A DNA stretch of 64,000 nucleotides, from assembly GCA_015066385.1 (NCBI GenBank), contig SVOJ01000014.1, positions 1 through 64,000 of the forward strand. Direction: 5' to 3'. Both the position numbers and the translations under genes were made by a program. Source of the stretch: Oscillospiraceae bacterium (lineage in GTDB: Bacteria > Bacillota > Clostridia > Oscillospirales > Acutalibacteraceae). The notes beneath the pieces were generated by a model, which saw only the letters and a list, made by a program, of their open reading frames with translations, was not told the DNA's origin and did no database searches. Below are positions 1-64,000 of this stretch, in pieces; the first letter of the stretch is position 1, and every line of letters starts with the position of its first letter.

Positions 1-235
1 AGTAGCTGCCGTCGGCAATGCCTGCGGTCGGCAAGCCGGCAACCGCTGTTTCATCGGCAACGAAGTACCCGACAAGGCAGTCGCACTGCTGCACTGCCGC
101 CTGAGCCACGGCATCCGATACCGTCAGTTCCACACCGACAGGCAGGCTGTAAACCGTACGCTCGCCGTTCTCCTTTACTGCTACGTCCACCGTGCCGCAC
201 ACCTGCGAACCGGTGATGATGGTTAATTTGGTCAT
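1..235 (-). CDS. Small phage protein downstream of tail fibre (partial, C-terminus outside window)
   Basis: An ATG at 235-233 preceded by a strong AGGAGG opens a frame that stays open to the window edge (about 78 codons). The protein starts MTKLTIITGSQVCGTVDVAV and has a polar, beta-rich look with two close cysteines (QQCDCLVGYF). It follows the tail-fibre gene by 20 bp in the same direction, so it is probably the next gene of the late operon. I do not recognise the family; a small tail-associated protein or the start of a lysis-region gene are both possible. Confidence 0.6.
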   Translation of the reverse strand, partial: MTKLTIITGSQVCGTVDVAVKENGERTVYSLPVGVELTVSDAVAQAAVQQCDCLVGYFVADETAVAGLPTAGIADGSY

Positions 236-255
236 AATAAGTCCTCCTTTTTATT

Positions 256-1725
256 TTATGTTTCTTCAAATTTGATTTTTTTGATGGAAATACCGTATGT
301 TGCAAGCGATGTTCGAGTAACAGGAACAGCGATCATATTATAGTTCCCGGCGGCTTGCGGCGATAAATCAGTTACCGTGCTGAAATAGAGATAAGAAGTT
401 TTTGCTGCCGTCAGCGGAATTGTAAGCATAACCCCTTCCATGCCTGCATCGGATAAGGTTGCATGAAGACACACATCTTTTCCTGCGGCATAAGCCTCCT
501 CAAACATTTCCGCTGTTACTGAAGAATCAAGGGCTATTGTTTCTTGCGAATAATTGATAACAGCATCAATTATCAGATTCTGCGGCTGTGCATATTTCCA
601 TACCGCCCAAACATTCGGAATATCATCCGGATTGTCTTCGGATATTCTGATTGCCGGATAAAAGTGCTCCATTGCAGTAAACACCGTGTGGTTCGTGCCG
701 CTGCTGTCAATTGTGAAGATATGTGTCTGTCCATTGATGTCGGGAGTCGAGGCAAAGACGATATTATTTGCAGATTCTGACAGTTTTTCGGCAAAACAAA
801 TAAGTGAAGCACCGCTTGCCGCACCGACATCGAGCATATACCGCACATACGGAGAGCCACCTGATGCCTTTACCTGATCAAGTGATTGATCGCAGGTCAG
901 CACCATCTGCGAGCCGTTGACGGTTTCGGTAACGGTAACCGGAACACGAGCAAGACTTTTTACCAATTGCGAACCTGCCTCCTGTGAAAAATACCTGTCA
1001 TCATGGGTATGGATACGGTCTGCCTTGTTTGTCGTGATCCCTGCTATCAGATCTGCATTGTTTCTGATGTACGCAACGATCTCACTGAGTTGGTCGAGAG
1101 TGATGTCATCACTGTCAAGAACCGCGTTCAGTCGGTTCGTTATGGTAGAAATCAACGCTCTGATATCACTGTGCGCATCAGTAGCGGCGTTATGTGTACT
1201 GAGTGTCTGCTGAAACACGGTACTCGTTACATAGGATTTCAGGATATTATCTATCTCGGTTTCTGTGAAATACTTGTCATTGTGGTGATGCCCTATCGGG
1301 CTTTTTGCTCCTATCGCCTCTTGCAATGCTGCTATGAATTGATCCGTCGCTCCGAACCAGTCAAGAAAATCCGAGTTATTAAAAATGTCGTTCTTAAAAC
1401 TCGGCAGAACAGGAACAAACTCAGTATTTGTGATCAGCTGACTGCCGGCAAACAAGCCCATACCGAATTGCCCCGCTTCGGCTATGACCTGCGGCGGAAT
1501 TTCACAGACATAAGTTCTGTCTTCGCCGTCTTGGGTCAGACATAAGGGGTGAAAAACACTGTCCCTGAAAAAACCGGCTCGAATGTCCTGCACATTCTGC
1601 CACACGGAATCAAATAAGATCTTTGCAAAATAAGTTCCTTTTGTACCGGCGCGGACGGTAGCGGTCGGAATGTGCATACGCAGGGTCTGATCTTCCACAT
1701 CGAAGACTACAAATATTTTTTCCAT
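256..1725 (-). CDS. Tail fibre / BppU-type receptor-binding protein
   Basis: A 489-residue protein. The first 110 residues resemble the N-terminal beta domain of phage upper baseplate proteins (BppU-like), which anchors fibres to the tail. Two histidine-rich turns typical of trimeric fibre shafts follow: HHHNDKYF at 146-153 and HTHDDRYF at 239-246. A helical stretch lies between them. The remaining 240 residues are beta-rich and are the likely receptor-binding tip. The ATG at 1725 has an AAAGGAGG site 6 bp upstream. It follows the giant virion protein in the late operon. The receptor cannot be told from sequence; host wall polysaccharide or surface protein are both plausible. Confidence 0.8.
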   Translation of the reverse strand: MEKIFVVFDVEDQTLRMHIPTATVRAGTKGTYFAKILFDSVWQNVQDIRAGFFRDSVFHPLCLTQDGEDRTYVCEIPPQVIAEAGQFGMGLFAGSQLITNTEFVPVLPSFKNDIFNNSDFLDWFGATDQFIAALQEAIGAKSPIGHHHNDKYFTETEIDNILKSYVTSTVFQQTLSTHNAATDAHSDIRALISTITNRLNAVLDSDDITLDQLSEIVAYIRNNADLIAGITTNKADRIHTHDDRYFSQEAGSQLVKSLARVPVTVTETVNGSQMVLTCDQSLDQVKASGGSPYVRYMLDVGAASGASLICFAEKLSESANNIVFASTPDINGQTHIFTIDSSGTNHTVFTAMEHFYPAIRISEDNPDDIPNVWAVWKYAQPQNLIIDAVINYSQETIALDSSVTAEMFEEAYAAGKDVCLHATLSDAGMEGVMLTIPLTAAKTSYLYFSTVTDLSPQAAGNYNMIAVPVTRTSLATYGISIKKIKFEET

Positions 1726-1803
1726 GGAATTACCTCCTTTCGTTTTGATAATAAGAGCATAACAAAACGGGGAGTGTGATTTCTCCCCGTCTGTTGAAAA
1801 ATA

Positions 1804-4800
1804 TTAGTTTTCTTGTGCATCCTTAACCCATTTGTCAAGAGTTTTCTGCTCATACAATCCGGTGGTAAACAGAAGACTGGCAATTCTGTCAGCCGTGGCA
1901 TAATCACCGCTTGTGATTGCTTCCACATAGTCAGGCTTGAATTCGGTTGTGATTGCGGACTTGATATCGCCTTCTTCTTTCCCATGCTCAATCATGTAGT
2001 CGATCATGCGGTTCGCAGATTTCGTGTCGTTGTCACGAAGTGCATACTTGATATCACCGTACCAATACAGATAACCCGTTTCGGGCTTTTGCGTGTAGCC
2101 ATTGTCAGCCATAGCGGAATTCAACGCACTGAAAACAGCATCCTGCTCATAATCACTGTCAAGCAATGCCTGCACACCTGCCTCGTATGCGGCAAAATCA
2201 CGGTTCATTCTTGCCGACACGATACCACTCAGTTCATCACCATAATCGGCATCAAACCGATCGCTTGTGTGTTTCTTTTCCCAGTCTTCAAAGTCCGAAG
2301 AATCATAGCCGATTCCCAATGCAAACAGATCATCAATGATCTGCGACATTCGGTCATAATCATCTGCATCATAGGCCGCAAGGTACGCATCTTTAACCTT
2401 TTTCGTAACACCGGAACGGATATCGCTGTCACTCTTGTCATGTTCACGCAGATATGCGATTGCTTCGGCCGTTGTATCAACGCGTCCGTTGAGCACGGCA
2501 GTGCCGATATCGCTTGCGGTAACTCGCAGGGTCTCATCGTCTTCTTCGGGTGCATTACGCACGTCTTCCAACGTGTACGAATACAGATCTTCAATGCTGT
2601 CCGCATCTCCGAGAACGTCCGTCAGCTGTGCAAGCACGCTGTCACGCTGTGCGGTTTTTCCGTTCAGCTCCTCTTTGGCGGCATCTTCGAGCATTTCTTT
2701 GTAGTTTGCCTCTACCTTTTCAATCCCCTTGACTGCAGTATCTTCTTCTATACCGAGGTCAATGAGTGCATCCACCATTTCACCATGGCTGTCAAGGTCA
2801 CCGACCATGAGGGACAAGGCGCCGAAGAAAGCATCTTCGCTGAACAATGCGATCTGATTGGCAATGCCGTTCTGAATGTCATCCTCATCAATGGTGCTCT
2901 TTCTGCGGATGTAGTCGAGGGTGTCATTATAGGTCTGCACATCGCCTTTTTGCAATGCTTCAAATGCACGCTCAAAGTATTTCTCCGTACTGCTATCGTA
3001 GGTAATACCCATATCATTCAGCAATGACGAACTCCAGAATGAGAATTTTTCCCTGAGTGAATACTCTATAGTGGTAGCCGTTGTTTCAAATGCATCTTCC
3101 TCATCATCAAACAGGGCTGCTATCGTTCTGAGCATCATTTCCACATCTCTCCAAGCATTCCCGATTGGATACCCTGCAAGTGCAGTGATAGCAGAAACAA
3201 TCGACTGTGCCTTATCTTCTGCAGACATATCACCGTTGAATAAATCCCCGATTGCATCCAACATATCTGTGATTACTGAAAATTCTTCACGATCAAGACT
3301 ATACCCCTGCAACAGAGTAATGACGTCCCTAAGACCGACGATCCAATTAAATGGTAAATTACCAAGCAAACCACTAATAATATTTTGCAGGCCAACTTCA
3401 ATTCTGCTTTTTTCTTCATCGTCATCATATGTGACTGCTGCCTTTAATACTTCTTGAGCAATCGAGGATATCAAAAGACCCAGTCCGATTGAAGCAGCTC
3501 GCACAAAGTGTTTTTTCTTATCCTTGTTTGAAGCACCTTTTATTTTTGTCAACTCTCTGCCTAAACGAAGAAGCATATTGTAGTTGACTGTCGGCTCTGC
3601 CATAAATGCGGTTAAGATCTTCATCATCGGGCTTTTGCTTCGCATGGCATGGCTTTGTGCAAGCACCGAGCCGTACACCTGTGTGTCGTTGATGATCTTC
3701 GTAAACCGTTTACCCGTTACCGTGAGCAGAGCTCCGCCGGTAAGCTTCGTTTCCTTGGCGACTTGCTTTTTCGTTGCTTTCCAGATCGACTGCCAAGCAA
3801 TGCGATCCATTTTTGAGGGCATCAAACCTGCAGCGTTGTCAAATGCATCTTTGCGGTACTGCTTATTGCTACGCAGATTGCGGAAAACTGCTTTCCCTGT
3901 GTAATGCTCTTGTCCGATGTACCCTGCCATGCTTTTACCGACAAGGCTGTCGAAACCGCCCACTTCTTTTATGAGTGTAACACCGGGTGCGTATTCGAGC
4001 ATTTCTTCGTAGGTCTTTTTCGTACCGGGCAAAACGAACATAGAAGTAAAACCTAACTCCTGAAAAGCACGGAAGTACGATGTCGGCTGTTGAACCGTTA
4101 CACGTAACGACATCGATACAGCCGCCTTCTTGTAATTTCTGATATACTTTGTGAATAGATCATCACGCGGATCCGTATAATTTTTGCCGTTCAGGTCTGT
4201 CATGAATGTGGTGAAGTAGTCCATGTATTTCTGCCCGTAGTAGGTGCTGATAAGTGACGACACACGGCTGACCTGACCGTTCACTTGTGTGCGGTAGTTA
4301 AAGATCTGCTCCATGCCGTCCAAGGTCAGCGCAAACGCACTGTACTGTGCCATTTCCGCAACGTGACCCGACCACACATCGGTAAGGTTATCCACGATGA
4401 TCGGTGTGTTTGCCCCTTTCACGGTGTGCTTTGTCCAACTGCGGTTCATCAGGCGGTTTGTTCCGTTCTCAATGTCCGTGCCGAACTTGCGGAAATTGTA
4501 GTTGCTTGCGGTGTTGAACGGGATGTAATACTTCTCTGTGAACTTCTTGATGCCGTACTTCTCCATGGAGACGGCATTGCCCCATTCCGAAGCATCTTTG
4601 GAAAGAAAACCGACAAGCTCGTCTGTGAAAGCCTGCATCTCATCCGTCATGAACTCACTGATGATTTCCATGTCTTGCACACTCAGTCTGTGAGCCGAGC
4701 CGTCACGCACCTCAAACAAACGATCCTTGATTCCGCGTTTGCCTTTTCTGCCGAGCTCATCCTTGAATACGATGCCGCCTTCTTCTAAGTGTCGCGCTTG

Positions 4801-7800
4801 CTGTGCACTCGTGTGTTCACGCTTCCATGTTGCCCACAGCATACAAACTTCGTCGGCGGTCAGGTTGATTTCATCCCCGTCAGCGGAAACAAAGGTCAGT
4901 TTTTTGTCCTTCCATTCGTTGTAGCCGTACTTTTTCTTCTGCGCCTGCAAAAAGTTCGTTCCATGCAGAATGTACCGTCCGAAAATGTTCTGATCGTGGA
5001 ACAGCAGTTGTTCATAACACTTCGCAAGCGGCCCCTGCAGAAGGTCAAAAAAGCTGTTCGGAGTCAGCATGTTGGTGTGCAGAAGCGATTCGGCGGCTTT
5101 CAGCATCTTGATCTGCTGTGCAGGCTTTTCTCTGGTGTAGGTGACAACGGCTTCTGTGCCGATCTCATCCAGTCTTACTCTTTTACCAAGGTAGAATGCC
5201 TTGTTGCCGTCGCGCACGATCTTGGTGAAATGCTGTGTCAACTCCTTCAAAGCCTGCAGCTCGCTGTTGTTCAGTGCCGTCAACCGTTTCCCGTGCAGAG
5301 CTTCACGCATTTCTCCGATCTTGTTTGCAATGTCCTCGTCAAACATCGTGCCAAGCTCTTCGTCCTTGCCGTATTCGTTGTAGGCGGCCTGCAGGGCAAG
5401 CAGTTTACTTTCGCTGAATGTGGTGTCATCTTTGTAAAACAACTCAAGGAATGTGCTGATCTGCGCTTTCAGTTTTTCGGGAATGTGCTTCTGATCGGTT
5501 TCGTTGACAAGCAGATCCGCAAGTCTTTTTGCATTTCTGCGAATGGATTTGCGCAGATTGTTTTTGTTTTCATATGTTTCTCTTCGTTTACGCTGAATGG
5601 TCAGTCGCTTGTAGTATTGCAGAGATTTGTCCCTTGTTTTTTCGGCAAGAGCCATTGCAGCTGAGAATTCGTCCGCATCTGAATTTGAAAAATATTCATC
5701 CAGTTTGGTTTTGTAAGTATCTGTGGCAGCAGTCGGCCGTGTCGCCTGTAAGTAGTCGAGCAGGGTCTGCATGGTCATGTGCAAAGCGGCTGTGTCAAGT
5801 TCAAGTGCCGTTGCTCCGAACGGATTGTCCTTGCTGTACCAATACGGTCTTGTCGCTTCATAAAAATCAAGCAAAGCCTGCGGTTGATCTGCTTCCGCCG
5901 TTTGAGGATCAAGAAAATCGGGATTTGCTTTTGCAATATCCGCCCAACGTTCCGCAAGGGTCGGTGCATTGCCCTCTTTTTTGAACAGGATCTTTCCGAA
6001 ACTTGCCTTGTGGAAGTTTGCATAATCGCCGTAAACTTTTTTAATTGCGGCAATTTGATTTTCTGTCAGCACGACGGGATTTTTTCGCAAGTCCCGTATG
6101 GTTTCCTTAACTGCATCCTGCAAAGAAAAGTCAATTTTTTCACTGCGACTCGTATTTAATGCCTTCAAATAAAAGTCCGACAGCACATCCACAGCAGTTT
6201 TTATGTTACCACCCTGCGAAAGATAAGAAAAAACGTCCGTAAATGCCTTTTTGAATTGTTCGGCATCATATTTGCTTTGCAGTTTTTCGGCGGCTGTTTG
6301 GGCAAGATTTTCAATCATTTCGCCGTTCAGATTGCCGCCCTGCTCGGTCTGTATTTCCTGTACCGCTTCTCCGAGTGCTTCCTCTGCCTCCGCAAACTTC
6401 ACATCGGACTCACGCAGAATCTCGTTGTGGGATTCTGTTTCGGATGTTATTCTTGCGGAATTTCGTCGTAGTTCATATCCAAATATTTCGTCACGACTCT
6501 CGATATCGCGTCCGTCCATTCGCGTGTCGTCATCTTGAAGTCGTGCTGACGGAAGATCTCCATCAGATCCCTCATGTGCAGATCTGAGTCCACCCAGCCG
6601 ATCAGATCCGTCAGATCTTCCTCCGGAATGCCCACTTGAACCATCGTGTTCATAAGTCTTATCAATTCTTTTTCTGTTAGCGGTCTCATAAGCTCCACTC
6701 CTTTTACCAGTCTTTTTAACAACACCAAGATCAACGGCACCTTCTTCCGTTTTTTCATACAAATGGTGTTGACCGTTTTTATAAAGTTTGAAAACCTTTT
6801 TTTCTCCCAATGGTGTGCTTTGGCTTTCACTCCATTGCATATACAATGTCATTTGCTCGTTATATGAACTCTTTTTATTGTACCTTGGCTTGTTTTCCTT
6901 GTCAACTTTTTTTGAAAGGCGCGTTTCGCTGTCGTTGTTGACGGCGGTGTTTTTGTTTTGCTGTCGGTTGATGCGGGCTTCTTCGAGGGCGGCGAAGAAC
7001 TGATTACTGATTTCGTCGAGCGTGTCATACTGCTGTTGCAATGCCGACACAGAGCCAAGCCCCTTGAATGCAAGCGTTTCGAGGGCAGAACGCACCTTTG
7101 CAAGGAAATTGTTGATTGCTTTGGCAACCTTTTTTGCATCCTTCGGCTGTTTGCGTGCATACAGCTCCACCGCCTTTTTGCTTGCAAACACCCCGAACAT
7201 GCTGTCTGCCGTGAGCTCCTCAAGCAGATACTGCCGTTGTTCGGTTTCCGTCATGCCGTCGATTTCAAGCGCATAGCGGGTGCTGTACTTTTCAAGCTCT
7301 GCATTGATGTCAAAGCCTTTTGTGCTGTACAACCTCTGCAATACGAATTTCTGCAAAGAATTGGCGGCATCCGGAGCATTTTCTTTCAAATAGTGAAACA
7401 CTTCATGCCCTGCGGCGGCAGTCAGAATGCCCCCTTCAGCATCCAAAGAAAGCACAATGCGGTTGCTTTGCGTTCCTTTGCCGTACAAGCCGTTCACACC
7501 GTCGAGGTTGTCCGTCAGAACGAAAGCCAGTCCGTATTCCTTGCCGATAGCATCGAGGATCTTTGCTTCCGTCTCCTGTGTTTCGCTGACGTGCACATTG
7601 CCCGAAGTGATCCACGTCACACCGTTGGTGTAATTGCGCTCTTTAAGCCCTGCCAGCAATGCAACCTCTTTCTGATCGGCAGTCAGATAAGCACCGATAT
7701 CATCCGTGCCGACCGCATGTTCAAAAGCGGATGCGCTGTTGAACCCCTGCAAGCCTGCTTTGTAGTATTCCTCATACCCTGCAAGCCACATTTCGATATT

Positions 7801-10539
7801 ACCTGAATCACCATCTTGCTCAAGTGTGCCCAACAGCACATCCTTACCGAGTGCGCCGATGCTGTCTCCGGCAAGCACCGCTTGCACAGCGGCACTGCGC
7901 TCGTCCGTCGGCTGCAGGTCCTGCACATCCATGGTCGCACCGCTTGCCTTGTCAACCACGATCTGCTGTTCTCCGTCTGCGGTCTGCGTAACCCCCTGCG
8001 GAGAAATCGCCACACCGTCAGCGGAAAACACAACAGGCTCGGTGTGCTCTGCCTTTTCTTCTGCCTGCACCGTCGCCGTGTCGGCAGTCTGACGGACAAA
8101 CACCTGCCCGAGACGGTTATTGAGCTGCATGTACCACCCTGCGTTTTTTTCTTGCAGTTCTCGGTGAACCTGCTTGACGGAATCGTCTTTCAGTGCCGTC
8201 TTCTGTTCCTTGGTCAGATCCTTGCCCTGCATGTCTTTGACGATCGCTTCGGCGGCAACGGAAGCCTTGTTTTCGTTGAAGCCCATCTGCATGAGCCGAG
8301 CTTCCGCAGCCTGCTGTGTGGCGGCGGTGCTGTATTCACCGTAAAGCTGACCGACATTCTTTGCATAACTCTTGCCGGGCTTCTCTGCGTTCATCTGATC
8401 GCTGACCGTTTTTCGCAGTTCAGCAGACACACCGGGCACACTCTGCGCTTCTTCAAGAAGCACCGGAACGGCTTCGGCGGCAATGATTGCCTTGCCGTAG
8501 GCTCTGTTCTGCGCGTTGGTCTTTGCCTGCGTAACGGGAGCCGTACCGATTGCCGTACCGCCTGCACTCAGTGCACCGGAAAGGAAGTTCGATCCTGCTT
8601 CTTTCGCTTCTTCAATGAGAATCGTTTTGAGCGTTTCTGTGTTGCTGTTTCCCTCGTCTTTGAGTTCATTCCAACGTCTGACAAGGTCGCTTTCATCCTG
8701 TAGAATCGCAAGGTCAAGAATGTTTTCAAAAATTTGCCCTGCAACTTCTTCCGTTCCTTCCGTAAAAGCGGATTTAATGACTGTTTTCAGAATATTACCG
8801 CCGCCGTCTTTCAGAAGCAGATCGAGCGAAATGTATTCCGATGCACCTTCCGCAACCGCACCGATGAACGAAGACAGCAACGCATCCCCGGCAGATGCTC
8901 CGTTTTCGATTTCATTCACAAACTGCGAGCTCATGGCAGAAGACGAAGCGAGCAGTGTGGACAGCGCTTTCATCACCTTTTTTGATCCGCCGCCGACACC
9001 GAGTGTCAGCACCGATGAAACTCCTGTTCTTGCCAGATCATCCGCACCTGCCATCAGCACATTATACAGCCATTCGCCCGAATCTTCCACATCAATAAAA
9101 CCGAGCCCCTTGTCAACAATCTCGCTGACCACCGTGGGATGCTCATGGTACCATTCCGAAAACTCCTGTGCGGCGGTACTGCGCCAAACGTTAGAAATCT
9201 TCTGCATCTCATATGCACCACTGTCAGAATAACCAAAGCCTGATGCAATCGTATCTCCGACGGAAAGTGCAGCCCCAAGATTCGCGACAACGGTAACCCC
9301 GGAAGCAAGAATAGGATGGTTCTGTGCAAACTCTGTCAATGTGTTATTCTCGTAGGCTTCATATAATTCTTTATTGGTCGCATTTGAAAATCCGAGTGCA
9401 GAAAGCCGTTTGTCGATTGCTGTATTGACAGTTTGGAGTGATGACAAAATACCATCCAGAACATCCTCATTGTCAACCAAGTCAACAAGGCCGAGATTAT
9501 CAAGAAGCTGTGCCATCGGCGGTAAGTCAATAGCTGTTCCGTCCGGATCGGTATATGCAGATCTTTGTGCTTCAAGGTCTTCCTTCTGTTGCAACAACTC
9601 CTGCAACTGCGTATCATTCAGCGGATTGATGTCGATGCTGTTGTAAATGTCAATAAGTGCCTGCTGTCGATCCGCAACGCCGTCAATATATGCCTGCCGT
9701 TCGTCCGCATCCATAAACTGCACATATTCTGCCGCTGTGTTTGCACTGTTCACAACACCCGAAACGGTACGCAGGTAATTAACAAGAGCAGCAGCATCCC
9801 CACTTTCAAGTTTCTCCTGCACACTTGCGTACCAGTCGATCAACGCATCGGCATCATCAGTCCACATCTGTGCCGTGCGTTCGGCTTCAAATCCGCTTGT
9901 CTGCTCCAACACAGTCGTCAGCGAATCCAGCAGACTCTGCGTGGTGGATGCACCGAGTATGGCTCCGTTTTTATTCACACGGGCAATTACGTCCTTGACC
10001 ACACTGTAAGTATCGGCAGATGCTAAATCCGCATCCTCACTCCCTGCATACGAAACCACCGCCGAAACGTCGCTCAGCAGACCGCCCGTCTTGATGTCGT
10101 AATACTGAATATAGGTCTGATCGCCCGACATGATCTTTTCATAGATCGTCTTTTCGTCCTCACCGCGCAGCTCGGCCGTTTTTTGTGCCGTTGCAACATC
10201 CATCAGGGTCGTGACGGTGTTCTTCATGCCCGTTGCAAGATTCTCCCACATGTTCACGCTTTTGCCGGATGTGCTCGGTGTGCTTGTTGTTGTCTTTTTG
10301 GATGAAGATGACCCGGAAGACGAGGATGAAGAACCGGATGAATATTTATATTTATCCCAATCCCCCTCTTTGGTAACACCGGTTGCCGCACCCATGCTGT
10401 CAACAATGTCCACCATCCCGTTATACGTATCTTTGATAACGTCAGCGAGATCTTTTGATGTGTTCTGTGCTGCATAAAATTCTTCTTTTTCTTTTTTGGT
10501 GCGGTCCCGATTCGCGGTACTGCCTTCAACCTGTGCCAT
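1804..10539 (-). CDS. Giant phage polyvalent virion protein with zincin (HEVFH) domain
   Basis: At 2,911 residues this is the largest gene of the window. A Ser/Thr-rich linker lies near residues 66-95. Glycine/alanine-rich helical segments around 500-660 (motifs EGASEYISLDLLL and EGTEEVAGQI) are typical of phage large polyvalent proteins. A zinc-peptidase motif AGHEVFH sits at 1043-1049. A charged low-complexity Gly/Ser/Asp/Arg stretch lies near 1270-1350, a long helical central part follows, then a hydrophobic segment at about 2345-2440. Three related helical repeats end the protein (about 2530-2911). By analogy with T7 gp16-type internal proteins it may be packaged and ejected with the DNA; the protease could then act on host wall or cytoplasmic targets. 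That role is inference. The start at 10539 follows an AGGAGG. Confidence 0.85.
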   Translation of the reverse strand: MAQVEGSTANRDRTKKEKEEFYAAQNTSKDLADVIKDTYNGMVDIVDSMGAATGVTKEGDWDKYKYSSGSSSSSSGSSSSKKTTTSTPSTSGKSVNMWENLATGMKNTVTTLMDVATAQKTAELRGEDEKTIYEKIMSGDQTYIQYYDIKTGGLLSDVSAVVSYAGSEDADLASADTYSVVKDVIARVNKNGAILGASTTQSLLDSLTTVLEQTSGFEAERTAQMWTDDADALIDWYASVQEKLESGDAAALVNYLRTVSGVVNSANTAAEYVQFMDADERQAYIDGVADRQQALIDIYNSIDINPLNDTQLQELLQQKEDLEAQRSAYTDPDGTAIDLPPMAQLLDNLGLVDLVDNEDVLDGILSSLQTVNTAIDKRLSALGFSNATNKELYEAYENNTLTEFAQNHPILASGVTVVANLGAALSVGDTIASGFGYSDSGAYEMQKISNVWRSTAAQEFSEWYHEHPTVVSEIVDKGLGFIDVEDSGEWLYNVLMAGADDLARTGVSSVLTLGVGGGSKKVMKALSTLLASSSAMSSQFVNEIENGASAGDALLSSFIGAVAEGASEYISLDLLLKDGGGNILKTVIKSAFTEGTEEVAGQIFENILDLAILQDESDLVRRWNELKDEGNSNTETLKTILIEEAKEAGSNFLSGALSAGGTAIGTAPVTQAKTNAQNRAYGKAIIAAEAVPVLLEEAQSVPGVSAELRKTVSDQMNAEKPGKSYAKNVGQLYGEYSTAATQQAAEARLMQMGFNENKASVAAEAIVKDMQGKDLTKEQKTALKDDSVKQVHRELQEKNAGWYMQLNNRLGQVFVRQTADTATVQAEEKAEHTEPVVFSADGVAISPQGVTQTADGEQQIVVDKASGATMDVQDLQPTDERSAAVQAVLAGDSIGALGKDVLLGTLEQDGDSGNIEMWLAGYEEYYKAGLQGFNSASAFEHAVGTDDIGAYLTADQKEVALLAGLKERNYTNGVTWITSGNVHVSETQETEAKILDAIGKEYGLAFVLTDNLDGVNGLYGKGTQSNRIVLSLDAEGGILTAAAGHEVFHYLKENAPDAANSLQKFVLQRLYSTKGFDINAELEKYSTRYALEIDGMTETEQRQYLLEELTADSMFGVFASKKAVELYARKQPKDAKKVAKAINNFLAKVRSALETLAFKGLGSVSALQQQYDTLDEISNQFFAALEEARINRQQNKNTAVNNDSETRLSKKVDKENKPRYNKKSSYNEQMTLYMQWSESQSTPLGEKKVFKLYKNGQHHLYEKTEEGAVDLGVVKKTGKRSGAYETANRKRIDKTYEHDGSSGHSGGRSDGSDRLGGLRSAHEGSDGDLPSARLQDDDTRMDGRDIESRDEIFGYELRRNSARITSETESHNEILRESDVKFAEAEEALGEAVQEIQTEQGGNLNGEMIENLAQTAAEKLQSKYDAEQFKKAFTDVFSYLSQGGNIKTAVDVLSDFYLKALNTSRSEKIDFSLQDAVKETIRDLRKNPVVLTENQIAAIKKVYGDYANFHKASFGKILFKKEGNAPTLAERWADIAKANPDFLDPQTAEADQPQALLDFYEATRPYWYSKDNPFGATALELDTAALHMTMQTLLDYLQATRPTAATDTYKTKLDEYFSNSDADEFSAAMALAEKTRDKSLQYYKRLTIQRKRRETYENKNNLRKSIRRNAKRLADLLVNETDQKHIPEKLKAQISTFLELFYKDDTTFSESKLLALQAAYNEYGKDEELGTMFDEDIANKIGEMREALHGKRLTALNNSELQALKELTQHFTKIVRDGNKAFYLGKRVRLDEIGTEAVVTYTREKPAQQIKMLKAAESLLHTNMLTPNSFFDLLQGPLAKCYEQLLFHDQNIFGRYILHGTNFLQAQKKKYGYNEWKDKKLTFVSADGDEINLTADEVCMLWATWKREHTSAQQARHLEEGGIVFKDELGRKGKRGIKDRLFEVRDGSAHRLSVQDMEIISEFMTDEMQAFTDELVGFLSKDASEWGNAVSMEKYGIKKFTEKYYIPFNTASNYNFRKFGTDIENGTNRLMNRSWTKHTVKGANTPIIVDNLTDVWSGHVAEMAQYSAFALTLDGMEQIFNYRTQVNGQVSRVSSLISTYYGQKYMDYFTTFMTDLNGKNYTDPRDDLFTKYIRNYKKAAVSMSLRVTVQQPTSYFRAFQELGFTSMFVLPGTKKTYEEMLEYAPGVTLIKEVGGFDSLVGKSMAGYIGQEHYTGKAVFRNLRSNKQYRKDAFDNAAGLMPSKMDRIAWQSIWKATKKQVAKETKLTGGALLTVTGKRFTKIINDTQVYGSVLAQSHAMRSKSPMMKILTAFMAEPTVNYNMLLRLGRELTKIKGASNKDKKKHFVRAASIGLGLLISSIAQEVLKAAVTYDDDEEKSRIEVGLQNIISGLLGNLPFNWIVGLRDVITLLQGYSLDREEFSVITDMLDAIGDLFNGDMSAEDKAQSIVSAITALAGYPIGNAWRDVEMMLRTIAALFDDEEDAFETTATTIEYSLREKFSFWSSSLLNDMGITYDSSTEKYFERAFEALQKGDVQTYNDTLDYIRRKSTIDEDDIQNGIANQIALFSEDAFFGALSLMVGDLDSHGEMVDALIDLGIEEDTAVKGIEKVEANYKEMLEDAAKEELNGKTAQRDSVLAQLTDVLGDADSIEDLYSYTLEDVRNAPEEDDETLRVTASDIGTAVLNGRVDTTAEAIAYLREHDKSDSDIRSGVTKKVKDAYLAAYDADDYDRMSQIIDDLFALGIGYDSSDFEDWEKKHTSDRFDADYGDELSGIVSARMNRDFAAYEAGVQALLDSDYEQDAVFSALNSAMADNGYTQKPETGYLYWYGDIKYALRDNDTKSANRMIDYMIEHGKEEGDIKSAITTEFKPDYVEAITSGDYATADRIASLLFTTGLYEQKTLDKWVKDAQEN
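7393..7407 (-). other. HExxH zinc-peptidase motif inside giant virion protein
   Basis: The codons read HEVFH (residues 1045-1049), preceded by AG and followed by YLKE. This is the zincin signature: two zinc-binding histidines and the catalytic glutamate. The third zinc ligand, expected downstream, cannot be fixed by eye; E or H residues within 1050-1110 are candidates. Confidence 0.75.
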
Positions 10540-10553
10540 GTGTCATTCCTCCT

Positions 10554-11996
10554 TTATCCTCTGAGTGCCTGATACAGTTTATTGACCTCTTCCATACTCA
10601 GGCCGTATTTTTCCTCCGCATTCGTCAGCATCAGGTTAAATGCCGAATAATCCGCACCTGCATATTTTTTTAAATACTCATAAGCGGAATCATAAGCAGA
10701 TGTTCCGCCCGAGCCTGATGTTGAGCCGCCCGAGCCGTAAGAGCTACCGTAAGAGCCGCCGTAAGAGCCGCCCCATGAGGAACCGCCCGAACTTCCCGAA
10801 CCGCTCCACAAATTACCCCATGAACCGAGAGTCCCGAGTCCTCCGCCTGCCTGCATGGCATTTCCTTTCTGAATCGACAACAGTGCATTGTTGTACTGAT
10901 TCAGCCAGTTTGTATTGATTCCCAGCGACTGCAATTTGCTCAAGTCACCGTACTCTGCATAATAAGCGGCGGCTTCGCGAAGGGCACTTTCTTCCATGTA
11001 GGTCGGGTCGATGCCGACGTCTTTCAACTTGCTGAAATCGCCGTTTGCGGCGGCGGTGAGTGCAAAGTTGAGGTCTTTGGCCTTCTGCACGTCTTCGGTG
11101 GAATAGCCGTATTTTTCAAGTTCCGACAGATCGCCCGTAATATCTGCAACCCCGCCTGCATAGTCAAGCTGTGCTCCTTTGAGGTTGAGGTCGTATGTTT
11201 CCTGCAAATAAGAGGTATCAAAGCCGAGTGCGGCAAGGCGACTGAAATCACCCGTCTGCAAGCCCCAGTTGAGTGCCTGCTGTGCTTTTGCATCGGTCGC
11301 ATACTGTGTCAGGTCAAGACCGAGCATTTCACCGAATCGGCTGTAGTCACCAAACTGTGCGGCAAGTTCAGCTGCCGTCAGCTCTTTTCCGTAGGCGGTG
11401 TTCGCCATGTCCGAAAGCATGGAATATTCATTCAGCCGCTGTTGTTGACGGTCCATGTGGCGGCTGTAGGCATTCTGTTCGAGATCCACGGCAACATCAT
11501 TCAGATCCAGCATTGCATCCTGAAATACCTGCTGTGCGGCGGTCTGTGCATAACTGTTGCCGTAGCCGCCTGTCTGTGCCTGTGCCTTGCCCGCAATGTT
11601 CTCCGCACCGAGCGTTCCCGTGCGTACATAATCGTTTTTAATCTGCTGATACAGCGGATCGGAATTGTAATTGTATTCGTACTTATCGCCGTTGTCCTTG
11701 TACTGTGCATAGGCATTGTAAGCGGCCTTGGTGAAGTCCGCTGACGTGGTCGGCACAAAGGAACCGCCTGCCTGCTGTGCAAGTTCTGTGGCAGATCCGG
11801 GGGTGACAGTCGGTGTTGTTGTCGGCATTGTATCATCCAGTCCCACCGAAGCCCGCAATATACTTCTTGCATCCCCTGCGGTTACTTTTCCGTCACCGTC
11901 AAAGTCATAATCCATCGAAACGGGATCCAGCCCGATCGACTGCCGCATGGCGGCCCTTGCATCCGCCGCAACATATTTTTTCTTTTCTTCGCTCAT
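10554..11996 (-). CDS. Phage virion-associated protein with N-terminal dockerin
   Basis: A 480-residue protein between the nozzle gene and the giant virion gene. Residues 9-55 are a dockerin: a half repeat (ADARAAMRQSIGLD) and a full calcium loop D31-x-D33-x-D35-G-x-V-x-x-x-D42 ending in VTAGDARSILRASVGLD. A Thr/Pro/Ser linker (about 56-75) follows. Residues 75-200 are Tyr/Gln-rich and helical. Residues 200-380 contain about four repeats built on GDFSKLxxLGID. The tail is Gly/Ser/Tyr-rich (about 385-450) with a short helical end. There is no signal peptide, so the dockerin would reach the surface only on a virion or after cell lysis. The start overlaps the stop of the 54-residue upstream gene (ATGA). 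Structural role is inferred from position. Confidence 0.8.
   Translation of the reverse strand: MSEEKKKYVAADARAAMRQSIGLDPVSMDYDFDGDGKVTAGDARSILRASVGLDDTMPTTTPTVTPGSATELAQQAGGSFVPTTSADFTKAAYNAYAQYKDNGDKYEYNYNSDPLYQQIKNDYVRTGTLGAENIAGKAQAQTGGYGNSYAQTAAQQVFQDAMLDLNDVAVDLEQNAYSRHMDRQQQRLNEYSMLSDMANTAYGKELTAAELAAQFGDYSRFGEMLGLDLTQYATDAKAQQALNWGLQTGDFSRLAALGFDTSYLQETYDLNLKGAQLDYAGGVADITGDLSELEKYGYSTEDVQKAKDLNFALTAAANGDFSKLKDVGIDPTYMEESALREAAAYYAEYGDLSKLQSLGINTNWLNQYNNALLSIQKGNAMQAGGGLGTLGSWGNLWSGSGSSGGSSWGGSYGGSYGSSYGSGGSTSGSGGTSAYDSAYEYLKKYAGADYSAFNLMLTNAEEKYGLSMEEVNKLYQALRG
11832..11996 (-). other. Dockerin module of phage protein
   Basis: Residues 1-55 of the 480-residue protein. The second half carries a complete F-hand (D-x-D-x-D-G-x-V-x-x-x-D). 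The first half keeps its helix (ADARAAMRQSIGL) but its loop is replaced by MSEEKKKY, so at most one calcium should bind. Residues 38-54 match the dockerin at the end of the host protein at 58884-61742 in 15 of 17 positions. Confidence 0.85.
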
Positions 11997-12157
11997 GTTT
12001 TTCTCTCCTTTTTCAAGTCTTCAAGTTCGCGGTTGACCTGTGCAAAAGCCATGCGCAGTTCCTGCGTTTGATTCAGATTCTGTTCGTTGATGAATGCAAC
12101 AAGTTCCTGCACGTTCTGTGCATTGCATCTTTTCGGTTTAAAGGGAAATCTTACCAT
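11993..12157 (-). CDS. 54-residue coiled-coil phage protein
   Basis: A short frame bridging two late genes. The ATG at 12157 lies inside the last codons of the nozzle gene, and its TGA overlaps the ATG of the dockerin protein. The protein starts MVRFPFKPKRCNAQNVQELV and continues as a Gln/Glu/Leu-rich helix ending VNRELEDLKKERKT. The double overlap argues for translational coupling in the late operon. Function is unknown; a small structural or chaperone-like helix is the simplest reading. Confidence 0.7.
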   Translation of the reverse strand: MVRFPFKPKRCNAQNVQELVAFINEQNLNQTQELRMAFAQVNRELEDLKKERKT

Positions 12158-14058
12158 CTTAAAACGCTCACCTCGCTTGCATTCTCCGTAGTGCGGGTAA
12201 TGCCGTACACGGTCACGTTTCCGTAGCCTTCGAGTTTAATTTTCATACGGTCGCACCGTCTGCAGGTAACAGGCAGGCAAACGGAATCAATGTGTTTTCC
12301 TGCAACGGTTTCATGTAACTGAATCCATGCTCCGCCGTCATACTGCGCAGACACCTTCAGAATGCTGTCCTTCTCCATGCTCACACGGATCTGCAAAAGG
12401 CTTGTGCGTTTGTGGTCGGGTGTCAGCAACCCGAGGTCTGCACTTTCTGCAACAAAGGAAATGTCCTGCACTTGCGTTTCATCCTTGTAAGCGCAAGACA
12501 GAACCTGCGCCGAGCCGAAGTCATAATCAAAAAGCAGTTGCAGTTCTACACGGTCGGGGGCTGTGATGTCATGTACATACATCCAGACCCAGACAAGAGA
12601 GAATAATGCAGAAGCGACCACTCTTTGCGCCACAAGATACACCGCATTGTTCTTTGAAAACAGCAGACTGTTCTGCATGCAGTTTTCGCGAACCCAGATA
12701 TGCCGCAGGGTGTCATACACGAACAACACATCTTCGTTCTTCTCATCCTTCATGCGGATATAATATTTGTCACCGGCACACGCGGCGGCGGCTTCGGTGC
12801 ACTTTGCGGTCAGTGCATCCGAAACACAATACGGCTGATAGCCGCTGAACACATAGACCCCGTTGGAGGATTTATAATAAATAGCACCGTTGACCGTGAC
12901 CACGCTCTTTGCACTGCCCGGTTGCACGCCCTCACACTGAAAGGTCGTGACCGTAAAATCACTCGGTGCCGAACCGTACACGGCACTTACGCTGTCGCTT
13001 TTGAAAAACACGACCGCATCCGTTGTCGTACCCACCCCCGTGAATTCACCGGGAGAAGCAATGCTGACGGCATAGGAATCGGTCGAAATGCCCTGATAGC
13101 AGAACCAGTTCAGCGGGTCCCCGAGCTTGCTTGCATAGATCTCATTCACATAGTCGCCTTTGTGGTTTCTGCCCTTGCGGCAACCCCACAGACGGTTGTT
13201 GTGCTGTATGCAGAAGTCAAGCACAGGCATACTGCGGCTCACCGTAAACGGTGCGGCCTGCTCATAATCTGCACAAAGACTCACACAGACCGCAACAAGA
13301 AAGTCGTCCTGCACTCTCATCAGTTCAAACGAGCCGTTCAGTTCTTTCACGGAAAAGCCGTCCAATGCAACCACATCACCCTGTCTGAATCCGTGTCCGA
13401 TACCCGTCGCCGCTATCTTCATATACAAACTTGTTGCCTGCACCCAGATGTTCTGCGCTGCCGACCAATACCGCAGTACAGTCATTTCGCCCGATGTGTC
13501 TGCCCATGCCTTGCCGTTGGAAGGATCTTCGGGAGCCGTATCGGAAAATGTCGCATCAATTTCCGTGCCGTCCGCTTCGCAGGCACACACGGTTGCAGAG
13601 GATGCCGCAAAGGTGTTTTCGACACTCTGAAACTGCCATGTGCCGTCGTCTTCGGGGGTATACAGAATCCCGTCGGGCAGGATCATGAACGACCGACCAA
13701 AGGGAACAAGATACCTTTTTGTGTCCGCTTTCGGTGAACCTGCACGCAGTTTTTTTCCGTTCACAACCAACTCACCGCCCTCGGTGATCAGTGCATATCC
13801 GTCATGCAACGCACAGATGTCTTCGATCATCGAAGCCAGCACAAACACGTCGGGAGATTCAGTTTCGCCGTCAGCCGTCTGTATTTCATTGACGGCAATC
13901 CCGCGAGCATTTCTCGTGCGCAGACAGCCGTTGTCCACCACCATGTTGCACAGGTCAGCCCATTCGTTTTCGTTGGCTCCCGGGTGCTGATTGATGCCCC
14001 TGAAATCCGTCACCTGCGTGCGGTTCACCGCAGGCACGGGAATATAGCTTTTTCTCAT
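12151..14058 (-). CDS. Tail nozzle / packaged-DNA stabilisation protein (P22 gp10-like)
   Basis: A 635-residue, beta-rich protein beginning MRKSYIPVPAVNRTQVTDFRG, followed by GINQHPGANENEWADLCNM and CLRTRNARG. That opening (a ring-closing segment naming the module and a start-of-propeller loop) is characteristic of podovirus stabilisation/nozzle proteins that plug the portal below the connector. Repeated W/Y-rich blades such as NNRLWGCRKG and NWFCYQGIS support a beta-propeller fold. The gene starts inside the upstream connector gene (4-bp overlap). The gp10 equivalence rests on fold type and gene order, not on an alignment. Confidence 0.65.
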   Translation of the reverse strand: MRKSYIPVPAVNRTQVTDFRGINQHPGANENEWADLCNMVVDNGCLRTRNARGIAVNEIQTADGETESPDVFVLASMIEDICALHDGYALITEGGELVVNGKKLRAGSPKADTKRYLVPFGRSFMILPDGILYTPEDDGTWQFQSVENTFAASSATVCACEADGTEIDATFSDTAPEDPSNGKAWADTSGEMTVLRYWSAAQNIWVQATSLYMKIAATGIGHGFRQGDVVALDGFSVKELNGSFELMRVQDDFLVAVCVSLCADYEQAAPFTVSRSMPVLDFCIQHNNRLWGCRKGRNHKGDYVNEIYASKLGDPLNWFCYQGISTDSYAVSIASPGEFTGVGTTTDAVVFFKSDSVSAVYGSAPSDFTVTTFQCEGVQPGSAKSVVTVNGAIYYKSSNGVYVFSGYQPYCVSDALTAKCTEAAAACAGDKYYIRMKDEKNEDVLFVYDTLRHIWVRENCMQNSLLFSKNNAVYLVAQRVVASALFSLVWVWMYVHDITAPDRVELQLLFDYDFGSAQVLSCAYKDETQVQDISFVAESADLGLLTPDHKRTSLLQIRVSMEKDSILKVSAQYDGGAWIQLHETVAGKHIDSVCLPVTCRRCDRMKIKLEGYGNVTVYGITRTTENASEVSVLRW

Positions 14059-14462
14059 ACAAGCACCCCCAGCACGGGATGCACACTGCCCGTATCGTCA
14101 TCCGTTGCCGACAGCGGCATGTGGGTTCTCGTCCACCGTGCCGCCATGTCGGTGTAGGCATCGTTGAACAGCGATCGGCTGACGGCATAGCGGTTCATGT
14201 CGCCGTACTGCAGGTCAATCTCCATACAGCACCACCACATATACACATCGTCATATCCGTCCTCTGCAAGCAGTTTTCTGTCCGTAGTCACATCCTTAAC
14301 GGTATAGTGCGGTCTTTTTACATGGGGTGAATGCTCATGTGTCAGAATGATCTCCTTGAAGATCTTCGTGTCCAGTTTGTTGCAAACATCCGCAAGCCAT
14401 GCTTCTTTCACCTGTCCCGGTCGCAATGTCTGCAGTTTTGCGGTCAATAAAGGAAATGTCAT
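14055..14462 (-). CDS. Probable head-tail connector protein
   Basis: A 135-residue protein. The start is placed at the ATG at 14462, which has AAGGAGAG upstream; an open extension to 14504 lacks a ribosome-binding site. It is helical at the start (QVKEAWLADVCNKLDTKIFKEIIL) with aromatic and Asp-rich middle (YDDVYMWWCCMEIDLQYGDMNRY). The position between the capsid and nozzle genes is where podoviruses encode the portal-proximal connector (gp4-like). The family itself is not recognised. Confidence 0.6.
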   Translation of the reverse strand: MTFPLLTAKLQTLRPGQVKEAWLADVCNKLDTKIFKEIILTHEHSPHVKRPHYTVKDVTTDRKLLAEDGYDDVYMWWCCMEIDLQYGDMNRYAVSRSLFNDAYTDMAARWTRTHMPLSATDDDTGSVHPVLGVLV

Positions 14463-14533
14463 TTTTGCATCTCTCCTTAAAAGTAATAAGCGGACGACCT
14501 GCAAGCCGTCCGCCGTTTTGTTGTTGTGAAGAC

Positions 14534-14749
14534 TCAGCCGTTGGCGACCGACTCGATGTATTGATCGGCAAAGGTTTTCGCCTTGCGGCTGTTTTCGATC
14601 ACCTCTGCCACTTCGGTGGGCACAAACACGCTTTCTCCCTTTTTGATCAGATACCGTTTGCCGTTGATGCTGACAAACAGATCGGGGTCATCCTTTGACT
14701 CTCTGGGTACGAACACGGGAACGGTCTTCTTCTCATTTTTCTTAGCCAT
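14534..14749 (-). CDS. Small basic phage protein after capsid gene
   Basis: A 71-residue protein, starting MAKKNEKKTVPVFVPRESKD and containing VSINGKRYLIKKGESVFVP. The central strand-turn-strand with a conserved INGKxYxIxKG-like core is common in short genes next to phage capsid genes. It lies 18 bp after the major capsid stop. It may be a head decoration or completion protein, but only position supports that. Confidence 0.65.
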   Translation of the reverse strand: MAKKNEKKTVPVFVPRESKDDPDLFVSINGKRYLIKKGESVFVPTEVAEVIENSRKAKTFADQYIESVANG

Positions 14750-14767
14750 ACCGAAATGCTCCTTTCA

Positions 14768-16060
14768 TCAGTTGCTTTCCGCAACAGCGGAGAACTCGGA
14801 TCCGCTTTCGCAGCGGATCATGTATTCTTCAATGAGGCGCTTTGCGGTTTCCGTAGCCTTCCAGCCGATGGAGCTTCTCTGATTCAGCGGGTCATTGCCG
14901 TAGCCTTTCTGCTTGACAATGTGCTCAAGGCCGCCGCCTTCGATATCGGTGACACCGTAGGCATTTTCGCCGAGGAACAGTGTGCAGAATACGGCGGAAC
15001 CGTCCTTGCCTGCACCCGTACCGCAGACGATGCTGTCAGCTTCAACAGCGGCAGAGAGTGCCGTGCCGAGAGTCAGGGTGGTCCCGTCAGCAGCGGCTTC
15101 GATCTTGGTCACGGTGTTCTTGACACCGTTTACATACACTTCGATCGGTTCAACGGGTGTTGCTGCGGTCAGTACTTCATTGACCTTGACAGCGGTAGCA
15201 CCGCTTGCAGCCTTTTCGGCAACCGTCAGGCGGCTCAAGCCGTCTGAAATAACAGCAGGGCCGATGATCTTGGCTTCGGAGCTTTCCACAAAACGGATGC
15301 CGCCGAGTTTACCGAGCTCGCCTTCGAAAATGTTTTCGGGAGATGCATATTTGTTTACCTCAATCCACTTGTCACCGGCTTCCATCATCAGGTCATTGGC
15401 TACAAACGCATGAATGATAGCAATATAACTGCCGTTGATTTTCGGTGCATTAACAGCCTTGAGTGCGGCTGCAATACGGAAAACATCCTTCACGCGAAGT
15501 CTGCAATTCGCAGTGATGTCAGCACGGGAAAGAATTTCGGTTTCGGTGCTGCCGTTGACTTCGGGAACATAATACACATTCGTGCCGCCGACGATCTCAT
15601 TTCTGATCACTGTATCAAGGGTCAGGGCTGCCTGATCTGCAAGCTCCCTGGTGGCTTCCAAAATAGTATTGTCCACAGAAGTCATTTCCAGCATGTCGGT
15701 CTGCTCAATATAATCACCGTACTGATCCACCGTGGCAGTAACAGCGGACACACGCAGCTTGTTACCGGCAGGGGTCACACCCTCGGTAATGGGCTTGAGT
15801 GCCTTCGGCAGCTTGGAAAATCTTCGGAATTCAATCGTCTTGCCGTTGTTCGCAGGAATGGGTCGCTTCTGACCGAACTGCGCATGAATGAGCTTGGGAC
15901 CTGCAAGATAAATCAGGGTCTTGTCATAAAAGGTTTTCATTTCGGCGGACAGTGCATTCGGGTCGGTGATCACACCGCCCTGCATCGTGCCGCCCGTGGC
16001 ATTTACCACATAGTCTGCATTGGTATCTGCAAAGAACTGCAGATCAAAAATTTTCTTCAT
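14768..16060 (-). CDS. Major capsid protein, N4-gp56 type, with LQFFA leader
   Basis: A 430-residue capsid protein of the N4-gp56 family. Hallmarks are the ITEGVTPAGNKL stretch and DQYGDYIEQTDMLEMT with the following long helix (ATRELADQAALTLDTVIRNE). The C-terminal part carries an Ig-like insert (VKVNEVLTAATPVEPIEVYV). The start is set at the ATG at 16060 because AAGGAG lies 11 bp upstream; the open frame from a GTG at 16072 overlaps that site. The N-terminus is MKKIFDLQFFADTN, which contains the LQFFA motif cut by Prp in Firmicute L27 and in some phage capsids. A Prp homologue is encoded 1.1 kb upstream, so removal of about ten residues is expected. Confidence 0.9.
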   Translation of the reverse strand: MKKIFDLQFFADTNADYVVNATGGTMQGGVITDPNALSAEMKTFYDKTLIYLAGPKLIHAQFGQKRPIPANNGKTIEFRRFSKLPKALKPITEGVTPAGNKLRVSAVTATVDQYGDYIEQTDMLEMTSVDNTILEATRELADQAALTLDTVIRNEIVGGTNVYYVPEVNGSTETEILSRADITANCRLRVKDVFRIAAALKAVNAPKINGSYIAIIHAFVANDLMMEAGDKWIEVNKYASPENIFEGELGKLGGIRFVESSEAKIIGPAVISDGLSRLTVAEKAASGATAVKVNEVLTAATPVEPIEVYVNGVKNTVTKIEAAADGTTLTLGTALSAAVEADSIVCGTGAGKDGSAVFCTLFLGENAYGVTDIEGGGLEHIVKQKGYGNDPLNQRSSIGWKATETAKRLIEEYMIRCESGSEFSAVAESN

Positions 16061-16095
16061 GATTATTTTCACTCCTTAATATAAACACAATCGTG

Positions 16096-17061
16096 TCAGA
16101 AGGTAATTTTTTCGCCCCTTCCGACCCGTTTCAGGATGTCCTCGATCTGACGTCCTGTCAGATCCTGCACACTCTGCTTAGTTGCCACACCGGGCTGTGC
16201 ACCCAGTGCCCCCTCAACGGCTCTGTTGCCGTTGGCGGCAATGCTTCGTGCGGTTCTGGCGGCGGCATCCTGCACCGCCGTCTGTGTCAGCTTCTGCATG
16301 ATTTCATCAAAGTGAACGCTTTCATAGGCCTGCTTAACACTCAGCCCCTTGTCAAGCATCTGTGCGAATTGCTCGTTGTTCAGGATCTCACTTTGCAGGT
16401 CAAAGCCCGGGTATGTCTTCGCAACCTCGGCGGCTTCACTCTGCCATGCGTTCCACTTGCGTGTGTTGGCTTCCTGCTGTTGCTGTCTGAGTCTGTCAGC
16501 CTGCTGTTGCTGTGTCACCTTGGCAAGCTGTCTTTCGACTCTGACCTGCTCTTTGGTGACATGCCTTCTTGCGGCTTCTTCGGCAAGATAAGAGTCATCC
16601 GCTTCAATCGCGGCTTTCAGTGCGGTCCTGTCACCCTTTTTGACACCGTATTTGTCATACAAGGGCGAGAGCATGTCTTCATACTCCGACTGCACCGTTT
16701 CGGCCTGCTTGTTCTGCTTGAAACGTTCATTGATGATCGCCTGCGTTTTCTTCTGAAACGCAGTCTTGTAATCGCCTTTGATCAGCTCATCGAACTCTTT
16801 GTCGAAATCTTTGGGCTGTTCTTCGGCTTTCGGTTGCTCCCCGGCGGCGGGTGCTTGCGGTTCGGTTTTCTCCTGTACCGGTGCAGGATCTTCCGTCTGA
16901 TTCGCCCGACGGGACACGGCGGCTGTCCCTGCGGGATTCTTCAACACATGTGTTGCGAAGTCCGCTTTGAAATCGCCCGTGAGTCCGCTGTTATTTGCTG
17001 CAGGTGCGCCGCCTTCGGCACTACCTTCGGCAAAAAACTGCAAACAAAAAAGTTTTTCCAT
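16096..17061 (-). CDS. Scaffold-like protein with LQFFA leader
   Basis: A 321-residue protein starting at the ATG at 17061, with GGAAAGACGAGG upstream; an open extension to 17121 has no such site. It begins MEKLFCLQFFAEG, the same Prp-type motif as the capsid protein and at the same distance from the start. The rest is Gln/Glu/Ala/Lys-rich and almost entirely helical (a long QQQQADRLRQQQQEANT segment near 215), as expected of a capsid scaffold. It lies directly upstream of the capsid gene. Scaffold function is inferred from composition and order. Confidence 0.8.
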   Translation of the reverse strand: MEKLFCLQFFAEGSAEGGAPAANNSGLTGDFKADFATHVLKNPAGTAAVSRRANQTEDPAPVQEKTEPQAPAAGEQPKAEEQPKDFDKEFDELIKGDYKTAFQKKTQAIINERFKQNKQAETVQSEYEDMLSPLYDKYGVKKGDRTALKAAIEADDSYLAEEAARRHVTKEQVRVERQLAKVTQQQQADRLRQQQQEANTRKWNAWQSEAAEVAKTYPGFDLQSEILNNEQFAQMLDKGLSVKQAYESVHFDEIMQKLTQTAVQDAAARTARSIAANGNRAVEGALGAQPGVATKQSVQDLTGRQIEDILKRVGRGEKITF

Positions 17062-17166
17062 AAAATTTGCCTCGTCTTTCCGATGTGTCATTTTTTTGAG
17101 TGCAAAAGAAATGCCCCTCATGTCTGCAGTGTAGCAAACATGAAAGGCTGATTTCTCCCCGTGCGT

Positions 17167-17469
17167 TTAAATTTTTTCAATTTTTACGAAATCGGGAAAT
17201 TCGGCGGCAATTTCATTGAATCCCAGCACCGCCATGGCATACATGGAACGCACATCACCGCCGTGATCGGTCGCTCTGATGTCGAGTTCACCGTCGGCGG
17301 TCATGCATTGGATCATCGAATTTGATGCCATGACCGCCTTGTACAAAGCCGTGCACAGTGCCGAAATGCCTGCACACACAATGTCCTTGCCCTTCTCCGC
17401 ATAGCCTGCATGGCCTTTCACACGTAATATGCATTCATCCTTGCCGATTTTGTACTCAATCTTCGTCAT
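17167..17469 (-). CDS. prp: Prp-type cysteine protease (phage-encoded)
   Basis: A 100-residue homologue of the ribosomal-processing cysteine protease Prp. The active-site pair is in VKGHAGYAEKGKDIVCAG: a GHA histidine and an IVCAG cysteine 12 residues apart, the spacing of Firmicute Prp. The C-terminal helix-strand part also fits (MYAMAVLGFNEIA). The ATG at 17469 overlaps the portal stop (ATGA), so a longer open frame to 17712 is not used. In bacteria Prp trims the N-terminus of ribosomal protein L27. Here the position between portal and scaffold is that of a head-maturation protease, and the next two gene products carry its cleavage motif. Confidence 0.88.
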   Translation of the reverse strand: MTKIEYKIGKDECILRVKGHAGYAEKGKDIVCAGISALCTALYKAVMASNSMIQCMTADGELDIRATDHGGDVRSMYAMAVLGFNEIAAEFPDFVKIEKI

Positions 17470-19349
17470 ACTCTCGGTGCGACCGACTGCGCCGCACGTA
17501 AGCCTCCCTCCATCACGGTGTTTTCTTTCTTCTGTACTTCGCCGGCCGCTTTGTGTGCCGGTACGGCAAGGGCCTGTTGTTGTGCCTGAATGATCTGCTG
17601 TCCGATCTGTGTCGGTGCCAACAGACTCATCACCTGTGCATAAATGCCCGGCATAGTCGCTTCGAGCTGCTGTGCCATCTGCACACACAACGGATACAGC
17701 TGCTGCTGACACCGCAGGTTCAGTCCGTTCTGCTGTATGATCTGCTGCAGCTTGTCCTTGTTTTCGATCTCAAGATACTCAAGACACGCCAGAGCCTGCA
17801 CATCGTTGGACGGATTGAAGAATCCCATGTTGTAGAAGTTGATCGCATCCTGGTTCTGTGCCTGCCGTGCATAGGGATTGAGCTTGTGCACCTTGACGGT
17901 GATGTCAAACACAGGCTCTGCCGTGCCGAAGGAAACACCCATTGCATCCAGGTTGCGGCCGCCGATGGCTGCGGCATCAAACTGTGTGAATGCCTGTTCG
18001 CCGTTCTCACCCATAATACGGAACGTTCTCGGCGTGTTGTAGAACTGCCGCATCAGATCAATGATCAGCTCGCAGATCTGCGTGAATGCAAAGTAAGTGT
18101 CTGCGATCATATCACGGCTTGTTTTGTTGCCGGCTTCCTGCAAAGCGGAAATGGCCGCACCCGAAGTAACCCCCGAACTGACACCGCCGGACGAAAAGTC
18201 ACGGTTTGAAGTGACCTCTTTGAGTTCATTGACACGGTATTGCAGATAGTTCTGCACATTGCCCGTTGCCATGTTTACTTCATGTGCACGGATGCTGTCT
18301 TCTCCGAGGCTTGATCCTGCCACATGGATGAACTCCTTATCGGGATCCGCAAACTCCTTTTCGTTGATCGATCCGTCAATGCGGGTAAAATACCGCTTCT
18401 TTGTGGAGTCCAACACATTGCGGTCGAGTGCGGCGGTCATTTCGTCAATGGCGGTCTGCGTTTCTCTCTGCAGATCAAGGTAACCGAAGCCGAAGGGCGT
18501 CCCCTCTTCGGGGAACAGTGTGTCGAACACAAAGGGATATTTGCCGTGATTATAAAAACCCTTGTCCGCAAGCTGCGGGTCGTTCTCCGAAGCATACAGC
18601 ACATACTCCCCGATAAACTTGCAGTAATGCAGCACCGTTCTGCCGTCTGCAAGATGCTTCTTGTAATACCAGTCCACAACGGCGGTCTTGCCGGTCGTGT
18701 CAATGCTCTCGTCGTAGCGGTACTGTGCGAGCGTAAAGCCGATTCCGCCGAGCCTGCCGTTGAGAAACGGATAGGCAGACACAAGGTCGTCATTGTCGGC
18801 AAGATACACGAAAAACACGTTCTTGCTTTTCTGAATATCCATACAGCCGGGCTCCCAGAACAGGTTGAGCACGTCCACATTATTGACGGCAATGTCACCC
18901 AGGCCGTTGAGCTTGCTACTGTCCCACAGCACCGAATAGATCGCACAGCCGTGCTTCGGCTTGTCCCAGCTGGCGCGCGAATAGGTCTGCTTGAATCGGT
19001 TCTGCTCTAAGATCACGGGCAGAATGTCCGTCAGATCCTTGGCGGCCTGTCCGTCGGCTTCTTCACGGGGCAGCACGGTCACATCGGGGAAGTTGTCCAT
19101 GAAGTCCGCATGCTTGTTCGCAAGGGAATTGAACAGCCATGCCGTCGGCTTGCTTTTCTTTTTCGATGTGTCCCTGCGGTGTTGCATTCTGAACCATTCC
19201 TCGTGATCGATCACACGGCTTTCAAGCTTTGTCTTGCCTGCCTTGTACTTCGTAAGAATCTCGGCGGCCTTGAGCACCTGTTCCTTGCCGATGACTTCCT
19301 GTCCGTGCCGTTCATCGGATGCGAAGATTTCTTTTTCTTGTGTGTTCAT
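17466..19349 (-). CDS. Portal protein
   Basis: A 627-residue dodecameric portal subunit of the podovirus type. It has an N-terminal helical clip region (RDTSKKKSKPTAWLFNSLANKHADFMDNFP), a mixed core around WYYKKHLADGRTVLHY, and the characteristic FGFGYLDLQRETQTAIDEM and VTSNRDFSSGGVSSGVTSG segments. The C-terminus is Gln-rich helical (LRCQQQLYPLCVQMAQQLE), a barrel-like extension. It starts 10 bp after terL with a clear AGGAGG and overlaps the protease gene at its end, so it belongs to the late morphogenesis operon. Confidence 0.85.
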   Translation of the reverse strand: MNTQEKEIFASDERHGQEVIGKEQVLKAAEILTKYKAGKTKLESRVIDHEEWFRMQHRRDTSKKKSKPTAWLFNSLANKHADFMDNFPDVTVLPREEADGQAAKDLTDILPVILEQNRFKQTYSRASWDKPKHGCAIYSVLWDSSKLNGLGDIAVNNVDVLNLFWEPGCMDIQKSKNVFFVYLADNDDLVSAYPFLNGRLGGIGFTLAQYRYDESIDTTGKTAVVDWYYKKHLADGRTVLHYCKFIGEYVLYASENDPQLADKGFYNHGKYPFVFDTLFPEEGTPFGFGYLDLQRETQTAIDEMTAALDRNVLDSTKKRYFTRIDGSINEKEFADPDKEFIHVAGSSLGEDSIRAHEVNMATGNVQNYLQYRVNELKEVTSNRDFSSGGVSSGVTSGAAISALQEAGNKTSRDMIADTYFAFTQICELIIDLMRQFYNTPRTFRIMGENGEQAFTQFDAAAIGGRNLDAMGVSFGTAEPVFDITVKVHKLNPYARQAQNQDAINFYNMGFFNPSNDVQALACLEYLEIENKDKLQQIIQQNGLNLRCQQQLYPLCVQMAQQLEATMPGIYAQVMSLLAPTQIGQQIIQAQQQALAVPAHKAAGEVQKKENTVMEGGLRAAQSVAPRV

Positions 19350-19358
19350 AATTCCTCC

Positions 19359-20723
19359 TTAATATGCAGTATATAAGTTTAACGGATCCTTGTCGGGGAT
19401 CTTCTTTTCGGGTTTATACACGGGCTGAATGGGTCGGCTCATGCAGAAATAGCGGAACGAGTCTGCAAAGTGGTCCTCCTGCTCGGTGTTCAGGTCCTCG
19501 GGCTTCGTGTCGCTGTATTGCAGCAGCGGCAGGGTGCGTATGGCATGGGTGCAATTTTTAAAGAAATACACCATCGGAAAGCCGTTTTCGTCAAAGGCAA
19601 GACGGTAGTGGCATTGCATCCAACCCGGGAGCCGTGTATTCTCACCGGGCGTGAAATACACCCCTGCACGGTCCGCGTCTTCAATGATCGGAATTCCGCG
19701 GCTGCCGTCCCAGATGGACGGATCCGCCACACCGAAGATCTGACGGCCTTTCAGATACGGGTGCTCGCGTTCGAGCCTTGCGATCTCTGCGAAGATCTGC
19801 GGCGGATGCCATTTCACACCCTCATTCGGCACACCTGCACAGCCGTACAGCTGCAGAATCAGATACGCTCTGCCGTCATAGTCAATGGCCCACCAATCGC
19901 AGGAAAAAGGCTTCGAGAATCCGAAGTCAAACGAGCGCACAACCGTCCATTCCCTCGGTGGCCTGAACGGCTCAATCACATGGGTGTGTCGTCGGTCAAG
20001 ATAGTGCGCGGGATCGTCCCTGAATTCCTCAAAGAACTGTCCCTCAAATATGTTCCAGTCCCCCTCCAGCCATGCCCTGCGAAGTTTCGGCGGCAGGGCT
20101 TCAAGCTGCCTGATGTAGTCCGGATCCTCACGCATGAGAGCCTTGTTATCGGTCACAAGCGAACGGATGAAGGAATATTCCTCGCTGTTCTCGCCCGTGT
20201 TGTAGCTGCGGTCCACAAACAGCCGCTTGACCCAGGCATGTCCCACACCACCGGGGTTACAGGTCAGATAGATCCGTTTCGGAAAAGAATTGACACCGCG
20301 CACGCAAGCCTTGATGCGGTTGAACACTTCTTCGCTCAGCTGTGTCGCTTCGTCCAGAAACAGCACGTCCACTTCCGTGCCCTGGTACTTGTCCACGTCC
20401 TTCTCGTTCTGGCAGTGACGGAACAGAATCACACTGCCGTTCGGAAAGTGAAACTCCTTGACACTCTCTTTGTATTCTGCAATGTCACCGAGCATCTGCC
20501 GCATGGGGCCGATGTGGTTCGCACGCAGCTCCGGGTATGTGTGACGGACGATCATGACCTTGATCCCCGCATAATGCAGGCACAGCAGGATCGCTTTCAC
20601 CCTGACCGCCCAGCTCTTGCCGCCGCCTCGTGCACCGCCGAAGGCAATATACTTGTGCGTATCCTTCAAAAAAAGATACTGTTTATCGTTCGGGGGCGGT
20701 AAGACAAGATTTATACTTCGCAT
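19359..20723 (-). CDS. terL: Terminase large subunit
   Basis: A 454-residue DNA-packaging motor. The ATPase half has Walker A GGARGGGKS at 29-37 and Walker B VLFLDEA at 120-126, followed by the coupling motif region YLTCNPGG. The C-terminal nuclease half begins at SFDFGFSKPFSCDWWAIDY with the usual acidic residues. Length is normal. The start overlaps the terS end by 13 bp, and GGGGGTGG precedes its ATG. Two short subfamily features, REHPYLKGRQIFGVADPSIW and LNTEQEDHFADSFRYF, support the call. Confidence 0.95.
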   Translation of the reverse strand: MRSINLVLPPPNDKQYLFLKDTHKYIAFGGARGGGKSWAVRVKAILLCLHYAGIKVMIVRHTYPELRANHIGPMRQMLGDIAEYKESVKEFHFPNGSVILFRHCQNEKDVDKYQGTEVDVLFLDEATQLSEEVFNRIKACVRGVNSFPKRIYLTCNPGGVGHAWVKRLFVDRSYNTGENSEEYSFIRSLVTDNKALMREDPDYIRQLEALPPKLRRAWLEGDWNIFEGQFFEEFRDDPAHYLDRRHTHVIEPFRPPREWTVVRSFDFGFSKPFSCDWWAIDYDGRAYLILQLYGCAGVPNEGVKWHPPQIFAEIARLEREHPYLKGRQIFGVADPSIWDGSRGIPIIEDADRAGVYFTPGENTRLPGWMQCHYRLAFDENGFPMVYFFKNCTHAIRTLPLLQYSDTKPEDLNTEQEDHFADSFRYFCMSRPIQPVYKPEKKIPDKDPLNLYTAY

Positions 20724-21214
20724 CCGTCCACCCCCTCAAAAGACACCGTCACGGCCACACCGCCGCTGTCTGTCGATTCCGCGATCTGTTTTTCAAGCAG
20801 CCGCAAGCGAGCATCCTGCTCACGGATATCCTGTTCTGTTTTGATGTTGCCGATCTCTTTGAGCGTTTTCAGTGCAAAAATATAGTCATTGAGTGCCTTT
20901 GTCATCACACTGCCGCCGTCCTCGATCCTCTGTTCAAGCGCACGGCTTTCTGCATCCAGCACATTCACAAGTCGCCCGTAAATGTCGGCGATCTGCTTTG
21001 TTCGCTTCTTCGCTTCTTCCGAAAACACCAACATTTTTTGTGTTGTTGTTTCTTCCGAAACATCCTCCCGCAAGGCGCCCCAGGATTCGTCCTTGCCGCG
21101 TTTATAAACTGTTGAAAGTGCCACACCGTAATGCTGTGCCAGATCTCTGTAAGACATCTGACCCGCAACATACAGTCCCTTGGCCTCGGCCCACTGCTCC
21201 TCGGTCAATTTCAA
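20711..21214 (-). CDS. terS: Terminase small subunit
   Basis: About 167 residues with an N-terminal helix-turn-helix (LTEEQWAEAKGLYVAGQMS, then YRDLAQHYGVALSTVYKRG), a central coiled coil (EEAKKRTKQIADIYGRLVNV) and a C-terminal oligomerisation/TerL-binding tail. The start is set at the TTG at 21214 because AGGAGG lies 10 bp upstream. The open frame continues to 21460, but that extension is the translation of a hairpin-repeat array (repeated DDMH) and lacks an initiation site. It recognises the packaging site for TerL. Confidence 0.8.
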   Translation of the reverse strand: MKLTEEQWAEAKGLYVAGQMSYRDLAQHYGVALSTVYKRGKDESWGALREDVSEETTTQKMLVFSEEAKKRTKQIADIYGRLVNVLDAESRALEQRIEDGGSVMTKALNDYIFALKTLKEIGNIKTEQDIREQDARLRLLEKQIAESTDSGGVAVTVSFEGVDGCEV

Positions 21215-21313
21215 ATCCTTTTCACCTCCTGCAAACACTTTACCATGCAACACTTCCCAATTTCTCCCCATAGGGCAAAAAAGACCTCCGAAGAGGTCTT
21301 TCCGTTGCCAAAT

Positions 21314-21471
21314 CAACACGCAGTGTTGCATATCATCATTCCGCAAGGAATGCATATCATCACCGCAGGTGCATATCATCACACCGCAGGTGTGCATATC
21401 ATCACGCTTCAGCGTGCATATCACCACCGCAGGTGCATTGTGATTATTGCAACTTCGCAATAATCACTTGT
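21314..21471. repeat. Array of seven short hairpins with a constant CATATCAT spacer
   Basis: Seven consecutive palindromes with loops gca, gcaa, ttca or similar: CAACAC/GTGTTG, CATTCC/GGAATG, CACC/GGTG, CACACC/GGTGTG, CACGC/GCGTG, CACC/GGTG and a longer GTGATTATTGC/GCAATAATCAC. Most are separated by the same 8 bp, CATATCAT. Stem sequences differ while pairing is kept. The array fills the gap between terS and the upstream small gene; its last hairpin covers the 3' end of that gene. Confidence 0.85.
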
Positions 21472-21671
21472 GCCCAGGGGCAGCTTTGCCATCCCTTGAC
21501 ATCCATGCAGTATTTCTTTTCAAAGCGATCCCTTCGTGCGTTGCTTCGGAAGCAGTGCACGCACTTTGCCGTGCCGTCCATGACCGCCTTGGAGTCACAC
21601 TGAATGGTCTGCTTGCCGCCCTCACGCTGGTAAAACGGACACATCATCAGCGTATCTTTGTTATTGTTCAA
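21444..21671 (-). CDS. Small cysteine-rich phage protein
   Basis: A 75-residue protein, MNNNKDTLMMCPFYQREGGK at the start, with cysteines arranged as C-x13-C-x11-C-x2-C then two more (KYC, SCPW). This suggests one or two zinc sites. It overlaps the RusA gene by 4 bp and precedes terS. Such CPFY-starting zinc proteins occur in Firmicute prophages between replication and packaging genes; function is not known. A late-transcription or packaging regulator is conceivable from position only. Confidence 0.7.
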   Translation of the reverse strand: MNNNKDTLMMCPFYQREGGKQTIQCDSKAVMDGTAKCVHCFRSNARRDRFEKKYCMDVKGWQSCPWAQVIIAKLQ

Positions 21672-22078
21672 ATGCCGTCACTCCATATTTCGTGAATTTC
21701 GATCATAACACCCGGCACATCCCCGTATGTCTTCGAGATATGTTCACAGCACACCAACGCATCGTCTTTCCAGAATCCGAGCTCGGTCATGATGTCCTTG
21801 AGCATCTTCTGCAGGTTGTCGGTATCGGGCTTCGAGGTCTTCCAGGTCTTCGGCGGATGCTTGTCGTCTGCCGGGAACACCCATGCCGTCTGCAGATATA
21901 TTGCACCGTCCATCGGTTCGGCCGGTCTGTGCGGATGCAGTGCAGCAGTCAGCTTCGCTCTTGCGTTTTTGAGTTGAGCCGGCTCATAATAAATGACCTT
22001 TCCGGTCATCTTGTTAACGGTCGTCTTCTTCTCCTGGTGTGTCACCGTCGGCGGTATCATCGGCATAAAAAATTGCAT
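21668..22078 (-). CDS. rusA: RusA-like Holliday junction resolvase
   Basis: A 136-residue endonuclease. The catalytic acidic cluster is in KPDTDNLQKMLKDIMTELGF followed by WKDDALV: the two aspartates of PDTDN and one in KDD, as in RusA. The start is set at the ATG at 22078, which has AGAGGTG upstream, rather than an open extension to 22111. It resolves branched replication or recombination intermediates, which must be cleared before packaging. It is the last replication-side gene before terminase. Confidence 0.88.
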   Translation of the reverse strand: MQFFMPMIPPTVTHQEKKTTVNKMTGKVIYYEPAQLKNARAKLTAALHPHRPAEPMDGAIYLQTAWVFPADDKHPPKTWKTSKPDTDNLQKMLKDIMTELGFWKDDALVCCEHISKTYGDVPGVMIEIHEIWSDGI

Positions 22079-22409
22079 CTTGTTCACCTCTGTTTTTGTG
22101 TTGATCCTCAATCCCCCTTGTCGCCCCTGAAAGGGGAGATGTCACGAAGTGACAGAGGGGTTTTTACGGTGCGCCCTTTGCAAGGAACGGAAAATTTCGG
22201 TGTTCGGCGTTCGCTTCGCCGACACCAAATTTTTCCCTTGCTTTTCCGGCGGAAAATTTCCCTTATACCCCCGTAAGGGGGTAAAGTGTTTCTGTTTTCG
22301 GAAAATCTCGATAATTTATTCGACATTTTCCACTTTTAGAAAATCTCGATAAATCATTCGACATTTTCTACTTTCGGAAAGTGGAAAATCATTCGACTTT
22401 TTCCGTTTT
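22079..22409. other. Noncoding gap rich in palindromes and iterons
   Basis: This 331-bp stretch between RusA and primase holds no convincing gene; an open minus frame at 22108-22326 is made of repeat sequence. It contains copy A of the dispersed element, a GGTGTTCGGCG/CGCCGACACC hairpin at about 22200-22227, a TACCCCC/GGGGGTA hairpin at about 22264-22282, and the 38-bp direct repeats. It is the best candidate in this prophage for a replication origin. Confidence 0.6.
22121..22161. repeat. Two-hairpin dispersed element, copy A
   Basis: The unit is TCGCCCCTgaaAGGGGAGA, then TGTCACgaaGTGACA, then GAGGGGT. It shares the flanking parts with a second copy at 30628-30670, but the second stem differs there (TGTCTGC/GCAGACA). 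It lies in the noncoding stretch between RusA and the primase gene. Confidence 0.8.
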
Positions 22410-22411
22410 TC
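22301..22411. repeat. Iteron-like direct repeats (2.9 copies of a 38-bp unit)
   Basis: Units start at 22301, 22339 and 22377 and share GAAAATCTCGATAA, then ATTCGACATTTTC and an A/T-rich end; the third is diverged and 35 bp long. The core ATTCGAC[A/T]TTTTC recurs at 22318, 22356 and 22391. The last unit runs into the 3' end of the primase-helicase gene. Confidence 0.8.
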
Positions 22412-24623
22412 AAAGGCTGAAAACAAAGCCTTTTTCTACCTCAAAACATCCGCTTTCAACGGCTCTGTTCTTCACCGTCTTTTCACTCACACCCATCACC
22501 TCTGCCAGGTCTGCGATCTTCGCTTTTCCGTTTTTTGCCACGGCTGTGAATGCTGCCTGAATGCTCTGCTTTCTGTCTTCCTGTCTGTGCTCGGCACTCT
22601 TTTTGCGTGAAAAATTCTTTTTGTACGGACTGCCCTTTGAGTTTGCCGTCGAAAGGTCAGACAGCACCTGCGTGCGGTCTTGCACATGCACGGGGAAGTT
22701 AAACCACAGATTGATCGGGTCAAATCGCGGGAACTCTCGCAGCGTTCCCTCCAACCGCCAGGCAGTCTTGCTGTGTGTCTGTTTCTTTGCCTGCTCGCAG
22801 TCTTGCATGCAAGCATCATACAGTTCACTTGGCAGCAGTCTGTAACACGCTTTTTTCATCTGCACCGGGCTCATCATGTCATCGTCCGACACTTCGCCGT
22901 CCCAGCCGTTCGGGTATCGCTTGTCCAGATATCGGTACATTACCTGCAACGCGGCATCGTCTTCGAGCGTTTTATAAATGTTCTCGTCGCATTCCAGCTC
23001 CAACAGGTCGAGCATGGCATCGGGATCTCTTGCAAACACCCCCGATCCCGATGCTCTGTCCATGGACTTCTTGTCGCCCTGTCCGCCTTTTGAATGGTGG
23101 TGGCAGTAGATCACCGCACAGCCGAGCTCGTTGCACACCTTGTCAAACTGGTTGCAGAACTTCGCCATTTCCGAAGCGGAATTTTCGTCCCCGGTGATGA
23201 CCTTGTAGATCGGGTCGATGATAATGGCTATATAGCCCTTTTTTGCGGCTCTGCGGATGAGTTTCGGCGCAAGGCTGTCCATCGGTACGGCTTTGCCTCG
23301 CAGGTTCCATATATCGATGTTCTGCAGATTTCCCGGCGGCAATCCCCATGCCGTATACACATCCTTGAATCGGTGCAGGCATGATGCACGGTCCACTTCC
23401 AGATTGACATACAGCACCTTGCCCTTTGCACATCTGAATCCCAACCATTGCACCCCCTCGGCAATGGCAATGCACAGTTCTATGAGGGCATAACTCTTGC
23501 CGGCTTTCGACGGGCCCGCAAGCAGCATTTTGTGTCCCTGTCGCAACACCCCGTCGATCAGCGGCGGTGAGAGTTCGGGCAGATCCTCCCAGAATGCACC
23601 GAAGCTCTCGGGCTCGGGCAGATCGTCGTTGATCTCCTCGATCCATGCCTGCCACTCATCCCAGCCGGCTTTTCCGATGTTGGTATCAAGCAGATACTGC
23701 TTGGATGTGCCGCGGTCAATGCCGGGCATTCTCGACAGCCTCGACGGGTTCTTGTTCTGCGTGTCGATCTTCAGCCCGTTTTTCCGGCATACGTTATACA
23801 GAAAATCCACCCGTTTTTTGTATTCCGTTTTGTCTGCCGCTTCAATGCGCACAATGGCATGCAGGCTCTTTTTACCACTGTACACCAAAGCGGCCACAGG
23901 CAGCTCCAGCTCTCGGATCACGGCATTCTGTTTGTCAAGTGCCAGATCGTCGCATTCCACCAAGGCAAAACGGTAGTCCGTCACATTGATGTCCTTGACC
24001 CCGTTGCCGTCCAAGGGATTGAAACGGATCCATGCACCCGCTTTTCTGTTCGTGTCGCCGATCACGCTGCCGATGTCACCGTCGCAACGGCTGAGTTCCT
24101 CAATGATCTGCCCGGCGGTGCGGTCGAAGCAACCCTTTTTCGGCATCAGCCTGTCTTCCTGCTCCCAGCATTCAACCGCATATCCGACGTTTTCCGTTGT
24201 ATCGAACAAGGTCTGCAGATAGGTAATCAGCTGTCGGCACTGCTCTCCGGGCTGCCATTCGTCGGGAATGTGAATCTCCGTGCCCTCAATCCATGCCGTG
24301 TCAATGATCTTCTTTTCACCGATCAGGCTGTCCCACGAAAGCTCTTTTCCGCCCCTTGCAGGACTCCAGCCGTGTTCCTTGGCAAGATTAACCACCGTGC
24401 CGGCTGTTACGGGAGTCTGTGAGCCGTTGAAGCCCAGCCACTTGTTGCGGCAGTTCCCGTCATGGTATCGGGCAGGATCCCGTCTTGACCAATCGTCCCA
24501 TACGCTCAGGTCATAGCCCTCAAATTTGAGTGCCATCCCGACCGTCAGCCATTCCTGATAGGAGCATACGACAGGGTCGATGTAGTCCAGCAGTTCGGTT
24601 AAATCTGTTTTTTCATATTGCAA
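22410..24623 (-). CDS. Primase-helicase (PriCT-2, AEP-type primase, RepA-type ATPase)
   Basis: A 737-residue replication protein. Residues 1-90 look like a PriCT-2 domain (YQEWLTVGMALKFEGYDL). Residues 130-310 fit an archaeo-eukaryotic primase: acidic pair in VECDDL and a downstream SGKKSLHAIV histidine strand. Residues 355-560 are a RepA-like hexameric helicase with Walker A AGPSKAGKS, Walker B IIIDPIY and a CHHHSKGG sensor loop. The C-terminus has a basic linker and a helix-turn-helix (IADLAEVMGVSEKTVKNRA). It would prime and unwind DNA at the phage origin. An ELSWDSLI motif near residue 95 recurs in the SSB-like protein. Confidence 0.82.
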   Translation of the reverse strand: MQYEKTDLTELLDYIDPVVCSYQEWLTVGMALKFEGYDLSVWDDWSRRDPARYHDGNCRNKWLGFNGSQTPVTAGTVVNLAKEHGWSPARGGKELSWDSLIGEKKIIDTAWIEGTEIHIPDEWQPGEQCRQLITYLQTLFDTTENVGYAVECWEQEDRLMPKKGCFDRTAGQIIEELSRCDGDIGSVIGDTNRKAGAWIRFNPLDGNGVKDINVTDYRFALVECDDLALDKQNAVIRELELPVAALVYSGKKSLHAIVRIEAADKTEYKKRVDFLYNVCRKNGLKIDTQNKNPSRLSRMPGIDRGTSKQYLLDTNIGKAGWDEWQAWIEEINDDLPEPESFGAFWEDLPELSPPLIDGVLRQGHKMLLAGPSKAGKSYALIELCIAIAEGVQWLGFRCAKGKVLYVNLEVDRASCLHRFKDVYTAWGLPPGNLQNIDIWNLRGKAVPMDSLAPKLIRRAAKKGYIAIIIDPIYKVITGDENSASEMAKFCNQFDKVCNELGCAVIYCHHHSKGGQGDKKSMDRASGSGVFARDPDAMLDLLELECDENIYKTLEDDAALQVMYRYLDKRYPNGWDGEVSDDDMMSPVQMKKACYRLLPSELYDACMQDCEQAKKQTHSKTAWRLEGTLREFPRFDPINLWFNFPVHVQDRTQVLSDLSTANSKGSPYKKNFSRKKSAEHRQEDRKQSIQAAFTAVAKNGKAKIADLAEVMGVSEKTVKNRAVESGCFEVEKGFVFSL

Positions 24624-24637
24624 AAATCAACCCTCCC

Positions 24638-26212
24638 TTACGGCACATACTCTTCAGGCACGATCCCGTGCGGCACCTTCCATCCGCTTGCCTTGATGCG
24701 GTAGATCATCTTTTTGGCATCCGTCTGCGACCACTGCCCGACATTCCGAAAGCCGTGTCCCTCTAAAAAGCGGATCTGTTTTGCACTCGAAAAACCGCCC
24801 TCCCTGCGCTTTTCTGCAAGGTCAAGTATTTTCCTTGCCTGCCCTTCGCAAGCGATTTCATCCGTAAAAATACCCAATTTTTCAAGATTCTTTCGGGTCT
24901 TGTCTTCCATAGCCTGCATTTCCCACGGAAACGACGGCACATAGCTTGTAAAATCCGTCGCTGCGACACTCATTGCATACTGCAACGGATCCACCAGCTC
25001 CCGCTTTTTCTGCCTTTGCCGTCTGAGTTCTTCGGCAAGGGCATTTTCACGGTCTTTGACCACATCGGTGCAGGCTGTCTGCTGTGCTTCCTGCAGGTCG
25101 AAAGCCACCCCTGCCGCTTCTTCCATGTTTTTCGTCATGCGCTCGGCGACGTCTTCTTCACCTGCGATCAGGCAGGCAGGTCTGCACAGCTCATGCCGTC
25201 GAGTGTGCCACAGAAAATCCAACAGCAGCAGATCCTTTTTGCCATCACAAAGCCTTGTCCCTCTGCCGATCATCTGCGCATACAAGGCTCTGACCTTGGT
25301 CGGCCGCAGCACAACCACGCAGTCTACCGACGGGCAGTCCCAGCCCTCTGTCAACAGCATGGCATTACACAGCACGTCAATTTCGCCGTCCGCGAACCTT
25401 TGCAGGATCTCTTTTCGGTCTTCGCTCGTGCCGTTGATCTCTGCCGCCCGAAATCCGTGTTTTCGTAAGATCTCACAGAACTTCTGTGCGGTCCTGATCA
25501 GCGGCAAGAACACCACCGTTTTTCTGTCCGACACCGTTCTTTTCATTTCTTCGGCAATCTGCTCGAGGTACGGGTCGAGTGCATTGTCCACATCCCCGGC
25601 CTTGTAGTCGCCTGCCTGTGTGCCGACGTCCGTCAGATCCAGCCGCAACGGCACCGTCAATGCCTTGATCGGCACGAGATAGCCGTCTTTGATCGCCTGC
25701 GGCAGGGTGTATTCATAGGCGAGCGAATCAAACACCGTGCCGAGGTTTTTCATGTCGCCACGGTCGGGGGTCGCCGTGACCCCCAACACCTTGGCATTCT
25801 CAAAATGAGAAAGCACCTTCTTGTAGCCGTCCGTGATCGCATGGTGTGCTTCATCCACGATCACATTGTCAAAATGGTCTTTGCGGAACCGTCCGAGCCG
25901 CTTGTCCTGCAACATGCTCTGCACACTGCCTACCGTAATTCTGTACCATTCTCCGAGACTGGTCTGCTCCGCCTTTTCGACCGAACAACCCAACCCCGTG
26001 AAAGCCTTTATTTTGTCGGCGGCCTGCTCAAGCAGCTCCCCGCGGTGCGCAAGAATCAGCACCCTTTTCCCCTGCCGCACAAGTTCCTCTGCAATGCTTG
26101 CAAACACGACGGTCTTGCCGCAGCCGGTGGGAAGCACAAGCAGGGTCTTGTCATACGTTTCCCACTCCCTGAACACCGCCGTCTTCGCTTCTTCCTGATA
26201 GGGTCGTAACAT
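24638..26212 (-). CDS. SF2 DNA helicase (DEAH type)
   Basis: A 524-residue helicase. Motif I is LPTGCGKT near residue 27, motif II VDEAHHAI, motif III VTATPDRGD, and motifs V-VI are LLTEGWDCPSVD and QMIGRGTR. Residues from about 420 form a C-terminal helical extension with a Lys/Arg-rich start. It is 14 bp from the primase-helicase gene and 9 bp from the SSB-like gene, so the three form one replication unit. Such helicases in phages aid recombination or remodelling at forks; the exact substrate is not visible. Confidence 0.9.
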   Translation of the reverse strand: MLRPYQEEAKTAVFREWETYDKTLLVLPTGCGKTVVFASIAEELVRQGKRVLILAHRGELLEQAADKIKAFTGLGCSVEKAEQTSLGEWYRITVGSVQSMLQDKRLGRFRKDHFDNVIVDEAHHAITDGYKKVLSHFENAKVLGVTATPDRGDMKNLGTVFDSLAYEYTLPQAIKDGYLVPIKALTVPLRLDLTDVGTQAGDYKAGDVDNALDPYLEQIAEEMKRTVSDRKTVVFLPLIRTAQKFCEILRKHGFRAAEINGTSEDRKEILQRFADGEIDVLCNAMLLTEGWDCPSVDCVVVLRPTKVRALYAQMIGRGTRLCDGKKDLLLLDFLWHTRRHELCRPACLIAGEEDVAERMTKNMEEAAGVAFDLQEAQQTACTDVVKDRENALAEELRRQRQKKRELVDPLQYAMSVAATDFTSYVPSFPWEMQAMEDKTRKNLEKLGIFTDEIACEGQARKILDLAEKRREGGFSSAKQIRFLEGHGFRNVGQWSQTDAKKMIYRIKASGWKVPHGIVPEEYVP

Positions 26213-26221
26213 AACAACACC

Positions 26222-26857
26222 TTATTCAACAAACGGAAGGTTGCCCCAGCCCTGCGGCACCCCTGTCTGAGTCGGTGTGTTCGGCATATTGGGCTGAACA
26301 TACTGCGGTGCACTCTGTCCCGTGCCCTGTGCATACTGCGGTGCACCTTGCACAGGCCGGCTGTATGTTTGCGGTACAGGCTGTTGGTATGCCGCCTGCG
26401 CAGGCTGTGTCGGATCGTCCTTGCGATCAAGAAAATACTTGATCTTGTTGCTCTGTTTGTCCTTGCCGTCGGTGCCTTTCCATTTGTCAACATACACATG
26501 GCACATGCCCGTTCTCCCGACCGCACCTTCAAAATTCATCTTTGTCGGCTCGCCGTGCTTTTTCAGCCCCACGGCAATGAAGAAGCTGCTGAGCAGTCCC
26601 TCAACCGAAGAATGTAAAAACAGATTATGTTCGATCGTGGTCAGGGTTTTCTGCGTGCTCGGGTCAAGAACAGCAATCTTGAGAATTGCCTTCGGGCACG
26701 CGGGCAATTTTGCCGAACCGCCGTGTCTTCCTCTTGTGAAGCTCTCCACCCTGAACGGGTAGTCACCCTCGTCAAGAAGTGTAAACTCCGATTCCTTTTC
26801 GATCAGGCTGTCCCAGGACAGCTCTCTGCCGTTGTTGTTTGTGTTTGCGTTCATCAT
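26222..26857 (-). CDS. DUF669-type, single-strand-binding-like protein
   Basis: A 211-residue protein starting at the ATG at 26857 (AGGAGG 7 bp upstream). The core around LLDEGDYPFRVESFTRG and the following beta strands fit DUF669, a phage family usually encoded between Sak4-type ATPases and helicases and thought to bind single-stranded DNA. The C-terminal 60 residues are Gln/Pro/Tyr-rich and disordered, ending NLPFVE, a hydrophobic-acidic tip like those of SSB proteins. An ELSWDSLI motif near its start matches the primase-helicase. Confidence 0.75.
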   Translation of the reverse strand: MMNANTNNNGRELSWDSLIEKESEFTLLDEGDYPFRVESFTRGRHGGSAKLPACPKAILKIAVLDPSTQKTLTTIEHNLFLHSSVEGLLSSFFIAVGLKKHGEPTKMNFEGAVGRTGMCHVYVDKWKGTDGKDKQSNKIKYFLDRKDDPTQPAQAAYQQPVPQTYSRPVQGAPQYAQGTGQSAPQYVQPNMPNTPTQTGVPQGWGNLPFVE

Positions 26858-27028
26858 AAAAATACCTCCTGATAATTTTTTTATTATATAGGAAATTGCT
26901 CGCGTTGTGAGCAATTTAGCTTATAATTCGCCTGCGGCTCATTGAATGACGCAAGCTTATTGAACAAGAAACACCTTTTCGCCCCCAAGATTGGGGGACG
27001 GGGGGTTGATAAATCGTAAGATTTTTTC
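26858..27028. other. Intergenic palindromes upstream of SSB-like gene
   Basis: The gap carries two clear hairpins: AAATTGCTC/GAGCAATTT at 26893-26917 and CCCCCAAgaTTGGGGG near 26983-26998. No coding frame or promoter is convincing. They may limit read-through from the upstream ATPase gene or act as processing sites. Confidence 0.55.
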
Positions 27029-28132
27029 TTATAATCCGAATTTTGTAATAATGGCCTTCACCGTCGGCCACTGTGCAATGAGCATGCCGTTTATGAACTG
27101 TTCGCCGTAGTTTGCAATCGGTGTTCCTGCCGGGAAGAAGCCTCTTTTGGCGACAGCATTACACACCTGCTGTTCCGTGATGCCGTCTGCCTGCATCAGA
27201 TCCGCCAGTGCCTTCGGGATCGCACTTGCCGTTGGTGCATCCTCTGCCATGTCCAACAGATTCGGCTGCGGTGCAGGTGTCGGCATCGGTTGCGGTATTG
27301 CTTGCGGTGGCGGTGCAGGTGCATATACTTGTGTTGCCGCCTGCACGGTGTTGTTCGCCAGCACATCCATACCGCCGACCCCGAGATCCTTTTTCTCAAG
27401 GATGTACGGCATGATCACCCTGTAATCCATTTCCGCCTCATCAGGCAGACCGTGTCGGTTCTTTGCATCCCACAAGGCGGTGTGGGTGCAATACATCATT
27501 CTTTTTTGGCCGCCCGTGGCTGTGAACTTTTTGCCCTTATCATCTTTGGCAATAACGATTGTTTTGTAGTTAAAAAACAGCAGCATATCACACCATTCTT
27601 TCACAAGCGGTGCAACCTGATTGGTGGTTTTCTTACCGAGTTTGAGCTCCCAACGGTCATAGGCTCCCATTTCACCCGGTTCTTCGTATTTGCGAAGCTG
27701 TGCGTGGGCCGTCAACACCACATGAACACCGCAGTCGATCACTTCTTCAAGCAGATTCAGCAATCTTGAGAATTCTTCTTTCAGGTATGTATAACCGTTT
27801 CCGTAGCCGAAGTCCTCAAGACCTTTTTTTGAATACACATCACACAGATACTGCACCGCAAGCAGCTCCGCCCAGTCAAGCGTGTCAATGACAAGTGTGC
27901 CGTAATTGTTCACAATGTGCATCTTGATTACATATCGCACCTCATCAAACAGCATATTCCAGCTTGTCGGTCGTTTCAGTCTGCGCAGATGGTATTCGCC
28001 TGTGCTTCCTTCCGTGTCAATAAAAACAGGCTGCGGAAATTTCGCCGCAAACAAACTCTTGCCGATGCCTTCCACACCGTAAATCACAACCCTCTGTGCC
28101 GTGTTCTGTATTCCTTGCGAGATCTCAAACAT
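27029..28132 (-). CDS. AAA_24 / Sak4-like ATPase
   Basis: A 367-residue P-loop ATPase. Walker A is GVEGIGKS near residue 19, Walker B is TLVIDTLDW near 78, followed by a catalytic region VVLTAHAQLRKYEEPGEMG. A Pro/Ala/Gln-rich linker (about 265-300) joins a small C-terminal helical domain (MQADGITEQQVCNAVAKRG). The RecA-like core matches the phage Sak4 group, which loads or anneals single strands together with an SSB partner encoded nearby, as here. The start overlaps the SbcC-like gene end by 8 bp. Confidence 0.8.
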   Translation of the reverse strand: MFEISQGIQNTAQRVVIYGVEGIGKSLFAAKFPQPVFIDTEGSTGEYHLRRLKRPTSWNMLFDEVRYVIKMHIVNNYGTLVIDTLDWAELLAVQYLCDVYSKKGLEDFGYGNGYTYLKEEFSRLLNLLEEVIDCGVHVVLTAHAQLRKYEEPGEMGAYDRWELKLGKKTTNQVAPLVKEWCDMLLFFNYKTIVIAKDDKGKKFTATGGQKRMMYCTHTALWDAKNRHGLPDEAEMDYRVIMPYILEKKDLGVGGMDVLANNTVQAATQVYAPAPPPQAIPQPMPTPAPQPNLLDMAEDAPTASAIPKALADLMQADGITEQQVCNAVAKRGFFPAGTPIANYGEQFINGMLIAQWPTVKAIITKFGL

Positions 28133-29423
28133 TCAACAACGCCCCCCATCCGTCAAATTGGTTTTCTTCATTCACATGGCGGCTGACTCCGTCCTCGATG
28201 ATCACCGAGCACTCATCCCCGGTGGAAACCCTTGTTGCAATCGCCTGCAGACCTTCTTGTTCGAGCCATGCACCGAACTGTGCAAGGGTGTCAAGATCCA
28301 GCTGCTCCAACTTGTCAAGCAGTACAAAGCCGCAGGCGGGATTCAGCTTTCGCACGATCGCCGTGGCAACCCGCAGCTGCTCGGAGCTGCTCATGCAGTC
28401 CCAGGGATGACCGTTGAACAACAGCTCACCGTTTTCCACCGTCAGCCCCGCAAGCGGCAGATCCGCACCCAGAAGCAGATCCCGTTTTTCTTTGCGCACC
28501 GCCTCAATCTCTGCCGACTTGTCTGCATATCTCTGCTCGGCTTCTCCTGCATCCTCAAGGGCAAATTGGCGGTTGAGGTTGCTGCGGATCTTCTCGTTGG
28601 TCTGCTCAATGTTGGCAATGTCCCGTTCGATCTCATCGGTCGGGAAATCCACCCACGTGCCCTCGTCCACAGAAGCGATCAGAATATCTTCACGCACCTG
28701 CTTCAGCTGTTCCTGCAAGAATGTAAGCCGTTCCTGCACACCTGCGATCTCTCTGTCGAGCAGGGCTTCACGGTCTTTGAGTGCCTGCAGGTTCTGTCGT
28801 TTGCGTGCGATTTCACCGTTCTTTGCAAGGATCTCTTTCTGCCGTTCAATCAGCTGAGAAACGCTGATCACCTTGTCGGGCACGTCCGCAAACAGCGGCA
28901 GCTGCTCTGCATAGTGCTTCTTCTGCTGTGCCTCACGGCCGATCATGGTGCGCTCGTCATACAAGGCCTTTTCCTTGCGTTCGAGCTCCTGCAGTTGCTC
29001 GCCCACACCGATGATCTGCAGCAGAATGTTCGCCTTTTCCTTGCCCGAAGCGTTCATGAACCGCGGTACATCCAGTGCGAATACGGATATAAAGGAATCA
29101 AGCAACGCCTGGCCGTACTTCTGCCCGTTGGGGTCTGTCACCTTCAGATCGCTGTTCTTGCCCTTGCGCTCCACCACAAGGCCGTTTGAAAGGGTCAGCC
29201 GCAGGCTCGGCGGTGTGTCCGCACCCTCTCGCTGTGCCGTACCGGGACGGAATCTGTCACCGCCCAGGGCCCATGCAATGGAATCAAGCACGCTCGTCTT
29301 GCCCTGGCCGTTGTTACCGCCGATCACGGTCAAGCCATTTTCCCCCGGCACCAGCTGCACCGCCTTGATCCTTTTCACGTTCTCCATTTCCAACGTGTTG
29401 ATCTTCACTGTATTTCCACTCAT
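28125..29423 (-). CDS. SbcC/RecF-like ATPase with coiled coil
   Basis: A 432-residue SMC-like protein. Walker A is GGNNGQGKTSVLD near residue 35. A coiled coil spans about 150-300 (QELERKEKALYDERTMIGRE; REALLDREIAGVQERL). The signature region is MSSSEQLRVATAIV and Walker B is FVLLDKLEQLD, where the usual glutamate after the aspartate is lysine. No nuclease partner (SbcD) is adjacent. Together with the Sak4-like ATPase it probably handles DNA ends or recombination intermediates. Confidence 0.85.
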   Translation of the reverse strand: MSGNTVKINTLEMENVKRIKAVQLVPGENGLTVIGGNNGQGKTSVLDSIAWALGGDRFRPGTAQREGADTPPSLRLTLSNGLVVERKGKNSDLKVTDPNGQKYGQALLDSFISVFALDVPRFMNASGKEKANILLQIIGVGEQLQELERKEKALYDERTMIGREAQQKKHYAEQLPLFADVPDKVISVSQLIERQKEILAKNGEIARKRQNLQALKDREALLDREIAGVQERLTFLQEQLKQVREDILIASVDEGTWVDFPTDEIERDIANIEQTNEKIRSNLNRQFALEDAGEAEQRYADKSAEIEAVRKEKRDLLLGADLPLAGLTVENGELLFNGHPWDCMSSSEQLRVATAIVRKLNPACGFVLLDKLEQLDLDTLAQFGAWLEQEGLQAIATRVSTGDECSVIIEDGVSRHVNEENQFDGWGALLNV

Positions 29424-29508
29424 TTGACTTTTTCAGTCCTTTCTGTTATATTGTTCTTGTTCCCCTCGGGGAACGTCCTGATGTGTGCTGTTGAGAAGTG
29501 CCCGCTTC
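29424..29508. other. Intergenic hairpins after YopX-family gene
   Basis: Two short palindromes lie here: GTTCCCC/GGGGAAC near 29458-29474 and GAGAAG-gcccgc-CTTCTC near 29494-29511. They sit between the YopX-family gene and the SbcC-like gene and are candidates for a leftward terminator or processing site. Confidence 0.5.
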
Positions 29509-29931
29509 TCAGCAGCTTTTTTCTGTGAGTTCCGGATTGTCAAAGATGTTGCCAAGCACTGTCACTCCGTCTTGCAGTCCTGCAGAAAATACTCTGTATC
29601 CCAATTCGCCGATCATGTCAATGTGATATGAAGCACCGCCGTAATAAGAGTCAAAATACAGCACAATGCCGTTCCCGAAATCCGTATTTTCAATACCGGC
29701 ATAGCCTGATTGATAAACGGCATTCACAATGTCGCCCTCGAAAATGTGTTTGCCGTTCTTGTCAGTCAGTCCCGTGTCCTGCCCGACTGTGTCCGGGACA
29801 ACTTCATACGCATGGCTGCATCCTTCCTCCAGGTCAATAATCCATGCGCTTTTCATAATGGAATTGAAACAACACCAACCATATACCCACTCGCCGTTGT
29901 CTTTGCGCTTTCCCCTGTACGCACGCATCAT
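29509..29931 (-). CDS. YopX-family phage protein
   Basis: A 140-residue protein with the YopX hallmarks: RAYRGKRKDNGEWVYGW at the start, TVGQDTGLTDKNGKHIFEGDIV in the middle and TVLGNIFDNPELT at the end. The family is common in the early regions of Firmicute phages; its biochemical role is unknown. The start overlaps the stop of the next upstream small gene by 4 bp, so it is translated as part of the early operon. Confidence 0.88.
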   Translation of the reverse strand: MMRAYRGKRKDNGEWVYGWCCFNSIMKSAWIIDLEEGCSHAYEVVPDTVGQDTGLTDKNGKHIFEGDIVNAVYQSGYAGIENTDFGNGIVLYFDSYYGGASYHIDMIGELGYRVFSAGLQDGVTVLGNIFDNPELTEKSC

Positions 29932-30131
29932 CTTCCGTCACCTACTTCCTTCATCAGCTCATCCACCAGCTTTTTCTGTCTGATGCTCGGTTCAAGGCTG
30001 ATTGTTGTGAAATTGATACCTGCTTCCTGCAGTTTTTGTTCAAAGCATTTTTCCTTTTCCGCCAGCATCTCATCAATAAAGTCCGCCATCTCGAAAATGC
30101 TGCACGTCTGCAGATGTTCAAACAAGGTCAT
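29928..30131 (-). CDS. Small helical early phage protein
   Basis: A 67-residue acidic, helical protein, MTLFEHLQTCSIFEMADFID at the start and ending LVDELMKEVGDGR. It overlaps the YopX-family gene by 4 bp. The start resembles short phage proteins that begin M-x-LFE-x-L and contain an amphipathic helix. No function is known. Confidence 0.6.
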   Translation of the reverse strand: MTLFEHLQTCSIFEMADFIDEMLAEKEKCFEQKLQEAGINFTTISLEPSIRQKKLVDELMKEVGDGR

Positions 30132-30137
30132 CTGCCG

Positions 30138-30317
30138 TCACCGCCTTTCCGTCAGTCTTGTGGAAATCTTGAAAACCTTGTCCATGACTTCCTGAAAGTC
30201 ATAAATCAAATCTTCATGCCGACTCCCTCTCGGTGTTGTTTGTAGCACATCTCTGTAAACCTTTTGAATAATGTCATAAGCCGCAAGAAGAACAGCCTTT
30301 TGTGCTTCTGCTGTCAT
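30138..30317 (-). CDS. 59-residue early phage protein
   Basis: Start ATG at 30317, stop TGA at 30138. The protein is helical and charged: MTAEAQKAVLLAAYDIIQKV, then DVLQTTPRGSRHEDLIYDF and a basic end. Its ATG overlaps the stop of the upstream membrane protein gene (ATGA), a strong sign of translation. Family not recognised. Confidence 0.6.
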   Translation of the reverse strand: MTAEAQKAVLLAAYDIIQKVYRDVLQTTPRGSRHEDLIYDFQEVMDKVFKISTRLTERR

Positions 30318-30586
30318 TCCTTTTCACCGTCCTTTTCTATGTAGTACACCACTTGCAGGTTCCCGTCAGGGTACAGCCACAGCTGGTAGTTCCCGTCCTT
30401 ACGCTCGAAGCACTTATACACATGCCCCGTCACGGGATCAAACAACAGCCCATCCGCCTGCTCCGGCTGACTTTCCATGCAAAACACCGTGTCAGGCTTG
30501 TCCTCACTGAAAAAGAAACCAAGCATCAGAACGATGAGAACCCCGAGCATCATGCCGATCAGCGCAATCACTGTTTTATTGTTCAT
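30314..30586 (-). CDS. Small membrane protein (early phage region)
   Basis: A 90-residue protein from the ATG at 30586 with GAGGAGG upstream; a longer open frame to 30694 reads through repeat sequence and is rejected. One N-terminal membrane segment (MNNKTVIALIGMMLGVLIVL followed by MLGFFF) is followed by a soluble part with beta character (VTGHVYKCFERKDGNYQLWL). The short C-terminal domain resembles those of small phage membrane proteins of unknown role. The gene overlaps its upstream neighbour by 11 bp. Confidence 0.7.
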   Translation of the reverse strand: MNNKTVIALIGMMLGVLIVLMLGFFFSEDKPDTVFCMESQPEQADGLLFDPVTGHVYKCFERKDGNYQLWLYPDGNLQVVYYIEKDGEKE

Positions 30587-30956
30587 TGCCGTCCTCCTCG
30601 TCACTCGTAACCCCCTCAAAACGCTCGTCGCCCCTGAAAGGGGAGATGTCTGCAACGCAGACAGAGGGGTCATTCTGCGTCTCGCACTCTGCATTCGCCG
30701 GGAACACTTCTTTCACATCAAAGTCAGGCCCCTGTTCCGGTTCTTCCGCAGGCATCACAAACGGCCCCGAAATTCCTTTTTCCTTGTACAGCTCATGCAT
30801 CAGCCTGCAGTTGAAGTCTTTTAACCCCTCAATGGTCTTGTCCTTTTCAATGATCGTCTGTTTGTCCAGCCTGCGCTGCACAAGAAGCCATGCAAATGCC
30901 GCAACCGTAACAACCCAACAAACGCAAAAAAGAAACGTTTTCATTTCCATGCTCAT
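30576..30956 (-). CDS. Membrane protein with coiled coil; C-terminus supplied by a repeat
   Basis: A 126-residue protein with AAGGAG upstream of the ATG at 30956. It has one membrane segment (FLFCVCWVVTVAAFAWLLV), a short coiled coil (KQTIIEKDKTIEGLKDF), and a Glu/Asp/Pro-rich tail. Residues about 97-112 (SVCVADISPFRGDERFE) are encoded by copy B of the dispersed two-hairpin element, so the element is translated and forms the end of this protein. Function unknown. Confidence 0.65.
   Translation of the reverse strand: MSMEMKTFLFCVCWVVTVAAFAWLLVQRRLDKQTIIEKDKTIEGLKDFNCRLMHELYKEKGISGPFVMPAEEPEQGPDFDVKEVFPANAECETQNDPSVCVADISPFRGDERFEGVTSDEEDGNEQ
30628..30670. repeat. Two-hairpin dispersed element, copy B
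   Basis: Same layout as copy A at 22121-22161: TCGCCCCTgaaAGGGGAGA, then TGTCTGCaacGCAGACA, then GAGGGGT. The second stem is a different but equally perfect palindrome. It lies inside the coding end of the 126-residue membrane protein. Confidence 0.8.
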
Positions 30957-31258
30957 ACTCTGATCTCCTTTACATAATTTTCTTCAATGATCTCCCTGCA
31001 GCCGATGCCGAAATTGCCCTTGATGCTCATGCCCGTCTGCATAAACTCGTCCCAGGTGTAAACGAAAGCGCAGTTGAGCGTGCCCGTTGTCCTGTCCGGA
31101 TGCCTACGTCTGAACAGGCTGTCCGCCTTTGCTCGGTTCTCGGCTCTTACCACCGACCACCCGCCGCAAAACGGATATCCCTCCCAGCTGCCGTACACGT
31201 AGTAGAAGCTCTGCAACGGCACATCACTGCGCAGCGGTGTCTGTTTCTTCAGCTTCAT
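30953..31258 (-). CDS. Conserved-looking early phage protein
   Basis: A 101-residue protein starting at the ATG at 31258, which overlaps the stop of the upstream gene by one base (TGATG). The core SFYYVYGSWEGYPFCGGWSV, then VRAENRAKADSLFRRRHPD and an aromatic-acidic end (AFVYTWDEFM), is a compact alpha/beta protein seen in related phages. Function unknown. Confidence 0.65.
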   Translation of the reverse strand: MKLKKQTPLRSDVPLQSFYYVYGSWEGYPFCGGWSVVRAENRAKADSLFRRRHPDRTTGTLNCAFVYTWDEFMQTGMSIKGNFGIGCREIIEENYVKEIRV

Positions 31259-31656
31259 CACCCCACCTTCGCCCCTTCCTTGAGCCACTGCTCATACTCC
31301 TTTTGTATCTCCGGGTCTTGCATGAGCTGCATCACATACCGCCCGAACGAGTTGTAATCAGGCTGCTGCCGTCCGACCGGTGCCGATCTTTGCGCCACAT
31401 CCTGCATGATCTGCTCCATCACAAGCGGCTCCTGTTCCTTTTCAAAGGTCTGCGGCTTGTAATACCCGTCCATGAGCACCTGCTCAAAGAACACATCAAA
31501 CTCCTTCACCGGGATGCGTTTCTGATTGCCCAACTTCCCGATCTTCGGGCAACCCTCAAGGTGAAACAACGCAAACAGCGTAGTCTTGCCGATTGAATAC
31601 CTCTCGCACGCTTCCTTCGTGCCGATATACAGCGGCTCAATTTTTGTTTTTGCCAT
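31258..31656 (-). CDS. Excisionase / MerR-like DNA-binding protein
   Basis: A 132-residue protein whose first 60 residues form a winged helix-turn-helix of the excisionase/MerR kind: PLYIGTKEACERYSIGKTTL, then CPKIGKLGNQKRIPVKEFD. The rest is a helical, Glu/Gln-rich tail. GGAGGA lies upstream of its ATG. It is a good candidate for the excisionase/control protein of the integrase, although it lies across the immunity region from the integrase. Confidence 0.7.
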   Translation of the reverse strand: MAKTKIEPLYIGTKEACERYSIGKTTLFALFHLEGCPKIGKLGNQKRIPVKEFDVFFEQVLMDGYYKPQTFEKEQEPLVMEQIMQDVAQRSAPVGRQQPDYNSFGRYVMQLMQDPEIQKEYEQWLKEGAKVG

Positions 31657-31674
31657 GTCTTTATCCTCCTTTTT

Positions 31675-31893
31675 TTATTCTTCGTCGTCTGCAAAGCACA
31701 TCGGTGTACGAAGCACCACGTGTTGATTGGCAAAGCGAATCATTTCGCTGACGATCTTCGTTGCCGAAAGCCCCGTCTGCAACCAGATGTCGTTCACGAT
31801 CTCCACGCAATCATCGTCGATCCGCACACGGATATTCCGATTGTCTGCAAACAGTTTTTTGTCAAATACAAGTTCCTTTTCTTTCTTAGCCAT
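31675..31893 (-). CDS. Possible separate 72-residue RHH-like product from internal start
   Basis: An ATG at 31893 in frame with the 235-residue regulator is preceded by AAAGGAG with about 9 bp spacing, better than many true starts in this region. The product would begin MAKKEKELVFDKKLFADNRN and contain the whole ribbon-helix-helix-like domain. Alternative readings are that this is only a fortuitous site in a fusion gene, or that two genes fused recently. Confidence 0.45.
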   Translation of the reverse strand: MAKKEKELVFDKKLFADNRNIRVRIDDDCVEIVNDIWLQTGLSATKIVSEMIRFANQHVVLRTPMCFADDEE

Positions 31894-32382
31894 GTCTTTT
31901 TGCTCCTTTTCTTTTGTGATTGTAAAATTTTTGTTTTCGTGGGGTGCCATACGACCTTCCGGGTCATTGATATAATCGTACGTAGATGTGAGAAAATCAG
32001 GAAAAACGCCAAGTGCATCGGCAAAAAGTGCAATTTTATTTTGACTGACACCGCGCAATCCCAATTCGATTTTGTTGATAGCTGATGCGGTTTTGAAACC
32101 TACCTTTTCTGCAAGTTCCTGTTGTGACATATCCCTCGATTTCCTTAAAATTTTAATTCTATCGTTTATTGCCACATTTTCTGATTGGCAGCTTGCAAGG
32201 TAACCGACGTCAACTCCGTAAAACGCCGCCAATAAATTCAGCGTGTCAAGGCAAGGCTCGCGTTCACCTCGCTCATACATGTTAATGCTGCTCTTATGAA
32301 TGCCCGTTTGGTTTGCTACCTGTTGTTGCGAATAGTTTTTTTCTTTTCGCAACTTCCGCAATTTGATTGATAGTGATGACAT
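31675..32382 (-). CDS. Tandem HTH regulator fused to a ribbon-helix-helix-like end
   Basis: A 235-residue protein with two Cro/CI-type helix-turn-helix domains: residues 4-62 (QQQVANQTGIHKSSINMYER) and 71-130 (SQQELAEKVGFKTASAINKI). A linker follows, then a basic C-terminal domain (NIRVRIDDDCVEIVNDIWLQ, TGLSATKIVSEMIRFA) resembling a short Arc/ribbon-helix-helix protein. An in-frame ATG at 31893 is preceded by AAAGGAG at good spacing, so that domain may also be made alone. It sits in the leftward early operon and is probably an early regulator. Confidence 0.75.
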   Translation of the reverse strand: MSSLSIKLRKLRKEKNYSQQQVANQTGIHKSSINMYERGEREPCLDTLNLLAAFYGVDVGYLASCQSENVAINDRIKILRKSRDMSQQELAEKVGFKTASAINKIELGLRGVSQNKIALFADALGVFPDFLTSTYDYINDPEGRMAPHENKNFTITKEKEQKDMAKKEKELVFDKKLFADNRNIRVRIDDDCVEIVNDIWLQTGLSATKIVSEMIRFANQHVVLRTPMCFADDEE

Positions 32383-32394
32383 AAATTCTCCCTC

Positions 32395-32637
32395 CTATTG
32401 CTTCAAGAATCCATAGGGATCGAATCTTGTGTTTACGAATCCCATAAGCCATGCTTCATTGACATGCAAGGTGAGCGCAAGGATAAACAATTTTTCTTTG
32501 TTCGGTTTGGTTTTCCCCGAAAGATATTGTGTCAGGTCGGTTTTAGTCAGTTTTATACCGTGTTCCCGGCAAAATGGTTGTGCCAATCTGATAACATCAA
32601 CTTGACGTAACTCCTGTTCTTGCATAACAGATTTCAA
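32395..32637 (-). CDS. XRE-family HTH regulator, start uncertain
   Basis: About 80 residues with a helix-turn-helix around QVDVIRLAQPFCREHGIKLT and KTDLTQYLSGKTKPNKEKLF, then HVNEAWLMGF, a signature of phage Cro-like regulators. A TTG at 32637 is the nearest ordinary start. Family-like residues (KYASIQDR) continue upstream in frame to an ATA codon at 32664, with AAGGAG 10 bp before it. The stop is 12 bp from the next regulator gene. Confidence 0.7.
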   Translation of the reverse strand: MKSVMQEQELRQVDVIRLAQPFCREHGIKLTKTDLTQYLSGKTKPNKEKLFILALTLHVNEAWLMGFVNTRFDPYGFLKQ

Positions 32638-32685
32638 TCTGTCTTGTATAGATGCGTATTTTATATCGCATCATCTCCTTTCTTT

Positions 32686-32701
32686 GTGTCTTTTAAGACA
32701 C
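32686..32701. promoter_or_regulatory. Operator palindrome GTGTC-N6-GACAC (site 1)
   Basis: GTGTC TTTTAA GACAC is a perfect inverted repeat with a 6-bp centre. The same arms and spacing occur at 32918-32933. It overlaps the end of the Cro-like gene and lies just upstream of the next regulator. Confidence 0.6.
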
Positions 32702-32899
32702 TTCTTCTTCAAAAAAAATAGCCGTTTGATTATCCAATTTTAAGTATGAAATAATCATCTTGACTTCTTTCAGAGTAAACTCTGAACCCCCGTTGCACTT
32801 TCTATAAAAGGCAGAACGAGATAGTCCCAACATACTGCACATCTCGCCGATGCTGACTTTACGCTTCTTCATTTCATACTCTAACAGATTTTTGTTCAT
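32693..32899 (-). CDS. Cro-like HTH regulator
   Basis: A 68-residue protein, MNKNLLEYEMKKRKVSIGEM at the start, with a helix-turn-helix in MCSMLGLSRSAFYRKCNGGS. It is first in the leftward operon, preceded by AAGGAGG and the promoter at 32938-32966, and faces the repressor gene. This is the position of Cro. Its 3' end overlaps one operator palindrome (32686-32701) and its leader contains another (32918-32933). Confidence 0.82.
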   Translation of the reverse strand: MNKNLLEYEMKKRKVSIGEMCSMLGLSRSAFYRKCNGGSEFTLKEVKMIISYLKLDNQTAIFFEEEVS

Positions 32900-32917
32900 C
32901 GTATCACCTCCTTAATT

Positions 32918-32933
32918 GTGTCGCAAAGGACAC
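32918..32933. promoter_or_regulatory. Operator palindrome GTGTC-N6-GACAC (site 2)
   Basis: GTGTC GCAAAG GACAC lies 5-20 bp downstream of the leftward -10 box, across the likely transcription start. A repressor bound here would block the early operon. A third, half-conserved site (GTTGC-N6-GACAC, 33017-33032) lies within the rightward promoter. Confidence 0.65.
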
Positions 32934-32937
32934 TTTT

Positions 32938-32966
32938 ACATTAGCACACAAAAAGCGGTTTGTCAA
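32938..32966 (-). promoter_or_regulatory. Leftward early promoter
   Basis: On the minus strand TTGACA (32966-32961) and TAATGT (32943-32938) are separated by 17 bp. It reads into the Cro-like gene and the early operon, with operator site 2 at its start point. Confidence 0.75.
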
Positions 32967-33017
32967 TAGAAATTTTGTCTTTTACGAAACTTTTTTTGCA
33001 TATTTGCAAAATTGTTG

Positions 33018-33046
33018 TTGCAAAAAGGACACATTCATGATATAAT
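33018..33046 (+). promoter_or_regulatory. Rightward repressor promoter
   Basis: TTGCAA (33018-33023), a 17-bp spacer and a perfect TATAAT (33041-33046) precede the repressor gene by 32 bp. A GACAC half-operator lies in the spacer, which fits autoregulation. Confidence 0.75.
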
Positions 33047-33078
33047 AGCATTGTTCATCACATTAAGGAGCATTTCAC

Positions 33079-33879
33079 ATGGAAAAAAAACAAATATCAC
33101 AAAAAATCAAAGAACTGCGAATGGAACAAGGCTTAACCCTTGAGCAGGTTGCAAATTTTGTTGGGGTCGGAAAAAGCACTGTTCGAAAATGGGAAACCGG
33201 AATGATTGAAAATATGCGTCGTAATAAAATTGCGGCTCTTGCAAAAATTCTTGAAATTCCAACATCTTATTTTATTTATTATGATTATGATTATGATATT
33301 GATCCTGAACATCGCATGTCATCTATTCCGGAGCATATTCGTCGAGAATTGCAAGAAAAATACCCCGGAGATCCCCACCGCCAATGGTGCGTATATTGGG
33401 ATCAATCTGCATTGGCTTTTGAAAAACACCTGCAACACAAGCACGATTTTCCTGAAATGTTCGCTGATCTTCCCGAAAACATCCTCCCGCTGCCGCAAAC
33501 CCGCCTTGTCCCCATGCTCGGTGCGATTGCATGCGGGGAGCCGATCCTGGCAGAGCAGAACATCGAAGCCTACGTCAACGTCAATGCAGATATTCCTGCC
33601 GACTTCGCCCTCAAATGCAAGGGTGACAGCATGATCAATGCCCGCATCTTTGACGGCGACATTGTTTATATCCGCCGCCAGTCTGACGTGGATGACGGTG
33701 AGATCGCCGCCGTCCTCATCGACACCGAAGCCACACTCAAGCGTGTCCGCCGCTATCCCGGCAAGCTCGTTCTCTCCCCCTGCAACCCTGTTTATGACGA
33801 CCTCATCTACACCGCCGAACAGCTCTCCACCATCCGCATCCTCGGCAAAGCCGTCGCTTTCACAAGCACCATCCGATGA
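33079..33879 (+). CDS. CI/LexA-type repressor with S24 autocleavage domain
   Basis: A 266-residue phage repressor. Residues 5-65 are a helix-turn-helix (EQGLTLEQVANFVGVGKSTV, then RKWETG). The C-terminal S24 domain has the catalytic Ser184 (CKGDSMIN) and Lys221 (ATLKRV); the likely self-cleavage bond is Cys152-Gly153 in AIACGEP. It keeps the lysogenic state and should be inactivated through RecA during DNA damage. AAGGAG precedes the ATG. Its last codons overlap the start of the YHYH membrane protein gene, so both are expressed in the lysogen. Confidence 0.92.
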   Translation: MEKKQISQKIKELRMEQGLTLEQVANFVGVGKSTVRKWETGMIENMRRNKIAALAKILEIPTSYFIYYDYDYDIDPEHRMSSIPEHIRRELQEKYPGDPHRQWCVYWDQSALAFEKHLQHKHDFPEMFADLPENILPLPQTRLVPMLGAIACGEPILAEQNIEAYVNVNADIPADFALKCKGDSMINARIFDGDIVYIRRQSDVDDGEIAAVLIDTEATLKRVRRYPGKLVLSPCNPVYDDLIYTAEQLSTIRILGKAVAFTSTIR

Positions 33880-34964
33880 AGCGTAAGATCATAAAAGGCA
33901 TCTTTGCCGTTATCGTCCTGCTCTGTCTGTGCCTGTCGTGCGGACTTGTTGTGTCCGCCCATCCGGGTGATACAGACGAATACGGCGGCCATTATGATCG
34001 TGAAACAGGTGACTACCATTACCACCACGGCTATCCGCCGCACAGTCACAAAGACGGTGTCTGTCCCTATGACTTCAACGATAGAACAGGGTGGAACTCC
34101 GGCTCCTCATCAGGCTCCACCGTCCAAACAACCACCAATTCATCCGTCACAACGACCCACCCAAAAACAACATACTCTTATGAGTATGAGGATGATTATG
34201 AAGATGGCTATGATGACGGATACGAAGACGGTTATGATGCAAGAGAGTATCAGGAATATTTGGAAGACAAAGGCATTTACAGCATTTCGGATCTTGAAGA
34301 ATACAGGAAAAAAGCGAAACGACAAGACATACTGGAAAAAATATTGATAAACGGTAGCATCATTCTTGCTTTTACCTGGCTTCCCTTGGTCTTTCTATTT
34401 TTTTACATAAAATTTCTCATTAACAAAATATCACAAAAAATTAAAGACAGAAAAATACACAAAAAAAAGGAACAACAACCGCCTCTAGTCGGCCGTTCAA
34501 AACAAGCTAAAGCACAATACAGCGATTGGCATTATGCGCAAATAAGATACGACTTGATGAGAAAGATATGTACAACCGACGGCAATAAACTTATTCCGAA
34601 TCTACCGCAGGATGTATACATCAAAAAACCATTCAATATCGCACATCGTGATTCATCCTGCGATCTTCCTTACGGAGTATATACGGTTTTTATTCAACTA
34701 TCCACAGGTATGGTACACGCCAATAACAAGTGCGAAAAGGCTTCATATGCGCATTGTTTTTCTTCCTATAGAGCGAACATTCTTGCATCCAAAGATATAC
34801 ATCTCTGCCCCGATTGCTGGGAATCGACTAATCTGCAGGATTATGAAGATCTGTTTTCACCGCAATGGTACAAAAATTATCAGCAAATCTACAAGGAAAT
34901 ACGGCAAAATAAGATAACGGATTTAGATTTGAAAAGATATTGTGAATCACACAATATAAAATAA
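33876..34964 (+). CDS. YHYH membrane protein, putative lysogenic conversion/exclusion gene
   Basis: A 362-residue protein with a signal peptide (hydrophobic residues 8-27, SAHPGD after it). A YHYH domain follows: GGHYDRETGDYHYHHGYPPH at about 37-56, with a CPYDF tail. Next are a Thr/Ser linker, an Asp/Glu/Tyr-rich stretch (about 108-130), a membrane span near 155-180 and a cytoplasmic basic region. The last part contains cysteines (KICTTDG, NNKCEKASYAHC, CPDCW) that could bind a metal. The start overlaps the repressor stop by 4 bp, so it is a lysogeny-expressed cargo gene, possibly blocking superinfection. That role is inference; YHYH proteins have no settled function. Confidence 0.7.
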   Translation: MKRKIIKGIFAVIVLLCLCLSCGLVVSAHPGDTDEYGGHYDRETGDYHYHHGYPPHSHKDGVCPYDFNDRTGWNSGSSSGSTVQTTTNSSVTTTHPKTTYSYEYEDDYEDGYDDGYEDGYDAREYQEYLEDKGIYSISDLEEYRKKAKRQDILEKILINGSIILAFTWLPLVFLFFYIKFLINKISQKIKDRKIHKKKEQQPPLVGRSKQAKAQYSDWHYAQIRYDLMRKICTTDGNKLIPNLPQDVYIKKPFNIAHRDSSCDLPYGVYTVFIQLSTGMVHANNKCEKASYAHCFSSYRANILASKDIHLCPDCWESTNLQDYEDLFSPQWYKNYQQIYKEIRQNKITDLDLKRYCESHNIK

Positions 34965-34969
34965 AAAAC

Positions 34970-34998
34970 GCCCCCGGAGTTGCAGCTCCGAAGACGTC
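34970..34998 (+). terminator. Weak terminator or hairpin after YHYH gene
   Basis: CGGAG-ttgcag-CTCCG forms a short stem after the stop at 34964, without a strong T-tract after it. It may only partly end the repressor-YHYH transcript. Confidence 0.4.
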
Positions 34999-35027
34999 AG
35001 GCACCAATCCCCCATACAAGAAAAAAT

Positions 35028-35060
35028 AAAGGATGGTATAATTATTATAGTCCATCCTTT
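35028..35060. promoter_or_regulatory. Inverted repeat upstream of integrase
   Basis: AAAGGATGG (35028-35036) and CCATCCTTT (35052-35060) form a perfect 9-bp palindrome around TATAATTATTATAGT, and AAAGGATGG occurs again at 35085-35093 as the integrase ribosome-binding region. The repeat may bind a regulator or the integrase itself, or pair with the leader and hide the start. Confidence 0.5.
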
Positions 35061-35099
35061 TGTTAAAGTCAACCTGATTTCAGAAAGGATGGTTTTTTC

Positions 35100-36167
35100 A
35101 TGCCCAAAGCAAAGTACAACAAAGATGCCGACGGCTTCTACTTCAAGAACGTCCCCACCGGTAAGCTGCGAAAGGACGGCTACCCCGAATACAAAAAGGT
35201 CCGCGCCAAGACCATCAAGGCCCTCGACGAAAAACTCAAACAAGCCGAACAGCTCTCCGCCTTGTCTGTCAACCCCACCAACATGACCGTCGATCAGTGG
35301 AAGGACATCTGGTTCTCGTCTTACAAGTCGGACCTCTCACCGTCCACGCAGAATTTCTATAACAATCTTTACAAAAAACACATAGCCCCCCACATCGGCG
35401 CCATGCGCCTGCTCGATGTCAAAGAGGTGCAATGTCAGTCCATCCTCACCGCCATGAGCAAGCAGGACTATGCCGCCAAAACCGTCAAATCCGTCCGAAC
35501 AACTCTTTTCAGCCTGTTCGACAAGGCAAGAGCCAACCGCTATATCCCTTTTAACCCCTGCGATCATCTCACCGCCACAGGGGCACAAAAACAAGCCCGC
35601 AGAGCCTTAACGCAACAAGAAAGGCAAGATTACCTGCAAGCCTGCAGAACGCACGAATTCGGCACTTTCGCGGCATTCCTTTACTTCTTCGGCCTTCGCC
35701 GCGGTGAAGCACTCGCCCTGACCTCTGCCGATATCCACCCGGACAAGATCGTCATATCAAAACAGCACACCTTCCCGGACAACAATCAGCCCCGCCTGTC
35801 AGCCCCCAAAACCGCCGCAGGTGTCCGCGAGATCCCCATCCCGACAAAAGCACGGTTCTTCATCAACTTCAATAATCTTCCGCAAGGCTACCTCTTCGCC
35901 GATACCGCCGGCGAGCCACTCTCTTATTCGGAAGTCCGTCGCCGCTGGCAGTCTTTCCTCAAACAAGCCTTCCCCGACGGCACCGACATCACCGAGCACT
36001 ACCTGCGCCACAACTACTGCTCCATGCTGTTCGAGAGTGATGTCGATCTGCTCACCGTCAAAACCCTCGCCGGGCACGAATCCGTCTCCACCACGCTCGA
36101 GATCTACACCCACTACACCGAGCAGATGCAAAAACAAGCCTCCGCCAAAGTCCTCGCCATCGGGTAA
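35100..36167 (+). CDS. int: Tyrosine-family integrase
   Basis: A 355-residue phage integrase. The N-terminus has a small AP2/arm-type basic domain (DADGFYFKNVPTGKLRKDGY, then PEYKKVRAKT), followed by a SAM-like core-binding domain (about 60-160) and the catalytic domain. The catalytic set is Arg200 (GLRRGEA), Lys in TAAGVREIP, His300-x-x-Arg303 (EHYLRHNY), His in LAGHES and Tyr in EIYTHY. GAAAGGATGG precedes the start. It integrates the phage next to tRNA-Pro at 36306, whose 3' end faces it. Confidence 0.95.
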   Translation: MPKAKYNKDADGFYFKNVPTGKLRKDGYPEYKKVRAKTIKALDEKLKQAEQLSALSVNPTNMTVDQWKDIWFSSYKSDLSPSTQNFYNNLYKKHIAPHIGAMRLLDVKEVQCQSILTAMSKQDYAAKTVKSVRTTLFSLFDKARANRYIPFNPCDHLTATGAQKQARRALTQQERQDYLQACRTHEFGTFAAFLYFFGLRRGEALALTSADIHPDKIVISKQHTFPDNNQPRLSAPKTAAGVREIPIPTKARFFINFNNLPQGYLFADTAGEPLSYSEVRRRWQSFLKQAFPDGTDITEHYLRHNYCSMLFESDVDLLTVKTLAGHESVSTTLEIYTHYTEQMQKQASAKVLAIG

Positions 36168-36211
36168 ACATCAAAAAAAACACGTCCCCTTCATCAAAAA
36201 AAGGGAATCCT

Positions 36212-36233
36212 TTGTAGTCACCTTGTAGTCACC
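36212..36233. repeat. Tandem 11-bp repeats downstream of integrase (probable arm sites)
   Basis: TTGTAGTCACC occurs twice with no gap (36212-36222 and 36223-36233), 45 bp after the integrase stop and 73 bp before the tRNA 3' end. Spacing and position fit binding sites for the integrase arm domain next to the attachment core. Confidence 0.6.
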
Positions 36234-36259
36234 TGCACCCCATTTTAACAAAAAAAGAA

Positions 36260-36300
36260 AAAGCCTTGTATATCGCACAAACGCCGATATACAAGGCTTT
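36260..36300 (-). terminator. Bidirectional terminator between integrase and tRNA
   Basis: A perfect 16-bp stem (AAAGCCTTGTATATCG with its complement, 9-nt loop) is followed by T-rich sequence on both strands. It ends the leftward tRNA-Pro transcript and probably also the rightward integrase transcript. Confidence 0.85.
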
Positions 36301-36305
36301 TTGAG

Positions 36306-36382
36306 TGGTCGGAGTGACGGGACTTGAACCCATGGCCTCTTGGTCCCGAACCAAGCGCGATACCAAACTTCGCCACACCCCG
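36306..36382 (-). tRNA. tRNA-Pro (anticodon CGG)
   Basis: A 77-nt cloverleaf with encoded CCA (36308-36306). The acceptor stem is CGGGGTG paired with CACTCCG (one G-T pair). The anticodon stem CTTGG/CCAAG encloses the loop TTCGGGA, giving CGG. The T arm is GGGTTCAAGTCCC. It is probably the integration target, since the 3' end faces the prophage and is intact. Confidence 0.93.
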
Positions 36383-36400
36383 ATATTCAAATGTAGCAGT

Positions 36401-36429
36401 ATTATATACCAAAACTTTTGCAAAATCAA
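36401..36429 (-). promoter_or_regulatory. Promoter of tRNA-Pro
   Basis: On the minus strand TTGATT (36429-36424), a 17-bp spacer and TATAAT (36406-36401) lie 19 bp before the tRNA 5' end. Confidence 0.75.
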
Positions 36430-36537
36430 GAGGGAAATAAAAAAAATATAAAGAAAATGAAAAATGGAAAAAATGAAAAAATGAAAACAAACTTCATTTC
36501 TGCATTTTTATCAGCGGGAAAGAGAAAGGGGGGGGGC

Positions 36538-36585
36538 AAAAAAACAGTCTGCAAGGGCCGTCGTATTGCGGTGGATTGCAGACTG
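36538..36585 (-). terminator. Terminator after ABC exporter operon
   Basis: CAGTCTGCAA (36545-36554) pairs with TTGCAGACTG (36576-36585); on the minus strand the stem is followed by TTTTTTT. It ends leftward transcription from the exporter genes. Confidence 0.8.
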
Positions 36586-36611
36586 GTTTATTTCTTTACA
36601 TCTTTTATTTA

Positions 36612-36686
36612 TTTTTAATTTTACTTTTAATTTTACTTTTAATTTTACTTTTAATTTTAATTTTACTTTTAATTTTACTTTTACTT
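36612..36686. repeat. 12-bp A/T tandem repeats after exporter operon
   Basis: About six copies of ACTTTTAATTTT, one shortened, fill the space between the exporter stop and its terminator. A slippage-prone low-complexity tract with no coding role. Confidence 0.8.
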
Positions 36687-36697
36687 CTCCTGCCCGT

Positions 36698-38668
36698 TTA
36701 TTCGTCGTCTTCGGGCGGGATGCCTTCGGTGTACTGGCTGTTGTAAAGCAGAGCATAGAAACCGTCCGCTTCGAGCAGTTGTTTGTGGGTGCCCTGTTCC
36801 ACAATATGACCTTTGCGCATGACAAGGATATTGTCTGCACTCTTGATGGTGGAAAGTCTGTGGGCAATGACAAAACTTGTTCGGCCCTTCATCAGATTCT
36901 TCATTGCCAGCTGAATTTTCAGTTCGGTTCTTGTGTCAACCGAACTGGTGGCTTCGTCAAGAATCAGCACCGGCGGGTTTGCAAGCACGGCTCTGGCGAT
37001 GGTCAGTAACTGTCGCTGGCCTTGCGAAAGGTTGGTGCCGTCCTCGGCAAGCAAGGTGTTATAGCCGTCGGGGAGCGCATCAATGAATTCGCTGATGTTT
37101 GCGGCTTCTGCGGCGGCACGGATTTCGTCATCCGTGGCATCGGGTTTGCTGTAAGCGATATTTTCGCGGATGGTGCCTTTAAACAGCCATGTGTCCTGCA
37201 GAACCATCCCGAAGTTGCGGCGCAGTGCATCGCGGGATATGGTGTAAATATCTGTGCCGTCGAGCAGGATCTGACCGCCCTGAATGTCATAAAACCGCAT
37301 CAGCAGATTGACAATTGTGGTTTTGCCTGCACCTGTCGGTCCGACGATTGCGATCAGGTTACCCGGAGCGGCGGTGAGGTTCAGATCATCGATCAGCGGT
37401 CTGTCTTCCACATAACGGAATGAAACATCCTTGAATTCAATATGGCCTTTTGCGGCTTCGGACGGTTCATTTTCCGTTACGTCGGCTACCTGTTCTTCTT
37501 CATCGAGCAGGTCAAATACACGTTCCGCACAGGCGAGGGAAGACTGAATGTTGTTGATGATTTTTGAAATATTGATGATGGGCGAGGTGAAGTTGGAAGA
37601 ATATGTCAGGAATGCCTGAATGTCACCAAGTCCCATATTGCCGGCATTTTTCATGGCGCTTTGCATGAATTTCACCATGAACGGATATTTTGATTGTGCC
37701 GCACTGCCCGTGGCGATCAGATGGTTTGCAATGTAGTAAGCACCGCCGACAATGCAAAGAACCACGTAGTTCAGGTTTTTGACAAAGGTAAGAATGGGTG
37801 TCAGCAGACCTGAAATCATGTTTGCCATAAAGGCATTATGACACAGACTGCCGTTGATGTGCCTGAATTCATCAATGGAGCGTTCTTCGTGGCCGAAAAT
37901 ACGGATGATGCTGTGACCTGCATACATCTCTTCAATGTGACCGTTCATGCTGCCGAGGGTGTCCCAATAGCGGCGGAACCATTTTTTGGAAATTTTGGAA
38001 ATGCGGTAGGATATAAATCCTGTGAATGGAACAAGTGCAATCGCCAGCAGAGTCATCAGCCAATTGCCTGTGCGAACCATCATTGCAAAACTGCCGACAA
38101 CCTGCACAACACCGGTCACAACGGTCAGCAGGCTGTTCTGCAGACTGCCCGAAAGGTTGTCGATGTCATTCATGATGGTGCTGATGATTTCGCCTTTGGT
38201 CTTTTTGTCGAAATAGCGCAGGGGAAGACGGGAGAGTTTTTCATTGACCTGCGCTCTGACTGAGCATACAAGTTTCTGCGAAATGCCGGCAGAGATGAAT
38301 GATTGTCCGAACGATAAGAGGGAACTGAATCCGTAAACGCCTGCCATGATCAGCAATTCTTTGAGGATGGGACCGAAATCAATATTGCCGCTCGTGGCGA
38401 TTTTGGTTTTGATGCTTTCATCCAGCAGATTGACTACATTTGCCATGTATTCGGGGGCAATAACATTAACAAGTGTGCTTGCCACCGCAAAGAAACAGAC
38501 AAAAAACATGGAAACGGCATGCGGTTTGATCAATGCAAAAAAGCGCAGTGTAGTCCCTTTTGCATTTTTCGGTTTTTTCATTTCTTCGCTTGTGTTTTTG
38601 CTGTAAGCGGCATATTTTCGGTTGTCGTATTGCTCAATTTCTTTTTTGACAGAGGTTTTGTAACTCAT
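36698..38668 (-). CDS. ABC exporter half-transporter with full catalytic site
   Basis: A 656-residue half-transporter: an N-terminal six-helix membrane domain (about 45-345; for example AVSMFFVCFFAVASTLVNVI) and a C-terminal ATPase. Walker A is VGPTGAGKTTIV, the signature LSQGQRQLL, Walker B VLILDEATSSVD and the H-loop FVIAHRLST. These are all canonical. It overlaps the stop of the upstream half-transporter by 4 bp, so the two form a heterodimer. The fold is that of LmrCD/BmrCD-type multidrug or lipid exporters; substrate is not visible. Confidence 0.9.
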   Translation of the reverse strand: MSYKTSVKKEIEQYDNRKYAAYSKNTSEEMKKPKNAKGTTLRFFALIKPHAVSMFFVCFFAVASTLVNVIAPEYMANVVNLLDESIKTKIATSGNIDFGPILKELLIMAGVYGFSSLLSFGQSFISAGISQKLVCSVRAQVNEKLSRLPLRYFDKKTKGEIISTIMNDIDNLSGSLQNSLLTVVTGVVQVVGSFAMMVRTGNWLMTLLAIALVPFTGFISYRISKISKKWFRRYWDTLGSMNGHIEEMYAGHSIIRIFGHEERSIDEFRHINGSLCHNAFMANMISGLLTPILTFVKNLNYVVLCIVGGAYYIANHLIATGSAAQSKYPFMVKFMQSAMKNAGNMGLGDIQAFLTYSSNFTSPIINISKIINNIQSSLACAERVFDLLDEEEQVADVTENEPSEAAKGHIEFKDVSFRYVEDRPLIDDLNLTAAPGNLIAIVGPTGAGKTTIVNLLMRFYDIQGGQILLDGTDIYTISRDALRRNFGMVLQDTWLFKGTIRENIAYSKPDATDDEIRAAAEAANISEFIDALPDGYNTLLAEDGTNLSQGQRQLLTIARAVLANPPVLILDEATSSVDTRTELKIQLAMKNLMKGRTSFVIAHRLSTIKSADNILVMRKGHIVEQGTHKQLLEADGFYALLYNSQYTEGIPPEDDE

Positions 38669-40536
38669 GCACCCACCTCCTCATCTGTGTTGTCTTCCAG
38701 TTGTGAGGACACGATTTCTTTGTAGATTGCACATGTTTCGAGCAATTCTTCGTGGGTGCCGATTCCGACCGCTTCGCCGTTTTCAAGCACAATGATGCGG
38801 TCTGCATTGAGGGCAGTGCCTACACGTTGGGTGACAATGATGATATTTGTATCTTTCATGTTTTCACGCAGTGCCGCACGCAATCTCGCATCTGTGGCAA
38901 GGTCAAGTGCCGAAAAACTGTCATCAAAAATGCAGATGTCAGCATCTTTGACAATAGCTCTTGCGATAGACAGACGTTGCTTTTGACCGCCCGAGTAGTT
39001 TTTGCCTGCCTGGCTGACAAAACTTTCAATGCCGTCGGGCATTGCGGCGACAAAACTTTTTGCCTGTGCAATTTCAAGGGCTTTCCATATCTGTTCATCC
39101 GTTGCATCTTCTTTGCCGTAACGGATGTTGTCGGCCACCGTGCCGCTGAACAGGAATGCCTGCTGCGGAATCAGGGCAATGCATTGGTTGAGGTCTTTGC
39201 TTGCAATGTCCTTTACATTGACACCGCCGATGAGAATTTCACCATCGGTTACATCATACATACGGGGAATCAGATTGACAAGGGATGATTTTCCGCAACC
39301 CGTAATGCCGATGATAGCGGTCACTTCGCCCGGACGGCAGGTGAAACTGATATTATGTACGGCATCGCGGTCGGTCAGTTTCTTTTTTTTGTTTTTATCC
39401 AATTCAAGAGGCTTTTTCTCGGCATCCGCTTTTTTCGGTGTTTTTTTTCTTCTTTTCTTTTTATCGTCTTTCGGAACGGGCTTATAGCGGAATGAAACAT
39501 TCCTGAATTCCACAACACCACGCAGATCTTCCTGCATGGAAAGTGGATTTTCGGGCTCGGGAACGTCCGTTACGCAGTCATAAACTTCATTGAGTCGTTT
39601 TGCCGAGATGGATGCACGGGGGATGCTGACCACAATGGACACAACCGAAGCCACACCGGAGAAGATCATGGTGAAGAAACTCAGAAACATCTGCAGGTTC
39701 GGAATGGTGTTCAGCAGTTCCTGCTGTTGCGTGTTTGGATCAAGGGTATCGGCATTGCGCACTGTGATATACATCAATACACACAGCAAACTGTACAGTG
39801 CCATGGTTACAAAGGGCAGCATGGCACTCATAATACGGCTTGCGCGCAGGGAAAGACCCGTCAGTTCAAGGTTTGTTTCGGCAAAGCGTTTGTCTTCGTG
39901 TGCGGTTTTGTTGAAAGCGCGGATTACGCGGATGCCGCCGATTTTTTCACGCATGAGCTGGTTGAGCTGGTCCAGTTTTTTCTGCATTTTGCTGTACATG
40001 GGCATAATGACAATCAGCATAACGATTGCCACGAGCGCAATAAAGGGGAGAAAAGACATAGATGTGCTTGCCAGATCTCGACTGAGTGTGAATGCCATCA
40101 CAAGACCGCCTATGAGCATAATGGGAACGGGCAGGATGGATTTGAGTACATTCAGAATGACGTCATGCACCTGCTTGACATCGTTCGTAGTGCGGGTGAT
40201 GAGGGACGATACACCGATTTTGTCAATATCACTCCGGCAGAGGGAAGATACTTTTGTGAACATGTCATTGCGCAGAGTACGCGAATATTCTACAGAAGTG
40301 CGGGTGGAAAAATAAGTGCTGGAAAAAGACAGCGCAATGCTCAATAATGTCAATCCAAGCATACCTGTGCCGATTTCTACGATCTTATCCATATTGTAAA
40401 CTACAATGCCTTCGCTGTAGATGCGGCGGGTATAAAAGGGGAGAAGAAGTTGCATAACGGTGTACAGTGTTGAAAACACAATGCTCAGAATCAGTGTTTT
40501 GCTGTGTGGTTTTATCAGTTTTAATATCCGGATCAA
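38665..40536 (-). CDS. ABC exporter half-transporter with degenerate catalytic site
   Basis: A 623-residue partner of the downstream half-transporter. The start is a TTG at 40536 with AGGAGG 9 bp upstream. The ATPase has Walker A IGITGCGKSSLV and signature YSGGQKQRLS. Its Walker B reads CIFDDSFSALD (Asp in place of the catalytic Glu) and its H-loop IIVTQRVGT (Gln in place of His), so one of the two ATP sites should be nearly inactive, as in heterodimeric exporters. A Lys-rich insert (DKKKRRKKTPKKAD) sits before the ATPase Walker A. Membrane helices span about 15-330. Confidence 0.9.
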   Translation of the reverse strand: MIRILKLIKPHSKTLILSIVFSTLYTVMQLLLPFYTRRIYSEGIVVYNMDKIVEIGTGMLGLTLLSIALSFSSTYFSTRTSVEYSRTLRNDMFTKVSSLCRSDIDKIGVSSLITRTTNDVKQVHDVILNVLKSILPVPIMLIGGLVMAFTLSRDLASTSMSFLPFIALVAIVMLIVIMPMYSKMQKKLDQLNQLMREKIGGIRVIRAFNKTAHEDKRFAETNLELTGLSLRASRIMSAMLPFVTMALYSLLCVLMYITVRNADTLDPNTQQQELLNTIPNLQMFLSFFTMIFSGVASVVSIVVSIPRASISAKRLNEVYDCVTDVPEPENPLSMQEDLRGVVEFRNVSFRYKPVPKDDKKKRRKKTPKKADAEKKPLELDKNKKKKLTDRDAVHNISFTCRPGEVTAIIGITGCGKSSLVNLIPRMYDVTDGEILIGGVNVKDIASKDLNQCIALIPQQAFLFSGTVADNIRYGKEDATDEQIWKALEIAQAKSFVAAMPDGIESFVSQAGKNYSGGQKQRLSIARAIVKDADICIFDDSFSALDLATDARLRAALRENMKDTNIIIVTQRVGTALNADRIIVLENGEAVGIGTHEELLETCAIYKEIVSSQLEDNTDEEVGA

Positions 40537-40596
40537 ATTTACCGTCCTCCTGTATGGAATGAATGAAAATATTGTTGTCGAAAAAAATATAAATAC

Positions 40597-40626
40597 ATAA
40601 TACCATATTTATTCTGCGGATTGCAA
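40597..40626 (-). promoter_or_regulatory. Promoter of exporter operon
   Basis: On the minus strand TTGCAA (40626-40621), an 18-bp spacer and TATTAT (40602-40597) lie about 60 bp before the TTG start. No regulator gene lies beside it. Confidence 0.55.
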
Positions 40627-40697
40627 GGATGATTTCGTATTATTTGTAATCTTACAGTTTTCTCTATAGTTCTCTTAAATAAAAATCAACAAAACGA

Positions 40698-40726
40698 TTG
40701 ACAACTTGTATAAAAAGTCGTATAAT
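40698..40726 (+). promoter_or_regulatory. Promoter of dockerin-LRR protein
   Basis: TTGACA (40698-40703), a 17-bp spacer and TATAAT (40721-40726) are both perfect consensus, 58 bp before the start codon. Strong expression is expected. Confidence 0.85.
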
Positions 40727-40784
40727 TATACCATACATACCTATGTCATAGGTGTGCCATATCCAAACAGGAGGAATTTCAATT

Positions 40785-42881
40785 ATGAAGAAATCCGCAA
40801 AAAAACTGATCGCGCTTTTGCTTACGGCTGTTATGCTGTTGAGTTGCGGTCTTGTATCCGCATCTGCCGCAGAGGCTGATTATACTCTCATTTATCCCGC
40901 TTACGGTCGTTTTGGTCCTTACATTCTCTGTTCCGTTAACGGTTACCAGAATAGTCTCGGGGATGCAGGCGTGCTTGAAATTCCTGCTGAGATCAGTGGT
41001 GTGTTTGATGTTTTGTTGCCCCAGATTGCTGATAATGCTTTTGCTTATTACAATCCCACAGATACCAATGCCGCCAAATACAATGAAGAACTCAAAGAAC
41101 TGATTGTGCCTGATCTTACCGCGGTTCTCGGTGAACAGGTTGCCGGTGTCGGCGGTGCTTTTGTGATCGGCGATCATGCATTTTATAACCTTGCAGGTCT
41201 TGAAAAAGTTGTTATCAAGGGCGACGTTGTGCTCAAGGATTATGCTTTTGCAAACTGCACAAATCTGAAAACAGTCATTTTTGAAGGCAAAAATATTACG
41301 GTCGGTGCAAATGCTTTTGCGGGTTGTACTAATCTTGCCGATATCCGGTTTGTTTCCGATGTGGAACTGAGCACGGGTGTCAATGCTTTCAATGATACAA
41401 AATGGTTCTCTCAGTATCCTACCGATTTCATCATTGCCGGCACAACGTTGGTTGCTTATGTCGGTAACGATGATTCTGTAAGCGTTCCGCTGAGCATTTA
41501 CAAAATCGGCAACGGTGCGTTCAAAGGCAACAAAACGTTGCAGAGTGTTACCGTGACCCAGAATATCGTCTCTTTGGGCGATGAAGCTTTCATGGATTGT
41601 TCTGCGTTGAAGAATGTTGAAATTTCCGAATATGCATCGCTTGACTATGTCGGTACGGATGTGTTCAAGAATACCCCTTATTATGACAACTATGAAGGTG
41701 ATTTCTTCTGTATTCAGAATCGCCTGATTAAGTACCTTGGTAAGGATATGGATGTTACCATTCCCAATACCGTCAAGGAAATTGCGGCTGATGCATTCAT
41801 GGGTTGTTATTCCAAATCGGGTGACGGTTCTGTCAGCTGGCAGGTTTCATCCATCCGTATTCCCGCATCTGTTGAAGTCTGCGAAGAAAACTGCTTCACG
41901 CTTTACACAACTCCTACTACATTTGTTCCTGTTCTTTATGTTTACAGCAATACGCCCGCCGCTGCTCTTGTCGCGGAAAATGGCTATAATCATGTAGTTC
42001 TTGGTGTTCCCGGCGACGTAGATATTGATAATGTTGTTTCTGCCGCGGATGCAAGAAGCGCGCTGCGTTTTTCCGTAGGTCTTGCTGATCCCACTGCAGA
42101 AGAACTTTATATGGCTGACGTGGATGGTGATCTTGCGATCACTGCCAATGATGCACGTACCATTCTGCGTGTTTCGGTTGGTCTTGATGATATTTCCGTT
42201 GAAACATTGCTGACAAAACCCTCTACAACCACCGAAATCCTGCAGTATTACAACAAGGTTCTTGACAAAACTGCAAGATTGCGTGCCGGTTATACAAAGG
42301 AAATCACAGGTTCTTATGCTGATAATAATACATCGGGTTGTAGTCTTGATATAAACACCTATGCTCTGTATATCAACCCGATTATGAAGGATGACTCTTC
42401 TGTTGTCAATTCTTTCCGTGCTTATGAAAGTAATACCGAAGCCGCTGTTGCAAATCTTGTTACAAGCGATCTGATTTGTGAAGATGCTGTCAAGTCCGCT
42501 TCCTGCATCCTTTCTGACGGCAAATATCATATCACCATCAATATGAATACGGAAGAAGCAATTACGGATGATACCTTTGTTTCTGATATTTATCCCGTTG
42601 CAGGCCGTTCTCACTTTGATTCCATGCTCGCAGACAAAACATGGTTCAAACTGAGTTCCAACTGGTTCACTTATGACCTGTTCTATAAGAACTGCTCGGT
42701 AAAAATGGTTGTAGATGTCAAAACCGAACAGATCGAAAGCATTGATATGGGCGTAACCTACTATTTCGATAATATTGACGGTGTTATCAATCTGATCCAT
42801 GTCGCAAACTTCGGCAGAACCACGGGTACCGGTTTTGCAACCCGCAATGATACTATTTCTTACAGCAATTTCGTTTATTAA
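40785..42881 (+). CDS. Secreted leucine-rich-repeat protein with dockerin
   Basis: A 698-residue surface protein; the start at 40785 follows AGGAGG, and an upstream open extension is rejected. A signal peptide (KKLIALLLTAVMLLS, cleaved near ASA-AEA) precedes BspA-type leucine-rich repeats of the IP-x-x-V...IGNxAF kind (about 80-390, for example HAFYNLAGLEKVVIKG). A two-repeat dockerin follows (nt 42011-42200: DVDIDNVVSAADARSALR; DVDGDLAITANDARTILR with SVGLDD). A unique C-terminal domain of about 220 residues follows the dockerin, unusual because dockerins are often terminal. Role: a cohesin-docked cell-surface or adhesin protein. Confidence 0.85.
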   Translation: MKKSAKKLIALLLTAVMLLSCGLVSASAAEADYTLIYPAYGRFGPYILCSVNGYQNSLGDAGVLEIPAEISGVFDVLLPQIADNAFAYYNPTDTNAAKYNEELKELIVPDLTAVLGEQVAGVGGAFVIGDHAFYNLAGLEKVVIKGDVVLKDYAFANCTNLKTVIFEGKNITVGANAFAGCTNLADIRFVSDVELSTGVNAFNDTKWFSQYPTDFIIAGTTLVAYVGNDDSVSVPLSIYKIGNGAFKGNKTLQSVTVTQNIVSLGDEAFMDCSALKNVEISEYASLDYVGTDVFKNTPYYDNYEGDFFCIQNRLIKYLGKDMDVTIPNTVKEIAADAFMGCYSKSGDGSVSWQVSSIRIPASVEVCEENCFTLYTTPTTFVPVLYVYSNTPAAALVAENGYNHVVLGVPGDVDIDNVVSAADARSALRFSVGLADPTAEELYMADVDGDLAITANDARTILRVSVGLDDISVETLLTKPSTTTEILQYYNKVLDKTARLRAGYTKEITGSYADNNTSGCSLDINTYALYINPIMKDDSSVVNSFRAYESNTEAAVANLVTSDLICEDAVKSASCILSDGKYHITINMNTEEAITDDTFVSDIYPVAGRSHFDSMLADKTWFKLSSNWFTYDLFYKNCSVKMVVDVKTEQIESIDMGVTYYFDNIDGVINLIHVANFGRTTGTGFATRNDTISYSNFVY
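42011..42200 (+). other. Host dockerin (LRR protein)
   Basis: Two F-hand repeats: D-x-D-x-D-N-x-V-x-x-x-D then helix ARSALRFSVGL; D-x-D-G-D-L-x-I-x-x-x-D then ARTILRVSVGLDD. The second helix is close to the phage dockerin (ARSILRASVGLDD). Confidence 0.85.
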
Positions 42882-42890
42882 AATGAAAAA

Positions 42891-42914
42891 AACCCGCTTC
42901 GGCGGGTTTTTTTT
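42891..42914 (+). terminator. Terminator of dockerin-LRR gene
   Basis: AACCCGC-ttcg-GCGGG followed by a run of eight T. Confidence 0.9.
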
Positions 42915-42925
42915 GCGGAAAAAGT

Positions 42926-42953
42926 AAATGGGCTGTATTTTTACAGCCCATTT
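42926..42953 (-). terminator. Terminator after uracil-DNA glycosylase gene
   Basis: AAATGGGCTGTA pairs with TACAGCCCATTT, followed on the minus strand by a T-rich tract. Convergent with the preceding terminator. The AT-rich stretch at 42954-43020 between it and the gene shows no further feature. Confidence 0.75.
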
Positions 42954-43023
42954 AAAATATATAAAAATTTAATATATATAAAAAACTATAAGTTATATAT
43001 ACAGTTATATATACACTATTTGT

Positions 43024-43626
43024 TTAGATTTTTATTCCGAGTTCTTTTATTTTTTCCTGCAAGCCGATGAAGTCTTCCAATGCGTCTGCTTTTCTGCGCG
43101 GGTCGCGAAGCAGGGCTGCAGGATGGAATGTGCCCATCATCAATGTGCCGTTTTTCTCAAAGAAAATACCGTGTTTCTGCGTTACCTTGTAATTGGGGGA
43201 AATCAGTCTGCAAGCTGCAATTCTGCCTAAACAAACGATGATGGACGGGCGTATGATGCGTACCTGTTCACGCAGCCATCCGATGCACGCATCCTGTTCG
43301 GCGGGTTGCGGGTCACGGTTTTCGGGCGGTCTGCATTTGAGAATATTTGCAATATAAATGTTTTTGTGTCTGTCAAGGCCGATGCCGTTCAAGTACATAT
43401 CCAGTAACTGCCCGGCTCTGCCCACAAAGGGTTCTCCCTGCAGGTCTTCATTTGCGCCCGGGGCCTCGCCCACAAACAGAATTTTTGCATCCGGATTTCC
43501 GACACCAAACACGCAATTGGTCCGCGTTGCAGCCAATGCACAATTTTTGCACTGCACACAGTCATTTTTCAGCGTTTCAAAATTGGTATAAATAGTAAAC
43601 ACCACCTGTATTTGTATTATTTGCAT
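43024..43626 (-). CDS. Uracil-DNA glycosylase, family 4
   Basis: About 200 residues. Motif 1 is [18 protein letters not shown], followed by the [4Fe-4S] cysteines (CVQCKNC with LKCRPPENR and a later Cys), and motif 2 is [12 protein letters not shown]. It removes uracil from DNA. The family usually starts near an SD before the CVQC region; the open frame begins at an ATG at 43626, while GTG codons at 43605 and 43602 sit within an AGGTGG-like site, so the N-terminal 7-8 residues are uncertain. Confidence 0.88.
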
Positions 43627-43780
43627 GAAATATGCGTCGCTTTGGTATTAAAAAATCACAAATAGGGTATTGCAAAGTTCGTAAAAGTGTGATATGATAA
43701 TCCACAAGCAAAATCATTATATCGCATTCCCCGATTTTTGTCAATCTGTCTGCATTTTTATATGAATTTAAAAAAAATGC

Positions 43781-43809
43781 TTGACATTGATGTGTTGTTG
43801 CGATATAAT
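43781..43809 (+). promoter_or_regulatory. Promoter of cohesin-like gene
   Basis: TTGACA (43781-43786), 17-bp spacer, TATAAT (43804-43809). Perfect consensus, followed by a leader of about 105 nt before the start codon. Confidence 0.85.
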
Positions 43810-43920
43810 ACGCTTGTAATGTCTTCACACAAGGCATTGCCATGCTATGTTTGGTATTTTGGGTTGCGCAATTCAACCCTGAATATAAAGAAAACTTTTA
43901 GAAAAAGGAAGGTCACAAAA

Positions 43921-44862
43921 ATGAAAATTGCAAAGAAACTGCTTGCCGCTGTTGTTGCTGTAATGCTTGTGCTCAGCCTTAGTGTTTGCGCATTTGCTGC
44001 ACAGAGTGCCGAAACCGGCGATGTCAAGATCGAATCCGATTGGGTTATCGACTCTTTGGGAACCATTGCTGTTAAGGTTTACTTCACTGACGCTGTTGAT
44101 CTTAAGTCTTGGGATCTTAAGCTTACCTATGATGCAGCTATGTTTGATTTTGACATCAACGAAGTTGGTGCCGATGCAAAGGCTGTTCAGACCTATTGTA
44201 ATTCCACCAAGAACTCTTTCACTGATGAATCCAACGCCGGTGTTGATGGCGAAATCCAGGTCGGCGGCTACTTCAAAGAAGTTCTGTGGACTGCTGAAGA
44301 ATTCCTTGCAAACTCCAACAGAACTGGTAACTGCATCGTTAACGATGAAAAGTTCGAAGCTTCCATCTTCTATCTGAAGGTCGTTGATACTGAAGGCTTT
44401 GAAAAGAACGGTACCACCATCTCCATCGAAGGCGGCATGACTTTTGCTGATCCAAAGTCCGTTTCTGATGAAATCGTAAAGCCCGGCGAAGTTACCGAAC
44501 CTACTGAAGTTACCGAACCTACTGAAGTTACCGATCCTACTGAAGTTACCGATCCTACTGAAGTTACCGATCCTACCGAAGTTACCGATCCTACTCGTCC
44601 TACCGACGTTACCGATCCTACCGATGTAACTGATGCAACTCGTCCTCCTGTAGAAGATGACGATGATTGCCAGCCCGGCAAACCCGGTCATGACGACTGC
44701 AAGCCCGGCAAGCCCGCTTGCAAGCCCGGTAAGCCCGTTGTTAAACCCGGCAAGCCCAACCACAATCATCCCGGCACCGGTGACAGCGCTGCTCTTGCAG
44801 CTGCTGCTGGAGTAGTTCTTCTTGCAGGTGCTGCATTCGTAGTATCCAAGAAAAGAAAATAA
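43921..44862 (+). CDS. Cohesin-like surface protein with repeat stalk and anchor-like tail
   Basis: A 313-residue protein; AAGGAAGG precedes the ATG at 43921, and an open extension from 43738 is rejected. A signal peptide (LLAAVVAVMLVLSLSVCAFA) is followed by a cohesin-like beta domain (about 27-185) with the marker strands TIAVKVYFTDAVDLKSWDLK and LTYDAAMFDF. A stalk of TDPTEV repeats (about 190-240), an Asp-rich turn and KPGKP repeats lead to a C-terminal PGTGD, a hydrophobic helix and KKRK, which resembles a sortase or membrane anchor. The domain assignment rests on pattern, not alignment. It could carry dockerin proteins on the cell wall. Confidence 0.75.
   Translation: MKIAKKLLAAVVAVMLVLSLSVCAFAAQSAETGDVKIESDWVIDSLGTIAVKVYFTDAVDLKSWDLKLTYDAAMFDFDINEVGADAKAVQTYCNSTKNSFTDESNAGVDGEIQVGGYFKEVLWTAEEFLANSNRTGNCIVNDEKFEASIFYLKVVDTEGFEKNGTTISIEGGMTFADPKSVSDEIVKPGEVTEPTEVTEPTEVTDPTEVTDPTEVTDPTEVTDPTRPTDVTDPTDVTDATRPPVEDDDDCQPGKPGHDDCKPGKPACKPGKPVVKPGKPNHNHPGTGDSAALAAAAGVVLLAGAAFVVSKKRK
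44488..44627 (+). repeat. 18-bp repeats coding the Thr-Asp/Glu-Pro-Thr stalk
   Basis: About seven near-identical copies of GAAGTTACCGATCCTACT (EVTDPT), the last ones degenerate. A wall-spanning, likely glycosylated stalk. Confidence 0.85.
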
Positions 44863-44909
44863 TTATTAATTAAACGCAGCAAGTATTTGCAGTTTTAATT
44901 AGGGTATAT

Positions 44910-44950
44910 GAGAGTTGTGTGGCAAGCGCAACTCTCTTTACCTTTTTACG
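44910..44950 (+). terminator. Terminator 1 after cohesin-like gene
   Basis: GAGAGTTG-N11-CAACTCTC followed by TTTACC and TTTTT. Confidence 0.75.
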
Positions 44951-44962
44951 GACAAATAACAA

Positions 44963-44993
44963 AGCACCCGTTTTGGCGGGTGCTAAAATTTTT
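44963..44993 (+). terminator. Terminator 2 after cohesin-like gene
   Basis: AGCACCCG-ttttgg-CGGGTGCT followed by AAAATTTTT. With terminator 1 it separates the gene from its convergent neighbour; the rest of 44863-45065 shows nothing else. Confidence 0.8.
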
Positions 44994-45065
44994 CATCTTC
45001 ACGGAAAGTTGTGAGGTTGCAAATAAAACAAATTACGGGTTATCGGGGAGTTGGTTGTTTATATT

Positions 45066-45105
45066 ATAAAAGTACGGAGTCGTTTTTACGACTCCGTACT
45101 TTTAT
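45066..45105 (-). terminator. Long perfect hairpin terminator (bidirectional)
   Basis: A 17-bp perfect stem, arms at 45066-45082 and 45089-45105, with a TTTTTA loop and T-rich ends. It lies just past the stop of the membrane protein gene. Confidence 0.85.
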
Positions 45106-45109
45106 TTGC

Positions 45110-45463
45110 TTATTTGAATGTTTGGATGGTGCCTGAATCAATGGCAGAAATGATTGAAGCGGTAACTGCGAATACGATCGTTGTGCCGATCAATGGTAAA
45201 TCCACGCCTTTTACAGTCTTTTCTTTGGCACAGCTGATGGTGGTGAGGACCGCAGTGGCTACCGTCAATACCGGAACACCGAATCTGCCTGCCTGATACA
45301 GCAAAATCAGGATATTGCGCAGGATCCAATCGACAGTAGCCGGAAGATTATAGATGAATGTCCATTGGAATTCCACGCACAGGGAAAGGAAAATAAACAG
45401 AAGTAACATATACACCGCCCAGATGCAGGTTGCGGTGGTCAGAATTTTAATGGGTTTTTTCAT
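45110..45463 (-). CDS. Small membrane protein (three segments)
   Basis: About 117 residues from the ATG at 45463. Hydrophobic segments are at about 8-30 (ATCIWAVYMLLLFIFLSLCV), 45-75 and 85-105 (LIGTTIVFAVTASIISAI). No family motif is visible. The ribosome-binding site is weak. Unknown function. Confidence 0.65.
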   Translation of the reverse strand: MKKPIKILTTATCIWAVYMLLLFIFLSLCVEFQWTFIYNLPATVDWILRNILILLYQAGRFGVPVLTVATAVLTTISCAKEKTVKGVDLPLIGTTIVFAVTASIISAIDSGTIQTFK

Positions 45464-45528
45464 AAAAGCACCACGCAATAGTAAGTTTTTATTCTATTTT
45501 AATCTTCTCTCTTAAATAAGCCTTATAT

Positions 45529-46368
45529 TTATTTATCGATGCGCATGGAAATGTCAAATGCTTTAACAGAATGTGTCAGAGCACCGAGAGAAATAATGTC
45601 AACGCCTGTTTCGGCAACCTTGCGTATGTTTTCAAGGGTTACGTTGCCCGAGGCTTCCGTCACGGCTCTGCCGTCAATAAACAGGCAGGCTTCTTTCATC
45701 TGTTCACAGCTCATGTTGTCAAGCATAATGATATCAGCACCCGCATCCACCGCCTGTGCCACTTCGTCCATGTCGCGTGTTTCCACTTCGATTTTAACGG
45801 TATGACCGAGTTTTTGGCGAAGAATGGCAACGGTATTTGCTATGCCGCCGCCTGCATCAATGTGGTTGTCTTTGAGCATAGCAGCATCGCTGAGGTTGTA
45901 ACGATGATTTCTGCCGCCGCCGCAGGTCACCGCATATTTCTGCAGCGCGCGAAGTCCCGGCAGGGTTTTTCTTGTTTCGGCAATGCTTGCTTTGGTGCCT
46001 TTCACGGCTTTGACGCAAGCGTTTGTGGCTGTTGCAATGCCTGAAAGGTGCTGCAACAAATTGAGTGCCGTGCGTTCACCTTGCAAAAGGCAGGCGGTCT
46101 TGCCGCTGAACGTAGCAATCAGATCTCCTTTTTTCACTTCGTCACCGTCTTTGAAAAAGACTTCATAAGTGAAAGTATCATCCAACAACTGAAATACACG
46201 CATGGCAATTGCAAGACCGCAGACAACGCCGTCTGCTTTTGCAATAAAACGGGCAGTGCCAGTCTGTGTTTCAGGGATGACGAATACAGTGGAAACATCC
46301 ATGTAATTGATGTCTTCTTTGATGGCATTGCGGATGATATCGTCAATGTAAAACTGCGGAATAATCAT
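45529..46368 (-). CDS. nadC: Nicotinate-nucleotide pyrophosphorylase
   Basis: A 279-residue enzyme converting quinolinate and PRPP to nicotinate mononucleotide. Diagnostic stretches are ETRKTLPGLRALQKYAV, then GGGRNHRYNLSDAAMLKDNH (catalytic His/Arg/Lys). Start overlaps the nadB end by 4 bp. Last gene of the nadA-B-C operon. Confidence 0.97.
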   Translation of the reverse strand: MIIPQFYIDDIIRNAIKEDINYMDVSTVFVIPETQTGTARFIAKADGVVCGLAIAMRVFQLLDDTFTYEVFFKDGDEVKKGDLIATFSGKTACLLQGERTALNLLQHLSGIATATNACVKAVKGTKASIAETRKTLPGLRALQKYAVTCGGGRNHRYNLSDAAMLKDNHIDAGGGIANTVAILRQKLGHTVKIEVETRDMDEVAQAVDAGADIIMLDNMSCEQMKEACLFIDGRAVTEASGNVTLENIRKVAETGVDIISLGALTHSVKAFDISMRIDK

Positions 46369-47834
46369 GCTTCGTCCAACTCCTTGAGAATGATGTAGGC
46401 AACCGTTGCAAGCGACAGTGCCTCAAGATATGCCGTTGTTGTGGCATATTTGCCGCCTTTTAAGCGTTTTAAGATATTGTCGATTTGTTTCAAGCCATAG
46501 CGAACCGCGCCCGCATCGGGCATTACAAAGGCGGCTCTTTGCATGATGGAACGAATTTCCTTAAAGATACCGTCAGGCAGGGGAGCCCCCTCAGTGGTAA
46601 GATTGACGGGCAGGGCTGAAACATTGGCAAAACCGTTCTGCATACAACGTTTGATGTCTTCGGCAGCCCTACGTGAATATACAAGTGCTTCCAGAAGTGA
46701 GTTGCTTGCCAGTCTGTTTCTGCCGTGCACACCTGTGTTGGAGCATTCACCGCAGGCATACAGGCGGGGTATGTTCGTTTTGGAATCAATATCGACTTCA
46801 ATGCCGCCCATCAGATAATGCTGACAGGGGAAGATGGGAATCAGATCTCTGGTGATGTCCACACCGTAGCGCATGCAACCCTCATGAATGGCGGGGAACC
46901 GAGCCCGCAGGAAGTCGGCATCCTCATGGCGGATGTCCAGATAAAACTGATTACTGCCGGTTCGTCTTGCTTCCAGTAAAATAGATTTGGAAACCACATC
47001 ACGGGGGGCAAGCTCAAGGCGTTCGTCGTAACGGTCCATAAATCGCTCAAGGTTGCAGTTGAGAAGATATGCACCTTCACCTCGTACGGATTCGCTGATG
47101 AGGAACTGTTCGCCGTCCTCGGAATTGAATGCGGTGGGATGGAACTGCACATAATGCAGGTCTTTAATGCGTGCACCGAGCTCGTAAGCAATACGAATGC
47201 CGTCACCTGTTGCACTTTTTGGATTGGTGGTGTATTTATAAACTCTGCCCACACCGCCTGTACAAAGCATGCAGTAAGAGCAGAAAACAGAGCAGATTTT
47301 TCCGTCCGTCAAAAGATCGGCACGAAAACCGCTGCGAACTTGTGTCAGTTTTACAAGCACCGTGTTTTCACGGTAGTCAATATTGCTTCTTTGTTCAACC
47401 TGTGCCAACAGACCGCGAACGAGTTCCGCACCCGTGCAGTCTTTGTAATGCACAATGCGGCGTCTGCAATGACCGCCTTCGAGGGTTTTGTCGAGTTCAC
47501 CGTCTTCATTGCGGTCATACTCGACACCTAATTCCATGGTTTTGCGGACATCATCAGGTCCTTCACGCACGAGCGTGTCCACAGCTTCGGGATCATTTTC
47601 ATGTCTGCCTGCAATGAACGTGTCTTTGATATGCAGGTCAAAAGAATCGTCTTCAAAATCAAGGACGCAGGCAACACCGCCTTGTGCGAGGTTGCTGTTG
47701 GAAACGGTCTTGCCGTATTTGGAAAGAATGCAGACCGAAACCGAATCGTCAAACTGCAATGCACCGTACATGCCGGCGACACCGCTGCCGACGATCAGAA
47801 CATCAAAACATTTGTTGTTTTCGTACATATCCAT
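46365..47834 (-). CDS. nadB: L-aspartate oxidase
   Basis: A 489-residue flavoenzyme oxidising aspartate to iminoaspartate. The FAD fold is at VLIVGSGVAGMYGAL; other motifs are SNLAQGGVACVLD, HYVQFHPTAF and YACGECSNTGVHGRNRLASN. Length is normal. It begins 2 bp after nadA. Confidence 0.97.
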   Translation of the reverse strand: MDMYENNKCFDVLIVGSGVAGMYGALQFDDSVSVCILSKYGKTVSNSNLAQGGVACVLDFEDDSFDLHIKDTFIAGRHENDPEAVDTLVREGPDDVRKTMELGVEYDRNEDGELDKTLEGGHCRRRIVHYKDCTGAELVRGLLAQVEQRSNIDYRENTVLVKLTQVRSGFRADLLTDGKICSVFCSYCMLCTGGVGRVYKYTTNPKSATGDGIRIAYELGARIKDLHYVQFHPTAFNSEDGEQFLISESVRGEGAYLLNCNLERFMDRYDERLELAPRDVVSKSILLEARRTGSNQFYLDIRHEDADFLRARFPAIHEGCMRYGVDITRDLIPIFPCQHYLMGGIEVDIDSKTNIPRLYACGECSNTGVHGRNRLASNSLLEALVYSRRAAEDIKRCMQNGFANVSALPVNLTTEGAPLPDGIFKEIRSIMQRAAFVMPDAGAVRYGLKQIDNILKRLKGGKYATTTAYLEALSLATVAYIILKELDEA

Positions 47835-47836
47835 AT

Positions 47837-48748
47837 TTATCCAAGCTCCAACATACGGTCGATACTCTTTTTTGCTGCAAGACGAAGTTCTTCGTCAAGT
47901 TCTATTTGCTCACCCGCTTCGCCGTTGATTGCCTGCAACAGCAATTCGGGGCTTATATATTTCATATCGGGGCAGGTGAGGGTTTCGGGACACAGATAAT
48001 AGAATTCTTTGTCGGGGTATTGCTTTGTAAGGGTGTCTGCAACGCCGCGTTCCGTGCCGATGATAACAGGTTTGTCCGCTTTTAAGGCAAAGTCGATGAT
48101 TTCTGACGTTGATCCAGCCATGTCGGCATGGCGTACCACTTCTTCGCGGCATTCGGGGTGCACTGCAAGAAGGGCATCGGGATGGTCGTTCTTCGCCTGC
48201 AGAACCTGTTCTTCGGTCAGGTTGTCATGCACGGGACAATAGCCGTTCCAAAGGGTCATTTTTTTATCGGGGCATTGTGCGGCGATCCAACCGCCTAAAT
48301 TACGGTCGGGCAGGAACAGGATTTCTTTTGCATCGAGTTTGCCGACAATTTTCAGGGCACTCGACGAGGTCACACAGACATCACAGACCGCTTTGACTGC
48401 GGCGGTGGTGTTGATATAGGCGCAAACACAGGCGTCCGGATGTTGTTCTTTCCATGCGGTGATTTCTTCGGGCTTGATCATTCTTGCCATGCCGCAACCT
48501 GCATCGGGGGCGGGCAGAATGACTTCCTTTTCGGGTGCAAGAATCTTCACACTTTCCGCCATAAAGCGAACACCGCACATGATGATGCGTTTATTCGGCA
48601 TTTTTGCCGCCGCCTTTGCAAGGGCAAAACTGTCGCCCGTTATGTCGGCAAGTTCGATGATTTCAGGCGGCTGATAGGTATGTGCAAGAACAACCGTATC
48701 GGTTTCTGCTTTTCTCTTTGCAATCATATCGCGCAGTGCATCGTCCAT
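47837..48748 (-). CDS. nadA: Quinolinate synthase
   Basis: A 303-residue [4Fe-4S] enzyme condensing iminoaspartate with dihydroxyacetone phosphate. Motifs: VVLAHTYQPPEIIELADITGD, MCGVRFMAESVKIL, CVTSSSAL, FLPDRNLGGW and CPETLTCPDM. Cysteines in MCGV, the CVTSSSA Cys and one in CPETLTC are the cluster ligands. The start is the ATG at 48748, preceded by GAGAGGATG; a longer open frame to 48808 lacks a site. First gene of the nad operon. Confidence 0.96.
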   Translation of the reverse strand: MDDALRDMIAKRKAETDTVVLAHTYQPPEIIELADITGDSFALAKAAAKMPNKRIIMCGVRFMAESVKILAPEKEVILPAPDAGCGMARMIKPEEITAWKEQHPDACVCAYINTTAAVKAVCDVCVTSSSALKIVGKLDAKEILFLPDRNLGGWIAAQCPDKKMTLWNGYCPVHDNLTEEQVLQAKNDHPDALLAVHPECREEVVRHADMAGSTSEIIDFALKADKPVIIGTERGVADTLTKQYPDKEFYYLCPETLTCPDMKYISPELLLQAINGEAGEQIELDEELRLAAKKSIDRMLELG

Positions 48749-48867
48749 GGAACAACATCCTCTCTCTTTGTATGTATATAGTATACTCTTTTTTTTCTGA
48801 ATTTCCACCTTTAATCCAAAAAAATTGAAACGATTTTCACAAAAATCAAGGGTGTATTTTGGTGAAT

Positions 48868-49494
48868 TTACTCAACACCGAGTGCTTTTGACAACTCTAT
48901 TGTGCTGTAAACACGGTAATCGCAGGCAATGTGGTCGGAAGTCTTGAATTCGTCAAACAGACAGGTCTTGATTCCCGCACTTGTGCCCGAATCAATATCT
49001 ACATCGCGGTCGCCGATCATAACGGTCGTTTCGGGGTTGAGGTTGTATTTTTTTATCAGATACAAATTGGTATCGGGGGCAGGTTTGGAAGGCATGGTGT
49101 TGATTTCACTTGTGATGGCATCGGTGAAGTAAATCAGCAGATCATGCTGTGCAAGATAGGTCAGTGCCAGCGAGTCGCGGTGCGTGTTCAAAAAATTTCT
49201 GCCGCCGTTTTCGTGAATCTTTTTTAAAATCTCGGGAATGCCGGGGTAGGGGAGCACGGCAGGGGCGAGATCCGTTTTGCTTTCAATGGCTCTGAACAGC
49301 AGTTTGCACAAGGCACTCGGCTGATAAAAGTCATAAGCTGTGCGGAAGGATTTTTTGAAAAGATCGTAGCACTCCTGCCGGTCAATGTCTTTCTGATGAA
49401 TCCGTTTGTAGGCCTGCATGAAGGCTTCTGTGATGTGGCCGTAAGAGTCAAACAGCATGCCGTCAAAATCCCATATAAAATTCTGTAAAAACAT
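48868..49494 (-). CDS. HAD-superfamily phosphatase
   Basis: A 208-residue protein of the phosphoglycolate phosphatase/beta-phosphoglucomutase type. Motif I is IWDFDGMLFDS (nucleophile Asp), motif II LNTHRD, motif III Lys in MPSKPAPD and motif IV MIGDRDVDIDSG. An alpha-helical cap lies between motifs I and II. It begins one base before the stop of the GH43-like gene (TAATG), so it is co-translated. Sugar-phosphate hydrolysis or mutase chemistry is likely from context. Confidence 0.85.
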   Translation of the reverse strand: MFLQNFIWDFDGMLFDSYGHITEAFMQAYKRIHQKDIDRQECYDLFKKSFRTAYDFYQPSALCKLLFRAIESKTDLAPAVLPYPGIPEILKKIHENGGRNFLNTHRDSLALTYLAQHDLLIYFTDAITSEINTMPSKPAPDTNLYLIKKYNLNPETTVMIGDRDVDIDSGTSAGIKTCLFDEFKTSDHIACDYRVYSTIELSKALGVE

Positions 49495-50366
49495 TAAATT
49501 TGCTCTCCTTTATGCCAGCCGTTTTCGTCTTTTGTGATGCGGAAAAACACGGGACGTTCAAGCGGATTTTCATTCGGTGAATGCAGGGAGAATGCCATTT
49601 TTCCGTCGAATGTTTTAAACAGCATACCATGCCCGCCGTCTTTTTCAAACAGCAGTTGCTCGCACTGTTTCCACGGGCCGAGAACCGAACCGCTTTGTGA
49701 CACGGCAATGCCTTCTGCATAATTATGGTTGCGGAAACTTGACCAGAACATGGTCAGTTCATTGCCGTCATTGTAAAGAAACGGGCCGTCGGTGACAATG
49801 CGCGGTTTGCCGTTGACAATGTCGTTTTTGTCGTATGTAACCCACGGGGCTTCGTCTGCACCGAACAGAGTGATTGCTTCACCGACGGGGTATTTGAGAT
49901 CTTCGCTGAGCTCAATTGCACAGATCGTACCCGTTCCGATCTGCACATGTTCATGGCAGAACACCATATAAGGTTTGTCGTTTTCGACATAGAATGTGCC
50001 GTCCAGACACATCCAGTCTGTCGGGGTGATGGGGGTACTCCAGATTTCATACGGGCCTTCGGGTTTGTCAGAGGCAAGAATCTGTGTGCAACGGTTTCTG
50101 TTTTCGGAATAGAAGGATGCAAACATATAGAATCTGCCGTTGTAGAAATGTACTTCGGGTGCCCAGAAATTTCTGTCTGCCCAGAAGTCGGCAGGCGGGG
50201 TGAAACATTTGATGGGATCTGACCATTCTTTGAGGTCTTTGGATGTATAACACCAGAAGCCGCCCGCACCTGACCATGCAAACTGACCGGGCGTGCCGAA
50301 CAGATAATATGTACCTTCAAAGGGAAGAACAAACGGATCACGGATATTGATGTCGGAACATTTCAT
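49494..50366 (-). CDS. GH43-like glycosidase (intracellular)
   Basis: A 290-residue, signal-less five-bladed beta-propeller of GH43 type. The catalytic-base motif is NIRDPFVLPFEGTYYLFGT near residue 7. FWAPEVHFYNGRFYMF supports the family, and MCLDGTFYV and TDGPFLYNDG are the next blade loops, with Asp where GH43 often has the acidic GP motif. AACAGGAGG precedes the ATG. The absence of a signal peptide suggests action on imported oligosaccharides. The substrate could be an arabinose- or xylose-containing unit. Confidence 0.8.
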   Translation of the reverse strand: MKCSDINIRDPFVLPFEGTYYLFGTPGQFAWSGAGGFWCYTSKDLKEWSDPIKCFTPPADFWADRNFWAPEVHFYNGRFYMFASFYSENRNRCTQILASDKPEGPYEIWSTPITPTDWMCLDGTFYVENDKPYMVFCHEHVQIGTGTICAIELSEDLKYPVGEAITLFGADEAPWVTYDKNDIVNGKPRIVTDGPFLYNDGNELTMFWSSFRNHNYAEGIAVSQSGSVLGPWKQCEQLLFEKDGGHGMLFKTFDGKMAFSLHSPNENPLERPVFFRITKDENGWHKGEQI

Positions 50367-50396
50367 GCGGACAACCTCCTGTTTTTTATTATTTAC

Positions 50397-50425
50397 ATTA
50401 TATTACACGACAATGTCAATGTCAA
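50397..50425 (-). promoter_or_regulatory. Promoter of GH43-HAD operon
   Basis: On the minus strand TTGACA (50425-50420), 17-bp spacer, TATAAT (50402-50397). A second TTGACA overlaps. Divergent to the next promoter with about 36 bp between the two -35 boxes. Confidence 0.8.
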
Positions 50426-50461
50426 CACAAAGGCTGTTTTGTAATTGCTGTGAAAAACGGC

Positions 50462-50490
50462 TTGAAAATTACCGACGGGAATTGTATAAT
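50462..50490 (+). promoter_or_regulatory. Promoter of propeller-toroid gene
   Basis: TTGAAA (50462-50467), 17-bp spacer, TATAAT (50485-50490), 28 bp before the ATG. Confidence 0.75.
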
Positions 50491-50518
50491 GTATAAAAAG
50501 ACCAAAGGGGGACGTGCA

Positions 50519-52612
50519 ATGAAGAAAAGCAAACAAATTTATGTAGGAACTTATAAACAGGCGGATTCCCGTATGTATAAAACCGAAGCCGTAACTTGTT
50601 GCGGATTTGACGGCGAAACGGTTTTTATCGGCACAGAAAACGGGCTTTCTTTTATGAAGAACGGCGCATTTGTGCCTTTTGATGCTGTCTGCGGCAAGGT
50701 CAATGCTCTTTTTGCAGATTCGCAAAGTACACTGTGGTGCGCGAATGAAAATACGGTTTACCGTATTAAGGATGGTAAAATCATCTTTTCAAATAATTTT
50801 GCAAGTGAAGCAAGAGGTTTTGCAGAGGATGAAAAAAGGGTATGGATTCTGACGGCAGACGAATTGTTCCGTTTTGAAGACGGAACCGTGGTTCGTCATT
50901 GCAGAGTCGAAATGGGGAACGGCAAGTATATTGCCGCATTCGGTGACGGCGGCGTGTTTGTATTCAACGGTAAATCCCTTTTGGGATTGCACGGCAAAAG
51001 ACCGCGTTGGGGCGGTGTGGAGCCGTCTTTGTCTGCTATGCCGACCGATCGTGTGACTGCCCTCGCAAGCGATCGTTGGGGACATCTTTTTGTCGGCACA
51101 CAGGACGGGCTTGCCTTGTACGACGGTAAAAGTGCATGGTATACATCCAAAGAGATCAAAGACCTGCCCGACGGGAATATCACAGCCCTTGCCATTGCCG
51201 CAAACGGAAACCGCTATATCGGTACAGACGGCGGTCTGATTCTGCAAAGAGGAGTGCGCAGAAGTTGTTATACAGAAGGTCGTTGGTTGCCTTCAAATAT
51301 GGTAACTGCTGTTGGGGCACATCCGACCAAGGACGAAATCTGGGTCGGTACGGACAAGGGTGTTGCACAGATTTTCTTTACGGAAATGACACTCTCCGAA
51401 AAAGCAGAACACTTCCAGAGGATCGCGGAAAAATATCATCTGCGTGAAGATTATTTCAGTTACCGCTTGCTCAGCGAATGGGGTAACATTGAAAGCGGTG
51501 CTGTGGAAATCAGCGACAATGATGGTCTGTGGACGGGCTCATTCCTTGCAGCCATGGCTTTTAAATATGCTGTTACAAAAGATGAACACGCACTCAATCT
51601 TGCCCGCAACGCCATGCGTGCATTGCTCAAACTGTTTACTGTGACTGATATTCCCGGTTTCCCTGCAAGAGCATACCGCAGACCCGGGGAAGATCGTTAC
51701 GGCAACGGCGATCCCGAGTGGCATCTGACACAGGATGAAAAAGGCGACCTTGAATGGAAAGGTGAAACCTCCAGCGACGAAACCGCAGGGCATTTCTTCG
51801 GATTGGCTTATTACTATGACCTGTGTGCAGACGAAGCAGAGAAAAAGGACATTGCCGAAACAGTCTGTGCTTGTATGGATCATATTCTGAGCCATGATTA
51901 TACCCTGTGCGATGCAGACGGTCTGCCGACCACGTGGGCGCATTGGGCACCGCATGAACTCAACCGTGTTGATTTCTGGCGGTATGAACGCGGCATCAAC
52001 TCCTTTGAACTGCTTTGCATGCTGCGTGTTACCTACCACATGACGGGCGATGAAAAGTATATGGACGAATACAAACGCCTGATCAAGGACGAGCATTATG
52101 CCATCAACTGCATGCAACACAAGATGGAAGATGAGCATGAAAACCACATTGATGATCATCTCGGCTTCCTGACAACGGCAACCTATCTTCGTTATGAGGA
52201 TGATTCGCATCTGAAAGCACTTCTGCTGACGGGGCTTTTGCATCATTGGCAGTATGAACGCATTGAGCGTTGTCCGTTCTTTAATATCATTTTCGGTCAT
52301 TTTGCAGACGGCGAATGCTGTGACCTTGATGCCGCAGTGCAGGCACTCAAAGAACTGCCGATGTCGTTTGTGCATTGTCCCATCAAGAATTCACATCGCA
52401 AGGAACTCGAATGGACGGATGCTTCTCTTGCATTCGGCGGCGAGGTGCAGCTTGTGAATCCGCTGCCGTATGACGAAAAGCCTGTTAATAATTTCGATGA
52501 CAATCCCTTCCGTGCAGACGGCAGAGATGCCATGGAAGCAACCCTGCCCACGATTTATCTGCTGCCGTATTGGTATGGCCGTTGGTGTGGATTGCTTGCC
52601 GCTGACGAATAA
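50519..52612 (+). CDS. Beta-propeller fused to (alpha/alpha)6-type domain, probable intracellular glycoside-active protein
   Basis: A 697-residue protein starting at the ATG at 50519, with a G-rich site upstream; there is no signal peptide. The first 300 residues are Reg_prop-like propeller blades (VFIGTENGLSFMKNG, LFVGTQDGLALYDG, RYIGTDGGL). The rest (about 310-697) is helical with paired repeats as in an alpha-alpha toroid (DETAGHFFGLAYYYDLCADE, GINSFELLCMLRVTYHMTGD). No catalytic signature is certain; GETSSDETAGHFFG resembles residues of toroid glycosidases. Divergent from GH43, so likely part of the same sugar pathway. Confidence 0.75.
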   Translation: MKKSKQIYVGTYKQADSRMYKTEAVTCCGFDGETVFIGTENGLSFMKNGAFVPFDAVCGKVNALFADSQSTLWCANENTVYRIKDGKIIFSNNFASEARGFAEDEKRVWILTADELFRFEDGTVVRHCRVEMGNGKYIAAFGDGGVFVFNGKSLLGLHGKRPRWGGVEPSLSAMPTDRVTALASDRWGHLFVGTQDGLALYDGKSAWYTSKEIKDLPDGNITALAIAANGNRYIGTDGGLILQRGVRRSCYTEGRWLPSNMVTAVGAHPTKDEIWVGTDKGVAQIFFTEMTLSEKAEHFQRIAEKYHLREDYFSYRLLSEWGNIESGAVEISDNDGLWTGSFLAAMAFKYAVTKDEHALNLARNAMRALLKLFTVTDIPGFPARAYRRPGEDRYGNGDPEWHLTQDEKGDLEWKGETSSDETAGHFFGLAYYYDLCADEAEKKDIAETVCACMDHILSHDYTLCDADGLPTTWAHWAPHELNRVDFWRYERGINSFELLCMLRVTYHMTGDEKYMDEYKRLIKDEHYAINCMQHKMEDEHENHIDDHLGFLTTATYLRYEDDSHLKALLLTGLLHHWQYERIERCPFFNIIFGHFADGECCDLDAAVQALKELPMSFVHCPIKNSHRKELEWTDASLAFGGEVQLVNPLPYDEKPVNNFDDNPFRADGRDAMEATLPTIYLLPYWYGRWCGLLAADE

Positions 52613-52623
52613 ACGAAATATAG

Positions 52624-52659
52624 AAAGACACTGCAATCCGTTTGGACTGCAGTGTCTTT
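52624..52659. terminator. Bidirectional terminator
   Basis: AAAGACACTGCA (52624-52635) pairs with TGCAGTGTCTTT (52648-52659), T-rich on both sides. It separates the convergent propeller gene and the nucleoside transporter operon. Confidence 0.85.
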
Positions 52660-52677
52660 TTGTGGGTGTGAAATTTG

Positions 52678-53664
52678 TTATCTTTCTTCTCGGAAGTACG
52701 AAACACCAAGACTTGCGGGCGGTTGATTTTCGCGTTTTTTGCGGACACTGATAAGCACCAACACGAGAATGGTTACAAGATACGGCAGCATCTTGAAGAT
52801 TTCCTGTGCAGCACGGGGCAGATTGTCGATGTACATATAAACAATGTATAAGCCGCCGAACAGAACCGAGCCGAGAATGCCGAGGTCAGGCTTCCACAGG
52901 CAGAAGATAACGATGGCGATGGCAAGCCAGCCTCTGTCACCGAAACCGCCGTTGGACCATGTGCCGCCGACGTAGTCCATAACATAGTAAAGTCCGCCAA
53001 GACCTGCAATGGCACCGCCGAGGCAGGTGGCCGCATATTTGTAGCCTGTTACGTTGATGCCTGCGGCATCAGCGGTTGCGGGGTTTTCACCGACTGCTTT
53101 GAGATTCAGACCGACGCGGGTCTTTTTCAGGATGAATGCGGCGATGATTGCAATGATCACGGCAAGGTAGGCAAGGAAACCGAAAGACAGGAATGTTTTG
53201 CCGAACAAGCCGAGGTCAGCTGCAAAGGGAAGCGGCTTTTTGAAGAATGCTGCTGTTGCATTCAGCGAAATCGTGGTGCCCGAATCGAGAATGGTGGACA
53301 GTGAGCCGCCGATGAATGAACCAAGACCCATGCCGAATGTGGTCAGAACAAGGCCTGTAACATTCTGGTTGGCACGAAGGGTGATGGTCAGGAAACTGTA
53401 GATGAATGCCATGGCGGCACTGGCAAGCAGGGAACAAAGCATGGGAACAAGAATGCACATAACGGCATTGGTCTTGTCGCCGTAGGTTTCCCAGAAATAG
53501 CCGCCGAGCACGCCCGAAATACCGCCGACATACATGATGCCGGGAATACCGAGGTTGAGGTTGCCGGATTTTTCGGTAATCATTTCACCGGTGGCACCGT
53601 ACATAAGAGGTATGCCCGTAATGATTGCCTGGGTGATAAAACTTGCAAATTTAGCAATATCCAT
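52678..53664 (-). CDS. Nucleoside/purine ABC importer permease 2
   Basis: A 328-residue integral membrane protein with about nine segments. Family marks are LMYGATGEMITEKSGNLNLG near the start and GLNLKAVGENPATADAAGI in the middle, as in YufQ/NupQ-type permeases. It is 3 bp from permease 1 and last in the operon. Confidence 0.92.
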   Translation of the reverse strand: MDIAKFASFITQAIITGIPLMYGATGEMITEKSGNLNLGIPGIMYVGGISGVLGGYFWETYGDKTNAVMCILVPMLCSLLASAAMAFIYSFLTITLRANQNVTGLVLTTFGMGLGSFIGGSLSTILDSGTTISLNATAAFFKKPLPFAADLGLFGKTFLSFGFLAYLAVIIAIIAAFILKKTRVGLNLKAVGENPATADAAGINVTGYKYAATCLGGAIAGLGGLYYVMDYVGGTWSNGGFGDRGWLAIAIVIFCLWKPDLGILGSVLFGGLYIVYMYIDNLPRAAQEIFKMLPYLVTILVLVLISVRKKRENQPPASLGVSYFREER

Positions 53665-53667
53665 TTC

Positions 53668-54774
53668 TTATGCCACCTCCTTGTGCTTGTGTCTGAAATT
53701 CACTTTGTAGTTCAGGAAGAATTCCGAGCCGATGATGAAGAACAGGATGATGCCCGTGATGATATCGGCAAGGCTTTCGTTCATTCTGAATGCGGTGGCA
53801 ATCTGTGCGGCACCGCGTTCAAAGAAAACAATGAGGAAGGAAGTCAATGTCATAACGGCAGGATTGAATTTTGCAAGCCACGAAACCAGAATGGCCGTGA
53901 AGCCTCTGCCGCCTGCGGTTGAGGTGGAAACGGTGTGGCCGGAACCTGCAACAAGCAACAAGCCTGCAATACCGCACAATGCACCCGACAGTGCCATGGT
54001 GCGAAGAATGACCTTTTTGACGTTGATACCGATGTAGCGGGCTGTGTTTTCACTTTCGCCGACAACGCTGATTTCATAACCGTGTTTACTGTATTTGAGG
54101 TAGATGTACATGATCACCGTCAGCAAAACCACCACAATGATATTGATGAGGTATTGTTTTCCGAACAGGTAGGGGAACCAACCGGCTTTTGTTGCGGCAT
54201 TGATAACACCGACGGAGTTGGAGCCTTTGGGATTTTCCCAATAGGTGATGAGGAATGCGACAATCTGCGTTGCAACATAGTTCATCATCAGGGTGAAAAG
54301 CGTTTCATTGGTGTTGAAATAGGCTTTGAAGAAAGCGGGAATCATACCCCAGACCATGCCTGCAAACAAACTTGCAATGATCATAATGGGAATCAGCAAC
54401 CATTGATTGATGGTGTTGCCGAAATAGATCATGCAGGCCGCTGTAGCGGCGGCACCCATCAGGACCTGGCCTTCCGCGCCGATGTTCCAGAATTTCATTT
54501 TGTAAGCGGGGGTCACGGCAAGCGAAATGCACAGCAGGATAGCAGTGTTCTGGAATAAATTCCAGATTCGTCTGGGGGTGCCGAAACAACCGTCAAACAG
54601 AGATGTAAAAACTTCAATGGGGTTGAGGTCGGTAACCAGAACAATGAACAGGGAGCTTAATGCAACACCCAGCAGAATGCCGAGAATACGGACAAGGATG
54701 CCTTTCCATGCGGGCATGGTATCGCGTTTTGATAAACGGATGATCGGTTCGGTATGCGGTGCGACATGACTCAT
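53668..54774 (-). CDS. Nucleoside/purine ABC importer permease 1
   Basis: A 368-residue membrane protein of the YufP/NupP type: helices such as RILGILLGVALSSLFIVLV, then FWNIGAEGQVLMGAAATAA, and VVGESENTARYIGINVKKVI (the coupling loop). It overlaps the ATPase stop by 4 bp. Confidence 0.92.
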   Translation of the reverse strand: MSHVAPHTEPIIRLSKRDTMPAWKGILVRILGILLGVALSSLFIVLVTDLNPIEVFTSLFDGCFGTPRRIWNLFQNTAILLCISLAVTPAYKMKFWNIGAEGQVLMGAAATAACMIYFGNTINQWLLIPIMIIASLFAGMVWGMIPAFFKAYFNTNETLFTLMMNYVATQIVAFLITYWENPKGSNSVGVINAATKAGWFPYLFGKQYLINIIVVVLLTVIMYIYLKYSKHGYEISVVGESENTARYIGINVKKVILRTMALSGALCGIAGLLLVAGSGHTVSTSTAGGRGFTAILVSWLAKFNPAVMTLTSFLIVFFERGAAQIATAFRMNESLADIITGIILFFIIGSEFFLNYKVNFRHKHKEVA

Positions 54775-56309
54775 TGTTCTTCACCTCCTGTTTTTGTCAT
54801 CAGAAGACCGATTTCTTCTTTTGTGGTGGTTCTTGCATCCACAATGCCGGTCACTTTGCCGCCGCAGATGACCATGATGCGGTCACAAAGGGCAATCAGA
54901 ACGTCAAGGTCTTCACCGACGAAGATAATGGATGCACCGCCATTCTTTTGTTCATTGAGCAGATTATAGATGGTGTAAGAGGAGTTGATGTCAAGACCTC
55001 TGACGGGGTAGGCAACCATCAGTACTTTCGGTGCGGAAGCGATTTCTCGGCCGACGAGTACTTTCTGTACATTACCGCCCGAAAGTCTGCGGACGGGAGT
55101 TTTTGCATCGGGGGTGACAACTTCAAGATCACGGATAATCTTTTCTGCCAGGGATTTCGGTTCTTTTCTGCGAAGAAATGCCGAATGGCCCTTGCGATAA
55201 CTTCTGAGCATGACGTTGTCGATAATGTCCATATTGCCGACAAGTCCCATACCGAGTCTGTCTTCGGGAACAAAGGACAAACGCACGCCGAGATGACGAA
55301 TTTGCATCGGGGTTTTGTTGCGCAGGTTTTCCTGCTTTCCGCTGGAGGGATCGTTGTAAAGAATTTCACCGCTTTCCAGTTTTTGCAAACCTGCAATGGA
55401 TTCAAGCAGTTCACGCTGACCGCTGCCTGCAATACCTGCAATACCGAAAATCTCGCCCGATTTTGCGGTAAAGGTCACATTGCTGATGATTTTTGCGCCT
55501 TCGCGGTTGCGACAGTTGAGGTCTTTGATAATCAGGCGGTCTTCGCAGTTTTTCGGTTCACTGCGGTCAATATTGAGTTCCACTTTTTTGCCGACCATTA
55601 AAGCGGTGAGTTCTTCCGGAGTGGTGTCCTTTGTCATAACAGAACCGACGGATTCACCTTTGCGAAGAACGGCAACGCGGTCGGAAATTTCCATAACCTC
55701 ATTGAGTTTGTGTGTGATGATAACAATGGACTTGCCGTCTTTTTTCATCGCTCTCATAACGTCAAACAGTTTGACTGTTTCCTGCGGGGTGAGGACGGCA
55801 GTCGGTTCGTCAAGAATCAGAATATCCGCACCTCTGTAAAGCACCTTGACAATTTCAACGGTCTGCTTTTCGGAAACGGACATTTCATAGATCTTTTTGT
55901 CAAGATCGATGATAAATCCGTATTTGTCGCAGATGGCACGAATGCTTTCTTTTTCTTTTTTCAGATCATATTTTCCTTTTTCTTTGATGCCCAGCACAAT
56001 GTTTTCAGCGGCGGAAAATACGTCGATGAGTTTGAAGTGCTGATGAATCATGCCGATTTTGTAGGAAAAGGCATCCTTGGGGGAGTGGATGGATGCTTCT
56101 TGTCCGTTGATGAAAATCACACCGTCGTCGGGCTGATAAATGCCTGCGATCATGTTCATGAGGGTTGTTTTGCCGCTACCGTTTTCGCCGAGAATGGAAA
56201 GAATTTCTCCTTTTTCAACAATGAGGTTCACGTTTTTGTTTGCAACGATTTTGCCGAAATATTTGCATATTCCACGCAATTCGATGGCAGGTACGGTCGT
56301 TTTTTCCAT
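54771..56309 (-). CDS. Nucleoside/purine ABC importer ATPase (two modules)
   Basis: A 512-residue protein with tandem ATPases. Module 1: Walker A GENGSGKTTLM, Walker B ILILDEPTAVLTPQE. Module 2: a degenerate Walker A GIAGSGQRELLE and Walker B MVAYPVRGLDI, with signature LSGGNVQKV. This fits the YufO/NupO/RbsA-type tandem ATPases. The start is the ATG at 56309, preceded by GGGAGG; an extension to 56396 is rejected. Confidence 0.93.
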   Translation of the reverse strand: MEKTTVPAIELRGICKYFGKIVANKNVNLIVEKGEILSILGENGSGKTTLMNMIAGIYQPDDGVIFINGQEASIHSPKDAFSYKIGMIHQHFKLIDVFSAAENIVLGIKEKGKYDLKKEKESIRAICDKYGFIIDLDKKIYEMSVSEKQTVEIVKVLYRGADILILDEPTAVLTPQETVKLFDVMRAMKKDGKSIVIITHKLNEVMEISDRVAVLRKGESVGSVMTKDTTPEELTALMVGKKVELNIDRSEPKNCEDRLIIKDLNCRNREGAKIISNVTFTAKSGEIFGIAGIAGSGQRELLESIAGLQKLESGEILYNDPSSGKQENLRNKTPMQIRHLGVRLSFVPEDRLGMGLVGNMDIIDNVMLRSYRKGHSAFLRRKEPKSLAEKIIRDLEVVTPDAKTPVRRLSGGNVQKVLVGREIASAPKVLMVAYPVRGLDINSSYTIYNLLNEQKNGGASIIFVGEDLDVLIALCDRIMVICGGKVTGIVDARTTTKEEIGLLMTKTGGEEQ

Positions 56310-56400
56310 TTGGTTTCCTCCCATATCATTTTTATATTCCGGTGCTTGAAAATGCACGCAGGGAATGTGTGTATTTTCAAACCTCGGAAAAAACAACTTC

Positions 56401-56427
56401 GGGCGGAGCAGGATTGGTGCTCCGCCC
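56401..56427 (-). terminator. Hairpin between substrate-binding and ATPase genes
   Basis: GGGCGGAGCA-ggattgg-TGCTCCGCCC. On the minus strand the stem is followed by GAAGTTGTTTTTT. It probably attenuates read-through, giving more binding protein than transporter. Confidence 0.75.
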
Positions 56428-56448
56428 GTGGTTACAGGTGGTTATGGA

Positions 56449-57816
56449 TTAGCCTTCAACAACAGCAGTGATGCCGTCGATGATGATGCTGAAGTAGGGT
56501 GCACTTCTGAAGGTGGATTCAGCGAAGTAACCGTCAACAACAACATCAGTGTCTGCAGTGTAAGCTGCATCGGGAACAACGTCAGCCTGGAAGTCATCAG
56601 CAAGAGCTTCGCCGTTGTAGGTGAAGGTAGCGGTATCATAAACATGAAGTTCGCCGTTCTTGAATGCTTCGATAGCAGCGTCGATTGCTTCCTGCGTGCC
56701 TTCTGCGGCAACAGCAGTGTTGAGTTCGGTCAGTTCAACGGAACCGGTGTTGAAGCCGCCGCACCAGTCGGTGTCAATAGCTTCACCCTTAACAACACAG
56801 TCGATCATGTAGGTCATGTAGGGAGCCCAGTTGATCTTGGAAGAAATAAGAGCAGTAGTCGGACCCATGTTGATGGTGTTTACGTTGTAAGCAACGTTGG
56901 GAATGCCGTATTCTTCACAAGCCTTGGGAGCACCTTCGGAGTCAGCATGCTGGCTGATGAGCTTGCAGCCGCTTTCGATGAGAGCGATGGCGGAAGTTCT
57001 TTCAGCGTCGATGTCAAACCAGGAGTTGGTGTATCTTACTTCCATGGTGACGGAGGGGCAAACAGACTTTGCGCCAAGATAGAAAGAGGTGTAGCCGGAG
57101 ATAACTTCTGCATAGGGGAATGCACCGACATAACCCATCTTTGCTTCTTCAGCAGTGAATTCGCCGTTTTCGATCATTTCGTTGAGTTTCATACCTGCAA
57201 CGATACCTGCAACGTAGCGGCCTTCATAGATGTGAGCAAATGCATTGTGGAAGTTGGGGATATCTTCAGCAAGAGCGCTGTCACCGGTTGCATGGCAGAA
57301 CTGAACGTCCTGGCATTCAAGAGCAGCCTGAATGAGGTAGTCTTCATGACCGAAGGAATCGCCGAAAACGATGTTGCAACCCTGGTCAACAAGGTCCATC
57401 GCTGCTTCGTAGCAAGCTTCACTTTCAGCGATGTCGCTCATAACGATAACCTGATCGTCAGAGAGGCCGAGGTTTGCCTGTACTTCTTCAACAGCGTTCA
57501 TGAAGTTCTTGTCGTAGGTGGAGTCCGTGGGAGCATGCAGGAAAATGAAGCCAACCTTGATATCGGAATAATCAAGAGCTACATCATCAGCAGCATCGCC
57601 TGCGGTTGCGTTGCCGTCGGAAACATTGCCTTCGGTTGCAACATTACCGTCGGATACAACATTACCGTCGGATACAACATTGCCGTCGGATACAACATTG
57701 CCGTCGGTGAGGGTTTCGTCGTCTGCAGTGTTGTCGCAAGCTGCGAAGCAGCCGATAACCATGCAGAGAGAGAGTACAAGTGCGAGAATCTTAAGGGTCT
57801 TTTTCACTTTGTTCAT
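56449..57816 (-). CDS. BMP-family nucleoside-binding lipoprotein
   Basis: A 455-residue lipoprotein: signal peptide LKILALVLSLCMVIG and a lipid-attachment Cys at about residue 27 (CFAAC). A linker made of repeated SDGNVV units (about 35-60) is followed by the BMP domain (VGFIFLHAPTDSTYDKNFMN; VGAFPYAEVISGYTSFYLGA). It binds purine nucleosides or bases for the downstream transporter. GGAGGATG precedes the start, 39 bp after xpt. Confidence 0.92.
   Translation of the reverse strand: MNKVKKTLKILALVLSLCMVIGCFAACDNTADDETLTDGNVVSDGNVVSDGNVVSDGNVATEGNVSDGNATAGDAADDVALDYSDIKVGFIFLHAPTDSTYDKNFMNAVEEVQANLGLSDDQVIVMSDIAESEACYEAAMDLVDQGCNIVFGDSFGHEDYLIQAALECQDVQFCHATGDSALAEDIPNFHNAFAHIYEGRYVAGIVAGMKLNEMIENGEFTAEEAKMGYVGAFPYAEVISGYTSFYLGAKSVCPSVTMEVRYTNSWFDIDAERTSAIALIESGCKLISQHADSEGAPKACEEYGIPNVAYNVNTINMGPTTALISSKINWAPYMTYMIDCVVKGEAIDTDWCGGFNTGSVELTELNTAVAAEGTQEAIDAAIEAFKNGELHVYDTATFTYNGEALADDFQADVVPDAAYTADTDVVVDGYFAESTFRSAPYFSIIIDGITAVVEG
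57641..57706 (-). repeat. 18-bp repeats coding the lipoprotein linker
   Basis: Four copies of an 18-bp unit (encoding SDGNVV) with one or two differences. Copy number is likely to vary between strains. Confidence 0.85.
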
Positions 57817-57855
57817 CCTCCAATGAAAATAATTTTGGACTGTTTTATTTCTTCA

Positions 57856-58434
57856 TCAATCATTGCTTGCAAAACAGATGGAATCATCCGTCATGGAAGC
57901 AACAATTGCCAAAGACTGAACGGGAATGCCGGTTTCACGCAACAGCTTGCCGCCGTTCTGGAAACCTTTTTCGATTGCGATACCGAAACCGACCACTTCG
58001 GCACCTGCCTGTTCGCAAATGCTTTTGAGCCCCAGGCAAGCCTGTCCGTCGGCAAGAAAATCATCAATCACAAGCACCTTGTCCTGCGCATTGAGGTATT
58101 TCTTTGATACGGAAACGGTGTAAGTAAGCCCTTTAGTGAAAGAAAAAACATCAGCGGTGAAAACATCGTTCCCGACATTTTTGTGATGGCCTTTTTTTGC
58201 AAATACAACAGGAACCTCAAAATGCTCGGCAGCGGCGCAGGCAATTGCAATGCCTGATGCTTCCACTGTCAGAATTTTTGTGACGCCTGTATCTTTAAAG
58301 GTATTATAGAACTCTTCACCGAGTGCTTTGATGAGTTTGTAGTCAATCTGATGATTTAAAAAAGAATCCACTTTCAGAACATTGCCGGGAAGTACGGTAC
58401 CGTCTTGCAGGATACGGTTCTCAAGCAATTTCAT
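57856..58434 (-). CDS. xpt: Xanthine phosphoribosyltransferase
   Basis: A 192-residue enzyme converting xanthine and PRPP to XMP. The PRPP site is VLVIDDFLADGQA near 123, and other marks are ILTVEASGIAIACAAAEHF and FVKKGHHKN-like VFAKKGHHKNVG. It heads the purine uptake operon. In many Firmicutes xpt is under a purine riboswitch, but the 40-nt leader here is too short to hold one. Confidence 0.95.
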   Translation of the reverse strand: MKLLENRILQDGTVLPGNVLKVDSFLNHQIDYKLIKALGEEFYNTFKDTGVTKILTVEASGIAIACAAAEHFEVPVVFAKKGHHKNVGNDVFTADVFSFTKGLTYTVSVSKKYLNAQDKVLVIDDFLADGQACLGLKSICEQAGAEVVGFGIAIEKGFQNGGKLLRETGIPVQSLAIVASMTDDSICFASND

Positions 58435-58479
58435 TGCGCAGATCCTCCTTGTTTTGAACTTAACTTAAACAACGTCTGC

Positions 58480-58508
58480 ATTATATTACAAAATGCCCGC
58501 GAAATCAA
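58480..58508 (-). promoter_or_regulatory. Promoter of xpt operon
   Basis: On the minus strand TTGATT (58508-58503), 17-bp spacer, TATAAT (58485-58480). Confidence 0.7.
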
Positions 58509-58883
58509 TAGAAAAAGTTTTTTGTAACTTCTCTTTGATGCTTTTCTATGTTTTTACCAAAGAATTTTATAGCACTAAAGCGGATTTATGGATAGATTGA
58601 TAAGAGATTGGTCGTAAAAGGTTACAAGCTTGTTACACTTTTTTGTGTTTTGTGTTATATGCTTTTATCGCTGTCCATCTGAGGACAGTTTTGTCGGATT
58701 ATTTGTGCGGAAATAGACTCGTTGTTCATGTTTTGTACAAAATTTGTTGCTAATAATTGTTTATTTTACCACCAAAGGAAAGGTTGCTTTTGCTTTGATA
58801 TTTATGTAAAATATAAGTTGTGAAACAAATGCGAAGCGCAGATTATGTTTCGCAAAAAAGAAATGCAGAAAGGATATTCTCTC
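58509..58883. other. Intergenic region between xpt and dockerin gene
   Basis: A 375-bp A/T-rich stretch with no coding frame. A GCTGTCC-atct-GGACAG hairpin lies near 58671-58690. A rightward promoter must lie in the last 100 bp, but no hexamer pair is clear enough to name. Confidence 0.5.
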
Positions 58884-61742
58884 ATGAAAAAGTCCAAGAA
58901 ACTTCTCAGCATTCTGTTGGCTGTTGTGATGGTATTTTCCGTCGTCGCTGTGCCCGTGAGTGCTGCCGTCCCGTCCAATGTGCAGACATTGGAGTCATTG
59001 GTTCAACCTTCCAACCTTGCCGGTCTCATAGATTGGCTGTTGACCTCCCTCAATAACAGAAAAACGTATTACGCAGATTCGGTACTTAATTTTGTCTGTG
59101 CTTTTGTTGAGGATATCAAAGCAGAAGTTCCCGAAGGAACAGATGTGTTCAACGACAACATTGCAACTTCCACAAAAGCTACATATGTTATGAATTTCCT
59201 TGACAAAATGCTTGCAGAGCAGAATCTTAACGAGGCTCTCGGTACGGATATTCTGAATATCGTTAATGCAATCCCCGGTCTTGAGGTGGATCTGAATTCG
59301 GTTGATGGTATTCTGGCAACGTTGAATTCTGTGCAAGGCATTAAAGGGATTGCCGGCGGGGATATTGCAAATCTGAATCTCGACAGTCTCATTGTAAAAA
59401 ATCTGATCGGTTCTTCTGCACAGTCCAGAAGATCAACCGGCGATCTGCAGATCATCTATAATTTGATTCAATTCCTGAAAGACAACACCAATATTTTCAG
59501 AAAATTCCTTACCGGTGATCTGAATCTCGGTATTATCGGTACGGTTGCAGGGAATCTTGCTGACCAGGTCAACAGCTATGCCGGCGAAATCACCGTTATG
59601 ATTAAAGACCTTGTGTATGATTCGCTTCTCGGTGCGCCCGACGGTGCGTCTTCCCATGCGGAAAGCGCTTATAAGAACTGGACTGTTGATCAGATGGCAA
59701 TCGGGGCACTTGTGAAAATGCTGACCGATTCCGTGCCGGCTGATACGGATGAAATCAATAATTTCCTGAATAAGCCTGTTTATGATCTGCTTGCATACTA
59801 CGGCGATCGTTTGTATGACAGTTTCCTGCTTGATGTGTTGCAGAATGATCTGATGGGTGTTATCAAACAGTATGCAGGTGACAATGCACTTGCACAGTAT
59901 TTCAAGATGGATGCCACTTTTGTTGACTTCAACACAGATTTCGGCGGCAAAGTTGATTTTGCAACCAACGGCATTTTTGCCGAAGTCAACAATCTTGTTG
60001 TTGCTCTGTTTGAAAAACTGATCGCAGACGATATTCTTGTTAAACTTGACCTCAAAAAAGGCGGTAACGAAAACCTCAATGCAAACCTTGAAAAGGTGAT
60101 CAAGTTTATTCTTCCCAGAATGGCCGCTATTCTGGATCCTGCTGAATTTGATTTCTCCATGTATACGCAGGAATACGTAGCTGACAAGGAACTCAAAGAC
60201 CTTGCTCCCGGGATCCTGAAGATTTTCTATCCCGGCTGGTTCCATCTTGATGCAGCAGAAATCGATGTTGTTGAACAGATCGATACCATGGGCGAAGCAG
60301 CAGTACTTGCTGTTTACTATGCGCTCATCGAATTCAATGAAGTGATGTTTACAACAGAAAACACTTATGATTATATTTCCGAATGGAACAGCAAAATTTT
60401 TGAAGCTGACGGCGTTACACTGAAAGATCTCGGCAACTCCGATTGGGGCAATATCTGCCTTTCCATGGCTGCCGATGCTGCTATGTTCGGTTTTGCACTC
60501 AACGGTGACAATTTCTTCTTTGATTTTGATATGGACGATATCAAAGCCGCAAAAGCCGCAAAATGGGACGGCGTTGCTTTCCTTGACGAAATCGCTGACT
60601 GGGGTATTGATATGGTTAAGGGAATTCCTGCTGTTACCGATCACCTCAACGGCCAGCGCGGTATTGTGAATGATGACTACGGCCCGTTCTACAAACTCAA
60701 TGTTCTGCTCAATGAAATTCTTGACTGGAGTTTCCTGAGTGACGTTTCTTATGGTTCTTTCAATCTTGATATCGAAACGCTGATTTTTGACGGTCTTCTT
60801 GGAAATATTTATGAATTTGATATTGCAGGCATTCTCGGTCTGTTTGCCGTGAACAACAAGCAGGGCAACATTCTGAATTTGCACACCGTTCCCGCACTTC
60901 TCTCCATTGTTGATAATGTTCTGAATGTTCTTTTCAGCCATTCCGGGGCAACACAGAAAGTATCCGTTGCGGCAACTTGTACCGATATCGGCTTCACGGT
61001 TAATGCTTGCACAAAGTGCGGCTTGTATCTGAGCGATTATTCCGAAAGTGCAAAAAAGAAACACGTGGAGGTATCTGAAATTCTGATTGCGTCCACTTGT
61101 GACACAAAAGGCCTTGTACGCTACACTTGCGAAAACTGTGACTATGTGCTTCGTGAAGAAACCGATGCAACGGGACACAAATATGCACTGACTGCTGTTG
61201 AAATTGACGGTGTATGGTATTACGGCAATATCTGCGCAGTCTGCGGCGACGAGGCCGGCGAACTGGATGAAGCTCCTGTTCCCGATTCTATTGTCATTGA
61301 AAAAAATCCCGATAAAGTTGAATACATCATGAACAGCGACGAAGAACTTGATCTGACAGGTTGGGTCGTGAAAGAAGTTTATGCCGGCGGATTCTCCAGA
61401 GAACTGTCCGAAACCGGATATGCACTGATTGAAATCGTAAACGGTCTTGATCTGACTGTTGCCGGTGAACAGACCATCACAATCAGCTACTTCGGTTGCG
61501 AAGCCTCTTTCACCGTAACGGTTGTTGACAACAGCGAACCCGAATTTGTTCTCGGCGATGCAACAGGCGACGGTTTGATCAAATCCGACGATGCCCGTGC
61601 GGCACTTCGTCATTCCGTCGGTCTGGAATTGCTCAGCGGTGTAAATGAAAAAGCTGCCGACTATACCGGAGACGGTGCCGTTACCGCCGGTGATGCCCGT
61701 GCAATTCTTCGTCTGTCCGTCGGTCTGGATCCCCTCAATTAA
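58884..61742 (+). CDS. Secreted 952-residue protein with zinc-ribbon-like, Ig-like and dockerin ends
   Basis: Start at 58884 (AAAGGAT upstream); signal peptide LLSILLAVVMVFSVVAVPVSA. Residues about 30-690 are a long, unrecognised helical region with repeated aliphatic-acidic segments and no hydrolase motif. Then come two CxxC pairs (NACTKCGLY, TCENCDYV) with histidines, a bacterial Ig-like domain ending TITISYFGCEASFTVTVVD, and a terminal two-repeat dockerin (DATGDGLIKSDDARAALR; DYTGDGAVTAGDARAILRLS). It is probably a cohesin-bound surface component. Confidence 0.8.
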   Translation: MKKSKKLLSILLAVVMVFSVVAVPVSAAVPSNVQTLESLVQPSNLAGLIDWLLTSLNNRKTYYADSVLNFVCAFVEDIKAEVPEGTDVFNDNIATSTKATYVMNFLDKMLAEQNLNEALGTDILNIVNAIPGLEVDLNSVDGILATLNSVQGIKGIAGGDIANLNLDSLIVKNLIGSSAQSRRSTGDLQIIYNLIQFLKDNTNIFRKFLTGDLNLGIIGTVAGNLADQVNSYAGEITVMIKDLVYDSLLGAPDGASSHAESAYKNWTVDQMAIGALVKMLTDSVPADTDEINNFLNKPVYDLLAYYGDRLYDSFLLDVLQNDLMGVIKQYAGDNALAQYFKMDATFVDFNTDFGGKVDFATNGIFAEVNNLVVALFEKLIADDILVKLDLKKGGNENLNANLEKVIKFILPRMAAILDPAEFDFSMYTQEYVADKELKDLAPGILKIFYPGWFHLDAAEIDVVEQIDTMGEAAVLAVYYALIEFNEVMFTTENTYDYISEWNSKIFEADGVTLKDLGNSDWGNICLSMAADAAMFGFALNGDNFFFDFDMDDIKAAKAAKWDGVAFLDEIADWGIDMVKGIPAVTDHLNGQRGIVNDDYGPFYKLNVLLNEILDWSFLSDVSYGSFNLDIETLIFDGLLGNIYEFDIAGILGLFAVNNKQGNILNLHTVPALLSIVDNVLNVLFSHSGATQKVSVAATCTDIGFTVNACTKCGLYLSDYSESAKKKHVEVSEILIASTCDTKGLVRYTCENCDYVLREETDATGHKYALTAVEIDGVWYYGNICAVCGDEAGELDEAPVPDSIVIEKNPDKVEYIMNSDEELDLTGWVVKEVYAGGFSRELSETGYALIEIVNGLDLTVAGEQTITISYFGCEASFTVTVVDNSEPEFVLGDATGDGLIKSDDARAALRHSVGLELLSGVNEKAADYTGDGAVTAGDARAILRLSVGLDPLN
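61560..61742 (+). other. Host dockerin (952-residue protein)
   Basis: Two full calcium loops of the D-x-[DT]-G-D-G kind, each followed by DAR-x-x-LR-x-SVGL. The second repeat reads VTAGDARAILRLSVGLD, almost identical to the phage dockerin. Confidence 0.88.
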
Positions 61743-61757
61743 AATGTGAACCTTTTT

Positions 61758-61790
61758 TCGGCTGTCCGCAAGGACAGCCTTTTTTTTACA
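61758..61790 (+). terminator. Terminator of dockerin gene
   Basis: GGCTGTCC-gcaa-GGACAGCC followed by eight T. Confidence 0.9.
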
Positions 61791-61795
61791 AAGTC

Positions 61796-61824
61796 TTGTA
61801 CTACAGAAGAGTGTATGGTATTAT
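61796..61824 (+). promoter_or_regulatory. Promoter of uppP
   Basis: TTGTAC (61796-61801), 17-bp spacer, TATTAT (61819-61824), 35 bp before the ATG. Confidence 0.65.
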
Positions 61825-61859
61825 AAATATAATAGTATATTTAAAAAATCGGAGGAAAT

Positions 61860-62693
61860 ATGGATCTTTCATTTTTTGAAATTCTGAAAGTCATTCTGTT
61901 AGGGGTTGTGGAAGGCATCACGGAATGGCTTCCCGTCAGCAGTACGGGGCATATGCTGATTGTTGATGAGTTTGTGAAACTGAATGCTGATGATGCATTC
62001 AAGGAAATGTTTTTTGTTGTGATCCAGCTCGGGGCCATTCTTGCGGTCGTTCTGCTGTTTTGGAAAAAGATGTTTCCGTTTACATTGCACAAAAATGTAA
62101 AGCCTGAAATCCGCAAGGATATTTTTTCCGTGTGGTTCAAGGTCGTGGTTGCCTGCGTGCCCGGTGCGGTTGTGACACTGTTGTTCGATGACTGGATCGA
62201 AGCACATCTGCACACCCCACCCGTTATCGCCGCAGCATTGGTCGTGTACGGTATTGCCTTTATTGCGGTTGAACTGTGGAACAAAAAGCGCACCCCGAAA
62301 ACGGAAACGCTTGATGACATCACCTACAAAACGGCATTGCTTATCGGTCTGTTTCAGGTGCTGTCCATTATCCCCGGTACATCCCGTTCGGGGGCTACCA
62401 TCATCGGTGCGTTGATCATCGGTGTATCCCGCGTGGCGGCGGCGGAATTCACTTTCTTCCTTGCCGTACCTGTTATGTTCGGACTCAGTGCTATCAAGAT
62501 TTTAAAATTCGGACTTGATTTTTCGGCACCCGAACTTGTGATTCTGCTTGTCGGCATGGCGGTTGCATTTGCCGTGTCGATACTGGTAATCAAATTCCTG
62601 ATGAGCTACATTAAAAAGCATGATTTCCGCGCATTCGGCATTTACCGCATTGTGCTGGGTGTGGTGATTCTGTTGTTGCTTTGCATCAGATAA
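61860..62693 (+). CDS. uppP: Undecaprenyl-diphosphatase
   Basis: A 277-residue membrane enzyme that recycles the cell-wall lipid carrier and confers bacitracin tolerance. Motifs are GVVEGITEWLPVSSTGHM near 19 and PGTSRSGATI near 174, both with catalytic residues. About eight membrane segments. CGGAGG precedes the ATG. Confidence 0.97.
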   Translation: MDLSFFEILKVILLGVVEGITEWLPVSSTGHMLIVDEFVKLNADDAFKEMFFVVIQLGAILAVVLLFWKKMFPFTLHKNVKPEIRKDIFSVWFKVVVACVPGAVVTLLFDDWIEAHLHTPPVIAAALVVYGIAFIAVELWNKKRTPKTETLDDITYKTALLIGLFQVLSIIPGTSRSGATIIGALIIGVSRVAAAEFTFFLAVPVMFGLSAIKILKFGLDFSAPELVILLVGMAVAFAVSILVIKFLMSYIKKHDFRAFGIYRIVLGVVILLLLCIR

Positions 62694-62715
62694 AATGGGT
62701 TTGATATGACACAAA

Positions 62716-62743
62716 AAGCCGCCGCTTGCGTATGCAAGCGGCG
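62716..62743. terminator. Bidirectional terminator between uppP and ceramidase-like gene
   Basis: GCCGCCGCTTGC-gtat-GCAAGCGGCGG, with A/T-rich flanks on both sides. Confidence 0.8.
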
Positions 62744-62763
62744 GTGCTTATGTTTTGATTTTT

Positions 62764-64000
62764 TTATTCGGCGTTGTAAGCGTTGACCTGATTTGCAATC
62801 ACAGCAAATTCTTTTATCATGGTTGAACCTGCGGTGCCGCCGAGGGAAAGGATTTCGTCAGCGATTTCTTCACCGATGATGTGACCCATGTATGCGAAGT
62901 AGTTGTCGGTTACAACATAGCCGAGTGCATCATTGCAAAGGCTGATGCAGTGCAGCTCGATACCGTCGATCATTTCGGGCATTGCGGGATATTCCCAAGC
63001 TGTGCCGTCCCATGTTGCATTGCCTGTGATGTCTGCACCCCAGAATACTTCGGGATACAGTTCAACGGGGAAGGTTGCAAATGCGATTTCGTGACCGAAT
63101 TCAACATAACCGATTTCGGTTGCAACAGCAGCACTCATAGGGCCGATACCGGTGCGGTAGATCTGGTTGTTGACAAGTCTTGCCTTGCATGCGAGAGCAA
63201 GGATGGTGTTGGTGGGGGAGATGAGGAATTCATTTGCAAGAGTGTTGAGGATGGGGGCGAGTTCGTTGTCGTAGTCGGCAGCGAGAATGAGTTTTGCAAA
63301 AGCATCACCGAGAGCTTTGGATTCAGCACCCATTTCTTCGTGTTCGGTCATGCCCGTGGTGTCGTATTCAAGATTGTCTCTCGAAACCTGGCCGAGTGCA
63401 CCCTGTACGACGATGCTGTTTGCACCGTCACCGTTTGCAACGGGGGAATTTTCATTGATGTATTTATCAAGCCAGTAAATGTAGTCGGAAGAAACAAGGC
63501 CGTTGCTTGCGCTGAAGCTGGTGGGATGGCAGGTGATGTTGATGAAATAGGTTTCATTGATGCTGCTGTCATCGGGAGTAAAGAGGATGCTGACGATCTC
63601 GGGGATGTCTTCTGCCTTCACAAGGTCGCGCTTGTCATGAATGTGATAACTTGCGTCGATCTTATCGTAGTTCATTGTGCCTTCGGTCATGTTTTCAATG
63701 GAAGCAATAACCGCTTTGATGCTTCTGTCAATGAACATCTTTTTGAATGCAGTGGCACTTTCCATGCCGACCAATTCGTTGATGTGCAACAGGTTTGCAA
63801 AGGAGTTTGCAAGAATCTTGTAGATGGAGCCTGTTGCAACACCCTGTGTGTCGAGTGCGGAATGGCTGTGGGTTGCGGTGATGTTGATATTTGCAACATC
63901 AATGCCGTTTTCTTCTGCCCATGCAAGAACACCCTTACGGATGGAGATGGTGTCGGCATTGGTGACACCGAGGGTATCCACTGCTGCGTAAATAACGATG
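62764..64000 (-). CDS. Neutral/alkaline ceramidase-like protein (N-terminus outside window)
   Basis: Partial: the frame stays open to position 64000 and reads IVIYAAVDTLGV at its upstream end, so the true start lies beyond. The 412 visible residues contain NITATHSHSALD, a match to the THTHSGP zinc/active-site loop of neutral ceramidases, with QGALGQVSRD and CHPTSFSASN. Bacterial relatives include secreted and cell-wall-bound amidases of other substrates. The C-terminal domain ends in short helices. Substrate cannot be fixed. Confidence 0.7.
   Translation of the reverse strand, partial: IVIYAAVDTLGVTNADTISIRKGVLAWAEENGIDVANINITATHSHSALDTQGVATGSIYKILANSFANLLHINELVGMESATAFKKMFIDRSIKAVIASIENMTEGTMNYDKIDASYHIHDKRDLVKAEDIPEIVSILFTPDDSSINETYFINITCHPTSFSASNGLVSSDYIYWLDKYINENSPVANGDGANSIVVQGALGQVSRDNLEYDTTGMTEHEEMGAESKALGDAFAKLILAADYDNELAPILNTLANEFLISPTNTILALACKARLVNNQIYRTGIGPMSAAVATEIGYVEFGHEIAFATFPVELYPEVFWGADITGNATWDGTAWEYPAMPEMIDGIELHCISLCNDALGYVVTDNYFAYMGHIIGEEIADEILSLGGTAGSTMIKEFAVIANQVNAYNAE

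Follow-up and report, generated by a model that had tools for sequence, protein, structure and literature searches.

Dockerin-type modules on a virion-region protein and on the endolysin of a prophage lineage as candidate anchors to the host envelope

Research on cohesin–dockerin pairs treats them as scaffolding for fibre-digesting enzymes, and the question raised by the present locus is what a dockerin does at the start of a gene lying among phage head genes. The window, as the whole stretch of 64,000 nucleotides analysed here is called, lies on a contig (C27) of an Oscillospiraceae assembly, referred to below as the own genome, and contains the gene encoding this protein (hereafter the module protein; Table 1). 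An earlier note had described a dockerin-bearing gene of the phage structural region. That observation holds with two corrections, namely that the open frame 10554-11996 is coded on the minus strand, with its start ATG at 11996, and that the module is a half-dockerin only. The dockerin is placed inside the gene by this ATG and by the Shine-Dalgarno sequence aaggag at 12010-12005. No hydrophobic stretch was seen at the N terminus when the sequence was read by eye, in agreement with the claim that a signal peptide is absent. The placing of the gene among head, nozzle and giant-protein genes also stands, its neighbours being those for the nozzle-like, giant, capsid, portal and terminase proteins. 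The word nozzle for the gene at 12151-14058 is the label of the earlier note and of the present analysis, not that of PHROG.

Table 1. Features of the window, and loci of the host genus sorted by presence of dockerin modules.
Feature	Position or loci	Strand	Remarks
Tail fibre	256..1725	-	phrog_19602
Giant protein, 2911 aa	1804..10539	-	phrog_22978, function unknown
Module protein, 480 aa	10554..11996	-	From N to C: half-dockerin, linker, conserved helical core, helical repeats, Gly/Ser-rich tail
Conserved core of module-protein family	11346..11693	-	Residues ~102-217, around TGGYGNSYA
Half-dockerin	11829..11996	-	Residues 1-56: helix 10-20, calcium loop 31-42, helix 40-50
Single canonical calcium loop	11871..11906	-	Residues 31-42, D-F-D-G-D-G-K-V-T-A-G-D
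Small 54-aa frame between nozzle-like and module genes	11993..12157	-	Overlaps module-protein ATG; read by eye
Shine-Dalgarno aaggag	12005..12010	-	Precedes ATG at 11996
Nozzle-like protein	12151..14058	-	phrog_511, labelled internal virion protein, head and packaging
Major head protein	14768..16072	-	phrog_1357
Portal protein	17466..19349	-	phrog_156
Terminase large subunit	19359..20723	-	phrog_2
Host LRR protein with dockerin	40752..42881	+	Comparison
Host cohesin-like domain, candidate partner	44026..44475	+	Gene 43738-44862; Pro/Thr linker, sortase-type C terminus (by eye)
Host protein, C-terminal full dockerin	58845..61742	+	Comparison
Loci with half-dockerin	window, L013, L018, L035, L036, L037, L038, L040, L042, L043, L045, L048, L050, L051, L053, L055		
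Genus module proteins without half-dockerin, n=9	L010, L039, L041, L046, L047, L049, L052, L058, L060		L058 in own genome
Both dockerins	window phage, G310:C48, G318:C3, G306:C138		Window phage on viral contig
Dockerin on virion-region module only	G317:C56, G315:C12, G321:C52, G303:C19		
Dockerin on lysin only	G187:C8, G300:C14, G305:C71		
Neither dockerin	G308:C25, G314:C183		

By sequence profile and predicted fold, the N-terminal module is a true dockerin relative. The segment VTAGDARSILRASVGLD is identical at 15 of 17 positions to VTAGDARAILRLSVGLD of the host protein encoded at 58845-61742, just as had been claimed for residues 38-54. The second F-hand mostly agrees with the own-genome consensus DARxxLRxSVGL, and the second helix is host-like (DARSILRASVGL). 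Against a profile of own-genome dockerins the module scored 57.3 bits, the best of 1000 shuffled modules reaching 6.9 (57.6 and 7.0 bits when one prophage row was removed), whereas the diverged module copies of other phages scored 16.3-29.6 bits. When the whole module protein was compared with the own genome, dockerins were matched at E values down to 2.3e-11. Profile–profile alignment with hhalign matched the module to dockerins at 97.9% (E 5e-13), at 96.9% (E 1.3e-10) without the window row and at E 1.7e-10 when one prophage row was also left out, and the top matches of a profile search against PDB were dockerins. The Pfam model stays below its threshold for this copy: in a profile search of the own-genome contigs Dockerin_1 gave 14.7 bits at C27:11856-11909, where the cut-off of PF00404 is 22.9 bits, and the module was listed neither in the scan of window proteins nor in that of the N terminus alone. 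The predicted fold is dockerin-like, with a structural Z below 8, middling by the scale of the tool, and the best Foldseek match of the predicted module structure had an E value of 0.83.

A type I dockerin consists of two tandem F-hands, each with a calcium loop, and the virion-region module has one loop. The earlier note had placed a dockerin with a full loop at residues 9-55. A complete canonical type I loop (D-x-D/N-x-D/N-G...D12) is indeed present at residues 31-42, but the first repeat keeps its helix (residues 10-20) and has no calcium loop. Residues D31, D42 and A43 are invariant in a 20-row alignment of the module, where some loci are represented twice, once from each of two collections (the hhalign filter leaves 15 rows).

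For the remainder of the protein, Pfam, PHROG and NCBIfam yielded no family with a meaningful score, and the whole protein gave nothing at E <=0.001 with Foldseek against PDB. The C-terminal part contains helical repeats around AKYGDYSxLExLGVDTS (window 10554-11346, L035, L039 and L060), the number of which is very variable, with motif counts of up to 11 in L060. Relatives of the body are widespread among phages and prophages of Clostridia: one peptide motif picked out 202 of them on genome contigs and 317 on viral ones; 80 from each collection were retained, giving 160 loci. The nearest detected upstream head gene in these was nozzle-like in 136, a portal in 10 and an adaptor in 1, with none detected in 13. 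At the loci with a portal in this position the gene has moved (L082, L113, L114, L123, L130, L144, L145, L148, L149 and L165). The module gene starts shortly after the end of the nozzle match in all 10 genome loci of the dockerin type (L070-L076 and L079-L081). In the available downstream DNA of these ten relatives no frame near 2911 aa was found, the largest having 1245 aa (L070 offers only 0.5 kb of downstream DNA), so the giant protein is not a fixed neighbour; by tblastn the window giant matched in 42 of the 160 loci, the flanks of which are short. In L072 and L073 the position of the giant, right behind the module gene, is taken by frames of 1245 and 977 aa.

N termini of the family were compared after rows open at the 5' end, rows sharing the same first 60 residues and rows at least 80% identical to another had been dropped. 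A Pfam scan of 150 of the 153 remaining N termini identified PG_binding_1 in 25, LysM in 12 and Dockerin_1 in 3, and in-family profiles assigned all 153 to PG_binding (25), LysM (12), half-dockerin (15) or no recognised module (101). The ligand of LysM and PG_binding_1 is peptidoglycan, not fibre, and since they are found in the same N-terminal position, the half-dockerin occupies the place of known peptidoglycan-binding modules. This is a large and uncharacterised family of phage proteins, in which wall-binding modules are exchanged at the N-terminal slot.

Within the host genus, 16 of 26 genomes encode a family protein with the half-dockerin; G304, G316 and G319 were counted neither as with nor as without it. 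One of the loci, L038, has no in-frame ATG, GTG or TTG ahead of the module, and the frame of L055 diverges from the family sequence past the core. Codon comparison over the 37 pairs, out of 120, in which dS was finite for module and core alike gave a median dN/dS of 0.30 in the module against 0.35 in the core. It is rough, because many dS values exceed 1 and the pairs overlap; on this estimate the half-dockerin appears to be under purifying selection. Recent accidental acquisition of the dockerin is ruled out by its conservation in phages of the host genus (16 of 26 genomes) together with this selection. The earlier note had taken absence from close phage relatives as the mark of such an accident, and in this respect the picture is mixed, as the half-dockerin is missing from all three of the closest neighbours that the window protein has on the core tree (L154, L155 and L077). 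The patchy presence indicates a module that is useful rather than essential; with 101 of 153 family members having no recognised N-terminal module and nine genus proteins having no half-dockerin, it is dispensable.

On the core tree, 15 half-dockerin rows fall inside a 25-row group (SH-aLRT 95), the other 10 rows of which are without the module, and at least 5 changes of module presence are needed. The host-like sequence of the window copy, at 57.3 bits against no more than 29.5 in the others, and its module-less nearest rows suggest independent capture by the window phage. A single origin was not rejected (AU p 0.081), and independent capture is therefore not claimed. No close donor was found among 20 own-genome dockerins (two of them on prophage lysins) and two window genes, out of 74 own-genome matches in total; the best nucleotide match of the module among those 22, by E-value, was 75% over 73 bases.

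The prophage extends beyond the window. After the tail fibre there is a gap of ~1.9 kb in the own assembly, and the prophage then resumes on contig C9. Scanning with the half-dockerin identified a C-terminal dockerin on the viral contig IMGVR_UViG_3300024268_002441, which carries the window phage: window positions 1-2439 match it at 100%, and C9 matches its continuation at 100% over 3696 bases. The protein concerned, encoded outside the window and, in the own genome, on C9, is a GH25 endolysin of 292 aa (GH25 E 5.6e-33) with a full two-loop dockerin at 35.6 bits, above the Pfam cut-off, and it matches PHROG endolysin families (phrog_291, E 8.7e-50). Its gene adjoins, by eye, that of a leucine-rich-repeat (LRR)-type tail-region protein. 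On the viral contig the gap contains this 606-aa protein (L254:2500-4320), which has BspA-type leucine-rich repeats by eye, matches PHROG families of unknown function, shares its repeat type with host surface proteins and is possibly receptor-binding. A tyrosine-recombinase-like gene at window 35100-36382 adjoins a tRNA-Pro, and another recombinase-like frame lies at the opposite end on the viral contig (L254:6318-7265), both read by eye.

A survey of lysins, for which 51 loci were fetched as a subset of the GH25 and amidase matches, placed full dockerins on prophage-type lysins of the genus in the window phage, L294 (own contig C13), L295, L305, L310 and L334. Four further lysins (L306, L312, L315 and L316) combine an amidase and SPOR with a C-terminal single F-hand, and eight prophage-type amidases with a SPOR-like end, as read by eye, have no dockerin (L298, L299, L300, L307, L308, L309, L313 and L314). 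A strict dockerin DNA pattern, by which some known cases go undetected (L256 and the GH25 dockerin among them), picked up 9 stretches of the viral collection: 4 are the virion-region module of the window phage and 5 are lysin-like C termini; one of these five carriers, L266, has no Pfam catalytic match. In the viral amidases L257 and L258 a CW_7 repeat and a full dockerin occur together, combining glycan and protein anchors. A C-terminal dockerin suspected by eye in L017 received no support from Pfam or profile. Among 13 prophages with both genes readable, 11 contained at least one dockerin (Table 1); not included in this count were G302:C75, where the contig ends within the lysin, G314:C179, with 16 kb between its two genes, and the fragmentary G319:C305. 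The own genome also holds a second prophage of the same family, with a module protein without dockerin at C47:863-1324 and a GH25-dockerin lysin at C13:87420-88265; the two may belong to one prophage. Host-type GH25 frames of 601-913 aa with dockerins exist as well (L280, L288, L291, L292, L293 and L296), so the dockerin of the lysin could have been co-captured.

Candidate partners are encoded by the host. The own genome contains 74 Dockerin_1 matches at E <=1, weak and prophage matches included, and 12 Cohesin matches, 5 of them above cut-off. Dockerin_1 was also matched at E <=1 in 9 of 14 control genomes (above cut-off in 2), so that weak dockerin counts are soft; Cohesin was matched in 2 of the 14, above cut-off in 1. 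Two short single-cohesin proteins (L319 and L320) have lipobox-like N termini by eye and are therefore probably membrane-bound. In the window, the C terminus of the protein encoded at 43738-44862 matches Pfam Gram_pos_anchor only at E 0.061, and its divergent cohesin-like domain recurs at 6 places in the own genome, some of them beside dockerins in scaffoldin-like proteins. Host proteins of this scaffoldin-like kind, with both cohesin-like domains and dockerins, are L323, L325 and L327. Pfam Cohesin was sub-threshold in all 5 window-type cohesin-like domains, and comparison of this domain type with PDB sequences returned no cohesin, only matches at chance level.

It is judged somewhat probable that dockerins anchor proteins of this phage lineage to the envelope of a host that displays cohesins, either instead of glycan binders or alongside them. 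This reading draws on homology, conservation, the N-terminal slot, the second dockerin and the existence of cohesins by sequence and fold prediction; from these we infer cohesin binding, a virion location and roles in entry and lysis. The half-dockerin protein is probably ejected or part of the tail region, because its gene follows the nozzle-like gene. The virion-region protein has the half-dockerin at the place of PG_binding_1 or LysM in relatives, the endolysin has its dockerin in or beside the wall-binding part, and both would bind, with calcium, cohesins held in the host membrane or wall. On entry, the half-dockerin would keep the genome-delivery protein at the wall; at lysis, the endolysin dockerin, replacing or supplementing a glycan-binding domain, would hold the lysin on the wall of its own host. 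The fuller proposal, in which a temperate podovirus-type lineage exploits the cohesin–dockerin code at both ends of infection, with the virion half-dockerin on entry and the endolysin dockerin at lysis, so that cohesins are receptors and specificity determinants, is possible but stops a little short of probable. Of the earlier suggestion that the phage borrows the host code, a dockerin relative found genus-wide in the slot of peptidoglycan binders, with a second dockerin on the endolysin, fits envelope anchoring, and masking of the released protein is unsupported. Counting against anchoring are the missing first calcium loop, the diverged copies, the Z below 8 with a best Foldseek E value of 0.83, the three nearest rows without the module, its dispensability in the family, the eight SPOR amidases without dockerin, the possible co-capture of the lysin dockerin and the lack of a start codon before the module in L038. 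A virion location and ejection are suggested by gene order, and here the negative Foldseek result for the whole protein and the variable presence of the giant neighbour weigh on the other side.

A rival reading is a repurposed calcium-binding fold that stabilises or gates a virion protein, for instance as a calcium switch in ejection, with cohesin binding lost and the endolysin dockerin a separate matter. The calcium loop is the best conserved part, with its three invariant positions, whereas conservation is looser in the first half and towards the end of the second helix, and Dockerin_1 recognises just 3 of 150 N termini although 15 hold the module. We nevertheless regard this as unlikely, given that the window copy retains its host-like second helix and that both the swap with LysM or PG_binding_1 and the presence of dockerins on the lysins that these phages encode speak for binding rather than for calcium alone. 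Binding need not be to the infected cell, and the dockerins could instead hold virions or lysins, once released, on cellulosome-like scaffolds attached to fibre or debris, as a retention or dispersal trait. The scaffoldin-like host proteins would offer such sites, and 6 of the 10 dockerin-type genome loci have record names from rumen sampling (RUG) or from goat, sheep or deer gut; a protein that is ejected or lies inside the particle, however, would be unexposed on the free virion, and the slot partners bind peptidoglycan rather than fibre, which makes this tethering quite improbable.

A neutral capture, in which dockerin fragments came from the host without being selected for any function, would draw on a large donor pool in the own genome and would agree with the patchy presence. 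It is very improbable in view of occurrence in 16 genomes, purifying selection, the use of the same slot and the finding, by the one strict pattern, that lysin-like C termini are the only other viral carriers. It is hardly credible that the dockerin ties one phage protein to another within the particle by way of a cohesin encoded by the phage itself. Dockerins are docking modules and the gene does lie among head and tail genes, but neither C27 nor C9 gave a PF00963 match at E <=1 (the search might overlook a cohesin of extreme divergence), the host gene itself is the only match on C27 to the window-type cohesin-like domain, and the gap between the two contigs holds the LRR protein on the viral contig. 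Were envelope anchoring through cohesin–dockerin pairs the true function, cellulosome-type surface proteins would also be phage anchors, the diversity of dockerin and cohesin specificities would be under a new selective force, and lysins and virions would have a protein–protein route for recognising the host wall. A genus-wide set of natural half-dockerins is now available.

LysM, PG_binding_1, SPOR and CW_7 bind peptidoglycan or glycan; as wall-binding modules of phage lysins and virion proteins they take the same slot and probably do the same job, whereas a dockerin would bind a host protein. In the literature searched, parts of which were available as excerpts, no phage virion or lysis protein with a dockerin was found except for remarks on gene 40 of the vibriophage VvAW1 and in PMC5967307. 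The resemblance remarked on in the available part of the latter reads as a carbohydrate-binding module, not a dockerin. Gene 40 of the podovirus VvAW1 was reported to have Blastp homology to dockerin type I proteins, and the available text discusses it only regarding a possible attP and bacterial origin (PMC3558961). When 50,697 annotated phage records were searched by tblastn, the half-dockerin had no match and the endolysin dockerin had 6 at E <=1, none of them in a Vibrio phage record. These six were rejected as phage dockerins, since by eye they resemble bacterial proteins with dockerin-like segments and none resembles a lysin or virion protein; four begin like secreted proteins and two are cut by the record start.

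Published work supports the proposed anchoring only indirectly. Ejection proteins of podoviruses (T7 gp14/15/16) swap domains among themselves and occur in phages of mainly Gram-negative hosts, phi29-like phages being without them, according to the available part of PMC8954989. The module gene likewise lies beside head-tail genes, next to the nozzle-like gene, and its protein has no match to known ejection proteins in sequence (PHROG) or fold (Foldseek, E <=0.001). Single calcium-binding repeats are shared with the group 2 truncated dockerins of Ruminococcus flavefaciens, which, as excerpted from PMC2930009, are C-terminal in bacterial proteins and, on the proposal made there, either do not function or bind in one mode only; the phage virion-region module, by contrast, is N-terminal, and C-terminal single F-hands occur in the four amidase–SPOR lysins. 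One cohesin is reported to bind two short dockerins (Duarte et al., JBC 2025, as cited in the available part of PMC12817449). The cellulosome lysozyme of Ruminococcus champanellensis, mentioned in an available passage of PMC6403190 as a dockerin-bearing cell wall hydrolase, and the host GH25-dockerin proteins join a wall-hydrolase domain to a dockerin as the phage endolysin does. The host frames, however, are of 601-913 aa, whereas the phage enzyme has 292 aa, lies beside phage tail genes and matches PHROG endolysins. Type I dockerins of cellulosomal bacteria (PF00404) are alike in the calcium loop, the DARxxLRxSVGL helix and the predicted fold, but those of the phage are carried by virion-region or lysis proteins without a signal peptide (by eye), and the virion-region copy has one loop instead of two.
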